Of a stretch of DNA of 64,000 nucleotides, positions 1-64,000 are shown piece after piece (position 1 is the stretch's first letter; each line of letters opens with the position of its first letter). Under the pieces are notes generated by a model, which saw only the letters and a list, made by a program, of their open reading frames with translations, was not told where the DNA came from and did no database searches. The position numbers were made by a program, and so were the translations under genes. This stretch comes from Daucus carota subsp. sativus (taxonomy: Eukaryota; Streptophyta; Magnoliopsida; Apiales; Apiaceae). The stretch is from positions 22,538,545-22,602,544 of the forward strand of contig NC_030386.2 in the NCBI RefSeq assembly GCF_001625215.2, in the 5' to 3' direction.

Positions 1-107
1 ATTCAGAGTTCTACGAGCACTAATTCAACTATGTAGTTCGTGTCTTCCTAGAGTGGTGTTACAGTTCTGTTTCAGGTTTAGTATTTTATTTCAAATATTG
101 ATTATAG

Positions 108-891
108 GCAAAGAACTTGCTGACTATACATCCCGAAGACAAAGTACCTGTGAAGAATGTTACCATCCGCAGGATCCCAAGGCAATTTTCTCATCAAAAA
201 TTTTTATCCCATCAAAATCCTTCTTTTTTGATCTGTTTTATTTGTAACTTCTATATTAGCTTACACTTAACTTCTTCTACATATTCTAGGGTTCCAGAGA
301 CCTTACCACTATATGACATTCTGAATGAGTTCCAGAAAGGTCACAGCCACATGGCTGTTGTTGTAAGACAGTGTGTCAAGGCAGAGAGTTATGCTGTAAA
401 TGAAAGCCCTACTAACAGTAAGATTTGGACTGCAGAGAATTGCTTTCACATATTTTGTTAAAGTATTTAACTAACTTTGATAGATTCTGCACATTGTTCC
501 AGTGAAGGATGTGAAAATAGATGTTGATGGTGAGAAACCGCCTTTAGAAAAAAGTTTGAAGACAAAAAGATCACTCCAGAAATGGAAGAGTTTCCCGAAC
601 AGCGGAAACAATTCATTCAAGGGGAGCAGAAGCAAGAAGTGGACAAAGGACATGTACTGTGACATCTTGCAAATAGATGGAAGCCCACTACCGAAACTTC
701 CTGAAGAAGAAGAAGCTGTTGGCATAATTACAATGGAAGACGTAATTGAAGAGCTTTTACAGGTAATATTACACCCGTGTTCTATTCAGTATTTTAAGAA
801 TATCATAGTTTCTGTCGGGATCAGTGCAATTATTTCTGTCATGCAGGAGGAGATTTTTGACGAGACAGATCATCATTTCGAAGATTCATGA
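108..891 (+). CDS. DUF21/CBS-domain (CNNM-like) membrane protein, C-terminal exons only
   Basis: These are the last four exons of a gene that begins left of the window: 108-181, 290-417, 503-762 and 847-891. Joined, they read AKNLLTIHPEDKVPVKNVTI, then RRIPRVPETLPLYDILNEFQ, KGHSHMAVVVRQC, a basic Lys/Ser-rich linker, and finally VGIITMEDVIEELLQEEIFD before the stop. This is the CBS-pair part of plant DUF21 domain-containing proteins, relatives of the CNNM/CorC transporters implicated in divalent-cation handling. The N-terminal DUF21 membrane segments are outside the window. The CBS pair is a cytosolic regulatory module that often binds nucleotides. The first visible intron has an unusual GC donor. 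Family assignment is strong; substrate and localisation cannot be read from this part. Confidence 0.88.
182..289 (+). other. GC-AG intron in the DUF21/CBS gene
   Basis: The exon ends in AG and the intron opens with GCAATT and closes with TTCTAG. Using this GC donor joins CCA-AG to G-GTT-CCA in frame and restores the family motif RRIPRVPETLP. No GT donor nearby gives that reading. Confidence 0.75.
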
Positions 892-2033
892 CATTTTATT
901 GGCTGATGTAATTGTATAAGTTTGTGTTTCTACTCCCACTTGAGGCTTATATAGAGTTAGTACTTGTAACATGAGCTTATCTGGAATTACTGGGAAAAGG
1001 AGTGCTGAGACCAGACAATTATCTATAAGCATTTCTGTCTAAACTTTTGTGCTCCAGAATTTACCGAAGTTTAAAGTTGATATACAACTAGAACACTCAA
1101 TTTGCTAAACCCCTGAAAATACTCGTGTGATTCCAACAGTGTATATTACACGTTCAATTTTTTTTGTTCGGACTAGAGGCGCCTAATTTGCGTCCCTAAA
1201 AACTTCGAAAGGTTTATATAAGACCGAATAAAAACCTGAAAAGGCTGGTTTATGGTTAATGAACTAGTATTTGGACAAGCATTTGAATACAGTATTACCT
1301 ACCAGCCAAATTTAAAATAACTCTCATTTCTGCCTGACATCCAAACTCAAAAAAAGCAGGATTTCATTTAACAGTTGGTAACTTGGGAGAGATTTCTTAT
1401 TTAAAATTGCTGTTTGTTGCCTTTGCAGCAGCGGAGAGAACACGACAAAAGACAAAAAAAAACTACATATTGGTGACACTCCATTGGTAAAAAATACATG
1501 GGAAAGCTGCTGCTACGGCTTCTAAATCTGATTAGATCTTTCTATAAACTCTTTGATTGTATGCTTTAGTACAACTGCAACTACAACATACCTGGTTTTC
1601 GGAAAGCTAAAGAATGTTACCCATGTAGGAACTGCAGAATTAATCAAAGTATGTTAATCAATGATCAAACACATGAAAGTACTATGTAAAACCAAAGACA
1701 CAATTACTACATGCAATCAAGTAAATACAATCAAGTAGCCATAATGAAGTAGTCTGTAATAACCAAACACACAAACATCATAGTTTCCAAACATCAGCAC
1801 TCAACTACTACATAAAATCAAGTGGGTTTAATCAAGGTATCATAAGATGATATGAATCAAAAACCCTTTTCACCAAGAAATCAAAATATGATGATAGGGT
1901 TTGTAACTAACTATGTTAACCACCTATCTAGTACCAATAACTTCCTATATCTAATTATACCAAGAGTAAGGGGCATCAACATTGATCAAGCAGCAATCCC
2001 TGCAGTATAAACCAAACTTAAAAACCAGAACCC
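892..2033. other. Intergenic spacer (3' flanks of DUF21 gene and B3 gene)
   Basis: No coding potential is seen. The left part is the 3' flank of the DUF21 gene. From about 1298 onward the sequence matches the block starting at 4012 and belongs to the tandem duplication that carries the B3 genes. The part closest to 2033 is probably 3' UTR of the minus-strand B3 gene. Confidence 0.6.
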
Positions 2034-3275
2034 TCATGCAGCAGCATTAGGACCAGGAGCAGGAGCCCGAGCCCGAACAGAGAAGACAAATCTGGACTTA
2101 GCCGTGCTCCAATAGAGGCCGATAGTGTCTCCCTTCTTGAGCCTCCTCTCTTTCACAAACTTGTTGCTCCATGCCCCGGCAAGAATATAACACTGGCTCG
2201 AAACCAGTTTCTTCAGCTTCAGTTCATACTCCTTCCCTCTTTCGTAGTCCCAGACCCTGACCACAACTCCTTCTCCCTGACCATCCAATACCTTAGCAAT
2301 CTCATCAATTCTCCCAGCATCTTCCCACACTTTGATAATATAATTCTGCACCATATCTTTCCGAAGCATGAGTCTACAGAGATGATCACAATCACTCTGT
2401 TCCAGCGTTTTCTTGATTTTCCAGGGATCATCCCCACTCTCGTTACCATCAACCGAAAGGCTCAGTTTCGTCGAAACCCCGAGAAATCTCTCTTCCTCCT
2501 CTTCTTCACGAGTGTAGAAACGGAACCCACGAATGTTTTTAGCAATCCTCATATTCATGACACATTCATAAGTACTCTTCTTGGGTTTCTTGAAAACAGG
2601 GGCATTGTTATTGGTGTAACAACTTAGACTACCAGCATCAAGATCTTCGACTTGCGGTTGCTTCCGTTTTCTTGATTTATCTCGATTTTCATTCGGATTC
2701 TTCATCGTCACTTTCTTCAAATTCATGTTTTCTCAGGGGGAGAGTAGATATTTTTGCGAGAAAAGAAAGAGAGCTCTGTGAGTGTAAGTATTGCTGTGTT
2801 GTAGAAATATAAAAGAATCGACAATGCATGTCTGATGCAACTGTATGGGTATTTATACATTGTGTTTATGGAAGCCGTACCTGTGGAACACATAATTTGA
2901 GTAGAGATTGGATTTTAATTAACGGATTTATGAGCAAGTAAAATCTTTGATATGAAGATTTGGAATTAATGTTTCTCAGAGTTTGTTTATGGAAGCTGTA
3001 CTTGTGAAACACACAGTTGGGCTAGAGATTGGATTTTGGTTAATGATATCACCAGCTGATACAAAAATTGGAATTATTTAACGCGTTAATAACAACGGTC
3101 AATTTCTGCCTGAGGTGAGAAAATATATTACACTTAATAGATTTTGGCGAGCGAAGAATAATTTACATCTTCATATTTTTAGGAACAATATAACTTTTAA
3201 ATATACAAAACTCATCAAGGGCCTTTTTTGTTTCATATTATTAGGGATTGTTCATCTCATTATCATATTTTCTAT
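1298..3275. repeat. Tandem duplication unit 1 (B3 gene and flanks)
   Basis: This stretch matches 4012-6085 in direct orientation, with small indels. The match covers the 3' flank, the whole B3 coding region, the 5' flank and about 500 bp further upstream (for example the shared GATTTTGGC and ACAAAACTCA stretches). It is a local gene duplication. Confidence 0.85.
2034..2726 (-). CDS. B3 DNA-binding domain protein, copy 1
   Basis: This single-exon gene encodes 230 aa. The N-terminal ~80 residues are basic and low-complexity (KSRKRKQPQ, FKKPKKSTYECV). Residues from about 103 (DPWKIKKTLEQSD) to 215 form a plant-type B3 domain of the At2g33720-like group, including IIKVWEDAG, VVVRVWDYERGKEYELKLKK and the C-terminal KGDTIGLYWSTAKSRFVFSV. 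B3 proteins bind DNA in the nucleus through a pseudobarrel fold; this subgroup is largely uncharacterised. The ATG opening MNLKKVTMKN is the first in frame and is conserved in the second copy. A tail of APAPGPNAAA ends the protein. It differs from copy 2 by 13 substitutions and a two-residue insertion. Both copies are open and may be functional. Confidence 0.87.
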   Translation of the reverse strand: MNLKKVTMKNPNENRDKSRKRKQPQVEDLDAGSLSCYTNNNAPVFKKPKKSTYECVMNMRIAKNIRGFRFYTREEEEEERFLGVSTKLSLSVDGNESGDDPWKIKKTLEQSDCDHLCRLMLRKDMVQNYIIKVWEDAGRIDEIAKVLDGQGEGVVVRVWDYERGKEYELKLKKLVSSQCYILAGAWSNKFVKERRLKKGDTIGLYWSTAKSRFVFSVRARAPAPGPNAAA

Positions 3276-4715
3276 TTTTAATTGCTATGATTTAATTCAT
3301 ATTATTTTCGATCATCTTTCGAGTTCAACTAGAAAATATATACACAACTGTCAAAAAATCTATTCTATTACTTGGTTATATTTTATAAATTTGAAGAGAC
3401 TCTTTCACGGAAACAACTCAAATTAGTCTGATTTAATTGGGACCTGATCCGATTAAAAAAAATTATATTTGACATGTAGAAAGCTCGAACCGAATTGACT
3501 CTTGATCGACAAATTTAGGTGGTAAATAATATGAGCAGCTTATTGAGAAACTCAGCTTAACTCTCGATTCGTTAACGAACCTGAGTTCGAACTTCAAATA
3601 TTATTTGATAAATTTATGGAGTCAAGAATCAAGTTTTATAGTTGTTGAACTCGATTTGGTAATCAATTCAAAGTCGGTTTGGTTTGTTAAACTCGAACCC
3701 GACTCGACACATTATATACGTTTAGATAGGGACAAAGCCATGTTTCAAAAAATGTGAGTGCGAATTTCTCTTGCGGGCTTATTCAATAAGAGTATATAAA
3801 TTTTAAGAATATTTCATGTGATATTTAAAAACATGAAATAATAAGAAAAATGAGTATAAGTATAATCTAATTTGATTTTATGATTAAATTCATAAAAATT
3901 TCAAGAATAAGTATTGATTTTAAACTTCTTTCATAATATATTCATAAAAAACATATTTTTCTTTCCAGCATATTTTCTTATTTTTTTTATATCCATCTCG
4001 ATTTTTAATTGTACCTACCAACCAAATTCAAAATAACTCTCATTTCTACCTGCTATCAAAACTCAAAAAAACCGTAGGATTTTCCAGGATTTACTTTTTT
4101 TTTTGTTTTTATTTGAAATGATTTCCAGGATTTACTTAACAGTTGGTTTAAAAGTTGGTGCTTGTTGCCTTTGCAGCAGCGGAGAATTGGTTAAAAAAAA
4201 ACTACATTTTGGTGACACTCCATTGGAAAAAATACGTGGGAAAGCTGCTGCTGCGGCTTCTAAAGCTGATTAGATCTTTCTATAAACACTTCGATTGTAA
4301 CTGCATAATTGACTGATTGTAATCAAAGTAAGTAAATAAATGATCAAACACATGAAAGTACTATGTAAAACTAAAGACTCAATTACTACTTGCAAATTGC
4401 AATCAAGTAAATACAATCAAGTTCCATAATGAAGTGTTCTGTAATAACCAAAGACACAAAAATCATAGTTCTCCGAACCACTCAACTGCTACATAAAATC
4501 AAGTGGGCATAATCAAGGTATCATAAGATGATATGAATCAAAAACCCTTTTCACCAAGAAATCAAAATATTATGATAGGGTTTGTAACCAAACTACATTG
4601 ACAACCTATCTAGTACTAATAACTTCCTATATCTACTTATACTAAGAATAAGGGACATCAACATTGATCAAGCAGCAACCTCAGTAGCATTAACCAAACT
4701 TAAAAACCAGAACCC
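2727..4715. other. Spacer between the two B3 genes
   Basis: The left part (to about 3275) is the 5' flank of B3 copy 1, matching 5403-6085. About 3480-3960 is AT-rich and matches 6125-6470 and 6550-7060. From 4012 the second duplication unit begins with the 3' flank of copy 2. No convincing gene is seen; the ~100-codon plus-strand frame at 3115-3426 has no recognisable domain. Confidence 0.6.
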
Positions 4716-6085
4716 TTATGCAGCAGCATTAGGACCAGGAGCCCGAGCCCGAACAGAGAAGACAAATCTGGACTTGGCCGTGCTCCAGTAAAGGCCAATA
4801 GTGTCTCCCTTCTTGAGCCTCCTCTCTCTCACAAACTTGTTGCTCCATGCCCCGCCAAGAATATAACACTTGCTCGACGCCAGTTTCTTCAGCTTCAGTT
4901 CATACTCCTTCCCTCTCTCGTAGTCCCAGACCCTGACCACAACTCCGCCTCCCTGACCATCCAATACCTTAGCAATCTCATCTGTTCTCCCAGCATCTTC
5001 CCACACTTTGATAATATAATTCTGCACCATATCTTTCCGAAGCATGAGTCTGCAGAGATGATCACAATCACTCTGTTCCAGCGTTTTCTTGATTTTCCAG
5101 GGATCATCACCACTCTCGTCACCATCAATCCAAAGGCTCAGTTTCGTCGAAACCCCAAGAATTTTCTCCTCTTCCTCTTCGTCACGAGTGTAGAAACGGA
5201 ACCCACTAATGTTCTTAGCGATCCTCATATTCATCACACATTCATAAGTACTCTTCTTGGGTTTCTTGAAAACAGGGGCATTATTATTAGTGTAACAACT
5301 TAGACTACCAGCATCAAGATCTTCGACTTGAGGTTGCTTCCGCTTTCTTGATTTATCTCGATTTTCGTTCGGATTCTTCATCGTCACTTTCTTCAAATTC
5401 ATGTTTTCTCAGGGGAGAGTAGAGATTTTGGCGATAAAAGATAGAGCTCTGTGAGTGTAGTATGGCTGTGTTGCAGAAATATAAAAGAATGAGAATGCAT
5501 GTATGATGAACTGTGTGGGTATTTATAGATTGTGTTTATGGTAGCTGTACTTGTGGAACACATAATTCGAGTAGATATTGGATTTTAATTTACGGATTTA
5601 CGAGCAAGTAAAATCTTGATACAAAGATTTGGAGTCAATGTTTTTCAGAGTTCGTTTATGAAAGTTGTAATTGTGAACACATAATTTGATTAGAGATTGG
5701 ACTTTAATTGATGGATTTATGAGCAAGTAAGATCTTGATACAAAGATTTGGAATTGATATTTTCGAAGTTTAACACGTTAATAATTAACGGTCAATTTTT
5801 GCTGAGATGAGAAAATATATAGCATACCCAGTAAAAATCAACCAAAACATCATGGAGTATTAGTTCAAACAATGGAATTTTAGCATATAATGAAGTTTGT
5901 TAATTTTGTAATGTTAATATGACATCAATTGAATAGGTAATAAACTAAATAGATTTTGGCAAACGAAGAATAAATTACAATTTTATTTTTTTGAATAACA
6001 AATGACAACTTTTAAGTACACAAAACTCACCGAGAGCCCTTTTTGTTTCATATTACCAGCGATTGCATTTCATATTCATACTTGG
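4012..6085. repeat. Tandem duplication unit 2 (B3 gene and flanks)
   Basis: This is the direct-repeat partner of 1298-3275. It has its own insertion of about 110 bp near 5826-5940 that is absent from unit 1. Confidence 0.85.
4716..5402 (-). CDS. B3 DNA-binding domain protein, copy 2
   Basis: This single-exon gene encodes 228 aa and is the tandem paralogue of the gene at 2034-2726, about 94% identical in protein. The B3 domain again runs from about residue 103 (DPWKIKKTLEQSD) to 217, with all blocks seen in copy 1. Differences cluster in the acidic region around residues 73-95 (EEEEEKILG versus EEEEERFLG; LWIDGDESGDD versus LSVDGNESGDD) and near the C-terminus, where one AP pair is missing. 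The frame is fully open, so the duplication is young or both copies are under constraint. The likely role is a nuclear DNA-binding protein of unknown targets. Confidence 0.87.
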   Translation of the reverse strand: MNLKKVTMKNPNENRDKSRKRKQPQVEDLDAGSLSCYTNNNAPVFKKPKKSTYECVMNMRIAKNISGFRFYTRDEEEEEKILGVSTKLSLWIDGDESGDDPWKIKKTLEQSDCDHLCRLMLRKDMVQNYIIKVWEDAGRTDEIAKVLDGQGGGVVVRVWDYERGKEYELKLKKLASSKCYILGGAWSNKFVRERRLKKGDTIGLYWSTAKSRFVFSVRARAPGPNAAA

Positions 6086-7491
6086 TATTTTAAAGTAGAT
6101 AAATTTTAAAAATATTTTATGTGTATCGAGTCGAGAATCAAGTTTTTTAGTTGTTCAACTCCATAATCAATTTGAAGTCGGTTCGATTTGTTAAACTCAA
6201 ACAAACTAGATAGACTATATACGATTAAATACAGTTAAATAGTGAGGAAGCCGAAAATCATAGAATGAGAGCTCGTGCACTTATTTAGTAAAAGTAGATA
6301 AATTTTAAAAATATTTTATGTGATATTTAAAAACATGAAACAACAAGAAAAATGAACATGGTCTGATTTTATGGTTAAATCGTAAAATTTTCAAGAAAAA
6401 TATTGTTTTTAACACTTTTTCATAATATATTCATAAAAATACTTATTTTTAGGGCCAAATATCAAATATTTGATTTAACTTATCATTATATCCAATTTTT
6501 TAACAAAAATATATATATATTTATAACTAATTTAACACTTGTTTGATAAATTTAGGTGATAAATAAACTAAACAGGTCGTTAAGATCTACTCTCGGTTCA
6601 TTAACGAATCTAAGTGCGTTAATAAACCTAAGTTTGAACACAAAATATTATTCCATAAACTTATGAAGTCGAGAATCAAGTTTTTTAATTGTTCGACTTG
6701 ACAATCAATTTGAAATTAGTTCAGTTTGTCAAACCCGAACACGACTCGATAGACTATATACAGTTAAGTAGTGAAGGTATCGAAAAAAAAAAAATCATAA
6801 AATGAGAAGGCAAATTTCTCTCGTGCACTTATTCAGTAAAAGTATACTATAAATTTCAAAAATATTTTATGTGATATTTAAAAACATGAAACAATAAGAA
6901 ATATAAATATGATCTGATTTTAAATTCATAAAATTTTCAAGAATAATATTGCTTTTAACACTTTCGTAATATATTCCTAAATAATACTTATTTTTGAGGG
7001 CCAATTTCAAATATTTGATAAAATTTATCATTATATTTTCAAATTTTTAACAAAAAATATAGATTTAATTTTATGTTAAATCCGGAATTTGGGTAATATT
7101 TCAATTCTAACCGTGTACATCAACATTCTGGAAGTCTGTTTTAGTAAATAAAAACATCCCGGAAGTCATTAATAGAAATGCATCCATTTTTTACCATGTT
7201 CTTTAATACTAAAATTATTTGCTGGAAAAACACGAAAAATTCTGGAAGTTTATTCAATGTTGCGAAAAGGTAAAAAACCCTAAAATTGAACAAGCGACGA
7301 AAAGACCATAAAATAACCTTGAACTGCAACGGCTAGTTTCAGATTCAGACAGAACAACGTTTAAACTTAAACACTCACAAGACTTCACAGCTGTGTTCTA
7401 AAACTACAAACAGACACAAGAATAGCTGTAGCGCTTCCCTGTTACACGCAAAACACACACAATTAAACACTTGATATTTCGCTTATCGAAA
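5403..7491. other. Spacer with AT-rich repeated segments
   Basis: To about 6085 this is the duplicated 5' flank of B3 copy 2. Two related segments follow, about 6125-6470 and 6550-7060, which resemble each other and 3480-3960 (shared GTGATATTTAAAAACATGAAA). From about 7070 the sequence is unique and leads into the TPXL promoter. Confidence 0.6.
7325..7335 (+). promoter_or_regulatory. MSA-like (mitosis-specific activator) motif upstream of TPXL
   Basis: TGCAACGGCTA matches the MSA consensus YCYAACGGYYA at 10 of 11 positions and lies 157 bp before the TPXL ATG. MSA elements are bound by MYB3R factors and drive G2/M expression, which fits a spindle protein. One motif can occur by chance. Confidence 0.45.
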
Positions 7492-10400
7492 ATGGAAGCT
7501 GCGCATTTATCGGTCCAGAGATTTCTGAAGACTATTACAGAAGAAGAAGAAAGGGAGGTTCAGCAACAAGGAGAAGTAGAAGAGCAAAATGATGAAGAGT
7601 TCTATGAAGAGATTGAGGCTCCTAAGTTTGTGGATTTCACCGCTTCCGATGACCCTTTTCGCCCCGATGATTGTTACTGGTTCTGCTTGCGTGTTGGTAA
7701 TTCTTGATTCCTGATCTTGCCCGGGTCTTATTCGAGTAATTGTTGAATACAAATGTGTGCTTGTGTTAAAAAGTTTAATATATGTATAGTAGCTTAGATC
7801 TTGTTCTAGTTATGTGATTCAAATAATTATGGATTTTATTTGTTTAAAAGTTTTTACGAAAATAGAGGTAAGGCATGCTTGCATCTTTGGCGTCGGGGGA
7901 TTCACCGGGTGTTAGTTGGTTTTCTTTTGACCTAGTAGCATACAATTTCGTTCAAAAACAGATTGGTATTTTCCTTGATCTTCTTCACATATTATTTGAG
8001 TTTACTTTTCTTCTTTTTTTGCTTTAAAGATTGTTTAACTTAAAGCCCAATCTTTTAGTGTTAGCTGACAATTATGTGATTAGATCTGAATCTGTTTGTT
8101 GAGATTACCATGAGAGACACATTGATAATTGATCAGTGCTTAATTTCTCATAACAAGGTCTCCTTTTTTGATCTTATTAGAAAAAAATAATATTTGAGGT
8201 TTAATTGAGCATCGTCTTTACGATTTGGTGATTTCAGGAATATCATTAAGTCTGCTGAATGATGCAAAAACAAAGTTGCTTGATTTATCAGTCCCGAGTA
8301 GTGAAAATTTCACTTGGGGTTATTAGTCAAGCTACATTCACATGATTTAAATTATCTAAAACTTGGCAAAGAGAAAGAATCGAGGTTTGATCAGCCTCTC
8401 TCTTTTGTTCAACTTGTGAACCAAGACTCTAAAGATAGCTGGGATTCACTAATACTTATCTATATCTTCATTAATTTCGTCCTTTCTTATACTGAAGTTA
8501 CTGATTAAACTCGAATTCTCTAGAGTCGAGGCTTAGATTTTGATCAAGGAGACTATAATTCTTTGATATAGCAAACATGAGTTTGGTTAGAATAGTGAAC
8601 CAAATAATTATATATATATATGTCATAAGTTTTACCTGTTGGTGCAAAATCCAGTACACAGTAGCTGAAAAATGCTTCTATCTTTATATTTTCTTCCCTG
8701 GTACACCAATGCTAATATTAGTTCACTGTTGGTGAATGCATAATTAATTTTATTCCTCCACATACACTATTGTTTTGTTTGAATCCTTACGTATTGTAAC
8801 TGGTTTTAGGATGTGACCGAAAACATGAGGAGGAACTGGACCCTGAAGAGATTTCAAAAAATTTTGTGCTTAGGGTATGTTATCTCCTTACTCATATTTA
8901 AAATGAACTTCGGATCAGTTAGTCCTGATTATATACTATCTGCGTAGGTAATGGCAGCAAGGAGTCCTAATATAAGACTTCGAAGAGCACTAAATGGAAG
9001 AAATAAGAGGTACACATTTAGCTCTGTATAAGTTGTTCTGATAGGTCGACTGATTCCTCAATTATAGTAGTCAAAGACTTTAGTTTTGCTCTCATTAACA
9101 TTATCTACCTTACTTGGTTTTGTAGTATGAAATGCCCACTTTCCGCTCCTGCGAAATCCTCAAGGTCTAGGTTACCAAGATTAGCTATGGTTTCATCCAT
9201 GTCTCAAAAGATGTTAGACACCAAGGAGAAAGTCGGAACTCATCCCAAGGTTAATTTGAGTTCAACACCAATGGTTAAGGGAAAGCAAGTTGCTTCCAAG
9301 TATATGACTACTCCAAGGAACAAGAGAAATGTGTCAAATCAAGCATCCTTTCGAAGTGTTCAGAACCCAAGACCAACTAAAGCTACAGTCCTTAAAAGTT
9401 GCTTGGTAGCAAAAACTCTAGTGTTTCACTCTCCTAAGAAAGCCATACCCACAGAAACTGCAGTGGAATTGCATACCCCTTTGACAAAGCTTTGTGAAGG
9501 GATGAAGAGGTTGGAGATAACAAGTCAGAGGAAGCGTCTGTTGGGGTATACTGGAAAACCGGCAAAGGGAAGCAAATGTACTCAGAATTCAGTAGCTATC
9601 GAATCCTCTAGAAAACAGCGCACAATTCAAGATGGCAAAAGTATGCCTTTATGTCATCAAAATTGCAAAGGGAAGGAGGCAAAATCCTTAAAAAAAGTCA
9701 AGAGCAATAAACAGATACCAACTGAGCAGTTTGAGAAAAATTCAGAAGATGCTTCCAGAAAAGAGAGGATTGACACAGAATCAAAGGATGGTTCGGCATT
9801 AGATACTCCAGTAAGAAAAGAAATTGCACAAGGTGAGGCTTTAAGAATGGGGAAAACATCTGAAGTTGTTGAGTCTGGAGATTCTAAAGAATGTATGTCG
9901 AAACACAGTTCAAACACAGTGATCAACTCTGCAGGAAATGAAACAAACTATTTGAGCAATCTAGACACAAAAGTAGTATTGAGTGATGAATCTGTATCCT
10001 GTCATGAAATAGCAGCTGAAAGAAACAAGCATTTAAAAACTGGAGTTTCTGTAAAAGAAGTATCAGTGGCGGAGGTGCAACTGCCTTCTGGAAGAAATTC
10101 AAACTCGTCGATAGGTAATGTAGGTGACATATGTTCTCTGGTGGATCCAGAAGGGGTTAATTTTCCCACATCTCATGCTCTTGTTGAAGAAGGGATAGAA
10201 GACAAGGACATAATAAATAAAGAAGATCGTACAAAAAAAGGTTCAAAGAATGAAATTATGATTGGTGATGATAAAGAAAATGGCCAAGCCCCTGACATGA
10301 ACGGGTACAAGGCTATGCATACTACTCTTCCGCATGGCAACACATATGCTTTTAAACTTTTATCTATTACACCAATTATGCACGTGATACTAACGAATTC

Positions 10401-11774
10401 ACTTAATTGCAGAGCTGTTAACCGTAACACTAATCATTCTAAGAAGAAAATACTTGGAAGGAAGCAGACACATGAAAATGACAAAAAAGTTAGAGGACCT
10501 AATCATATTATCTCATATTGTATTTTATCTATATGTAGTGCTTCAGTGCACTGACCCTGCTTTATTGGAACCGATGTAGGTTGTTCGAGAAGTAAAAGAT
10601 GGTCTCAGCACTGCAACCCCTGCTGCTCCAGATGTGAAAATCAAGAAGCCAAAGCCAACACATCCTAAACCTTTCAGACTAAGGACTGATGTATGCAGGA
10701 ATAATTTCACGTTAATCATAAATGTTTAAAGGAAGACACTTTCTGTTGGTGAATTTGAGAAGGCTGAGATTTATTATTGTTTTTTCAGGAGCGGGGTATT
10801 CTTAAGGAAGCGAACATGGAGAGAAAACTTCACCATCCTCAGATCCAAGCTGCAGCAGTTTCTGGTTTTCGAGGTGGAAACTCACAGAGAAGACGTGGAA
10901 ATGATACCAAAGTTAGTAATTTTCCTCGTATTCTATTTTAGTACTTCTACAAGATAACTTGAGATTAAGTTCTTCATTCATAATAAAAGATGAAAGCTTC
11001 TAATTCTGATAGAACAATTTTACGACAGGAAAATGAAAAATTATCAGCACAAAGCAACGGAAGCAATAATAATTTCGAATGTAATGATAAAGAATCATCA
11101 GAAGAAGTGCAAAAGGCTGCAGCTGTAAGTTCTTGTCACTAGTGTGTAATTTAAAGTTATATTTTTCCATAAATCTGAGGTTTATAAATTATGTTCTACT
11201 TTTAGGATCAACGTATGCAGTTAGTAAAAGTTTGCTCCTTCATTTTAACTTACAGAAGTTGAGCAGAACAGCTCGCCTGCAGACTATACGAGAGCAAGCA
11301 TGTAAAACTCCACAAAGACGTTTCAATTCGGTGCAGAAAAATCCGAATCATACAAGTTTCTCACAAAAAAATATCAACAATAATGAGAATAAAAAACCTG
11401 AAGATTGCATAAGAAAACTAAAATCACCTTCTCTGAGTCAACTTGTTAGGCCTGAAGGGTGAGGATTTTCAACTTGCATAATTGTTGACCTTGTTAAATG
11501 GCATATTCTTCAGAGACTAATTTTAGATATATGTTTTATTATGATTGCTTCAAGTAGGAAGCAGATGAATTCATTGAAACCCCAGGGCAATGGGCTTTGC
11601 GTAATAAAGGAAACATCAAAAGCTAAGTTAGCAGGGAAGCCATGTCAAAGTGGTATGGTCTCATCAACAAAATCAACAACTTCTGCTGCATTCAAGACAT
11701 CATCATCCAGGTGCCCAACTTTTCACACTGTTAGCGTATCCAAGAATCAGGGTTGTGCAAAGAAGATTAAGTAG
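7492..11774 (+). CDS. TPX2-like (TPXL) microtubule-associated protein
   Basis: Eleven exons give an open frame of 786 aa: 7492-7696, 8810-8874, 8948-9009, 9126-10304, 10413-10488, 10580-10690, 10789-10911, 11029-11124, 11206-11229 (an 8-codon micro-exon), 11256-11458 and 11558-11774. The N-terminus is acidic and holds EAPKFVDFT (residues 42-50), resembling the Aurora-binding region of plant TPX2/TPXL proteins. The middle is a long basic, Ser/Lys-rich disordered region. Residues about 555-582 contain HPKPFRLRTD followed by ERGILKEANMERKL, the TPX2-domain signature. TPXL proteins bind microtubules and activate Aurora kinase at the spindle. Orthology within the family is uncertain. The part from 10548 to beyond the gene is duplicated at 24.5 kb. 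Confidence 0.8.
10305..10412 (+). other. Exitron-like intron 4 of TPXL (length divisible by three, no stop)
   Basis: This 108-nt intron starts GTACAA and ends TTGCAG, with a branch-point-like TACTAAC. Its length is a multiple of three and it has no in-frame stop, so retention would add 36 residues rather than truncate the protein. The intronic translation is hydrophobic, unlike its flanks, which favours it being an intron. Confidence 0.6.
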
Positions 11775-12063
11775 GTTATTCCCGTTGTATCCTTGTTGTT
11801 ATCTGTATTAAGTTTTGTTGTTCATATATTGAATTACTGCAAGTCCTCGAAAGGTTTGATCTATAGGCTCATTTTTTCTGTATTATGCTTGGAAGCTTCA
11901 GCTTGAAGAAGAAAGACATGTTGTCGTAGAAAGTATATATAATTTGTTCACTTCCTTCAAATTGTGTAGTGCCTTTTTCAGAATTTCTGTTTGTATGAAC
12001 TTTCTACGAAGGAATGTGTTTGCAAAGGACATCTCAGACCATTTTACATACAGCAAAAAAATA

Positions 12064-12299
12064 CTCCCTCCATCCCAAATTAGATGAGCTAGTTGACTTT
12101 GGGCACGTAACTTAAGGTGCATTGACCGTCTAATTCCGAAATTTATTTTTTTGATTTTTGTTTTGTAAACAAAAATTTCATATTTAAATTTTCATTTGCA
12201 AAAATAAAATTTTAAAAAAAAGTAATGTAGCTATGCGGTCAATGGACTTTATGTGCGTGCCCGAAGTCAACGAGCTCATCTAATTTGGGATGGAGGGAG
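12064..12299. mobile_element. Stowaway-type MITE, 236 bp, TA target duplication
   Basis: The element begins CTCCCTCCATCCC and ends with the inverse (GGGATGGAGGGAG), flanked by TA. The duplicate of this region at about 26040 lacks the element and shows the unfilled site with one TA, giving a natural before/after pair. Confidence 0.92.
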
Positions 12300-12477
12300 T
12301 AATTGATTATATTAAGCCTTTCTAATCTTGTTATATGTATTAAGTTTTGCTTGGAAGCTTCAGCTTGAAGATGACAGTTGGAGCAGAAAGTGAAGTTTAT
12401 AAGTGATAAGTAATTTATGAGTTAATAAGTTAATAAAGTGTTGGGATGTTTGATAAGAGGAAAATGGAAGTTTTGAC

Positions 12478-13050
12478 ATTGAGGAGAAAGTGAATAGATA
12501 TGAACTGTGTCTGGTAGGGAGACTACTGACTCAGAAGAATGTCAATGTTAGAGCAATGAAATCGAAAATTGCTGATGTTTGGCAGCCATTGGGAATCAGC
12601 GTTAAGGAGTTAGATCAAGGTATCTTTGTATTTCAGTTTTTTCACAAGGAGGATCTGCATTGGGTAACAAAGGAAAGGCCTTGGATGTTTGATAATGTTA
12701 TGCTGATCCGGGAGACAATTGCTGCGGGTGAGGATCCTTTGAAGGTTCAGCTATGGCACCTGACCTCCCTATGGACTTTCCGATGGAAGCTGTTGGAAAG
12801 CAGCTTGGGAATTTCTTTGGCGAATTCCTTCAATATGATGCTAAAAACAATGCATCGGGACTGCATGAGAATCAGAATCAGAATTAATGTCAGGAAACCT
12901 CTCAAACGCAAGAAGAAGTTTGTTAAGAAGGATGGTACAGTGTTCACTGTAACATGCTCTTGTGGTATTGTCACTCATACGACTCGGTTCTGCATACAAT
13001 CTGACTCGGGGTATAAACGTTTTTTTTTTCTGAAGTGGGAAAATGCTTAG
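12478..13050 (+). pseudogene. LINE ORF1 (DUF4283-type) fragment, copy 1
   Basis: The open frame reads RYELCLVGRLLTQKNVNVRA and FQFFHKEDLHWVTKERPWMF, the DUF4283 domain found in ORF1 of plant L1-type LINEs and in host proteins derived from it. A zinc-knuckle-like piece with CSCGIVTHTTRFC follows. The segment between the two has lost sequence relative to intact ORF1, and there is no endonuclease or reverse transcriptase next to it. A near-identical copy sits at 26188-26818, in the same position relative to the TPXL duplicate, so it was present before the duplication. Confidence 0.75.
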
Positions 13051-13514
13051 ACAATCTGACTCGGGGTTTTGCACAGAAGACTTGGTAAGCTAGATACATT
13101 GCAATTTTGCAAGAACAAAAACGGATATACTCATGTACCTCATAAACATATGACAGGAAAGTAAAATAACATTTCAGCAAGAATTCAGTTTTAAGATAAC
13201 TCAATCATATACGATATCCAACTGGGGCCAATGGCCTAAGAGGAGATGATGGTGAGTAAAGCGAGGGTCCTTAGTTGATAAATTCAACACTAGATATTAG
13301 AGATGACAATGACTTGGAAACCGATTTAAATCGTAAAAGAGCCTTTACCGGAAGCCACAAGAATGGCTCAGGGTTTCGAGTCGCCATCCAACAACAATAA
13401 CGGGATCCAGTAACCTTATTTTTTTGGGATCATGGATCGAGGACTGGACCTGGACCTGTTGTAATCGGTCTTTTACCCCCACCTGGTTTACACCGATTAC
13501 TTGGTATTGATATA
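13051..13514. other. Spacer, no recognised feature
   Basis: To about 13105 it still matches 26819-26890. The rest is unique sequence with no gene or clear repeat structure. Confidence 0.5.
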
Positions 13515-14405
13515 TACTAGCTTATAACCCGTGCAAGGCACAAGAGCTTTTTAATTATTTATAAATTTTTTAAATATATTGTAAGTGGTGCGAAAGAATT
13601 TAATTTATAAATAATAAATTAAAATTTTTAATTAAATAAAATTTGAAATTATGATTTGTTTGTAAGTCAGAACTATTGTAAAAATATATAGGTTCTACTT
13701 TTCAGACTTGTTTCTGTAAAAAAAAAAAACTGGTTACACATGTTGGATCATCCGACAGTGGCGATGCCGTATAAAATACACCGTCACAGTCATTAATGGT
13801 TTCAAATAAACTATTGTAATCAAGCCATTCCTTTTCTCTCATGTATCATGCTAAAATATTAATTTTTTCTATCAAATTTTAATATATATTGAGTAGAATA
13901 TGTGACGTCAACTTCCATTAGATTTTATTTATAAATGTATTTTATATTAAAATTATTATAATATGATTTAAATTTGGCTTACTAATTTTAAAATATATTA
14001 GATAAAAATAATTTTGTGACAGTGCGATTTATATGATTCTACAATTAAAACTGGTAGGAAATATTTATTTTGGATTAAAATATCTGGCTTATTAATTTTA
14101 AAATATATTAGATAAAAATAATTTTGTGACGGTGCGATTTATATGATTCCACAATTAAAGCTGGTAGGATATATTTATTTCGGATTAAAAAAATCATAAA
14201 CATGTGAAAGACAGAATTTGTTTTGAATTCAGAAAAGGAATTATAAAGATGCAAGTAGATATCAGTTGCCTTATAGAATTAGAAGTTAATTTTGTTCTAA
14301 TCTAACGGTACTTATTTGCTCAATATACGATCCAACGGATAATAAGTTTTTGGACCATGTGACCATGCGACTAAATTAACTCCCTTACGCTTATTATATA
14401 TAAGT
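13515..14405. repeat. AT-rich element of uncertain class (possible Helitron-type remnant)
   Basis: It opens with ACTAGCTTATAACCCGTGC followed by AAGGCAC and closes with TTATTATATATAAGTATA. A similarly organised block lies at 50046-51485. Such CCCGTGC-type ends recur in non-autonomous plant elements, some of them Helitrons. No diagnostic 3' hairpin plus CTRR end was established. Confidence 0.35.
13974..14191. repeat. Tandem duplication of a ~109-bp segment
   Basis: Two adjacent copies share GGCTTAYTAATTTTAAAATA and GACRGTGCGATTTATATGAT, followed by the TTAAARCTGGTAGGA block, with only a few differences. Confidence 0.8.
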
Positions 14406-14406
14406 A

Positions 14407-14684
14407 TATATAAGGTCCGGGTCTTTGGCATTCATATGCCAGGGACCGGTTAAAAAACACACAGATCCAGGGCCGTTGGATGCATATCCAGCGGTCAGGA
14501 TTATATTAAAAGTTTAATATGTCTCGTGTTTTTTTAGCGCTGGACGGGGATTCCCATGTCCAGCGCTACACTGGACATATTAAATTTTTAATATGATCCT
14601 GGCCGCTGGATATGCATCCAACGGCCCAAAATGTGTGTGTTGGTTAAGCGCTCCACGGCCATTAATGGCTGTGGACCGCTACCC
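14407..14684. mobile_element. Fold-back element with long inverted arms and sub-hairpins
   Basis: The arms CCGTTGGATGCATATCCAGC and GCTGGATATGCATCCAACGG are inverted copies, continuing inward through ATCCTG/CAGGAT and ATATTAAA. Each outer end also forms its own hairpin: GGCAT-TCAT-ATGCC on the left and GCCATTAATGGC on the right. A central stem TCCAGCGC/TGGAC is also present. This is a non-coding MITE-like element of unassigned family. Confidence 0.7.
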
Positions 14685-14924
14685 ATATATATATTTCATA
14701 TTTTAATACTTTATTTTATTATCTTTTTGAGGAAAAATTATTTTATTTGTCCCTGAATTATAGTTAGTTTATGATTTAGGTCCTTGAATTTAAAATTTTA
14801 ATTTTTTGATACCTAAACTTTAAAAAAATCTGATAAAAATTATACCGTCAAAATTTGATTAACGGTTGTTAGTGGGCACGTGGAAATTGAAAAAACAATA
14901 ATTAAAAATACGAAAAATCAAAAT

Positions 14925-15180
14925 TTTACGGATTGAAATAAAATTTCAATATGTTAATATACGAGTGATCTTAAGAACACGGGTAGTGAAAATTTCTGAT
15001 TTCGAGTTCACTAACGTATAAAATTACGTATTTTTGATAAGATTTTTCTTCATGTTCTTGGGATTAAAGTGCAAATTTCTATACGTCAGTGAACATGAAA
15101 TCAAAAACTTTCATCACCCGTGTTTTTGAAATCACTCATAGATTAACATATCAAAATTTCACTTCAATCCGTGAAGTTCT
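14925..15180. repeat. Inverted repeat, ~95-bp arms (MITE-like)
   Basis: ACGGATTGAAATAAAATTTC...AACACGGGTAGTG on the left is the imperfect reverse complement of the segment ending ACTTCAATCCGT near 15173. The arms meet around 15060. No ends or target duplication were identified with confidence. Confidence 0.6.
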
Positions 15181-15902
15181 GCTAAAAATCCTGCAATACA
15201 CTTGTTATGTTAATTCTTCATATATCACAGCAAGTGTTTTCGATATGTCTCCATTTTTATATCCAGAGAAACAATAAACTTTAGAGAGTGCCCTGCACGG
15301 GTACTCCTGTCTTAAAAGGATAATCTCTAAATATTCTCCGACATTTAAATGTTGATTTAAAAAACGACATTTTATAAACACATATATCAAAAACTTTATA
15401 ATCATCTTTAAATTCATCATAGCCAAACCAATTTGCCGTCTGATTTTCAAATATTATATCAAGTAATTTATGAAATTTTTTTGATTCTCTAGTCGATGAG
15501 TTCCACAGAAATTATTATGGTCAAATTTGGTCCCCACACCTGTGGTATAGAGGCGCGCCCTTTTGATAAACGGAGGGGCTCGGTCCTTGATGATGTATGA
15601 ATTTTTTAGGATTATTAGGAGTTAAGTAGAGGGGAGTGGTCATCCTTGTTAGTATACACAGGGCACGGTCGGGCTCAGTTCTGTGAAATGGATGTACTAG
15701 CAAATACTTGACATTCCCCCGGGAGATAATATAGAAGACCTACTCTTTCGGGAGATACGAAGATCACCCTTTCGGACGATATAAATACCCAGGCACCCGG
15801 AATCCATTCGGCGTGATCTACAATTCTCAATCTGGTATTTTGTAGGGTAACCCTCGTGTGAGATCTTGAGGTGATCACAATTCTCAGTGAAGGCCCTCCA
15901 AG
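15181..15902. other. Spacer, no gene recognised
   Basis: From about 15530 it is GC-richer than its surroundings, with a TATA-like ATATAAATACC at about 15780 followed by about 120 bp without an ORF. It could be a decayed promoter or terminal-repeat remnant, but no partner repeat is present in the window. Confidence 0.35.
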
Positions 15903-16282
15903 ATAGTATGCAGAATAGTTTGAATCATGTATTCTGATTGGTTAGCTTCATCAAGATGATGTAATTAGATTAGAAGTTAGGTATTAGACCTCAGGACTAG
16001 TCCTTTGCCGGATGGACTAGCATGTCGGAGCCGCCTCAGCAGAAGACTCCTGAAGACTAGTTGATAAGCCACTGTCTTGGCTGTGGACTTATCTCCAAGA
16101 GACCTACCTCTAATCGAATTAGGTCTCCTGGACACCTATAACTATATATGGTTTGATCCTTATAAATCCAGGTTATATAGGCACATTGAAGGGATATCAA
16201 GAGTTGAATCTTTTGTATATATAAAGTTACAAGGTCACTAATTTGTTTGGCATTCTCGATTTAAATATTTAAGCACTTCTAT

Positions 16283-19200
16283 TTTTTTTTGAAAATCAAA
16301 GCGAATAACATTAATATTAATCTTGGAATCCCTTACATCTGAGGCATATGACCCTTACAAATCTCAAATAAGGCCTCACAAAAGAAAAATAGCCTGACTA
16401 GACTACTTTTAATACATCAGCCTACTATTAAAACCAGCATGGCAAAAGAGGGAAGAGAGTCTGAGAACGCACTAGAGACTAAACATAAACAATAACCTAT
16501 TTGGATAGAGGGCTGCATGAGAGGAACTGCGAGGAAGTGGATGGGAGATCGACAACAGCAGCCATGTTCTTGTACATTTCCCTTTTCACAGGAGGCAACC
16601 CCAGTGCCACTAGCACTTCATCAACGCTCAGATTTTAGAACTGGAAAACTAAGAGAACAGACTGGAGTATATGTAACCAAGATATGTCGCATGTTGAAGC
16701 CCTTGGGAAGGAGTGAGGCTACTGTAGAGATCTGATACTCTGCTGTATTGCCTTGAAGACTGCAGAATAAATGTATTAACCACAAGGTTATACAGAGAGG
16801 GCAGCTATATTGTACTTTTAGAGCTAGATGTCATGATGAGATTACAACCGCTACAAATTTGAAAAAAACACTAAAACCCGGGAACACACTCAAACTAAAC
16901 CGGGTTTAGAAGTAATGGGCCAAAACAGTTAAGATAAGACAGAAGTAGCCCACTTAGAGAACATAGCTGATCTGTTAAGACCAATAATGGCTAATTGATT
17001 AGCAGAGTCATTTAAGTCTCCCGGAATGTGTTTGATGCAGACAGAACCATTTAAAATGGAATCAACATTGAAGTTTGGTAGTAATAGAGGGAAATCATGC
17101 TGAATGCCTCTGTAGAAAGCATTAAGGTAACTGTAGAATCCGTACAAATCACAATCTTTTTGTTTTGAAAACCCTTCAAGTGAATTACGTATAATAGATG
17201 CATAATTGCTGCCACCTCCGCTTCGTGATTGTTCCATGCTTCGAAAGGGCCAGAGAAAGTATACAGAGTTGTACCTGAACTATGAACAATTTGTCCACCA
17301 ATTCCCCCACCTACTGTTCCATCCACCCTCAGGTTCCACGCACCATCAGCTGTGCAGACAAACTCATAAGCTTCACAAAGCGAGTTCAAAAATTGCCGGG
17401 AGAGTTTATAATGCATTGCAGACAGAATTCCAACCGGGTTCAAATGCCACTCCGGACTATAACCTATGGTTAGAATTTTGGCTGCCTCACCCCATTGAGC
17501 AACTCTAACAAGAATTAATTCTCTAATATTCGATTCCCTTAGTTTATTGTGCTGGAAGATCCATTTATTGCGAGCCAACCAAATCGTCCAAAGTGTACGA
17601 CGACCACCAGCTTCCAAACTCGATTAATGTGACGTTGTTTTTGAAGATTCAACAACCAAAAAATTGAGAAACTGTGCATTCTAAGGAAGATACTCCGTTT
17701 AATCCACCAACTTGCCACAAAGTTCCACGCCCAGGATGCAACCTCGCACTTCCAGAAAACATGTTCCAGAGTTTCAGCACCCTTATTGCAGTACATGCAT
17801 TCAGAACTAGTGCCCGGAATCCTCCTGCTTAAAAATTCTTTTGTTGGCAGAATTTCAGAACAGATTTTCCATAAAAAAAACTTTTATTTTTGGTGGAGCC
17901 TGTATCGACCAAATCGACTGCCAATTAAAATCAGAGCGTATAGAAGAAAGCGGCGAGTAAAAAGCATCATATCCTTTCCTGACAGTGTAAGGGCCATTAA
18001 CCGGTTTCCATACCAAGACATCCCTCCTATTGGATAGAACTAGTGAAGAGAGAAGAGTATCTAAAGAAGAAACTTGCTCTCGGAGGTGATGCTCTGGGGC
18101 TTGTGTCCACATAGACACCCCAGGAATAATGGAGCACCAAAGTTTATAGTAAACAGCTACCACTACTGATTTGTGAGCAGACAAAGCGTATAGCTCCGGA
18201 TAAATATACTGAAGAGATAAGTCATTTAGCCAAATATCTTCCCAGAAGAAGGCTTGATTCCCATCTTGCAGATTCCATCTAAAATTTGAGCGATTAGTGA
18301 CGAGATCACATTTTCTGTCTAGCTTAACAGAAATAATGTTTCGGACTATGGGGGAACAAGATTTCTGATTAATCAAGGCCATATCAAAATTCCAGATTGG
18401 CCCATACTTCTCTGACAAAATCTTATTCCACAAAGCTGACCTATCGGAGTAAGCCCGCCACCACCATTTTTCTAGAAGTGCCAAATTTCGACCAGAAATT
18501 GATTTTACTCCCAGCCCTCCAAACTTTTTAGATGCACAGACTGTTTCCCAGTTTGTAAGATGTAGCTTCCTTTGTTGACCTTCTTTATGGCCCCAGAAAA
18601 AATTCCTCCGGAGCTGCTCAATCTGGTCAGTCACCACTTTGGAAAGTTTATACAAGTTAAACCAATAAACGGGCACGCTATCAATGACTGATTTAAGCAA
18701 GACAATCTTTCCTGCTAGTGAGACGTGTTCTGCTTGTAAAGATTGTATTCTTCTCTTGATTTTTTCCACCAAAGGTTGCTAAAAAACTTTCATCCTCGGG
18801 TTATCTCTAATGGAGGCCCCCAAGTAAATGAGACTACTCCCACCAATTTTACAACCTAGTACCTCTGCCCAGGCTGCGATAGAAGATTGTTCGTGGTTGA
18901 AACCATATAGGCTACTCTTCTGGAAATTTATTTTCAAGCCCGAGAGGATCTGAAAACACTGTAATACATGTTTGATTCCCACTATTGAATGCAGCCCCCC
19001 ATCTCAGAATAGAAGTACGTCGTCTGCGAATTGAAGATGAGAGAGCTTCAGAGAACAGTGAGGAAGGGAGACCCCTTTGAACACCTCTAGAGCTTCGGCT
19101 TTATGAATAAAATGAGAAAGCACCTCGCCCACTAAATTAAAAATCAAAGGAGAAAGAGGATCTCCTTGCCGAAGTCCCCGAGTAAGAGCGAATTCCTGAG

Positions 19201-19845
19201 TGGGAGAGCCGTTTACAAGAACAGATATTCGGGTAGATTCGAAAGTTGCTTTGATCCATTTGACCCATTTTGATAGGAAAATTCATACGGCCAAAAACTT
19301 CGTACACGAAATGCCACTGGACACAGTCGAAAGCATTTTCGAAATCTAATTTGAGAATAAGACTAGACGATTTCCTTGATTTTAACGCATCCACAAACTC
19401 ATTTGCGAGAATGATACTATCTGATATTTGACGTCCTTTGATAAACGCTGATTGTGTGGGGCCAACTAAGCCGGGCATGAAGTTTTTTAATCTTCGAGCA
19501 AGCACTTTTGTTAGTAATTTCATCAGAGCATTCATCAAACTAATCGGTCGAAACTCAGCAGGAGTGGTAGCAGATCCTGACTTAAGGATAAGTGCTATAA
19601 ACGAAGAGTTTAAACCTGTAGGGATTTGGCCCGTCTCATGAAAAAGCTGGAAGAAAAGAAGAACTTCTGTTTTGATTGTTGGCCAGATGTGTGAAAGGAC
19701 TCCCGCATTGATGCCATCCGGTCCGGGAGCTTTTGACTTATCCGTCTCATGTAGAGCTTCTTCAATTTCTAAAAGAGTAAATTCATTAACACTGGCTATT
19801 TTGTTGCATTCATCTAGACCTTGAAACTCTCCCAGGGGCAACTCG
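16283..19845 (-). mobile_element. 5'-truncated L1-type LINE
   Basis: The poly-A end appears as a T-run at the left edge. On the minus strand the domains run in order. The reverse transcriptase lies at about 19841-18780 (KAPGPDGINAGV, PISLMNALMKLLTKVLA, FADD box near 19025). The zf-RVT zinc-binding region is at about 18770-17540 (GAETLEHVFWKCEVASWAW). A C-terminal RNase H-like domain is at about 17620-16930 (CTDSTV, NDSANQLA). The endonuclease and ORF1 are missing, and the RT frame is broken by several frameshifts, for example near 19265 and 18780. It is dead. The copy C repeat shows the uninterrupted site. Confidence 0.92.
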
Positions 19846-21557
19846 AAATTTTATTTGGTTTTCGGTAAAACCAAAATAAAAATTTTGGTCAGGAGTTTTG
19901 TTTTTTTTAGCTGCTAGTTTGGTTTTTTTGAGCTGCTAGTTTGGTTTTAGAAGGCTGGTGTTTTGGTTTAGTTGTACTGATCTTAAGAGTGGAGCAAAGT
20001 TACGGTTTTGGTGATTTTGTGTTTGTGGAGATAAATATTTGTATAGATTTTGAGTTGGATAGTTTGGTTAAATTTGTTTTTGTTATTTGCTTCTAACGAG
20101 TTTGTTCGTAGAGGTATTTTTCTTATAGATGAGTTCGCCTTTATAAATTCTTCTAGTTATATATAATTTAACAAGGATTTGATATACTCACAAGGGGATG
20201 ACAAATAGTGTTAAAAATGTATTTCATAGTTAGGCATTTTCTTAATAATTTTCATAGTCACAACTGTTTTAGTAACATTACTTATTGCAAGTTGGAGTGA
20301 CTAATCATGGTATCAATGCCGGAGATGTTGAAGCTCTTGACAACATAGTTGCCTGTTGAAAAGGAAGTGGTTACAAAACTGTCACTCCTTCACTCGAATA
20401 TGTTATTTCCGTTTATAATATATAGTTAAGTATTCCATTATTAGTTTGTAGTATCAATGGAGTTTACCATTCTTGCTATCTAGTTGCATATTCAATGGTT
20501 GTGACATTAAAATTCAAGTTACACTGATTGGCTATTGCTTTTTACTGTAAGAAAAAGGTCAACCAGCCCACCTACCGCCTCCAACCCACCTAGTCTTGAT
20601 TTTTCTGGTGCCCGCGGCCCACTTGTTGTCGTCGCCGGCCCAGCTCTTCATGTGTGGGCTTATGTAGCCCATTTTCAAGTGTGGCCCCGTATAGACTCAT
20701 GATACATTTTGTGACAATTATAAATAATCATATGTAACATTTCAATTATCATTTTAGTCCAACCCCTTGTTTATCATCTACCCATACCCTTCCCATCTCT
20801 TTATATCTGAAACCCTAAAATATATGCCGCCGACTTTCTCACTTTTGTGAAAACGATCTATCAATCCTACTACTGAATTCAATTGTTATAAACACAAATG
20901 ATCCTCATAAATTAAAGTCTCAAAAACACTGCCACACCTAAAATCGCATTGTTATATCTTGATATGTGCTTGATTTGTTTGCTAGTTTCACGATTTTTTT
21001 GAATCTTCATTCTTTTATGCCCGTAAAATGACGATCTCCCAATTTGGGTAGATAAATCGGTAAGTTATTTTTCAAACCGATTTGTGGTATATTACGTTTG
21101 GATCTGATTAAAAAATTTCATCTTACATCATACATGTATTAAGTTTGAGGTTCTAAAGTCCTCGGATGCAGATCAAATTTTATGTTTTGGATAAACAAAA
21201 ACTCGTGTTGCTAATTTAATAAGTAATATTTTGTAGTTGTTTATACTCTTAAGTTTCAATAACTTTGAAGTCCTAAAACCTTTGGATGCAAATCAAATTT
21301 CATATATAAGGTAAACGGAAATTCGTATTGCTGATTTGATATATAATATTTTTTTTGATTGTTTATGCTCTCTAATTTCAGTTGTGATCCTCTATATATT
21401 TGTTGGTGGTCCAATTATGTCACCAACAATTATTTGGCACATTTCATATTGTTGTTACTCTTTTAATTTGGTCCATATAATATTTTGTTACAGAATTTAT
21501 AATCAAATTTAGATTATTTAATTTTTTTTAATAAATATTTTATACTTACAGTAAACA
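19846..21557. other. 5' region of RING-H2 pseudogene copy A
   Basis: No coding sequence is visible. A promoter-like block lies near 20796-20820 (CTCTTTATATC followed by AAACCCTAAAA, a TATA-like sequence plus telo-box), conserved in copies B and C. It is followed by about 700 bp ending in a 3'-splice-like ACTTACAG just before the coding remnant, suggesting an intron in the 5' UTR of the ancestral gene. Confidence 0.5.
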
Positions 21558-21901
21558 ATGAAGAAAGTGCTTCCAGACTTTTCCGGAGTTATGACTATTC
21601 ATGATGCTTCTTCTTCTTCTCCCAAACCAATTTTAAAGACTTCTCTCGCTCACTCAAAGTCAAGAGAAGTACCTCTGCTCTTTTTAAACATGTTGTGAAA
21701 GACATCTGTCCAGTTTGCTTGGAAGACTCTGATGTCAACCAAAAAATGTGCTTACTCAACTGCACTCACATGTTTCATGAAAATTGCATTGTTCAATGAC
21801 TTCGTTAGAAGAATACGTGCCCTTTGTGCCGCTGCAAACTATACGAGGATGAAGATCTTTTGATTGTAGAAGAATGTCTAACAGGGAGAGCATTCTCTTG
21901 A
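21558..21901 (+). pseudogene. RING-H2 finger pseudogene, copy A
   Basis: After MKKVLPDFSGVM the frame shifts, and the RING-H2 domain is then readable as ICPVCLEDSDV, CLLNCTHMFHENCIVQ, KNTCPLCRCKLYEDED. All eight zinc ligands are present in C-x2-C-x14-C-x-H-x2-H-x2-C-x10-C-x2-C spacing. A TGA replaces what is normally the conserved Trp after IVQ, and there is a TAG three codons later. The ancestral gene was probably an E3 ubiquitin ligase. The TGA is shared with copies B and C, so inactivation preceded copying; the TAG is private to this copy. Confidence 0.85.
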
Positions 21902-23013
21902 TATCTTGGTTAATCGAAAATTATATTGTATAGCCTTGTACTTGATATAAGTATGTCAAGAATAGTTTCATTATCCTATGTAATAATATAAATTTTGAGA
22001 AGCTGTGTATGTTGAATGATGGATAATATTTTCATGTGTGTACTATGTAAATTCTATATGATCGAAATAGGTTTATAAATCATGGAAATTTGGAGTGTGT
22101 TCTACTTGCGACTTCTTGATTTTGCAGGGCAAATTTTGCCTTTTTTCAGAACAAACGGAATGATTTAAATTTTCTTAGGATTTTTTTTACCAAAGTGCTT
22201 TGGGCAATTGCTATAAGAAAGCACATTGAATTGAGTTGGAATTTAAGATCATTATGCAGACCTACTTATCCTAAATAGCTTTGGTAGCTAGGAAATCTTT
22301 GAAGTTCGGTAGCTTTACTCTTTTTTACTATCTTTTTCTTAATTTCTGTGAAAATCAAAAGATTTACATAAAATGGAATGGAGGGAATATATAACTTTTG
22401 AGCGTAATTGGATACCAACATTAACTAGCATGATCAGATAGTCCACAGAGCTTACTTATACTCTAGATTGTCGTTCCCGATCCTCACCTCAAGATTTATT
22501 AGCCTATATACTAATTTGTTAGGTATATAAATCTTATAATCTTATAATTTTTTTAAGAAAAAATTATGCAACTTCTACTTACTTACGAATCAAACACAAG
22601 CACTCTTACTTACGAATCAAACACAAGCACTCTTACTCAAAAATAAATACAGTCAAAACTCTTAAAAACACATGGAAAGGTTTAAAGAACCAGAATACTC
22701 CTCAACTGTTAGGATCCACTTGGAAGTTTCCAAGAACTTATCTTTCCGTGTACTTTATCCATATGTTATTTCAACACGTTAGTACACTTAATTACTATAA
22801 TAATTTAAGATTGGAGGTTGTAATCAAAGACTTCCGACAACTTTTGATAAGTCAGTCAACTCTCTGATCACTTACCCCGATATGTAGTTTTCATGATATA
22901 TAGATTTATTTTCTGTTAATTTTGTGTTGTTGAATTTGAATAGATTGCTCCAACAATAAGCTTGATCCTCACCGTCAGTTATCTTTTCTTCATCCTCCAT
23001 TACCTCTGTTCTA
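21902..23013. other. Spacer between RING-H2 pseudogene and kinase pseudogene (unit 1)
   Basis: It matches 28884-29930 in unit 2. A private tandem duplication of about 29 bp is visible near 22585-22635 (ACGAATCAAACACAAGCACTC twice). No gene is seen. Confidence 0.65.
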
Positions 23014-23535
23014 ATGACAGAGCATTCAAAAGGGGTGGTGATTCTCATCACTTTATTAAATATCTTGGTTTATAAGCTCCAGAAACTCCAAGAAGCTCAG
23101 CAAAAAAAGCGCTTACCGCTGTCTATTAGACAATTATGCCGTCGATTTTCATTTCATGACATCAGATCAGCGACAAACAACTTGGCCTGTTTGGAAACCT
23201 GGATTTCATTTGAAATCCAGGATTTGATCAAATAACTTGTTTGGGAATTTAGAGTTGGATTTCATTTCAAATCCAGACATTCAAATGTTAGTATAAATCT
23301 GAGGATTTGAAATGACAACTCAAATCCTGTCATTTGAAATCCATCATTTGAAATGAAATGCATGTTTCCAAACGGCCCCTTAAAGAAGAATTGGTGATCG
23401 GTAAAGGTGGATTTGGAATTGTTTACAAAGGTATCATTGAAGAGAGAATTGTTGCTGTAAAGCGGTCAAAAATCATGTCTAAGCAAGGAAGCAAGGAGTT
23501 TATGACCGAAATTAAGATGCTTTCGCAGTTTCAGC
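23014..23535 (+). pseudogene. Truncated receptor-like kinase pseudogene (inner copy)
   Basis: It matches the first ~105 codons of the kinase at 29931-31271: MTEHSKGVVILITLLNILVY, the RFSFHDIRSATNN segment, then after an insertion EELVIGKGGFGIVYKG, VAVKRSK and IKMLSQFQH. It is interrupted by a MITE at 23184-23378 and stops at the duplication junction, so the catalytic loop and everything after it are absent. It cannot encode an active kinase. Confidence 0.93.
23184..23378. mobile_element. 195-bp MITE in the kinase pseudogene, CTT target duplication
   Basis: The ends are GGCCTGTTTGGAAAC and GTTTCCAAACGGCCC, near-perfect inverses, flanked on both sides by CTT. The intact kinase at 30098 shows the empty site. 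Three-base duplication fits PIF/Harbinger-like elements, though CTT is not their usual TWA target. Confidence 0.88.
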
Positions 23536-23541
23536 ACTGAC

Positions 23542-24522
23542 CATGGCCGGCTCTAACTAAAAGCAAATCAAGATGGGGCTCAGGGCTCCCAAACAAAAAA
23601 AGACCCCAAATTTTTAAAACTTCTTTATATATATGTATATAAAAATATCGGTCTTTCTAATGTGTGCCCAAACGCACACAATAAGCACCAACTTTAAAAT
23701 GCCTTGTTTCAATTGGTGGAATTGATGTGAATGCAGGGGAGCCATTTACATTAATTATCCATTCACCAATCAAAAACTAGTATTCTCATGAGAGTTAGTG
23801 ATTATTGTGTGCCCGTGGGCACACCATAGAAAATTCGTAAAAATATTAGTATTTGTTTTGTTAAAAAATTTATTGAAAACAAAGTTTTATCAAACCCTTT
23901 TAAATTTTTTAATATATTTAAATAATATAAAAAAACTGCGTTATTATTCAAAAATGAGAATAATTAATTAATTTATCATTTTTTGAAAGAATTTTGAAAT
24001 ATAAATGATATTTGTTATGTTACTATAAATAATATTTATATAAATATTTGATGAAAAAAATTAATATATATATATATCATGAATAATTGTGATTGAAAAT
24101 GTTATTACATTTATCAATATGTATCATGTATGAAATGTATAGAATAATTTGTCTAGTTAAATGTAATATCAAATTTATTAAAATAAATATTAATTATTAA
24201 CATAAAAGTTACTAACGTCTTTTTTTTCTTTTTGTCTGTATAAATGATAAAATATTAAGAACATAAAATTACTCCTTCAACTTGTGTTTTCATTTTCACT
24301 CCTCTGTGTGCATTTGTTCATAACTCTTCTTCTAATTAAGCTACTAAATTATTATAACCTTTTTTTTTTTAACCATTTCATCTTCATCATTCAACATCTA
24401 ATATTGAGATAAGGATCTTTTATTAATAAATTCATATTATATTAAAAAGTTTTATATATAAATATGCAAGGGTTTCATTTTTAAGTTTTGCTTAGGGTCT
24501 CAAATTTGGTTGAGCGGCCCTG
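23542..24522. mobile_element. hAT-type non-autonomous element at the duplication junction
   Basis: The ends CATGGCCGGCTC and GAGCGGCCCTG are inverted (consensus CAGGGCCGGCTC). The flanks GCACTGAC and ACACTGAC form an 8-bp target duplication with one mismatch. The interior is AT-rich and has no transposase. The insertion sits exactly on the join between truncated kinase and truncated TPXL. Confidence 0.85.
23655..23836. mobile_element. MITE nested in the hAT element
   Basis: Arms of about 40 bp, TGTGTGCCCAAACGCACACA and TGTGTGCCCGTGGGCACACC with flanks, are imperfect inverted copies. A similar fold is seen at 47945-48085. Confidence 0.6.
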
Positions 24523-25757
24523 ACACTGACCCTGCTTTATTGGAACCGATGTAGGTTGTTCGAGAAGTAAAAGATGGTCTCAGCACTGCAACCCCTGCTG
24601 CTCCAGATGTGAAAATCAAGAAGCCAAAGTCAACACATCCTAAACCTTTCAGACTAAGGACTGATGTATGCAGAAATAATTCCACCTTAATCGTAAATGT
24701 TTAAAGGAAGGCACTTTCTGTTGGTGAATTGGAGAAGGCTAAGATTTATTATTGTTTTTTCAGGAGCGGGGTATTCTTAAGGAAGCGAACATGGAGAGAA
24801 AACTTCACCATCCTCAGATCCAAGCTGCAGCAGTTTCTGGTTTTCGAGGTGGAAACTCACAGAGAAGACGTGGAAATGATACCAAAGTTAGTAATTTTCC
24901 TCGTATTCTATTTTAGTACTTCTACAAGATAACTTGAGATTAAGTTCTTCATTCATAATAAAAGATGAAAGCTTCTAATTTTGATAGAACAATTTTATGA
25001 CAGGAAAATGAAAAATTATCAGCACAAAGCAACGGAAGCAATAATAATTTCGAATGTAATGTTAAAGAATCATCAGAAGAAGTGCAAAAGGCTGCAGCTG
25101 TAAGTTCTTGTCACTAGTGTGTAATTTAAAGTTATATTTTTCCATAAATCTGAGGTTTATAAATTATGTTCTACTTTAACTCTTTAAGGATCAACGTATG
25201 CAACTAGTAAAAGTTTGCTCCTTTATTTTAACTTACAGAAGTTGAGCAGAACAGCTCGCCTGCAGACTATACGAGAGCAAGCATGTAAAACTCCACAAAG
25301 ACGTTTCAATTCGGTGCAGAAAAATCCGAATCATACAAGTTTCTCACAAAAAGATATCAACAATAATGAGAATAAAAAACCTGAGGATTGCACAAGAAAA
25401 CTAAAATCACCTTCTCTGAGTCAACTTGTTAGGCCTGAAGGGTGAGGATTTTCAACTTGCATAATTGTTGACCTTGTTAAATGGCATATTCTTCAGAGAC
25501 TAATTTTAGATATATGTTTTATTATGATTGCTTCAAGTAGGAAGCAGATGAATTCATTGAAACCCCAGGGCAATGGGCTCTGCGTAATAAAGGAAACATC
25601 AAAAGCTAAGTTAGCAGGGAAGCCATGTCAAAGTGGTATGGTCTCATCAACAAAATCAGCAACTTCTGCTGCATTCAAGACATCATCATCCAGGTGCCCA
25701 ACTTTTCACACTGTTAGCGTATCCAAGAATCAGGGTTGTGCAAAGAAGATTAAGTAG
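24523..25757 (+). pseudogene. 5'-truncated duplicate of TPXL (last six exons)
   Basis: This is a copy of 10548-11774 starting within intron 5 of TPXL. Exons 6-11 are all recognisable with their splice sites: the TPX2 signature exons, the 8-codon micro-exon (with a changed polypyrimidine/acceptor context, TTTAAG) and the terminal exon ending at TAG 25757. In the last exon I count 2 differences in 217 nt, and in the preceding exon 3 in 203 nt, so the duplication is recent. The promoter, the start codon and the first five exons are missing. It is at most a transcribed fragment. Confidence 0.9.
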
Positions 25758-26187
25758 GTTATTCCCGTTGTATCCTTGTTGTTATCTGTATTAAGTTTTG
25801 TTGTTCATATATTGAATTACTGCAAGTCCTCGAAAGGTTTGATCTTATAGGCTCAATTTTTCTGTATTATGCTTGGAAGCTTCAGCTTGAAGAAGAAAGA
25901 CATGTTGTCGTAGAAAGTATATATAATTTGTTCACTTCCTTCAGATTGTGTAGTGCCTTTTTCAGAATTTCTGTTTGTATGAACTTTCTACGAAAGAATG
26001 TGTTGCAAAGGACATCTCAGACCATTTTACATACAGCAAAAAAATAATTGATTATATTAAGCCTTTGTAATCTTGTTATATGTATTAAGTTTTGCTTGGA
26101 AGCTTCAGCTTGAAGATGACAGTTGGAGCAGAAAGTGAAGTCTATAAGTGATACTCTAAGTAATTTATGAGTTAATAAGTTAATAAA

Positions 26188-26818
26188 GTGTTGGGATGTT
26201 TTGATAAGAGGAAAATGGAAGTTCGGACATTTGAGGAGAAAGTGAATAGATATGAACTGTGTCTGGTAGGGAGACTACTGACTCAGAAGAATGTCAATGT
26301 TAGAGCAATGAAATCGAAAATTGCTGATGTTTGGCAGCCATTGGGAATCAGCATTAAGGAGTTAGATCAAGGTATCTTTGTATTTCAGTTTTTTCACAAG
26401 GAGGATCTGCATTGGGTAACAAAGGAAAGGCCTTGGATGTTTGATAATGTTATGCTGATCCGGGAGACAATTGCTGCGGGTGAGGATCCTTTGAAGGTTC
26501 AGCTGTGGCACCTGACCTCCCTATGGACTTTCCGATGGAAGCTGTTGGAAAGCAGCTTGGGAATTTCTTTGGCGAATTCCTTCAATATGGTGCTAAAAAC
26601 AATGCATCGGGACTGCATGAGAATCAGAATCAGAATTGATGTCAGGGAACCTCTCAAACGCAAGAAGAAGTTTGTTAAGGATGGTACAGTGTTCACTGCA
26701 ACATGCAAGGCTGGGAGAATTTTGCTTTTCTTGTGGCATGGTCACTCATACGGATCGATTCTGCAGACAATCTGACTCGGGGTATAAACGTTTTATATTT
26801 AAAGTGGGCAAATGCTAG
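26188..26818 (+). pseudogene. LINE ORF1 (DUF4283-type) fragment, copy 2
   Basis: This is the duplicate of the fragment at 12478-13050, opening EEKVNRYELCLVGRLLTQKN. A frame change after the KFVKDGTVF region puts the zinc knuckle (ARLGEFCFSCGMVTHTDRFC) in another frame. This copy keeps more of the knuckle than copy 1, which has a deletion there. Confidence 0.75.
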
Positions 26819-27021
26819 ACAATCTGACTCGGGGTTTTGCACAGAAGACTTGGTAAGCTGGATACATTGCAATTTTGCAAGAACAAAAAAGGATATATAA
26901 TTACTTTCACTAGCAAAACAAACTAAGCCGTGACAATAACCCACTATAGATTCAATAATACCTTTATGATCCAACTTAATAGTCGTGGGAACGGGCTCAT
27001 TAAGCAGAGAATATACAGAAC
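26819..27021. other. Unit 2 novel joint
   Basis: To about 26890 it matches 13051-13105. The rest, to 27021, has no counterpart in unit 1 or in copy C. It replaces the roughly 6.9 kb that unit 1 carries between the LINE ORF1 fragment and the RING-H2 repeat. Confidence 0.65.
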
Positions 27022-28559
27022 AAGTCCAGTAGAGGTATTTGTGGAGATAAATATTTGTATAGATTTTGAGTTAGATAGTTTGGTTAATTTGTTTTCGTTA
27101 TTTGCCTCTAACGAGTTTGTTCATAGAGGTATTTTTTTAGAGATGAGTTCGTCTTTATAAATTCTTCTAATTATATATAATTTAACGAGGATTTGATATA
27201 CTCATAGGAGGATGACAAATAGTGTTAAAAATGTATTTCATAGTTAGGCATTTTCTTAATCACTTTCATAGTTACAATTGTTTTAATAACATTATTTATT
27301 GCAAGTTGAAGTGACTAATTATGGTATCAATGCCGGAGATGTTGAAACTCTTGATAAGATAGTTTCCTGTTGAAAAGGAAGTGGTTACAAAACGATCACT
27401 CCATCACTCGAATATGTTATTTTCACTCGAATATGTTATTTTCGTTTATAATATGTAGTTTAGTATTCCATTATTAGTTTGTAGTATCAATGGAGTTTAC
27501 CATTCTTGCTATCTAGTTGCATATTGAATGATTGTGACATTAAAATTCAAGTTACACGGATTGGCTATTGTTTTTTACCGTAAGAAAAAGGTCAACTAGC
27601 CCACCTACCGCCTCCAATCCACCTAGTCTTGATTTTTGTGGTGCCCACGGCCCATTTGTTGTCATCGCCGGCCCAGCTCTTCATGTGTGGGCCTATGTAG
27701 ACCCATTTTCAAGTGTGGGCGCTTATAGACTCATGATACATTTTGTGACAATTATAAATAATCATATGTAACATTTCAATTATCATTTCAGTCCAACCTC
27801 TTTTTTATCATCTACCCATACCCCTTCCCATCTCTTTATATCTGAAACCCTATAATATATGCCGCCGTCTTTCTCACTTTTGTGAAAACGATCTATCAAG
27901 CTTACTACCGAATTCAATTGTTATAAACACAACTGATCCTCATAAATTAAAGTCTCAGAAACACTGCCACACTTAAAATCGCATTGTTATATCTTGATAT
28001 ATGCTTGATTTGTTTGCTAGTTTTACGATTTTTTGAATCTTCATTCTTTTATGCCTGTGAAATGACGATCTCCCAATTTGAATAAATAAATCGGTAACTT
28101 ATTTTTCAAACCGATTTGTGGTATAATACATGATACATGTATTAAGTTTGAGTTTCTAAAATCTTCGGATGCAGATCAAATTTCATGTTTTGGGTAACCA
28201 AGAATTCGTATTGCTAATTTGATAAATAATATTTTGTAGTTGATTATACTCTTTAGTTCAATAACTTTGAAGTCCTAAAGTCTTTGGATGCAAATCAAAT
28301 TTCATATATAAGGTAAACGGAAATTCGTATTGCTGATTTGATATATAATATTTTTTTTAATTGTTTATGCTCTCTAATTTTGATTGTGATCTTTTATATA
28401 TTTGTTGGTGGTCCAGTTATGTCACCAACAATTATTTGGCACATTTCATATTGTTGTTACTCTTTTAATTTGGTCCATGTAATATTTTGTTACAGAATTT
28501 CTAATCAAATTTAGATTATTTAATTTTTTTTAATAAATATTTTATACTTACAGTAAACA

Positions 28560-28883
28560 ATGAAGAAAGTGCTTCCAGACTTCTCCGGAGTTATCATGAC
28601 TATTCATGATGCTACTTCCTGTTCTCCCAAACCAATTTTAAAGACTTCTCTCGCTCACTCAAAGTCAAGAGAAGTACCTCTGCTCTTTTCAAACATGTTG
28701 TGAAAGACATCTGTCCAGTTTGCCGACTTTGATGTCAACCAAAAAATTTGCTTACTCAACTGCAATCACATGTTTCATGAAAATTGCATTGTTCAATGAC
28801 TTCGTCAGAAGAATATGTGCTCTTTGTGCCGCTGCAAACTATACGAGGATGAAGATCCTTTGATTGTGAGAGCATTCTCTTGA
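28560..28883 (+). pseudogene. RING-H2 finger pseudogene, copy B
   Basis: Same structure as copy A, with the early frame change and the shared TGA after IVQ. A private deletion removes the codons between CPVC and DFDVNQ, and a second deletion removes the EECLTG codons near the end. The later TAG of copy A is CAG here. It is non-functional. Confidence 0.83.
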
Positions 28884-29930
28884 TATCTTGGTTAATTGAA
28901 AATCATATTGTATAGCTCTGTACTTGATATAAGCATGTCAAGTATAGTCTTATGATCCTATGTAATAATATAAATTTCGAGAAGCTGTGTATTTTGAATG
29001 ATGGATATTTGTACTATGTAAATTCTATATGATCAAAATAGGTTTATAAATCATGAAAATTTGGAGTGTATTCTACTTGTGACTTCTTGATTTTGCAGGG
29101 CAAATTTTACCTTTTTCGGAACAAAAAGAATGATTTAAATTTTCTTAGGATTTTTTTTACCGAAATGCTCTGGGTAATTGCTATAAGAAAGCACATTGAA
29201 TTGAGTTGGAGTTTAAGATCATTATGCAGATCTACTTATTCTAAATAGTTTTGGTAGCTAGGAAACTTTGAAGTTTGGTAGCGTTACTCTTTTTTACTAT
29301 ATTTTTCTTAATTTCTGTGAAAATCAAAAGATTTACATAAAATGGAATGGAAGGAATATATAACTTTTGAGGGTAATTGGATACCAACATTAATTAGCAT
29401 GATCGGATAGTCCACAGAGCTTACTTATACTCTGACTAGTCCATAGAGCTTACTTATACTCTAGACTGTCATTCCATATCTTCACCTGGAGATTTATTAG
29501 CCTATATACTAATTTGTTAGGTATATAAGTCTTATAACTTTTTAAGAAAAAACTATGCAACTTCTACTTACATACGAATCAAACACAAGCATTCTTACTC
29601 AAAAATAAATACAGTCAAAACTCTTAAAAATACATGAAAAAAGTTAAAGAGTCGGGAACTGTTAGGATCCACTTGGCAGTTTCCAAGAATTTATCTTTCC
29701 GTGTACTTTATCCATATGTTATTTCAACACGTTGGTACACTTAATTATAATAATTTAAGATTGGAGGTTGTAATCAAAGACTTCCGACAACTTTTGGTAA
29801 GTCAGTCAACTCCCTGATCACTTACCCGATCTGTAGTTTTCATGATATATAGAGTATCTTTATTTTCTGTTATTTTTGTGTTGTTGAATTTGAATAGATT
29901 ACTCCAACTATAAGCTTGATCCTTGTTCCA
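28884..29930. other. Upstream region of the intact receptor-like kinase
   Basis: It matches 21902-23013. A private duplication of CAGAGCTTACTTATACTCT occurs near 29413-29463. The sequence just before the ATG (ITPTISLILVP in frame, back to TTGAATAG) is open and could be the end of an exon after a 3' splice site, but no ectodomain-coding exon is found upstream. Confidence 0.55.
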
Positions 29931-31271
29931 ATGACAGAGCATTCGAAAGGGGTGGTGATTCTCATCACTTTATTAAATATCTTGGTTTACAAGCTCCAGA
30001 AACTCCAAGAAGCTCAGCAAAAAAGGCGCTTACCGCTGTCTATTAGACATTTATGCCGTCGATTTTCATTTCATGACATCAGATCAGCGACAAACAACTT
30101 TAAGGAAGAATTGGTGATCGGAAAAGGTGGATTTGGAATTGTTTACAAAGGTATCATTGAAGAGAGGATTGTTGCTGTAAAGCGGTCAAAATCCATGTCC
30201 AAGCAAGGAAGCAAGGAGTTTCTGACCGAAATTAAGATGCTTTCCCAGTTTCAACACAGCCATTTAGTCTCTCTCATTGGTTATTGCGACGACAGTGAGG
30301 AGATGATACTGGTTTATGAATATATGCCTGCAGGAAGCCTTGCTGATCATTTGCATAAGAGGGTGAGAAGAGGCGACACGATTCTGCCTTCTTTGACATG
30401 GGAGCAGCGCCTCAAGATTTGCATTGGGGTAGCCCATGGATTGGACTACCTTCACACGGGTACAAGCATTGATGAACGGGTGATTCACAGAGATGTGAAG
30501 ACTGCAAACATTCTGCTTGATGAGAATTTAGCAGCTAAACTTTCGGACTTTGGATTGTCCAAAACAGGTCCAGCAAATCAGACGTGTACTTATGTGAGCA
30601 CCCGCGTCAAGGGCACCCACGGTTATCTGGATCCATACTATGTGGCAACTCACAGACTGACCAGGAAAACAGATGTCTATGCATTTGGTGTAGTGTTGTT
30701 TGAGGTTTTGTGTGGAAGACCGGCTGTGGATAGGAGTTTGGATGAAGAGCAAATTAGTTTAGCTGGATGGGCACAACAGTGCTTCGAAGAGGGGCTTTTG
30801 GAGCAGATAATTGACACCAATATCAAGGCAAGCATTTCTTCTGATTCCTTGAACACATTTGTTGATGTTGCTATTAAGTGTTTACTTATGCAACCGAAGC
30901 TGCGTCCTACTATGGCTGAAATTGTGGTCGGTCTTGAGTCTGCATTGGCATTGCAAGAAAAGAGTACATCCTATTGTTTAGTTGAAATAATGCCTCTTGA
31001 TTACACTTCGCAAGAAGATGTACATTCTTCAACACTGGTGGTGAAAAATACTGACCATAAACGAGAACACACTGCACAAGTGATTGTAAATGTTTCTGAT
31101 GCTTGGTATCTCAACAAGCAGTCTTCTGCTAGGACGACATTCACAAAAAGGGTTGTTGCTCTTTTCTCGGTTACAGCTCGAGTGTTCTCAGGTATACCTA
31201 AACCTTTCATGTATCAATATGTAGGCATATCTTACCTTGAGAAAGCGGTAATACTGGTTTGTGTCAATTAG
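29931..31271 (+). CDS. CrRLK1L/FERONIA-like protein kinase lacking an ectodomain
   Basis: Single open frame of 446 aa from MTEHSKGV. Residues 7-20 (GVVILITLLNILVY) resemble a membrane segment. The kinase domain spans about 58-345, with glycine loop GKGGFG (64-69), VAVK lysine 84, HRDVKTANILL (186-196) and DFG (206-208), and TSTRVKGTHGYLDP-like activation loop features. The FERONIA-like LTRKTDVYAFGVVLFEVLCG region follows, then KLRPTMAEI. The usual DPEY of subdomain VIII reads DPYY (235-238). There is no malectin-like extracellular region, so this is either a kinase with a minimal N-terminus or the last exon of a gene whose earlier exons were lost. It is the outer, complete copy of the duplicated kinase; the inner copy stops at codon ~108. 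Confidence 0.82.
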   Translation: MTEHSKGVVILITLLNILVYKLQKLQEAQQKRRLPLSIRHLCRRFSFHDIRSATNNFKEELVIGKGGFGIVYKGIIEERIVAVKRSKSMSKQGSKEFLTEIKMLSQFQHSHLVSLIGYCDDSEEMILVYEYMPAGSLADHLHKRVRRGDTILPSLTWEQRLKICIGVAHGLDYLHTGTSIDERVIHRDVKTANILLDENLAAKLSDFGLSKTGPANQTCTYVSTRVKGTHGYLDPYYVATHRLTRKTDVYAFGVVLFEVLCGRPAVDRSLDEEQISLAGWAQQCFEEGLLEQIIDTNIKASISSDSLNTFVDVAIKCLLMQPKLRPTMAEIVVGLESALALQEKSTSYCLVEIMPLDYTSQEDVHSSTLVVKNTDHKREHTAQVIVNVSDAWYLNKQSSARTTFTKRVVALFSVTARVFSGIPKPFMYQYVGISYLEKAVILVCVN

Positions 31272-31637
31272 CCTGTAAACCATTTTTATGAAATTAATGA
31301 TGATCAAAGTAAAAAGGATGAAATTAAATGATTTGTCTCTTTATAGTTTATACAAGAAGATGCTGAAACCAACTTGTTCTTATTGGTGGAAGATTTATTT
31401 TAAGACTTATTTGTAGCACTTACCAAAATATTCCAATACTAGATACTACTTTCTCCTTTCTCATAACTGATTCTTTTTATCCATAATTTAATCCATGAAC
31501 ATAACTATTTTAGCATGATGTTTCAAAAAAAAAAAAAACTATTTTAGCATGAGCAAAATTTTCCAAAGCATTTTCGTCACTTTAAGACAAGAACTTGTTA
31601 CAATAAGGGTTTTGCTCTCTGTCTACTTGTCATTTTA

Positions 31638-33643
31638 ATGTTCTTAGAATATATAAATTGTGTTTTAAAGGTTCATTTCCATATGTCAGGCAAATTAGTC
31701 AATAGAGATGCCAGGACAACAAGATACAGTAATACTGTACTGTCATTCAATAGTAATAAAGCACAGGCCGCCAATAGTCCATCCTTTATAGCAGTATATT
31801 CATCGGTGCCACAAACACCTTGGGTACAGGAAGAAATTCTTCCGTCATCGGAGTTAAAGAATTTTAGATTTGATGAAATTAGAGCAGCTACTAGGGAGTT
31901 CAATGATGCAAGTGTGATAGGAGAAGGTGGTTTTGGTTGTGTTTATAAGGGTTGGATTGATGAGAACACATTTGCTGCTGTAAAATGGGGTACTGGTATG
32001 GCTATTGCAGTAAAGAGATTAAATGTAGAAGGTTTACAAGGCCACAGAGAGTGGTTGGCAAGTATTTTTTCCTGTTACTTTCATTTTCCATTATTCTGGT
32101 TCAAATGTCAGTCAAGCTGGATAGTTAAGTCTCTTTTAACCCTTTATGTACAGGCAGAAATTAATTATCTGGGTCAACTTTGTCATCCCAATCTTGTGAA
32201 GTTAATTGGGTACTGCTGCGAGGACGAACACCGACTTCTAGTGTATGAGTTCATGTCTCAGGGCAGCTTGGAAAATCTTCTATTCAGGAGTGAGTTTCTC
32301 AATCTTACCACACCCAAATGTTGTCTGTAATGTATATGTCAAATGTAAAAGCATGGTATAATGTTGCAAAGGAATTACTCTGCTTGACCTTGAGGTTACA
32401 ATATAACAATATTCAAATTATATATTTGGCTAATTCTAGTTATTCTCATGTGCCACTGTCTTTAATATGTATCTCCGGTATTATGATTGAGGTTGTATAT
32501 AAAAATTTATGCTTGTGAAGATTGATTGATTATAGAATTTGCTACTTGATTTATCTGGAACAGGGGATTCTTCGGTTAAACCTCTCCGTTGGCATCATCG
32601 TTTACGTATTGCTCTTGGCGCAGCAAAGGGACTTGCATATCTTCACAGTTCAGAAGCAACAGTGATATATCGAGATTTCAAAACATCCAATATATTAATT
32701 GACTCTGTATGTGGAACAATATGATTGGTGTCATAATTGTCAATCAGTGTCCCATTAACTATTAATTTTTGCCTAAAAAACTTCAATTTCATATTGACAG
32801 CAATTCAATGCGAAGCTCTCTGATTTGGGATTGGCAAGAGATGGACCAGGTGATGGAGGAACCCACGTTTCTACAGGAGTTTTTGGAACACATGGTTATG
32901 TAGCTCCAGAATATATTGCTACAGGTTAGTAATTGTTATTCCACGTATTTAAACTGTTGGAAGCTATGAACACACTGGATTTATGTTATTATTTTTCTTG
33001 AGAAAGTTGATAATTAAGAGGATAGTGGAAGCAATTAATATGAACGTATAAAGCTTGCTTCTTTATGTCCATAGCATTGGTTAACAAACCATATTAGACT
33101 TTATGGGTAGCTATGGTTTATCCATTTATGAAGTGGTAACTAGTACAATGGAAATCTCCAAGTCCATGTCCATGTTTTTTTTTTTATAGTACTTAAGGTT
33201 GTTAGAAAGCCCAGATTCTTGCTGATGTATTATCCAAGGTTTTAGATGTGCTGGTTACTTAACAATTCTCATTGTATCTCTCAATCCCAAGTTATTTTCC
33301 TGTCTATGCAGGTCATCTGACAATGAAATGCGATATCTATAGCTTTGGCGTTGTTCTCCTTGAACTTTTGACAGGACGGAGAGTAATTGACAGTACCCTT
33401 CCAATAAAAGAACAGAATCTGGTTACTTGGCTCAAGGCTTTCCTCAGCAGCAACCATAAAATTTTGCAAGTCATGGATGCAGACATCGAAGGACAGTATA
33501 CTGTCAAAGAAGCATTAAGAGCTGCTTCCCTGGCACTTAAATGTCTCTTAGTGGATCCCAAATTAAGAGCTGATGCAAACCAGGTGGTAAACGCAGTAGA
33601 GCAGCTTTGGGATTTGGTTGGTGCAGAGAAATATATGATTTGA
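31638..33643 (+). CDS. RLCK VII (APK1/PBL-like) cytoplasmic protein kinase
   Basis: Exons 31638-32057, 32154-32289, 32564-32706, 32801-32924 and 33312-33643 give 384 aa. The order matches Arabidopsis APK1-type kinases: [16 protein letters not shown], glycine loop GEGGFG (95-100), IAVK lysine 126, HEWLAEVNYLG-like block, [12 protein letters not shown] (219-230), [19 protein letters not shown], and [14 protein letters not shown]. Such kinases act beneath immune and growth receptors at the plasma membrane. Two oddities stand out: DFG reads DLG (241-243), and the expected MGxC acylation start is absent. The chosen ATG may be wrong, and a first exon ending before 31690 may be missing. The first intron has a GC donor. 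Confidence 0.83.
32058..32153 (+). other. GC-AG intron in the RLCK gene
   Basis: The donor reads TTG|GCAAGT and the acceptor TGTACAG|GCAGAAATT. This join restores EWLAEINYLG, the family reading, and no GT donor in the vicinity does. GCAAGT is the strong form of GC donor. Confidence 0.8.
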
Positions 33644-33793
33644 CACCCATGATAAGGTCTAGAATGCAGTCACCATACAAGTACCAGTAAAAAACAAAAT
33701 ACTTAAAAGTTTACATATCAGTGACTTATCTTGGTGACTTCTGCATTTGTTTAAATGTTTTTAAGTAGTTAGTAAGAAGTGTTTAAAGAGATC

Positions 33794-33925
33794 ATGGAGG
33801 ATGGAGGTGCAGTGTTAGCTGAAGCTTTTATGAAAGACATGAAGCTCAATGGTAATGGGGGGAACTATGAGGAACTACACTTGTATGATGTGGAGGACGA
33901 AGATGATCTGTTTGATCTTTTCTAA
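33794..33925 (+). other. Short open frame (43 aa) of unknown origin
   Basis: The frame reads MEDGGAVLAEAF and ends in an acidic tail EDEDDLFDLF. I do not recognise it. It may be the last exon of a decayed gene or chance, and it is followed by T/G-rich, 3'-UTR-like sequence. Confidence 0.25.
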
Positions 33926-34508
33926 ATCTAGCTTCTTGAAATGGTGTTTGGCGTTTTGGTTGGCTGCTGTTAGTGTGGGTCGGAGCAATGCCAGTGGGTC
34001 GTTTTCTTATTTTAGTTTATTGTAGTTTATGTCTGAGTTTGGACTTTGGAGCAGATGTTTAGCTTCTTAGCTTTGTGTTTCCTGTCAAAGATGAAAAGAA
34101 ATTGATTAATACCAGTACACCTAATCAATTTTAGGAGTCTATTAAGACGTACTAATGTTAGGACGCCTTAACTAGACGTACTAATGTTAAGACGTCTAGT
34201 TGTAGGAAAACATGCAATAATTATAATTTATGAGTCATTTTACACATGCATGTAAATATGTAATATAGGATTGTCAAAAAAAATTGAAAATTTTGATATT
34301 TGTACGAAAAATTTGTATTCATATTCGACCAAATATTATATGTATCCGAAATGAACCGAATATTATCCATATCTGAATCTGAATATTTCGAATACGGGTA
34401 TAGGCACATCCGTATCCAAAAATAAATAAATAAATTTAAATATTTTAATATATATACTTAAAAAAATTAATAATATGTCATTTTTAAAAAATATTGAAAT
34501 AATATTTT
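33926..34508. other. Spacer with small palindrome
   Basis: At about 34172-34201 the sequence ACTAGACGT...ACGTCTAGT forms a hairpin, and AGACGTACTAATGTTA occurs twice in direct orientation just before and within it. No gene is seen. Confidence 0.5.
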
Positions 34509-37500
34509 CACTACACCATATATGGCTTTCAGCAACACCTGAAAATGTGTGTCCAAAAGCCCAAAAACTGTTGCTGAAAGCAAAAAAACAGGCTATGGCT
34601 ACACTTTTGTCAAATTAGAGAGTGTTACAAAAATCGCCGCTACCATAGGGGTCTGAGGTAACACTTTTGGTTGTTTATAACTACACCCCAAAAAGTGTAG
34701 GTGAAGACCCTCTATGCCAACACCATGGGGTCTGTGGCTACACCATTTTTTATGTTGTTATAGACCTATACCAACACCAATTTCTTTATAGTTACATCAA
34801 TTACAGTGTTGTTATAAACATATGCCTACACTTATTTATTACTACTGCTACACTATATTACGGAACACTATTTTTTTAGCTACACTCTTGAACACTATGC
34901 CTACACCCTTTTCTGAAATACATATATTATTGGTTACACCTTTTTATTCTTTTGCCAACATATACACTTTAGCACTTTGTCAATGACTACATTTTGAAGG
35001 CACATTACTAACACTTCCAATGAAAAAATGCACAATATGGGTACTGAAAATATTATTTTCCCTTAAAACTTGTGAAGCATTCCAATACATAAAACCATCC
35101 AAAATAACATAATTAGGCTACTCAAAGCAAAGCCATCCTAATATACGACAAATTACCCAAATTTAAGTCTAAACCAACAATCCAACCAACGCAAAGTACC
35201 AACCAACATATTAAAGCTAAGTACGGACAAGATCACTGCATTCTCAGGTAATTTGTACTCGTAGTTGTCTTTTCGTTTTCGTGTCTCAAAGTGTTGAGCG
35301 GACGACCAAAAGCAACCAAGCCATATGCAAATTGTGTGATATTTGTGTGGTCCAAACAGTTAGGCAATTTGTTCTTAGAACTCCGTTCTAAAATGATGCC
35401 TTCATAATATTAGTCTGCTCTGAATTCCTGCATTTAAGATAGAGAATAATAATTGTAACTGAAAATTGGGCAATAAAATCATTTACAGAAACTATATATT
35501 TTACATTTACTAGGAATGTTAATTCAGAGGGTGTTACAGAATGAACTGCTTTAAAAAATTTATAACAAGGATTTACTTAAAAATCCTTGTAGTGAGTATT
35601 CCTCGTCAAAAATCACATATGGTCCATTCAATTACAAGGAAGTTTTGACAATGCCTGGATATACATTGTTACATAGCCACATACAATACAACACATCATC
35701 CAGTAGCAACGAACATGAAACTTTTACCAATTATAATTTATATAAATGGCAATGAACTAATCAATTTATGTTGCATGCTGAATAAGCATAACAATGATAG
35801 GATAATAAAAAAATAAGACAACCTTTATATTACTATTACCTGTTGCACATTATAACATCTTGTCTGACTAGAAATTTGAACCTTGAAGTATATTATTTCA
35901 TTAGTACTATGTTACCCCTCCTATACTAGTGTTAATTTTATTTTTAGGATTCTTAGGGAATTCTTTTCTATCAAGGAGAGCATCAAAGCTTTTGCCTATT
36001 AAATACATTTCAAGAGCTCAAAATTGTCCTACTATAAAGTCTTTTAAACTTGTGGTGCAACACTTTGTCAATTTAAAAGAGTACAAAATTGTATTACAGT
36101 GTGAGACTATGCACAGTTTTACACAGGAACATAATTTATAACACAAACTTCTCGCACTCAAAAAAATTGGGAATTGCAAATTAGGTAACAAAATAAAGAC
36201 ACAGAAAGGTTATACACTTACGTATTGGCTGACCAAGACTACTGCAATGTCAATGTCCTCTCTAGCTGTGAACTCTTTGAATGAATTTCAATTTATTTGA
36301 CAGCAGTTTCTGAAATTAACAATTATATAAGAAATCATAAAAAATATAGTCAACTTATTATTAATGCAGAACATGGCATAATAGCAGGCAACCCAAAAAT
36401 TATTATAGTATTCCCCCTTATGTCAACATTTCTAACTCCAGCAAGTAGATCCCCAATTATTGTGTCATGCATAGAAGATTAATCACTAACAAATTATTTA
36501 ACTTTGTATCAAATGTCAGGACAATCCTATATTTTTAGAGCATTCTGCAAGCTAATACTACTAGGAATATTTGCACTTAAGATCAGGGAGAATTTGTTTT
36601 CTTTCTTTTATGAAGTGGACGATAAAATCATTTACAGAAAATATATATGCACCTGATCGTATGCTTCATATAGAACTGCTAGAACTATCTTTCTGGCACA
36701 ATATTGGACGAGTTTTACTTTCATTTTAACATTATAAAAATACACTAGAATTATAAGAACAAGAAATAACTAAATTTCTCAAAAAAGGAGGAGCAATTGC
36801 ACATGTATAAAGTCTCTTTGTAAATAGAAAACAACAATTTTCTACTTTCCTGTTTTCAGTTGTCAATGGCAAAAGGTCCAGAAACCCGATTCCTGCGTGA
36901 TGTCGAGATCATCTTGCTATGAGGATCAAGTTGAGGCACTTTCCTGTTATGTGAAGGTTACTTGATACTACAAATGATGAGACAAATTACTAGAAAAGAG
37001 AATTAAAATGATGCAGCAATGGAAGCATGGAAGAGGCAATTTTCTGTAAAAACCAATTTAGACGGTAGATACAAAATTGTATAATGGAACAGGGCATAAT
37101 AGGATCATTGTGGCACAACATCCATCTTGCATTAGCAATTATTCGACCTAAAACCGACTATTAGAACCCTGCTTTCCATAGTTACAAATTGCTCAAGAGT
37201 GGATCCTCTTGTGGAACTGTACATATAGGATGAAAGCATAAGAATACTTTTGGAAGTTACCTGTTTAAAGAACCCATACATAAGTGCAACCGTCCAGAGA
37301 GTATTCTTAAGACGATTTTGAATACCACGAGTCATTTATACATTCCATACGAACATCACACAAATATCTATACAAAAACAGTAAAAAGGTGATTTATACA
37401 ATTTTAGTGATATCCAGATATGTTCTATAGTTATGTGCAAGTGCATTCAGCGTATAGACAACCATGTGAGATCTCTAAACAGTATGGCTACCAAAGAAGA

Positions 37501-38506
37501 ATATTGTATATTGAGTGGACCATAAAAATCTTGATAATATACCTTGTTCTTATTCAACATAGACAACTAAATCAGCTACTTAAGTTTAGGGTAGTTTGAT
37601 GCAATAATAATGATATATAATGTATCTACAAACAAATAAATACATCTTGCATAGACAACTAAAAAGACATGTATTTAGAAACAATTAACAAATAAACAAG
37701 AGCATAAATTTTTAAAACCAAATCAGCTACTTAAGAACCCTAATACAAACCCCCAAATGTAAACCTCAATTGTACAAGCAGTCAGAACCCCAATAATTAA
37801 ACCCCTATTAAGCATACAGTCAATTAAAACCCCAATTAACACCCTAATTTTGTAATTAAATAAGGTACCTGAAGAAGCCCCAATTATCATCTTAAGAACC
37901 TTAGTGCAAACCCAGTCGCTGAAGAACCCACCGCCCCCATTAAGAGCAGAAGAAGCGTAGTTTGAACCCCATACTTGAAACCCCTTTTACAATCACGGCC
38001 CCGCTTTATAACTCGTTGCTGGAGATCCCTAATTGAAAATTTAATTGCTTGAGAAGTGAGTGAGAGTGAGTCCTGAGCGTGAGAAAGTAGCGAGAGAGAT
38101 GTGCCGGAGGGATTGCGAGAGAGATGTGTGAGAGAGGGTGGTTTGAGAGAGACGTGTTCGAAAGAGGGTGCAGTGAGTTGAGAGATTCAGAGCTGTAAGT
38201 AATTTCATTTAACGCGCTGCAATGAAAATATTTGTAATTTTACTCTAACCCGCCTTTAGTAATTTATGTCCCCGCCTATTTTTATTAAATTTGGTTACAC
38301 TTTTTATATGGAGCAATGGTTACACGTAATTTAACGTAGCCATAGATATCATATCTTGTATACGGTGACAATTATTTATATTAATGGCAACGATAAAAAA
38401 CAGTGTAGCCATAGATCAATTTTGCTCAATTTTAAGGCATGTAAGGCTACACTTTTGCTTGTAACAACCGAAAAAAATGTTGTTAAATCCAATATATGGT
38501 GTAGTG
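34509..38506. mobile_element. Non-autonomous CACTA (En/Spm-type) element, ~4.0 kb
   Basis: The left end is CACTACACCATATATGG and the right end CCAATATATGGTGTAGTG. The inverted match continues for about 28 bp, flanked by a TTT target duplication. Subterminal regions carry many short copies of a CTACAC(TTTTTG)-like motif in both orientations, as expected for transposase binding. No transposase frame is present. On the minus strand 38150-37870 looks like a 5'-UTR exon (CT-rich leader, then GGCTTCTTCAG before GTACC), perhaps a relic of the parent element's gene. Confidence 0.9.
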
Positions 38507-38539
38507 TTTTTATACGTGTCTTTATCCTATAATGCTAGA

Positions 38540-38945
38540 GTTTTTAGTTTTTACAGCTTTTGACCTGCTTGTTCATTATATTCTGCCAACCCAGTCAGTA
38601 AAGAAAATTTGATGCTATGCCCTAAATATCACAAATTAGTGGCACGCCAAACATACCACAATTTAGGAGGATGGGTCCAATAAACTGCATCACCAAACCA
38701 GGGCCTAGTCAGGGAGTCTGAATACTGGCCAGCAGGATCATATTAAAATCTACTACTGTAAACATATTTTTTCAGTGGTGTTAAAACTGAGATTCCTCAC
38801 TATATTTTAGAGGCTCGGTTGAAGCCGCTGCAAATACATTGGCTTCGTTCCCATTACTAATAAATAATAATAAACTAGAAATTCACCGAGGATCATATTA
38901 CTCTTAAGAAGTCTATAATCATAAACACCTGCAACTTAATTTACA
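38540..38945. repeat. Copy of the RLK7-like gene's 3' flank (left)
   Basis: It matches 41880-42275 in direct orientation with scattered differences and small indels (shared CAACCCAGTCAGTAAAGAA, GGATCATATTAAAATCTACT). The right copy abuts the RLK7-like gene, so this left one is the displaced duplicate. Confidence 0.85.
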
Positions 38946-39580
38946 AATAGTATGCAGAATGGTTTGAATCATGTATTCTGATTGGTTAGCTTCATCAAGA
39001 TGATGTACCTAGATTAGGAGTTAGGTATCGGACCTCAGGACTAGTTCTTTGCCGGATGGACTAGCATGTTGGAGCCGCCTTAGCAGAAGACTCTTGAAGA
39101 CTTTAGAAGACTAGTTGATAAGCCACTGTTTTGGCGTGGGTTTATCTCCAAGAGACCTACCTCTAATCGAATTAGGTCTCCTGGACACCTATAACTATGT
39201 ATGGTTTGATCTTTATAAATACAGGGTACATAGGCACATTGAAGGGATATCAAGAGTTGAATCTTTCGTACAAGATCACTAATTGTTTGGTATTATCGAT
39301 TTAAATATTTAAACACGTTCTATTAAATTTTGGTTTGCGATAAAACCAAAATAAAATTTTTGGTCAGGAGTTTTGGTTTTTTTGAGCTGCTAGTTTGGTT
39401 TTGGAATGCTGGTATTTTGGTTTAGTTGTACTGATCTTTAGAGTGGAGTAGAGGTTTTGGTGCTTTTGTGTTTGTGGAGATAAATATTTGAATAGATTTT
39501 GAGTTAGATAGATTGGTTAATTTGTTTTCGTTATTTGCCTCTAACGAGTTTGTTCGTCTTTAAATTCTTCTAGTTATATA

Positions 39581-39861
39581 CTCCCTCCGTCCCTCTCATT
39601 TCTTATCGAATGGGTTGGGCACGGAGGTTAAGAAATAGGAATAAAGTAGTGGAAAAGAGAAAGAAAAATGGGTGAAGTGGTGGGACCCATTAATTTTTAA
39701 TGTATAAAAAGAAGATAGTTGAGTAAAAGTAGTGTGAAAAGGAAAGAAAAGTGGAGAAGTGGCGGGACCCATTGACTATTTTTGGTAAGTTTTGTAATGT
39801 AAAGAATTGGATGGGACACCCCAAAAAGGAAAGTGTAAAGAAATGGAAGGGACGGAGGGAG
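39581..39861. mobile_element. Stowaway-type MITE, 281 bp, TA target duplication
   Basis: The ends are CTCCCTCCGTCCC and GGGACGGAGGGAG, flanked by TA. Copies A (near 20160) and B (near 27175) show the empty site TTATATATAATTTAAC. Confidence 0.95.
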
Positions 39862-41254
39862 TATAATTTAACGAGGATTTGATATACTCGTAAGGGGATT
39901 ACAAATAGTGTTAAAAATGTATTTCATAGTTAGGCATTTTCTTAATAACTTTCATAGTTACAACTGTTTTAGTAACATTATTTATTGCAAGTTGAAGTGA
40001 CTAATCATGGTATCAATGCCGGAGATTTTGAAACTCTTGATAAGATAGTTTCCTAGTTGAAAAGGAAGTGGTTACAAAACTGTCACTCCATCACTCGAAT
40101 ATGTTATTTTCGTTTATAATATATAGTTTAGTATTCCATTATTAGTCTGTAGTATCAATGGAGTTTACCATTCTTGCTATCTAGTTGCATATTGAATGAT
40201 TGTGACATTAAAATTCAAGTTACACGGATTGGCTATTGTTTTTTACTGTAAGAAAAAGGTCAACTAGCCCACCTACCGCCTCCAATCCACCTAGTCTTGA
40301 TTTTTCTGGTGCCCCCGGCCCATTTGTTGTCATCATCGGCCCAGCTCTTCATGTGTGGGCCTATGTAGACCCATTTTCAAGTGTGGGCGCTTATAGACTC
40401 ATGATACATTTTGTGACAATTATAAATAATCATATGTAACATTTCAATTATCATTTCAATCCAACCTCTTTTTTATCATCTACCCATACCCCTTCCCATC
40501 TCTTTATATCTGAAACCCTATAATATATGCCGCCGTCTTTCTCACTTTTGTGAAAACGATCTATCAAGCTTACTACCGAATTCAATTGTTATAAACACAA
40601 CTGATCCTCATAAATTAAAGTCTCAGAAACACTGCCACACTTAAAATCGCATTGTTATATCTTGATATATGCTTGATTTATTTGCTAGATTTACGATTTT
40701 TTGAATCTTCATTCTTTTATGCCTGTAATGACCATCTCCCAATTTGGGTAAATAAATCGGTAAGTTATTTTTCAAACCGATTTGTGGTATATTACGTCTG
40801 GATCCGATTAAAAAATTTCATCTTACATGATACATGTATTAATTTTGAGTTTCTAAGTCTTCGGATGCAGATTAAATTTCATGTTTTGGATAAACAAAAA
40901 TTCGTATTGCTAATTTGATAAATAATATTTTGTAGTTGTCTATACTCTTTAGTTTCAATAACTTTGAAGTCCTAAAGTCTTTGGATGCAAATCAAATTTC
41001 ATATATAAGATAAACGGAAATGGAAATTCGTATTGCTGATTTGATATATAATATTTTCTAATTGTTTATGCTCTCTAGTTTCGATTGTGATATATTTGTT
41101 GGTGGTCCAATTATGGCATCAACAATTATTTGGCACATTTCATATTTGTTGTTACTCTTTTAATTTGGTCCATATAATATTTTGTTATAGAATTTATAAT
41201 CAAATTTTAGATTATTTAATTTTTTAAATAAATATTTTATACTTACAGTAAACA

Positions 41255-41469
41255 ATGAAGAAAGTGCTTCCAGACCTCTCCAGAGTTATCATGACTTTGA
41301 TGTCAACCAAAAAATTTGCTTACTCAACTGCACTCACATGTTTCATGAAAATTGCACTGTTCAATGACTTCGTCAGAAGAATACGTGCCCTTTGTGCCGC
41401 TGCAAACTACACGAGGATGAAGATCATTTGATTGTAGAAGAATGTCTAGCAGGGAGAGCATTCTCTTGA
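41255..41469 (+). pseudogene. RING-H2 finger pseudogene, copy C
   Basis: A deletion joins the first 12 codons (MKKVLPDLS...) directly to the DFDVNQKI region, so the first CPVC pair is lost. The CTHMFHENC and CPLCRCKL parts remain, with the TGA shared by copies A and B. It is non-functional. Confidence 0.82.
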
Positions 41470-41879
41470 TATCTTGGTTAATAGAAAATCATATTGTATA
41501 GCTTTGCACTTGATATAAGCATGTCAAGAATAGTCTCGTGATCCTATGTAATAATATAAATTTCGAGAAGTTGTGTACGTTGAATGATGGATATTATTTT
41601 CACGTGTTATGTAAATTCTATATGATTGAAATAGGTTTATAAATCATGAAAATTTGGAGTGTATTCTACTTGTGACTTCTTGGTTTTGCAAGGTAAATTT
41701 TGCTGTTATATTTGCCCTGTGTATAAATGTATATGTAACAGTATTGAAATAACAAGCAGAAATAGTTGTTTTGACTAGTGAATTGAATTAGATGTTCCGT
41801 ATGAAAGTAGATAACTGCGTTTGTTTTGGGACTCTTGACAGATGTTAACAGTTAACACTTCTCTTCTTGACAGTATTTA

Positions 41880-42275
41880 GTTTTTACAGCTTTTGACCTA
41901 CTTGTTCATTATGTTCTACCAACCCAGTCAGTAAAGAATAATGAAATATGCCCCGAATATCACAAGTTAGTGAGCAGGCCAAATACACAATTTAGGAGGA
42001 TGGTCCAATACACTGCATCACCCAACCAGGGGCCTAGTCAGGAGGAGTCTGAGCCACTAGCCACCAGGATCATATTAAAATCTACTACCGTAAACATATT
42101 TTTTCAGTGGTGTCGAAACTGAAATTCCTCGCTATATTTTAGAGGTTCAGTTGAAGCCGCCGCAAATACACTGGCTTCGCACCCATTACTAAAAATAAAC
42201 TAGAAATTCACCGAGATTTATATTGCTCTTAAGAAGTTTACAATCATTAACACCTACAACTTAATTTACAGATAG
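41880..42275. repeat. RLK7-like gene 3' flank (right copy, original location)
   Basis: This is the direct-repeat partner of 38540-38945. Together the two bracket copy C. Confidence 0.85.
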
Positions 42276-42399
42276 TCCTGTATCAACCGTCTGTGTATAA
42301 AATGATCTCCTATATTATCCATTTATCAGCTACTGCAAAAGCCATTCAGTACATTCCTTAGTATTGCAATGCTATGCAATACCAGAACTCTGCAATTTC

Positions 42400-45300
42400 T
42401 TATTGCCTGCTGTTTTGACCATCACTTTTGACAGTGGCTTCATCTGGTAGACAGGGTGCTACATCCTCCAGCATGTGTACTACCATTTTCATAGAAGGCC
42501 TTAATGTAGGAATCTTTATTGTGCAACGAATCGCGATGGTCAAAACCTTGGCAGCATCTTCCTTCAAGCGGTCTGAAATGGTTGAATCTACCAGATTAAT
42601 TGCCTTTTCTTCACTCCTCATCACTGTGTCACATACCCATTGGACTAAATCCTTATCTCCGAAATCAGGTTCAGTTGGCCTTCTTCCAGTAACCAATTCC
42701 ATTAGTACAACCCCGAAGCTGTAAACGTCACTCTTTTCGTCTACTTTGTATGCATATGCATATTCTTCAGCACCGACAAACACAAAACAATATTCAATAA
42801 AATTCTACTAAAGGAAAATAAATAAGACAAAATCATGCATTATTTAAAAGTAAAACATACCTGGAGCAATGTAGCCATATGTCCCTGCAATCAAGTGTGT
42901 CGTCCCCCTGAGTCCGTTAGGCTGAACTACTTTTGCTAGCCCAAAATCAGCAATCCTAGGCTTCATGTTCTCATCCAACAATATGTTACTCGATTTCACG
43001 TCCCGGTGTATCACTGGCCTATCACAACCATGATGCAGGTACTCCAATCCCCTTGCCGCTCCCAATGCTATCTCGTATCTGACACTCCAATCCATTCTGA
43101 TCTGCTGGCGAGTGTGTAACTGGTCCCATAAACTCCCATTTGGCATGAATTCGTAAACTAGCAGATGTGAGTCTTCACTGGTGATACTACAGTACAGCTT
43201 GACAACATTCACATGTCTTATTGAGCTCAATGTTGCAACCTCAGCATCGTACTCAGGTGTCCGGGTCTTTCCTTTTTCGAGCATAGGTGAGGTTGTCCCA
43301 AATTTATTCTCTCCACTGGAATCTTGTTTCCAAATGTGTTTAACAGCTAATTGTTTACCACAACTTAAGGTGACCTTGTACACACTTCCACATCCACCTT
43401 TACCTATCACATTCTCTTGTTTGAGTGCTTTTACTACCTCTTCTTCACCGAAGCTCAATATATGATACTGTTTTAAATCCCAAGAGTCACGTCTCTGCAT
43501 CGGACAATTCTCACTGTTTTTCCTTGGGCTTGCCAAAATTAAGGCTACAAGTAACAAAACCAACACAAATACCCCAGCAACAGAACAAGAGACGATTACT
43601 TTCGACTGAATTGACATTTTATTACCTGATGATGATGCACAAGGCCTCAAATTTCTGATGCCACTATCACTACACAGGCCCGGGTTTCCAACAAAGCTCT
43701 CACTGAACACATTAACTGATATAGAATCCGGTATACGCCCACTCAACTGGTTGTTTGACAAATCAAGAAGGCTTAATCTAGACGATGACAAACTCTCTGG
43801 AATTTTCCCAGAAAGTTTGTTATCTGATAGATTTAAGGAGTTTAAGGTCTGTAAATAACCAAGACTTGCAGGAATTTCACCATAAAGCGAATTTTTAGCA
43901 AGATTTAGGACATTCAAAGAACCACATGATCCTAATGAGTGTGGAATGGCACCAGAAAAATTGTTGCCATCTAAATAAAAGCTACTTAATCTTACCAGTT
44001 CTCCAACTGTTGATGGAATTTCACCAGAAAAATTGTTTGAACTCAACACAATTGTCTCCAAGGAAGAAGCGTCTGAAATGGTGCCAGGTAATTCTCCAGA
44101 GAATTGATTATGGGCTAGAAACAGCCGGGACAAATACTTGGCCTGTCCTATATCGCGTGTCACCGGACCTTCAAACTGATTGAATGCAAGATCAAGTATA
44201 CTTAAATTTGGCAACCCCCAAATTGCTGGAGGAACTGGGCCTGACAGAGAGTTATTACTTACCCGAAATCGATCCAAAGTTAAACAATTTGCATAAGTCT
44301 CAGGTATTTCGCCAGTAAAATTGTTTTGCAACAGAAGTATATCAACCATCTTACCTTCCTTACACATATCAGGTGGAATTGGACCAGTGAAAAAATTTTC
44401 TGCAACATCTATTGATTGAAAATCAGTCCAAGAACCAATCTTTTGTGGGAGAGAGCCCGTGAACCTGTTGGAATAAAGAGAGATTTCTCGAAGAAACTTG
44501 AAGTCTCCAAACTCCACTGGAACTTCTCCTGATAATTGATTTTCGAATAGCTGCAGTATTCCAAGGTTTGTTAAAGACTTCAGCTCAGAAATATCACCTT
44601 CAAGGCTGTTATTTGAAGCATCCAGGGCCTCAAGGTTGGAAAGATTTCCAAACCCAACAGGAAATTTTCCGGAAAGATTATTATCATAGAGAAAAAGGTC
44701 AGAAAGTTTGGTGAGTTTTGTGATTCCAACTGGGATTTTACCAAACAAGAAATTGGCCGAAAGCTCAAGATGTTCAAGCAGAGTAAGCCTTCCAATATCC
44801 TCTGGAATTTGACCTTCAATACTTGAGTTTGTGAGGTAAAGCCAATACAATTTCTCAAGTTTCAGTATTTCCAGAGGAAACAGATTCTTTTCAAAAAGAT
44901 TGTCACCTAGACTCAAGAAACTTAAGCTTGTAAGATTTTCCAATGATTTCCAAGGAAAGGAGCCCGAAACTCCACTCAAATTCAAACTCAAGAACTCGAG
45001 TTTTGTTAACGAAGACAAGTCAGGAACTCCCCCAGAAAAGAAATTCCAACCCAAATCCAAGTACTTTAAATTAGTACAATTTCTCAAATGATCACTAATA
45101 TCACCAACCAAAGAGTTATTCCCTAGTGAAACTTTTTCAAGTGACTCAAGAGAACATATTGCATCAAATGGAACAGTCCCTACAAGATTTTGTAAAGGAA
45201 GATTAATTTCTCTGACCATTTGATTAGTATCACAAACTATCCCAGTGAAGTTGCATGGACTATTTTCTGATGACCATGTACTAAAAACATGTGAATTCGA

Positions 45301-45492
45301 GTTTTCGAGATTCGACTTGAGTTTGAGAAGGACTTGAAGCTCATCTGAAGTTGCAGGAAGAACCAGAGCTGAGAAAAAGAGGGCGATGAGGAGGAGGAAT
45401 GTCCGGTGACCGGAGATGTTGTAAGGCAACATGGCAGCAAGTTGAGTGGAAAGATTTGGTAGAGGTGGTTTGTAAATTGGACAGACACTCAT
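42400..45492 (-). CDS. LRR receptor-like kinase, RLK7/HAIKU2 type (LRR-RLK XI)
   Basis: Two exons, 45492-42861 and 42764-42400, separated by a 96-nt intron, give 998 aa. If the second Met (45432) is the start, the signal peptide is MLPYNISGHRTFLLLIALFF onward. About 20 LRRs follow (repeated LxxLxLxxNxLSGxIP), then a membrane span near residue 630-653 (VFVLVLLLVALILA). The kinase domain has GKGGCGSVYK (~696), LAVKHIW, HRDVKSSNILLDE (~827), ADFGLAK and GTYGYIAPEYAYAYKVDEK. The intron position after the APE codon is typical of the group. AGTYGYIAPEY and SSIRHVNVVKLYCSIT favour RLK7 over HAIKU2. Family members perceive secreted peptides in immunity, germination or seed growth. All catalytic residues are present. 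Confidence 0.93.
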
Positions 45493-47521
45493 AAAAGAAA
45501 AGGGGTGTGAAAATTAGACTAGTTGAGTGCAGAGAATATTTTGCATGAGGATTCGGGGTGGCTGTGCAGAGCAGGATTCACACGTTGAGGGACTTCATGC
45601 GACTCATTTACTCCGTGTGCCCATTAGCTACCTACTTTGACATTCACAAAGTTGATTAGTCAAAAGCTTTCTGTGTCAATCTATGTTCCAAAAGATACTG
45701 GATTATAACAATAATAGTCTATTCCCTGTAAGAAAAATGTTTCCTAAACCTTTCAATTATAAAATATCACCGCTCTGAAATTTTGAGAAAACTGATCACT
45801 TTACCATAATATAGAACTCAGACTCATATTTTAACTCCTACGACCTTCTCATAACTTATTAAGGACTAAAAAAACCGGCCACTTCCGAAAAATGAATATA
45901 TAATTTTTTTATATTTGCTTTGTAACTCAAACACAAAAATTGACGACTACAATTTACAAAATACAGAACATGCAAACTCAAAAATATCAAATATCAGTCG
46001 AACAGAAAATATTTGCTGAAATAAACTATTGATTATAATTGTATTGGCGTAAATTTAGTCAATTAACTCTTACAGGTGGTTTTGTAAAAAAAAAAAAAAA
46101 AACTCCTGTAAACGTATAATCATTCAAATAATTACTGTATAGTATCAATAGAGATGGAGGAGCAGAGAACCTGAAGAATCGAAAGTGAAGATGAGGTGGA
46201 TAAAATTTTTTGACGAGTGAATCCACGAGTCTTGGTTATTGGAGCAAGAGCTGCAAAACAATTAAGCAAATTATTGGTTATAAATTATGTTAGTCGGAGG
46301 TAATGGCATATTAACAATCACGATACTACAAAACATAATAAAAATTACTGTGTGGTGGTCTTGACACCGAGATTAATGATGTTCGCCGGGTGACAGTCGA
46401 ATACTAGTAACAATTAGTTATCGTTAGAGAATGAGGATATGACAAGACTTGATTTATATTGATGATGGCTGCAGAAATGAGAAGATAATAAAAATAACCT
46501 GAAAAAGTAAAAGATAAAAAATTTTGTGAGAGGGTATATAAAATTTTATAGAAACTTATAAATTAGGAAAATATAAGTATATTCTTATTGTAGAATAAGA
46601 TGTTATGCTTTTGCATCAAAAAAAGATATTATGCTTTTGTCAGGGATACATCATAACTGGATTTATATTTTTCTTGCAATATATACATTTTCTACTTGAA
46701 TTATCCATTCTTATATGTCTCTTTACTTGTCTTGATTTTCGAGATCATGTAAAGAAATTTTATGGATTAATCAGATTTTAAAATTTTATTTTCTAACGTC
46801 CAAAGATATCTTTCACGTATCTTTCGGTTAGATGATAACTTTGTTAAATGAAAAGAATCCCCGATACGATTATTGTATTTATGATACAGCTTATCCATAA
46901 GTACGTAATATATACGTCGTAATTAAGTTAGTTTCATAACAACTTGAATTTAATATTCTTACCATGAACATTCAACATAAAAAGGTAAAAGATCAATATT
47001 GAAATCAATTATTCTATATTTAACTAAAGCTAAAATTTAGAGATCAATAAAATTTGAAATTAATAAACTTTCTAATATTAAAAATATTCTAAAGTTATAT
47101 GTTCTGAATTTCAAGATTTAATATATGTCTTCAAGTCTACATGATCCCGTTGCAAATTCAAGATCTCTTACAACAAAATAAGGTTGTCGAAGAGTCTTTT
47201 CGTTTGCGGCAAAATTGTATTGTAAAATCACTTTTACTTAGAGTAAAATAATCTTCAAAGGAGTTGCAATGAAGTGGAGTTATTAAAATATATTCTACCA
47301 CAGGACAACTTATCAATAAATCACATTATCAGCGGTTGACAAGTCAAGAATACAACAACAAAATAGAGTTCGCAATACAAATAGATAGTATTTTGAATAA
47401 ATTAATTAATAATATAATTGAAACAAACATCCAACACTAGTATAATTACAAATGAGAGATTTTTATTGATATAAATTTTTATGATCATTATTATTAATAA
47501 GACGAGAGCAAATAAATATTC
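45493..47521. other. Intergenic, promoter side of RLK7-like gene
   Basis: The first few hundred bases should hold the RLK7-like promoter. No gene, RNA or clear repeat was recognised in the rest, which is AT-rich. Confidence 0.5.
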
Positions 47522-47641
47522 GAGTGCGATCATGTCAGCATTAATATACCGGATCACATCAGAACTTCGAAGTTAAGCGTGCTTGAACGAGAGTAGTACT
47601 AGGATGGGTGATCCCCTTGAAAGTTTCCGTGTTACACCCTT
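47522..47641 (+). rRNA. Decayed 5S rRNA-like sequence
   Basis: It aligns over its full ~120 bp to plant 5S rRNA. GTGCGATCAT, GTTAAGCGTGCTT and GAGAGTAGTACTAGGATGGG are kept, and a T-run follows. Many mostly transition-type differences make it unlikely to be an active gene. It is a single copy here, not an array. It could be an isolated 5S relic or the 5S part of a Cassandra-type TRIM terminal repeat; no second terminal repeat is visible. Confidence 0.8.
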
Positions 47642-47944
47642 TTGAAAAAAATAAAAAATTCAACAATTAATAACCTGTGTTCATAAATATACACGGGAAA
47701 ATCCGTTATTTAAACGGTGACGGCTTATTTTGAATGCATAAATCCAAACACGGCTCTCCGCAGGAGACTGGGAGACCCAACACCGCCTTATAAATACAAC
47801 TTGGTTGGTTTGTGAAATCAGAGAACCTGCATTAAACAACAGCAACCACCATCGAATTCCGGATCCGGACCGCAATAGACTCAATAACTTTTTATTTCTA
47901 TTTTCCTAAAAATATAAATAAAATAAGGGGTTGATCTAGTACAG

Positions 47945-48085
47945 TATGTGTTCATGGGCACATGTCACTAAAACCTATCAATTTGGTCTATGAGATTCTA
48001 TATTATTAAGAATATAAGACAATCAAAATAAAATAAACTTATCAAATTTTGTACTTATCATGTGTCCATGAACACAACATAAGAA
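47945..48085. mobile_element. Small MITE with TGTG-CCATG-CACA type arms
   Basis: TATGTGTTCATGGGCACATG on the left and CATGTGTCCATGAACACAAC on the right are inverted. The fold resembles the element at 23655-23836, which suggests one family. Confidence 0.6.
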
Positions 48086-49203
48086 GATTGATAAAAATAT
48101 CAATTTTAATTAAGGAGTATAATTGAAAGTCAGACGAAGGAATATTAATTTTCAAAAATTAGAACCGGAATATTAATCTAAATTTAGATCGCAGCGCAAT
48201 TTGATAGCTCAATCAAGATCGTAAAACCCTTTCAGGGTCTAAATCAAATTCGATTATGACATATTTAGCAACATGAATTTGATTAATAAATTTGAAATTA
48301 ATTAAATAATATATTTGGATATACAAAAATTAGATTTAAGATACATATGAAACCTAAGACATATACTATTTTAAATTTGATAGTTTGAAACAATAACAAA
48401 AACTATATTTAAAGTCTAAATTTTAAATTTATTACATTAATAATTTTAAATTATAAATATTTTTAAGTAAAATCTCGAACACTATTAAACCATGTGAGTA
48501 TGGATCACTTAAAAAAAAGCAGCGGGGCGAAGTAAAAGGGGGATGAATATATGCCTCCAGAAGTACTGTTGATTTCAAATCTTCTAGATATGATTTGTTT
48601 TTAAGTACATTTTCTTTATCAAAAAGTAGGATATCTCTCGGAACCTTTTGTAACTACTCAGTTCACAGCTTTGACAATAAACACAGCTGAAGCCTGAAAG
48701 GTTGATCCGCATCATTTACCAAATAGACCTACCAATGTTAAAACTAATGCCTATTTGATTCCTTAATAAACCACAGATAATTATGAAGTCGTCTGGGTGA
48801 GTTTAAAATAAGTGTTTTTTCTTTAAAATAAATAAATGGAGTGAAAATTAGAAACAAGATAAGACTTATAAGTGATTAAAGTGTTTGGGATATAAGTAGA
48901 AGTCCTGAAACAAAAACTAGCATTCCTAACTTTTTATAAGTGTTTTTTGACTTATTATACAAACAGTACGAATAAGTGCTCATAATTTATAATCCATAAG
49001 CTGGACTTATAAGTATTTACCAAACACCCACTATGTTTCAAGGAAAATACCAGAATAGTAACATTTATTTATGAAATGAATTTCAAGTATCATATGTACT
49101 GATATAATTTGTTATTAACTCTATTAAATATAATAAATCTTGGTATATATATTGAAACGCTAATTAAAATATCTCAAACTTAGATATCAACTTCACGTGT
49201 ACA
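48086..49203. other. AT-rich spacer, possible MITE at 48790-49031
   Basis: No gene. Between about 48790 and 49031 the ends (TGGGTGAGTTTAAAATAAGTG and the inverse of CTTATAAGTATTTACCAAAC) are weakly inverted and may be a worn hAT-like MITE. Confidence 0.35.
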
Positions 49204-49220
49204 AATTGAACATCTTATAT

Positions 49221-49361
49221 TTTTTTTTTTGACTAATATGGCTTATAGCCTTACAAAGTGAGTATCTGTTCGAAGATATTCTCGGGGTGAGCCAGAGTCG
49301 AACCCATGACCTGGGACGACAGAGGATAAACCCTTAACCACTGTGCTATCCGATCGTGCTC
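49221..49361 (-). mobile_element. tRNA-derived SINE with 17-bp target duplication
   Basis: On the minus strand it reads from GAGCACGATCGGATAGCACA with an A box (TAGCACAGTGGTTAAGG) and a B box (GGTCATGGGTTCGACTC), and ends in an A-tail. AATTGAACATCTTATAT flanks it on both sides (49204-49220 and 49362-49378). The exact duplication implies a fairly recent insertion. Confidence 0.95.
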
Positions 49362-49378
49362 AATTGAACATCTTATAT

Positions 49379-50045
49379 AATTTTTAATTTATAGATCACT
49401 TATATGGAATGCGAGCCAAACTGTGCTTACGATCGTCTAGAAAGTGGAAGGTGAAACTTAGTTAAATAAATTCAGGCAAGTCTCTATGTTGTCTTTTTTG
49501 ACAATAAAATTTATTTGAGTTTTTTTTTTAGTAGATAAGCATGAGTAAAAAATATTTTACATAAATACAAGTGGAAATTTGTTTAGAATAACCAGCGAAA
49601 GACCGAGAGTAAATACCACTAGCCGCTATATTTAGTCTGATATTGTGTACTAGCCATTTTTAACAAAATCCCAGGCTTTAAATGTGTATTAGTAGCAAAC
49701 TCTTATTACGAGTTCTTAAGCGTAAGAAACTGAGTTTTGTGATAAGGGTCAAGTCAGACTCGATAAATTCGGTTGAATAAGAAAATAATCTAACAGAAAA
49801 TTCGCTCAACAAATTTATGAAGTGGATTTTTTCTTAAAAAACAATTACAGGACCAAAAAAGAGAGAAAACAAAATAAAAGTTCAACTACATGAACCAACT
49901 GGGCCTCTGCATGTGCTTCTAGACTTTCATATATTGGGCCGGTAAAGCAGGCTAAGCAGTCTGAGACAACTCTCAAGTTTCAATCACGGCTGATAAGTTA
50001 ATAATTTCAATCTAAAGTATACCCTTATTCAAACTTTAAACAAAC
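49379..50045. other. AT-rich spacer, nothing recognised
   Basis: No coding potential, RNA gene or repeat partner is seen in the window. Confidence 0.5.
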
Positions 50046-51485
50046 TAGTTCAGAAACCGCGCGTTGCGGCGGCCTATAAAAATTATATTAAAGATATAAT
50101 ATTAATAATTCTAGAATAAAATAATATTATGGCTGTTTATAAAAAGTATATTAATGTTTCAAAGTTAATATTTGTAGGATAAAATAAATTTATATTATAA
50201 AAATCTTGATGTAATACCAATACTAATATATAAAATTGCAAAATTGGACTATAATTCATGGTGAAAAAATGAAAATAAATTTATACACATAATTAACAAT
50301 TTAAAGCATGACGAATCTTAATTTTATTTGTTTTTTTTATGAAAAGTAATCATGTTCTTACATTGACACCTTCCTCCAATTTTTTTGGATTGATGGTGCA
50401 CAAAAACATCTAACTTAAATCTAAATTTATGAGATAGCGGTCTGTAACTACCCTCTTAAAAGTTGCTTAAACGGAGCAAACGGATAATGCATGAATGATT
50501 TTTTCCTCTATACAAAGTAAATCATATAAAAATTAACAACAACAAACATGTCCGATAAACAAAACAAATATTATAAAAGAATAACCAACAAACATACATC
50601 ACTAATAGTTAATTTATTGATATCAACCATCAATATCATATTGGATTTGTCGACTCCAATATAACGGTCTATAACTACCTTTGCTTGCAACAACCTTTAT
50701 TTTTTTTAATACTGTATAAACAACCTTCACTTATTGTTGCAGAAGAACGACACATCCGAGTTAGAAATCGAGCATGAGAAAGGTAGTTCTAATTTTTGAT
50801 ATTTTTCATCCAAAAATTTCAGAAAATTTAAAAAATAGAACGGAGCGATGTGAGAGGCGCCACCTACACGCCCCTCGCTTCTCCTTTAAAAATCGAGTAA
50901 GAAAACTATCACCAGAAAGAGGTAGGTTTGTGGTATTGAGAGAGGAGATTGTGTTTAGATGATTCAAAATCCTACGATCTATACGGGTATTTATAGGTGC
51001 AGAGAGACTTGTTTGCTACTCTTTTCCATAATTAAATAATCAGAACAAAATTAGATTAAAATTTTCAAGCTACTATATTCCATAAATAATCTGTATTTTC
51101 CATAATTAAATAATCTGAAACAAAATCAGATTAAAACTTTTAAACTACTATACTCCATAAATAATGCTACTCTTTCCATAACTAAATAATCAGAACAAAA
51201 TTGGATTAAAATTTTCAAGCTACTATATTCCATAAATAATCTGTCTTTTCCATAATTAAATAATCTGAAACAAAATTAGATTAAAACTTTCAAACTACTA
51301 TATTCCATAAATAATTTGAAACAAAATCAGATTCTAAAACTTACTTTTAATATACCCGAAACTAAAAAAGGTAGTTCTAATTTTTGATATTTTTCTTCCA
51401 AAAATTCCAGAAAATTAGAAAAATAGAACGGAGCGATGTGAGAGGCGCCACCTACACGCCCCTCGCTTCTCCTTTATATAAGTAT
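50046..51485. repeat. Element with internal tandem repeats, uncertain class
   Basis: It opens CTAGTTCAGAAACCGCGCGT and closes CTCCTTTATATAAGTATA, the same layout as 13515-14405. A ~110-bp segment (AAAGGTAGTTCTAATTTTTG ... GAGGCGCCACCTACACGCCC) occurs at 50776-50885 and again at 51368-51475. A non-autonomous Helitron-like element is one possibility. Confidence 0.4.
51005..51340. repeat. Tandem repeat, ~75-bp monomers in alternating types
   Basis: Monomers contain TCCATAATTAAATAATC, CAAAATYAGATTAAAA and CTACTATAYTCCATAAATAA. Two slightly different monomer types alternate, giving a dimer of about 150 bp. Confidence 0.75.
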
Positions 51486-52199
51486 ATTGATTTTGGCAGC
51501 GGTATATGCGGCTCCGTTAAGAGTTTTTCGAAATTTTTTATCTCCAACTCGTTAAAAGTAAATTATGGCTCAATCCTGTTTATTGTAAGTATGTTCGAAT
51601 TGGTTGGATAAATTTACGTGGATTATTCGTATTTTTGCGAAAAAAGTTTAGTTTTATATATATATTATGTAATCTATGTGTCAGGTTAGTCCAAACTCAC
51701 TATCAACTAGGTGCAGCTTATAAAAATAATCAACTAGACACAGAGACTTAGAGACTTAAATTGAGAATGATGAATGTACGTGGAGTTCTCATTTTTTTTC
51801 GGTCCCAGCACTATTACAACGTATAGTGCAGTATAATGCAGCGAGTATATTTCTTTTAGATCTCAGCACATGAGGTCTTTCGACCTCATAAACATAGTCA
51901 TGGGTATATTTTTTTTGGTTATCGACTTGTCAAGCTCACCTCGTCCAAATTCCATCCCTGCTTAGAGATGATGACTCTTTCATTTATAGAGTTTATTTAA
52001 AAATATTACATTCATATATTCATAAACTATTCTCATTTAATATTCACTACCTTTTTTTAGGCAGATAAAGTTAAGTCAAGTATAGCTCATACAACTTGCA
52101 GATGTACGTATTTTGGATTAAGAAAAATTTATATAAAATTAAACAAATTAATTATACATGTGCGTGAAACTCTATTTCATCATTTTTTATCATCGCATG
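51486..52199. other. AT-rich spacer, nothing recognised
   Basis: No gene, RNA or repeat with a partner in this window. Confidence 0.5.
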
Positions 52200-52825
52200 T
52201 TTTTTTTTTTTGAAAAAAAAAAGAGATAATTCAATAAATAATGGTCATACGGCATCTACAAGAATGATCGAGTCGAACAAACATAGAAAAAATTAACATG
52301 CCTGTCTTCATACCCAAGATGAGACAAATAAGCGATGTTGAAATTGACGATGGTACATGTATAGATCCTTGCTCTGTGTTCACCATCTTTTCCAAAAACT
52401 CCGTTTGAGCTATCGACCACAAATGCAATTCCCGAAAGGCTTTATCTATGAATCCAAACCACTCTCACAAAAGGAGAGAAAAATCACACACTCTCACCAG
52501 GGAGAGAAATCAAACTATAATCAAAACAAACTAAAACAATTAGATTTGCACCACGACGCTTAGGAGATAATCGATCCACTCACAAATCCAAAAAGGCCTC
52601 TGGAAGCGAATAAGAACGAAAATCGAAAGTTTCGGTGAAATAGATCTAAGAAAACTTTTCCCGAAGATGGAGATTTATTAAGAAACTCAATGAAAAAGCA
52701 AGAACAATAAAAACTAGCAATCAAACGAAAAGATTTGGGGCTTTCTACCGGAAACCGATGGAAGCCCCGTCGGAGATGAAAAGAGGAGTCGGCTAGAGAG
52801 AAGAGAGAAAAAGAAAACTAGGGTT
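52200..52825 (-). other. Retro-transcript-like segment (5'-UTR-like start, A-tail)
   Basis: On the minus strand it begins with AACCCTAGTTTTC and a CT-rich leader, runs about 600 bp with one 65-codon frame (52428-52231), and ends in a run of A. This resembles a processed transcript or an internally deleted LINE. I do not recognise the product, and no target duplication is certain. Confidence 0.35.
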
Positions 52826-54145
52826 GTTTGATCATTGTGTAAATGTTAAAGACTAATTTGTATCTCCTGAATAATATTTAAAGTACGAAAGATAATAGTT
52901 ACACTCAATAAAAAATTTCTTACATTATCATCATAATTTTTCCTCTTTCAGAAAAAATTAAACGAATATTATGATAAATGCACCGAAGTAAGCAAATTTA
53001 GTTTGGGTGGAAAAAGTACCTATGTTTATAAAAATTATATGAGATGATATAGTTTTCGATCTTTAACAAATGGAAAACCTTGCCATCATTTATTAGTCAC
53101 ATATAGACCAAACAGCAGGTCATTGTAATTGCTAACTGACAAATTGAGCTTGGATTGGATGAAGATAACCAACCAAATGTTTGAGCATCCCAACATCTTG
53201 AGATAAACTTACAATTCTTCAACCACATCCACCGGTTATGGAGGATAAGGCTCCACACCTCCGGTTGCCACAATAATATTATCAGTGACTTTATTTCTTG
53301 TAAATTGTCCTTGATAAAATAACAAAAAACCAGATACATTTTTCATTGTATTATAAATAATATTTAACATATTTATGATGTTTAAAGTCTAAATGCTTAG
53401 CTTCAACAAGAAAAAGAACGTTTGAAGAAGTCTTTTAGTATAAATAATACGTAAATAATACTTCTGTCGTAACTTATTTATGTTAGTGTTGCACGAGGTT
53501 TTTATAAAGTATAAATTTATAACATTTTTTTTAAATATTATTTTTAAATAAAAATTTAAACAGCAAATTATTATTCAAAATTCTTTTTTATGTTAGTGAA
53601 GTCACTGCATGCTTGTCAAAAAATAACATAAAGATTGTGTTGGGATGAGCAGACTGCAGAGTACTAATACTTCCTGACAATTTGAGCCGGATCATCTGTG
53701 CGCTTGTAATATAAAAAAAATTGTTACAGTTTGATGTGGGCTTTATTTGGATTTATAATCCAATTTTTTATTTACATTATTTTTTAATAAATGTAATTTC
53801 TATTGTAAATAACAAAGTCTAAATTAATTTTTCTTGAATTGTTTGATGTTTTATTTCTCAGAAGTTAGATTTAAATTTAAACTATTGATTAAAATTCAGT
53901 AAAAGATATAAAGTCTATCGAATGAACTATGAAGTGTTTTAAGAGAAGAAAACCTAAATGAAAAGAGTTCAAAATGAAAGACTCAAAATAAAAGCTATTT
54001 ATCCATTTCTTTTTATTGCTACTCAATAATTTTCAATTCCCAGAACCCTGTAATATCTAGTTTGCAAATTGAACAAAGTCATCATTTTTATATTATTCCA
54101 CTGCTCAGTTTTCTCTGTTTTTTCCAACCAAACCAAAAACCAAAG
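52826..54145. other. Spacer and upstream region of malate dehydrogenase
   Basis: Mostly AT-rich. A minus-strand open frame of 80 codons at 53097-53339 has no recognised domain. The last ~150 bases are CT-rich leader-like sequence before the gMDH start. Confidence 0.45.
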
Positions 54146-57100
54146 ATGCAATCTGAAGCTAATTTTCGCATTTCAAGAATCTCAGCTCATCTCAACCCTT
54201 CTAATGTTGAGGTTTGTACTCTGTTTACTCAATTCAATTCACAAGAAACTCTTTCCAATTATATTTATATGATGATTGATCATATGCTTTTGTTTCTTGA
54301 ATTTAGTTGCTTGTTGATTTTTCATATACCAGTAGTATTGGGATTATGAGCGTTAATTCTTGTTATCTTTGATTGATGGGTCTTCTTAGTTTAGCTAAAG
54401 TTTCAATCTTTTCATAGAGTTTTTGTGATTTTCAATCTTTGGTTACTTGGGCACTGCAAAATTTAGCTGCAGTTTCAATTTTGTGATTGGAATTTTGAAA
54501 ATTAGTATCTATGGCGGCGAGATTTGCATACACCTTACCCTGCCTAGACCTTGCAGCCGGACGTCCCGGGCATTATTTGGACTTTGGTTGGTCGTATTGC
54601 TTAATTTAGAAGTTTCAGTCTTTGCTGACTGGTTAACTTTAAAGTTCAGCTGAAGTTTTATATATTTTTTTCGTACTGTTTTAAAGTTTCAATCTTTGCT
54701 TACGAGGTACTGCTAAATTTAGCTAAAATTTTAATTTCCTATGGGGTTATCGAAAAGTTTCAAAGTTCAATATGTTGTTACTGGCACTGCTTCTTTTGGT
54801 TTTAAATCCCTCAAATAATGTTCTTGATTATGTTGAAAGATGGGGGAGAATTCCATGTTGGAGCAAGCTAAGTGCCGAGCAAAAGGTGGTGCACCAGGAT
54901 TCAAGGTTGCAATCTTGGGTGCTGCTGGAGGCATTGGCCAGCCCCTTGCTATGTTGATGAAGATGAATCCACTTGTCTCAGTTCTTCATCTTTATGATGT
55001 TGTTAACGCCCCTGGTGTTACTGCTGATATCAGTCACATGGACACTGGCGCTGTGGTATGTTTTTTGTTTTTTTTGGTTCAAAGCATGTTTTGTACTAGG
55101 TACTAACCACACACTGATTTTGTGTGAAATATATGGTTGACTTTTTTTTTGGATATGGATGTTTATAAATTTTGAATTTTTAGGTTAGGGGATTTTTGGG
55201 ACAGCCACAACTTGAGAATGCTCTTGCTGGGATGGACCTCGTAGTTATACCTGCTGGTGTTCCAAGGAAGCCCGGGATGACTAGAGATGACCTTTTCAAA
55301 ATAAATGCTGGAATTGTGAGGACTCTTTGTCAAGGAATTGCCAAGTGTTGTCCTAACGCAATTGTAAACTTGATCAGTAACCCTGTGAACTCGACAGTTC
55401 CAATTGCAGCAGAAGTGTTTAAGAAGGCTGGCACTTATGATCCAAAACGCCTCTTAGGTGTCACTATGCTTGATGTAGTGAGAGCCAATACTTTTGTGGT
55501 ATGTGTCCTTTTAGATATTTTTTTTTTTGCTTAAATCTCTTATCATTATGGGGTAATAGTTGTCTCTTTAGTGTCATCATAGATAACTGGTGCTGATAAT
55601 GACCTCTGCTCGAAAAGTTTTATGGTTTTGGGCAGTATTTGTTCAAGCAGCATGCCAGTTGTAGAATACACAGTCTAAGTATACATTGGACCACTTACAT
55701 CCGGTCGTTTGAAAAAAAGAGCCAGGAACATTTTAGGAATTGGATTTAATAATAATCTAACAAACAAATACATGACAAACGTTGTAGACAGAAGCCTAAA
55801 TTTTGCTTAATGATTTTTCGTTAAGTAAATCCAAAATTTAAAAAGAATTACTTGGTTGTTAATGGAACTGAAGAACGATGGTGATAAGTTGTCATTATGC
55901 AGAATTTGATAAGTGATACAAATATATATATGTACATATGTGTGTGTGTGTGTGTAATATAATAATTGGATAGATGCATGCTGGCATTCATGATTTCTGT
56001 TGTGTTGATAGACATTGTTAATGTGTCTATGCAGGCAGAAGTCCTGGGACTTGACCCAAGGGAAGTTAGTGTTCCAGTTGTGGGTGGGCATGCAGGAGTT
56101 ACTATTTTGCCTCTTCTTTCACAGGTTTCTAACCTCCATTTTCCAGATATTTTAGTCTTGCTGAAAATTGTAACTCGGGATTTATATCTTAACATGGTCT
56201 ATTTGTACTTCATCAGGTTAAACCTCCCTGTTCTTTCACATCAGAAGAGACAGAATACCTTACAAAACGTATACAGGATGGAGGAACTGAAGTTGTTCAG
56301 GTAACTCCACTTGGACACCTGAAGTAGTTTTTGATATTGTTGATGGATATATCAGTACTTGATAGAGTCTAAGGCATTAAGCTGTTTTTTATGGGGCGTA
56401 CGTGTTTTTTATCCATCACATAAAGTTCAATAACTTGTAATGGTGTAAAGCATTTCAGACATCATCAGTTTCTATCTTAACGCATATATTATTAGTATTT
56501 AATTTGTTCACTACATGTAATCGTGTATAATTATGCCTGCGTCTATATCATTTTCTTGCTTGTAAAATTTATATAAATTGATGCAATTAAAACTACATGA
56601 ACCTTAGATTGATGCATATATCTCTTTTGATCCTGGATGAAATGTCCATTGCTATCTTAGAGCTAATTCTAAGTAATTACATAATGCTGCAGGCAAAAGC
56701 TGGAGCTGGCTCTGCAACCCTCTCAATGGTTAGTCACGTTTGAATCTTTAAAGTTTGTTTTTAACTTGTTTATGTTTAGAGGTTAGATATAGATTTCCAG
56801 ATTCCAAGTTGAACTTATTGTGACATTTGGCTGGCACTTGTGTGTTTAGGCGTATGCCGCCGTCAAATTTGCAGATGCATGCTTGCGTGGTCTAAGAGGG
56901 GATGCCAATATCGTGGAATGTGCGTTTGTTGCTTCTCAGGTACTTGCTCGGCGCTATTGCCTTTCTCTAGTAAAGACAAGCACCATAGAGAAGCATGTAC
57001 ATTGCTACCTTTATATATGTTGAACTTTTGTGTTTCGCACTTTACAGGTGACAGAACTACCCTTCTTTGCCACCAGGGTACGACTTGGTCGTACTGGAGC

Positions 57101-57298
57101 TGAGGAAATTTTTCAGCTTGGACCGATGAACGAGTACGAGAGGTATAAATAGCAACCAACTGAGAGATGAGAACAATGTTTTCATTTAACACATTTTTGT
57201 TTATTCACTCAATAAATCTTAACAGGGCTGGATTGGTGGAAGCGAAGAAAGAATTAATAGGAAGCATCGAAAAGGGAGTGTCCTTTATCAGCAAATAA
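54146..57298 (+). CDS. gMDH: Glyoxysomal/peroxisomal NAD-malate dehydrogenase
   Basis: Nine exons (54146-54211, 54840-55055, 55184-55498, 56035-56124, 56217-56300, 56693-56728, 56850-56939, 57048-57142, 57226-57298) encode 354 aa, the family length. The enzyme interconverts malate and oxaloacetate with NAD in peroxisomes and glyoxysomes, supporting beta-oxidation and the glyoxylate cycle. The N-terminus holds a PTS2 import signal, R8-I9-x5-H15-L16 within [12 protein letters not shown]. The NAD motif GAAGGIG is at 49-55, [12 protein letters not shown] at 120-131 carries the substrate arginines, NLISNPVNS follows, and the catalytic histidine is in VVGGHAGV (H218). No defects are seen. The first intron separates the targeting peptide from the mature enzyme. 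Confidence 0.97.
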
Positions 57299-58035
57299 GA
57301 CCGCAGGTTTCTACAAATTGATGTTTCTCCTTGAGGTCATTGTATTATTCTCTCATATTCTACTGAAACAAGTTAAACAAAATAAATAGCTCTGTATATT
57401 ATGTGGAACTTTGTGACAGAGAAATATGTTCTTGTGTTATCAAAATCATCCTGGCCATTCTTTAGCCGTAGAATTTTAAAGCTGTAGATTAATATGTGCA
57501 AAATGCAATTCAACTAAGAGTCCGTTTGACTGAGCTTATGACTTATGATTTAACTTGACTTATGACTTAAAGTAACTTATGTGATAAAGTTGGGAGTTTA
57601 AAATGTCTGTTTGAGTAATTTTAAAATATAGATATATTGATGATTCATAAATTATTAATTATATAATAAAAGAAATAAAAGTGATTTACAGGTAACTTAT
57701 GTCTATGAGTATGAGTAAGTTTCATCAAAAAATAAATTAATTAATTCGCTGAAAAAAGTACCTCAAACTCTAAAAAATCATATTTTGACTTATTTCTAAT
57801 TTTAAACTGACTTATGGCTTATTACATAAAACATATATAATTTTCAGCTTAAAGTCTAGGCTTGAAGCCCAGACAAACAGCTAAAATTTCTGTTGCCATA
57901 CTAGAGTAACATGACATGATCCGAAACATTTATAAAAAGTCATCATGAAGATGATAATTCAGTCCGAGGGTCATAGTCTTGGGTTGGAAATTTGCACTAG
58001 TTGCAAAAAGAACACAGGTTAGCATCAAACAAATA
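57299..58035. other. 3' flank of gMDH and probable hAT-like MITE (57518-57881)
   Basis: After about 200 bp of 3' UTR-like sequence, AGTCCGTTTGACTGAGCTTA and CTTGAAGCCCAGACAAACAG face each other as imperfect inverted ends around an AT-rich core containing repeated ACTTATGACTTA. The target duplication is not clear. Confidence 0.5.
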
Positions 58036-58284
58036 CTCCCCGTCCCCTCCAATTCTTATCATTTAAAGCGGAGTGCTCGGCACGCATTTTAAGGCTCATC
58101 TAAAATATAGTTCTATAATTTATTTTTAAAATTTTCTTTTTCTAAATAAAAATTTATTGTTTAAATTTTTATTCAAGGAAAAAAAATTATAAAAATAAAT
58201 TATGGAACTATATTTTATATGAGTATTGAAATGCGTGCTAAGCATCCCATTTCAAATGATAAGAATTGGAAGGGACGGAGGGAG
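58036..58284. mobile_element. Stowaway-type MITE, TA target duplication
   Basis: It starts CTCCCCGTCCCCTCC and ends GAAGGGACGGAGGGAG, with TA on both sides. The inner arms carry inverted GCACGCATTT / AAATGCGTGC type sequence. Confidence 0.85.
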
Positions 58285-58433
58285 TACATGTTAATGTTAC
58301 TTTCTCCGTCCCATCCATTTCTTTACACTTTCTTTTCATGATTGCTAAATGCAGTGATAATTTGCTTTGTGCAGTAATCGCAAATTACATACATATCCCT
58401 ATCTTGTTTTCTGTACAGAGTTAACTATAATTA

Positions 58434-58668
58434 CTCCCTCCGTCCCACCAGATTCTTTACGCTACTTTTGGGCACGCATTTTGAGACTCCTATAAAGTAT
58501 AGTTCCAGAATATGTTTTTTTATAAAAAAAATTCTGAAAAAAAATTTGACGTTTAAACTTTTATTCAGAAAAAAAATAAATTAAAAAAACGTTATTGAAC
58601 TATACTTTATAAGAGCCTCAAAATGCGTGCAAACAGTGAACGTAAACATCCTGGCGGGACGGAGGGAG
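58434..58668. mobile_element. Stowaway-type MITE, 235 bp
   Basis: The ends are CTCCCTCCGTCCC and GGGACGGAGGGAG with TA flanks. The arms fold over most of their length (GGCACGCATTTTGAG against CTCAAAATGCGTGC). Confidence 0.93.
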
Positions 58669-58872
58669 TAATATATTCTTATTTTTTGTGCTGACTGTGA
58701 TCAGTACGTGGAGTAAATTCATTCCTCTGTTTTACTGCTACTCATTCACGCCTGTATAACATATATTTAATTATGTTCATTTTCATATGATTCAGATTAA
58801 AAAATTTTAATTTTTTAAATAAAGTTTAAATATCAAATTTTTATTCGGAAAAATAAAAATATATTTTTTTGG

Positions 58873-59077
58873 TTTTGAAATATAAGTCGTTTGATTTTTT
58901 GGCACACACTTCTAAGACTTTTGACCCCATAGTAATCATTATTTTTTAAAAAAAATTGAATAAAAATCTATGATCATTATTATAATTAAATTTTTTTAAA
59001 AAAATAATAATTTTTCCTATGCGATCAAAAGACTTAGAAATGTGTGCTAAAAAGTGAAGCGACCTATATTTCAAAAC
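58873..59077. mobile_element. MITE with ~60-bp inverted arms
   Basis: TTTTGAAATATAAGTCGTTT and GAAGCGACCTATATTTCAAA are inverted, as are TTTTTTGGCACACA and TGTGTGCTAAAAA. It is likely a degraded Stowaway relative. Confidence 0.7.
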
Positions 59078-59780
59078 ACAGAGAATATATATTAAGGAAG
59101 TCTTAAAAAGCGTACCAAAAAATTATGTATACAATTGGGACGGCAGGAGTATTTTATTATGTTATTTAAAATACCTACTAAAAATATCATATTACTCTTC
59201 TATTATTCTATAATATGCAAAATTTAAATATATAAATTATTTCTATACATTGAATTTTTTCTTCTTCTTAAAATTTGATCGGTCAAATTCATTGATTTTA
59301 TTTTTATTTTATTTTTTTGATATTATTTTTTGTTTTCAAATTATAATATTAGAAACATGATATCATTTTATGTTCCTGTGTGTTAAATAGGTATGAATAT
59401 TTATAACATTATGTAATATAATTTTAAAAAAATTTAAGATTTACTTCGATGTTATTATATTATTATCTATTATAATTATAATATAGTTTTAACGATTATC
59501 TTACTTAAGTTTTATTTATGTTATTATATAATATAATTTTAATTAAACATATATGATTATGCATACTTCTGTTTAGGAATTTGTTAAATTGTTTTGTGTA
59601 GGAATATTTTGAATTGTTTTGTAAAAATATATGTATTTGATCGTAAGATAATCCCAAGAAACTCAGCAAAGTTTATAGCATTTGTGTTCAGGTTAGTTCA
59701 AGATTACTGGCCCTAGTGATTTAGCAAGAAACATTCAATACTGAGACTTATCGGATCGTGAACCATTTAATAGTGAGAAG
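59078..59780. other. AT-rich spacer
   Basis: GGGACGGCAGGAGTA at about 59137 looks like an isolated Stowaway-type end. Otherwise nothing is recognised. Confidence 0.45.
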
Positions 59781-60428
59781 TAGGGGTGTACGCGGGCCGG
59801 GTTGGCCCGGTTTTGGTTTTTTATCGACCCAACCCATTAAATTCGGTTTGCTAATTTTCGAACCCAACCCATTAAAATTAATTTATAACCCAACCCAATT
59901 TGTCATACTTCGGGTTGGGTTAGTTTGGGTCGGGTTGACGGGTTACTAACTACTAAATCGTTGTTTTAAAATTGGTACGCAACCTATAAATTATAGAGCA
60001 TTAAAACAAGTTCGGACTTTTAAAGAATAGTAGCTTCACTATTGAACTCTCAAAGGCAAGTAGACGAATGACAAAGGTGCAGGGAAAATATTTTAAAGGA
60101 AACTCGAGGAAAGATACCAATGTTATAATTCAATTTTATCACACTAATGTTATAATTTTAATTGGGTAGTTATATTTCATATATATACAATTTTGTTAGA
60201 TATATATATATATATTATCTATATAATGTATTTTTATTAAAATACCCTCGGGTCGGGTTGGGTTGGGTTGGCCAAATAAAATCTAAAACCATGCCCAACC
60301 CATTAAAATCGGGTTGGAGCCGATTCAACCCAATTAAAAAACGGTTTAAAATTTTCGGTTTGGTTCGGCCGAAAATAGGGTCGGTTTGGGTCGGTTTAAA
60401 CGGTTTGGGCAACCCATGTACACCCCTA
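59781..60428. mobile_element. hAT-type MITE, 648 bp, 8-bp target duplication
   Basis: The ends TAGGGGTGTACGCGGG and CCATGTACACCCCTA are inverted. GTGAGAAG flanks it exactly on both sides. The interior is rich in GGGTTGGGT/ACCCAACCC motifs in both orientations, giving long self-complementary arms. Confidence 0.93.
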
Positions 60429-60490
60429 GTGAGAAGGGTGTAGAAGTAATTACTCGTTACTGCACAAAGCAAATTTTTACTACATTTAGC

Positions 60491-60808
60491 AACACCCTTT
60501 CTTTTTTGGGTGCCCCATCCAATTCTTTACATTTCAAAACTTACCAAAAAAAGTTACTAGGTCCCACCATTTCTCCACTTTTCTTCCTTTTTCACACTAC
60601 TTTTACTCCACTATCTTCTTTTTATACATTAAAAATCAATGGGTCCCACCACTTCACTCACTTTTCTCTCTCTTTTCCACTACTTTATACATATTTCAAT
60701 GGGTCCCACCACTTCACTCACTTTTCTCTCTCTTTTCCACTACTTTATACATATTTCTTAACCTCTGTGCCCAACTCATTTGATAAGAAATGGGAGGGAC
60801 GGAGGGAG
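60491..60808. mobile_element. Truncated Stowaway-type MITE with internal duplication
   Basis: The right end GGGAGGGACGGAGGGAG is intact, while the left end stops inside the element (no CTCCCTCC). It is the same family as 39581-39861 in reverse orientation (shared CCATCCAATTCTTTACATT). A ~60-bp block starting CAATGGGTCCCACCACTTCA is present twice in tandem. Confidence 0.8.
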
Positions 60809-61056
60809 TAGTAGTTACCATGTTCATACATGTAAAAATTGTGAGCATGTGGCAGAAGCATTACAATAAAGCAAGTAGGAGAGGCTTCATAGTTCATAGA
60901 CTCGAGAATCTCAAGTAATTTCATTTTAATATTATTTACAAACTGATGTACTTTAACTTTTCCATGTATATGAATATCCAAGGTTCCCAAAAGAACCAGA
61001 GGATGAACATTTTACACTTCAACACTCTGTTTATACAAAATGGTTCCCGCCAAAAA

Positions 61057-63812
61057 TTATAAGGCGAACGGATTAGGAGGGGGATGAACAATGGGCATCT
61101 TTGACATTGTTGTATTCCCTGTGAGAACATCAGGTGACACAGAATGCTCAATACCAAGAGGGTCGATCTGCACTACTCTTTCAGGAACCACCTTGTCCCC
61201 ATCAATCTTCCCTAATACCTCAAAATGCATCCTCAGATTCTCAGGCTTTGTTCTCCACTCTGGAAAACTGCTCAAGTCGAGACCATCTGCTTCTTGTAGT
61301 TTTTTTTCAACCTCAAAACCTATCTTTACATATGTCTGAGCTGACACATCTGCCTTGGTTAACTTAAAAGAACCTTTCTTCGAAGCTTTTGAACCAAGAA
61401 CAGAGGAGAGAAGTGACTCAAAACCAAGCAGGTTGGCGTTCGAACCATTAATTGAAGTTAATGGCCACAATGTCGCAAATCTGTCTGGCGTCAAAAGGGT
61501 AGGGACGTCTTCTTGCAGATCAATGTTGGAGACAGTTTCAATTGCTTTCATTTTGGAAGCAGATGATAGCTCCACCAGGCCAGGAGCAAGGCGCTTCAGC
61601 TTAAGCCTATTGTTAGAAGATGATGATGATGTAGGAGAAGATAGAGATGTAGGGCCAACAATGCGGAGAGAAACGAGGGGTTCTCCTTCGGAACGGGAAG
61701 CATGGCGGAGGCGATCAGCCAAAGCCAAAAGACCCGAGGCAAAACCATTTTGAGATTGGTTGAAAGGAAGCGGAAGCTCAAGAGGGTGGCGCAGGCTAAC
61801 TGAACGTGCACCCTTGACAGTGACCACAGCACCATCAGCTAAAATTACTTTCCTCAGCACCCCGGCATCAACATCATGCTGTATCATATATTCAAAACAA
61901 GTTAAATACGCAAATTTGTTATAACATAGAAGACAAAGATATGATAGAATTCATGATAGTAAGCTGGTTTCAGAATCTGAGATGTAAGGTAGAACTGATG
62001 TAAATTGTTGTTTGCTTTTATTCATAATTCAAAATAAAATTTTGGTTTTTCCCAAGTAGCAAATCTTCACTGAGAAGGTTCCCAATTTGCTTTGCACTTA
62101 AAAAAACTGTTGCCTCCAACGTACATGACAATTAGGCTTTAGTTATACCACTACAAAATATGAAAGCTTACAGTTTTTAATGCCAGTCTTCCGGACTATA
62201 CTCCTGAATGTTCTATATTCAGGTACAAGAAAATATAAGAAAGTATTTAGGGAGTAGATATAATTTTGTGAAAAACGATAGTTGCTGCACAAATTTTGTC
62301 AACTACAACTCAAGTTAAATGGAACTCTTTTCCAGTGTGATGAAAGTTTTTTTAGTTCCCAAGTTTTAATTCACAGATCAAAAGCAAAAGAAAAAGAAAA
62401 TATGACTTTTCTTCCGAGGAGATAAGAGGAAAGAAAATTCTTGTAATCATCTTCAGCCCCATTATTTCCAAAGTGGGAAGATTTAGGAAGGAAAGAGTTG
62501 AACAATCTTATACTTTCTTTTGATCACACGATTGTCCTTTTTCACCATATTAACAAATTTAATTATCCGTCCATGTACTAACTTTCTCTTCCATGCTAAG
62601 AAACCCAGCATCAGCTCAGCATGAAAAAGAAAGTTCACCTAGTATCCTTTCCCTCCACGTCTCTAAACTTTTCTCATATTCTTTTCTTCTCTCCCAATAT
62701 GACTATGTTATAAGGCTAAATGTACCAAGGCATACAAACGTTTAGGAACATATAGCACTCCTAATGGCTAAAAATAAACTTCTGCAGCTAAATAGTCACA
62801 CTCAAGTTATATTGCAACCAAATCTAAACCGAATTAAGAAAATATACATATTATAATCGCAGAACCGGAACTGATAACATTTCTGTAAACAATCCAAATT
62901 TAAAATTTTCAAATCGGGTTATTCAAACTTACCGGCAACGAGAGCCTGACGTCCTTAGCATCCTGAATCCAGAGCTCCATTGGACCTGCCAACTGAAACG
63001 GAGCCAACTCAGGCAACCCATCATCTAAATTTCGTCTTTCCACCAATGCATTCTCATGGTCAGGCTTCACCTCACCCTTAACCACTCTAAAAATAGGCAA
63101 ATCCACATACTCCCACCTCTTGACATCCTCAATAAGCTTCACAGGAAGAAGCGTATTATCAATCTCCACGTCAAATTCATAAGCCACTGATCGACCCACT
63201 AACGTATCCCTCAAATCAAATCCAGTTATCTTAAAATCATCAGCCTGAAATCCTAAACCTTTGACAATCACTTCCTTCAAATCCTACACCATGAACAAAA
63301 CAAATAACAATAAGACACTAAATTCCACCTCAATCACCTAATCTGTACACATATACAAAATCAAACATTCCAAACTTTCGTTTCAAGTTTCAACCAAACC
63401 AAAATCACATATATGTACCAATAAAATTCTTGCTTAAATTTATTCAAACTCGAATAAATTAAAAACCCACCTCAATAATCCAGATCATTATACAACAACA
63501 TCATTCATCTTCAAAATTTCATCTCATTACTCAAAACTTCCCATACTTTACCCTATAAATTCATGATTTAATTATAAGAAAAATTCAAAACGAAAAACCC
63601 CACCTCAGTTATACAATTAAACATAAAAACGCAACATAATAATCAATAAATTTCAATTCTTGATCAAATTGAACATTAAAATACACGAAACTTACGGAGA
63701 AGGCTTTAGGATAGGGGGGATTGACGTCCGGAGATGAAATCAGAGCCGTAGAAATCGAAAATTGGATTGCCAAAACAATAAAAATACACGATTTTCTGAT
63801 CTCGAGACCCAT
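61057..63812 (-). CDS. TIN1: TUNICAMYCIN INDUCED 1 (TIN1)-like ER protein
   Basis: Three exons (63812-63696, 63283-62933, 61878-61057) encode 429 aa. The N-terminus MGLEIRKSCIFIVLAIQFSI is a signal peptide. The body follows Arabidopsis TIN1 closely: VKGLGFQADDFKITGFDLRD, VAYEFDVEIDN, RWEYVDLPIF, LAPFQLAGPMELWIQDA, DAGVLRKVILADGAVVTVKG, SLRIVGPTSL, WPLTSINGSNANLLGFE, FPEWRTKPENLRMHFEVL, and the end VLTGNTTMSKMPIV. TIN1 is a plant-specific ER protein strongly induced by ER stress; its biochemical role is not well defined. A Ser-rich stretch (SSPTSSSSSNN) sits mid-protein. The frame is intact. The promoter carries a UPR-type motif. Confidence 0.95.
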
Positions 63813-63971
63813 TTTTATTGTTTGGAAGGAGGAAGATTGAAGCTTTTTTTCAATTTCACCAGAAGTTTCTACACAAATTGTTTTCTTTATTGAGTTGGTA
63901 TAGGTTATGTTTGTGGATATAATAATCATAATATAAGTGTGAGATTTGAATTTGTGGTGGAAAGCTGGGCT

Positions 63972-63995
63972 GATGACGTGGAGGTTTGGACCAAT
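63972..63995 (-). promoter_or_regulatory. UPR-type promoter motif of TIN1 (GATGACGTGG + CCAAT)
   Basis: On the plus strand GATGACGTGG (63972-63981) lies 9 bp from CCAAT (63991-63995). Read toward TIN1 this is ATTGG-N9-CCACGTCATC, 160-184 bp before the ATG. GATGACGTG is the binding core of ER-stress bZIP factors (bZIP60/bZIP28), and a CCAAT/ATTGG partner for NF-Y is typical of ERSE/P-UPRE elements. The spacing differs from canonical ERSE-II and P-UPRE. Confidence 0.7.
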
Positions 63996-64000
63996 CAGAA

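Follow-up and report, generated by a model that had tools for sequence, protein, structure and literature searches.

The locus lies in a 64-kb window of the carrot genome (contig NC_030386.2), by which we mean the whole stretch of DNA that was analysed. It contains a gene named TPXL in the initial annotation, a LINE ORF1 fragment, a RING-H2 remnant, a protein kinase gene and transposable elements (Table 1). A self comparison of the window, as proposed in the initial annotation, revealed two direct series of paired segments arranged head to tail; genome searches covered 441 Mb in 11 contigs. Using Pfam, the LINE ORF1 fragment of copy 1 was assigned to DUF4283 (E=2.8e-9), no further domain was found in the complete kinase frame besides the kinase domain, and the pieces of TPXL that were tried gave no match.

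Table 1. Positions of the features of the duplicated locus within the window.
Feature	Position	Strand	Evidence or remark
Copy 1, low-divergence part: TPXL intron 5, terminal exons and most of the LINE ORF1 (DUF4283) fragment	10549-12955	+	pairs with 24524-26706
Copy 1, tail of block I, high divergence	12956-13129	+	pairs with about 26707-26897; 12/171 mismatches
Stretch present in copy 1 only: repeat of ~900 bp and LINE	13130-20018		no counterpart in copy 2
Repeat of ~900 bp	13512-14411		genome search
LINE	about 16292-19853	minus	labelled by eye from reading frames
Copy 1, block II: RING-H2 remnant and kinase start, truncated by the join	20019-23537	+	183/3165 mismatches to copy 2
RING-H2 remnant in copy 1	21605-21796		zf-RING_11, E=2.9e-8 (Pfam)
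MITE within the kinase fragment of copy 1, which it splits	23184-23379		aligned copy 2 has a gap of 197 bases
Left target-site copy GCACTGAC, over the kinase-TPXL join	23534-23541	+	flank comparison
hAT-type transposon on the duplication junction	23542-24522		981 bases; relatives, ends, flanks
Nested, partly palindromic insertion in the hAT element	about 23640-23840		part of the junction element
Right target-site copy ACACTGAC	24523-24530	+	flank comparison
Copy 2, block I: TPXL 3' part (5' part absent) and LINE ORF1 fragment	24524-26897	+	self comparison
137 unmatched bases of copy 2, at the place of 13130-20018 in copy 1	26898-27034		self comparison
Copy 2, block II, whose end lies within the intact kinase	27035-30257	+	self comparison
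Complete kinase frame, 446 aa	29931-31271	+	PK_Tyr_Ser-Thr, E=8e-48, residues 62-333 (Pfam)
R1, left flank of the third copy; partner of 41872-42276	38539-38951	+	self comparison, genome search
Third, partial copy of the sequence at 15903-22139 / 27035-29108, without LINE and kinase	38947-41703	+	self comparison
R2, beyond the 3' end of a minus-strand LRR receptor kinase; partner of R1	41872-42276	+	self comparison, genome search

The paired segments form two blocks, block I with the pair 10549-13129 and 24524-26897 and block II with the pair 20019-23537 and 27035-30257; copy 1 accordingly extends over 10549-23537 and copy 2 over 24524-30257. Order and orientation of the adjacent copies are identical, as a single tandem duplication requires, the outer genes are intact, and the two inner gene copies are both cut at one junction. 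The layout and the breakpoints thus bear out the direct tandem duplication with two whole outer genes and two truncated inner genes that had been read from the sequence before, with some adjustments. The first unit does run from TPXL intron 5 into the kinase, where it is cut at about codon 109 (23537; codon ~105, 23535, in the initial annotation). The second unit restarts, as had been proposed, in intron 5 of that gene model (24524), just upstream of the end of the same intron, but it does not comprise the complete kinase up to 31271: homology between the copies stops at 30257 within the kinase, and 30258-31271 lies outside the duplicated unit.

Between the blocks the two copies differ. For the 137 bases of copy 2 a genome search returned only the stretch itself, and a 57-aa minus-strand frame within it had no Pfam match. 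The pieces 15903-16291 and 19854-20018 of the stretch confined to copy 1 recur in the third copy. According to the alignment, copy 1 also carries two insertions absent from copy 2, one at 12062-12299 with Stowaway-like ends and the MITE at 23184-23379, the ends of which are Harbinger/Tourist-like.

At the kinase-TPXL join the parental sequences (kinase, TTTCAACACAGCC; TPXL intron, GTGCACTGACCC) have only the three bases CAC in common, located at 23535-23537; the sequence on the left side of the hAT element is TTTCAGCACTGAC, and the four bases TGAC that separate CAC from the element do not correspond to kinase sequence. The microhomology is weak, as by our own estimate about 5% of random joins would share three or more bases by chance. 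The earlier description of a single tandem duplication with a GCAC/CACA-type junction holds in so far as the layout fits and a few bases are shared, but these are just CAC, they are covered by the flanks of the transposon, and 981 bases of this transposon now separate the copies.

The carrot genome itself contains a dispersed family to which the 981 bases are similar. The family search yielded 1195 first-look candidates, of which 40 were scored and 30 given as loci; together with one additional locus (L002) 31 loci were examined, and since one of them is the copy in the window, 30 relatives remain. Both ends were seen in 24 of these 30 relatives but not in the other six. In 20 of the 24 the flanking 8-base target duplications are perfect and stand in the same register; the flanks of the other four have 1, 2, 5 and 6 mismatches. 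Two of the 20, L012 and L014, have one target sequence in common and may go back to a single insertion. Elements of the hAT superfamily have CAGGG-type ends and an 8-base target duplication. The ends of the family, of the type CAGGGCCGGCTC, in combination with the 8-base target duplications constitute a hAT signature. The copy in the window has the ends CATGGCCGGCTC and CAGGGCCG and lies between GCACTGAC and ACACTGAC; family terminal repeats and target duplication are therefore both present, with the flanks of this copy matching at 7 of 8 bases in the family register. Shifting the register by one base gives a perfect 8-base match of the flanks, but departs from the family ends. In its longest matches to relatives the junction copy shows 72-77% identity, and it has a T for G at base 3. 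At 981 bases it is expected to be non-autonomous. Filler DNA was ruled out as the nature of the 981 bases, as the relatives have the same ends.

Because the flanks of the element cover the join, the fusion most likely preceded the insertion. The flanks alone are no proof of this order, since all eight bases of GCACTGAC also occur where unit 1 starts (10548-10555). An additional hint comes from the base before the join codon, which is A in the kinase and in 6 of 8 distinct kinase paralogue copies and G in the other two (of the 11 paralogue loci listed, three show a copy already represented by another locus). The right flank of the element begins with A, and the intron of unit 1 has G at the corresponding base. 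This slightly favours insertion after the fusion, although only a single base is concerned and one change has to be assumed in either order. Among the matches listed, alignments of the kinase paralogues from other chromosomes begin only at about the kinase start codon, and for this reason these paralogues were rejected as an outgroup for the whole unit.

Analysis of the divergence along the units revealed 45 mismatches over 2336 aligned bases in block I and 183/3165 in block II. A likelihood scan placed one change point at 12886 (2-logL support 12810-12966, dlogL 36.5), a value reached by 0 of 300 shuffles, with a shuffle maximum of 9.1. Left of about 12886 the copies differ at 1.4% of the sites (30/2098) and right of it at 5.8% (198/3403), and not by one divergence along the whole unit. 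The step lies inside a contiguous block, which runs on to 13129/26897 in both copies: within block I the part 10549-12955 has 33/2165 mismatches, whereas the tail has 12/171 (7%), which resembles block II (Fisher 0.50) and differs from the head of block I (Fisher 5.5e-5). A second split left of 12886 was not significant (reached by 77 of 300 shuffles), with eight mismatches of this low-divergence part clustered at 10655-10766, and the best split to the right gained only 2.96 log units. When CG/CHG transitions were removed, block II still showed 4.6% against 1.5% in block I; the block I figure counts 11 mismatches from bases before 10549 that are unpaired, which makes the contrast appear smaller than it is. 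Selection or methylation behind the unequal divergence was rejected, because this contrast survives the removal and the LINE ORF1 fragment in the low-divergence part is also low (10/652).

The expectation of a uniform divergence of about 1-2% thus failed, and the description of the duplication as young holds for the left part alone. Very unequal divergence along the pairs had been named in the initial annotation as a result speaking against a single tandem duplication, and it was indeed found. It leaves the single duplication standing nonetheless, because the step is located inside a contiguous block and not at a block edge; this position, a divergence step inside contiguous homology as in interlocus gene conversion, points to a later conversion. 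One older duplication followed by a gene-conversion tract would fit the unequal divergence best, and the duplication seems older than in the first reading. The substitution rate in Arabidopsis is about 7e-9 per site per year. At this rate the K80 distance of block II, 0.061, would correspond to roughly 4 million years and a distance of 0.014 to roughly 1 million, both figures serving as guides only.

The third copy matches copy 1 at 15903-16291, 19854-20109, 20162-21592 and 21725-22139 as well as those parts of these segments that are present in copy 2. A three-way comparison of 1389 sites (27176-28598 in copy 2), which cover part of the third copy, gave 56 differences between unit 2 and the third copy, 81 between units 1 and 2 and 88 between unit 1 and the third copy. 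The third copy is nearer to unit 2 on these sites and was therefore probably derived from it, presumably before unit 2 lost its counterpart of 13130-20018. Unit 2 and the third copy also have an identical run of 220 bases, a length reached by 6 of 2000 permutations, which suggests that conversion recurs at this locus. At the join of R1 and the third copy, AGATAGT (7 bases) is common to both parents. The genome search with R1 returned one other long copy, R2, besides a 54-base match that is sequence of the third copy and a 59-base match on C3. An LTR element as source of the direct repeats around the third copy was ruled out by this search, R2 being the sole other long copy.

Taken together, we consider the following history probable as a whole. 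A tandem duplication would have joined codon ~109 of the kinase to the upstream TPXL intron 5 via CAC, either by end joining or by replication template switching. Part of the inner segment, most likely that of unit 2, would next have been copied to the third site at 39-41.7 kb, and a non-autonomous hAT element would then have inserted over the junction with an 8-base target duplication. Copy 2 may have lost its counterpart of 13130-20018, and copy 1 may have gained the LINE and the MITEs. Finally, gene conversion between the copies would have overwritten about 2.3 kb, from the junction to ~12.9 kb, and reset this part to 1.4%, leaving the rest at 5.8%. For the layout itself, a single event of the end-joining or template-switch type is the best account, and the tandem duplication is real.

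The two divergence classes could instead reflect two ages, namely that of an older duplication, which copied the RING/kinase block, and that of a younger one, which placed the TPXL 3' segment in front of it, and the third copy without TPXL demonstrates that the inner block can be copied alone. The step at ~12886, however, lies inside the block that is contiguous to 13129/26897, with the last 171 sites already at 7%, and the second duplication would have to end exactly where the older copy resumed; we therefore regard two duplications as unlikely. An assembly artefact in which two haplotypes were placed end to end is scarcely credible. A divergence of 5.8% and private transposons could also occur between haplotypes, but the window contains no N and the third copy has its own, intermediate distances; the transposon with matching flanks across the join, and the divergence of 5.8% together with the insertions found in copy 1 alone, also make such an error unlikely.

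The position of the hAT element raises the question of its own part in the event. Under the preferred model of a duplication followed by an independent insertion, it is improbable that a transposon should hit the join exactly by coincidence: with ~7 insertions and ~10 positions over 13-14 kb the chance is about 0.5%, in our own post hoc estimate. Because a chance hit is so rare, we retain at low probability a coupled origin, in which alternative transposition left matching target copies or fresh repair junctions attracted hAT elements. It is just as improbable that the element came first, sitting in TPXL intron 5 of one haplotype, and that an exchange with an element-free haplotype broke at its edge. 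The complete GCACTGAC at 10548-10555 means that the target could have been the intron alone, but the break would have to fall within about 8 bases of the element, the first unit would have to be free of the element without a footprint, and the right flank has the A found in the kinase and in 6 of 8 paralogue copies before CAC or CAT, where the intron has G (a single base). Reversed-ends (alternative) transposition is likewise improbable as the source of the duplication, even though a hAT-type element lies exactly at the junction. According to the excerpted account of maize Ac (PMC3744419), this process makes tandem duplications and leaves hAT elements at their junctions, both in de novo and in natural cases. 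In the natural cases the same text describes a first element between matching 8-base repeats and a second one with one non-matching flank, although one of three had a somewhat different structure, so that the pattern is not absolute (PMC3744419). In carrot the first unit starts at 10549 without an element, and thus not with one between matching target copies as in that account (PMC3744419), the junction element has matching flanks (7/8, GCACTGAC/ACACTGAC) and no non-matching flank on its target side, and TGAC between CAC and the element is not kinase sequence.

The preferred history of one duplication with a later insertion and conversion makes the locus a worked case of how counts in a few exons misdate a tandem duplication, as the TPXL exons look ~1% divergent and the bulk of the unit is at nearly 6%. 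The transposon over the join provides a natural marker by which events can be put in order, and it speaks for a real junction. Should hAT elements prove to lie on other duplication junctions of this genome as well, one could test directly whether hAT activity and duplication are linked.

Compared with known systems, the sharp divergence step in a contiguous paired block resembles interlocus gene conversion between tandem duplicates; here the low-divergence tract extends to the end of homology at the junction. The junction element resembles non-autonomous hAT elements and shares its ends with its relatives in this genome; compared with these it is diverged, carries T instead of G at base 3 and a nested insertion, and its flanks differ at one base. 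With the reversed-ends duplications of maize Ac, as far as described in the excerpted account (PMC3744419), the carrot locus has in common that a hAT element lies where the copies of a direct tandem duplication meet, whereas it differs in the matching junction flanks and in a first unit that starts without an element. Like tandem (segmental) gene duplications of plants in general it has direct adjacent copies, whole outer and truncated inner genes and short shared bases, and it differs from them in the transposon over the junction and in a part of the unit that was apparently homogenised later. The locus is an ordinary tandem duplication in a plant genome; its history can be read and its junction is instructive.

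The third partial copy of the duplicated unit consists of a 2.8 kb segment enclosed by a 0.4 kb sequence that is present once on either side in the same orientation; a search of the genome revealed no further long copy of this flanking sequence. One join of the segment has 7 shared bases, and the arrangement looks like a template-switch insertion.

Coordinates of the features (window positions unless a locus is named)
Feature	Position	Length
Direct paired segments upstream of the duplication	1296-7061	
Repeat within copy 1	13512-14411	~900 bp
Bases at the copy 2 deletion point	26898-27034	137 bases
RING remnant area of block II, copy 2	28655-28867	
Third copy with flanking repeats	38539-42276	
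hAT-family member	L002 654-1216	563 bases

For the 137 bases that lie where copy 2 has its deletion, a genome search found no second copy. By eye, a frame on their minus strand resembles an F-box-associated protein; a Pfam search with this frame gave no match. The repeat within copy 1 has many matches genome-wide with identities of up to 98% and is apparently a recent insertion. Relatives of the RING remnant area (83-84%) are present at three C6 sites at 25.92-25.96 Mb, possibly the parent RING genes.

Self-comparison of the window showed, among the upstream pairs, 91% identity between 1641-3037 and 4320-5705. At the genomic locus L002 a shorter member of the hAT family to which the junction element belongs, with the target ATTCCACT, lies about 110 bases ahead of the point where a paralogue on C1 begins to match the kinase, as judged from match starts.
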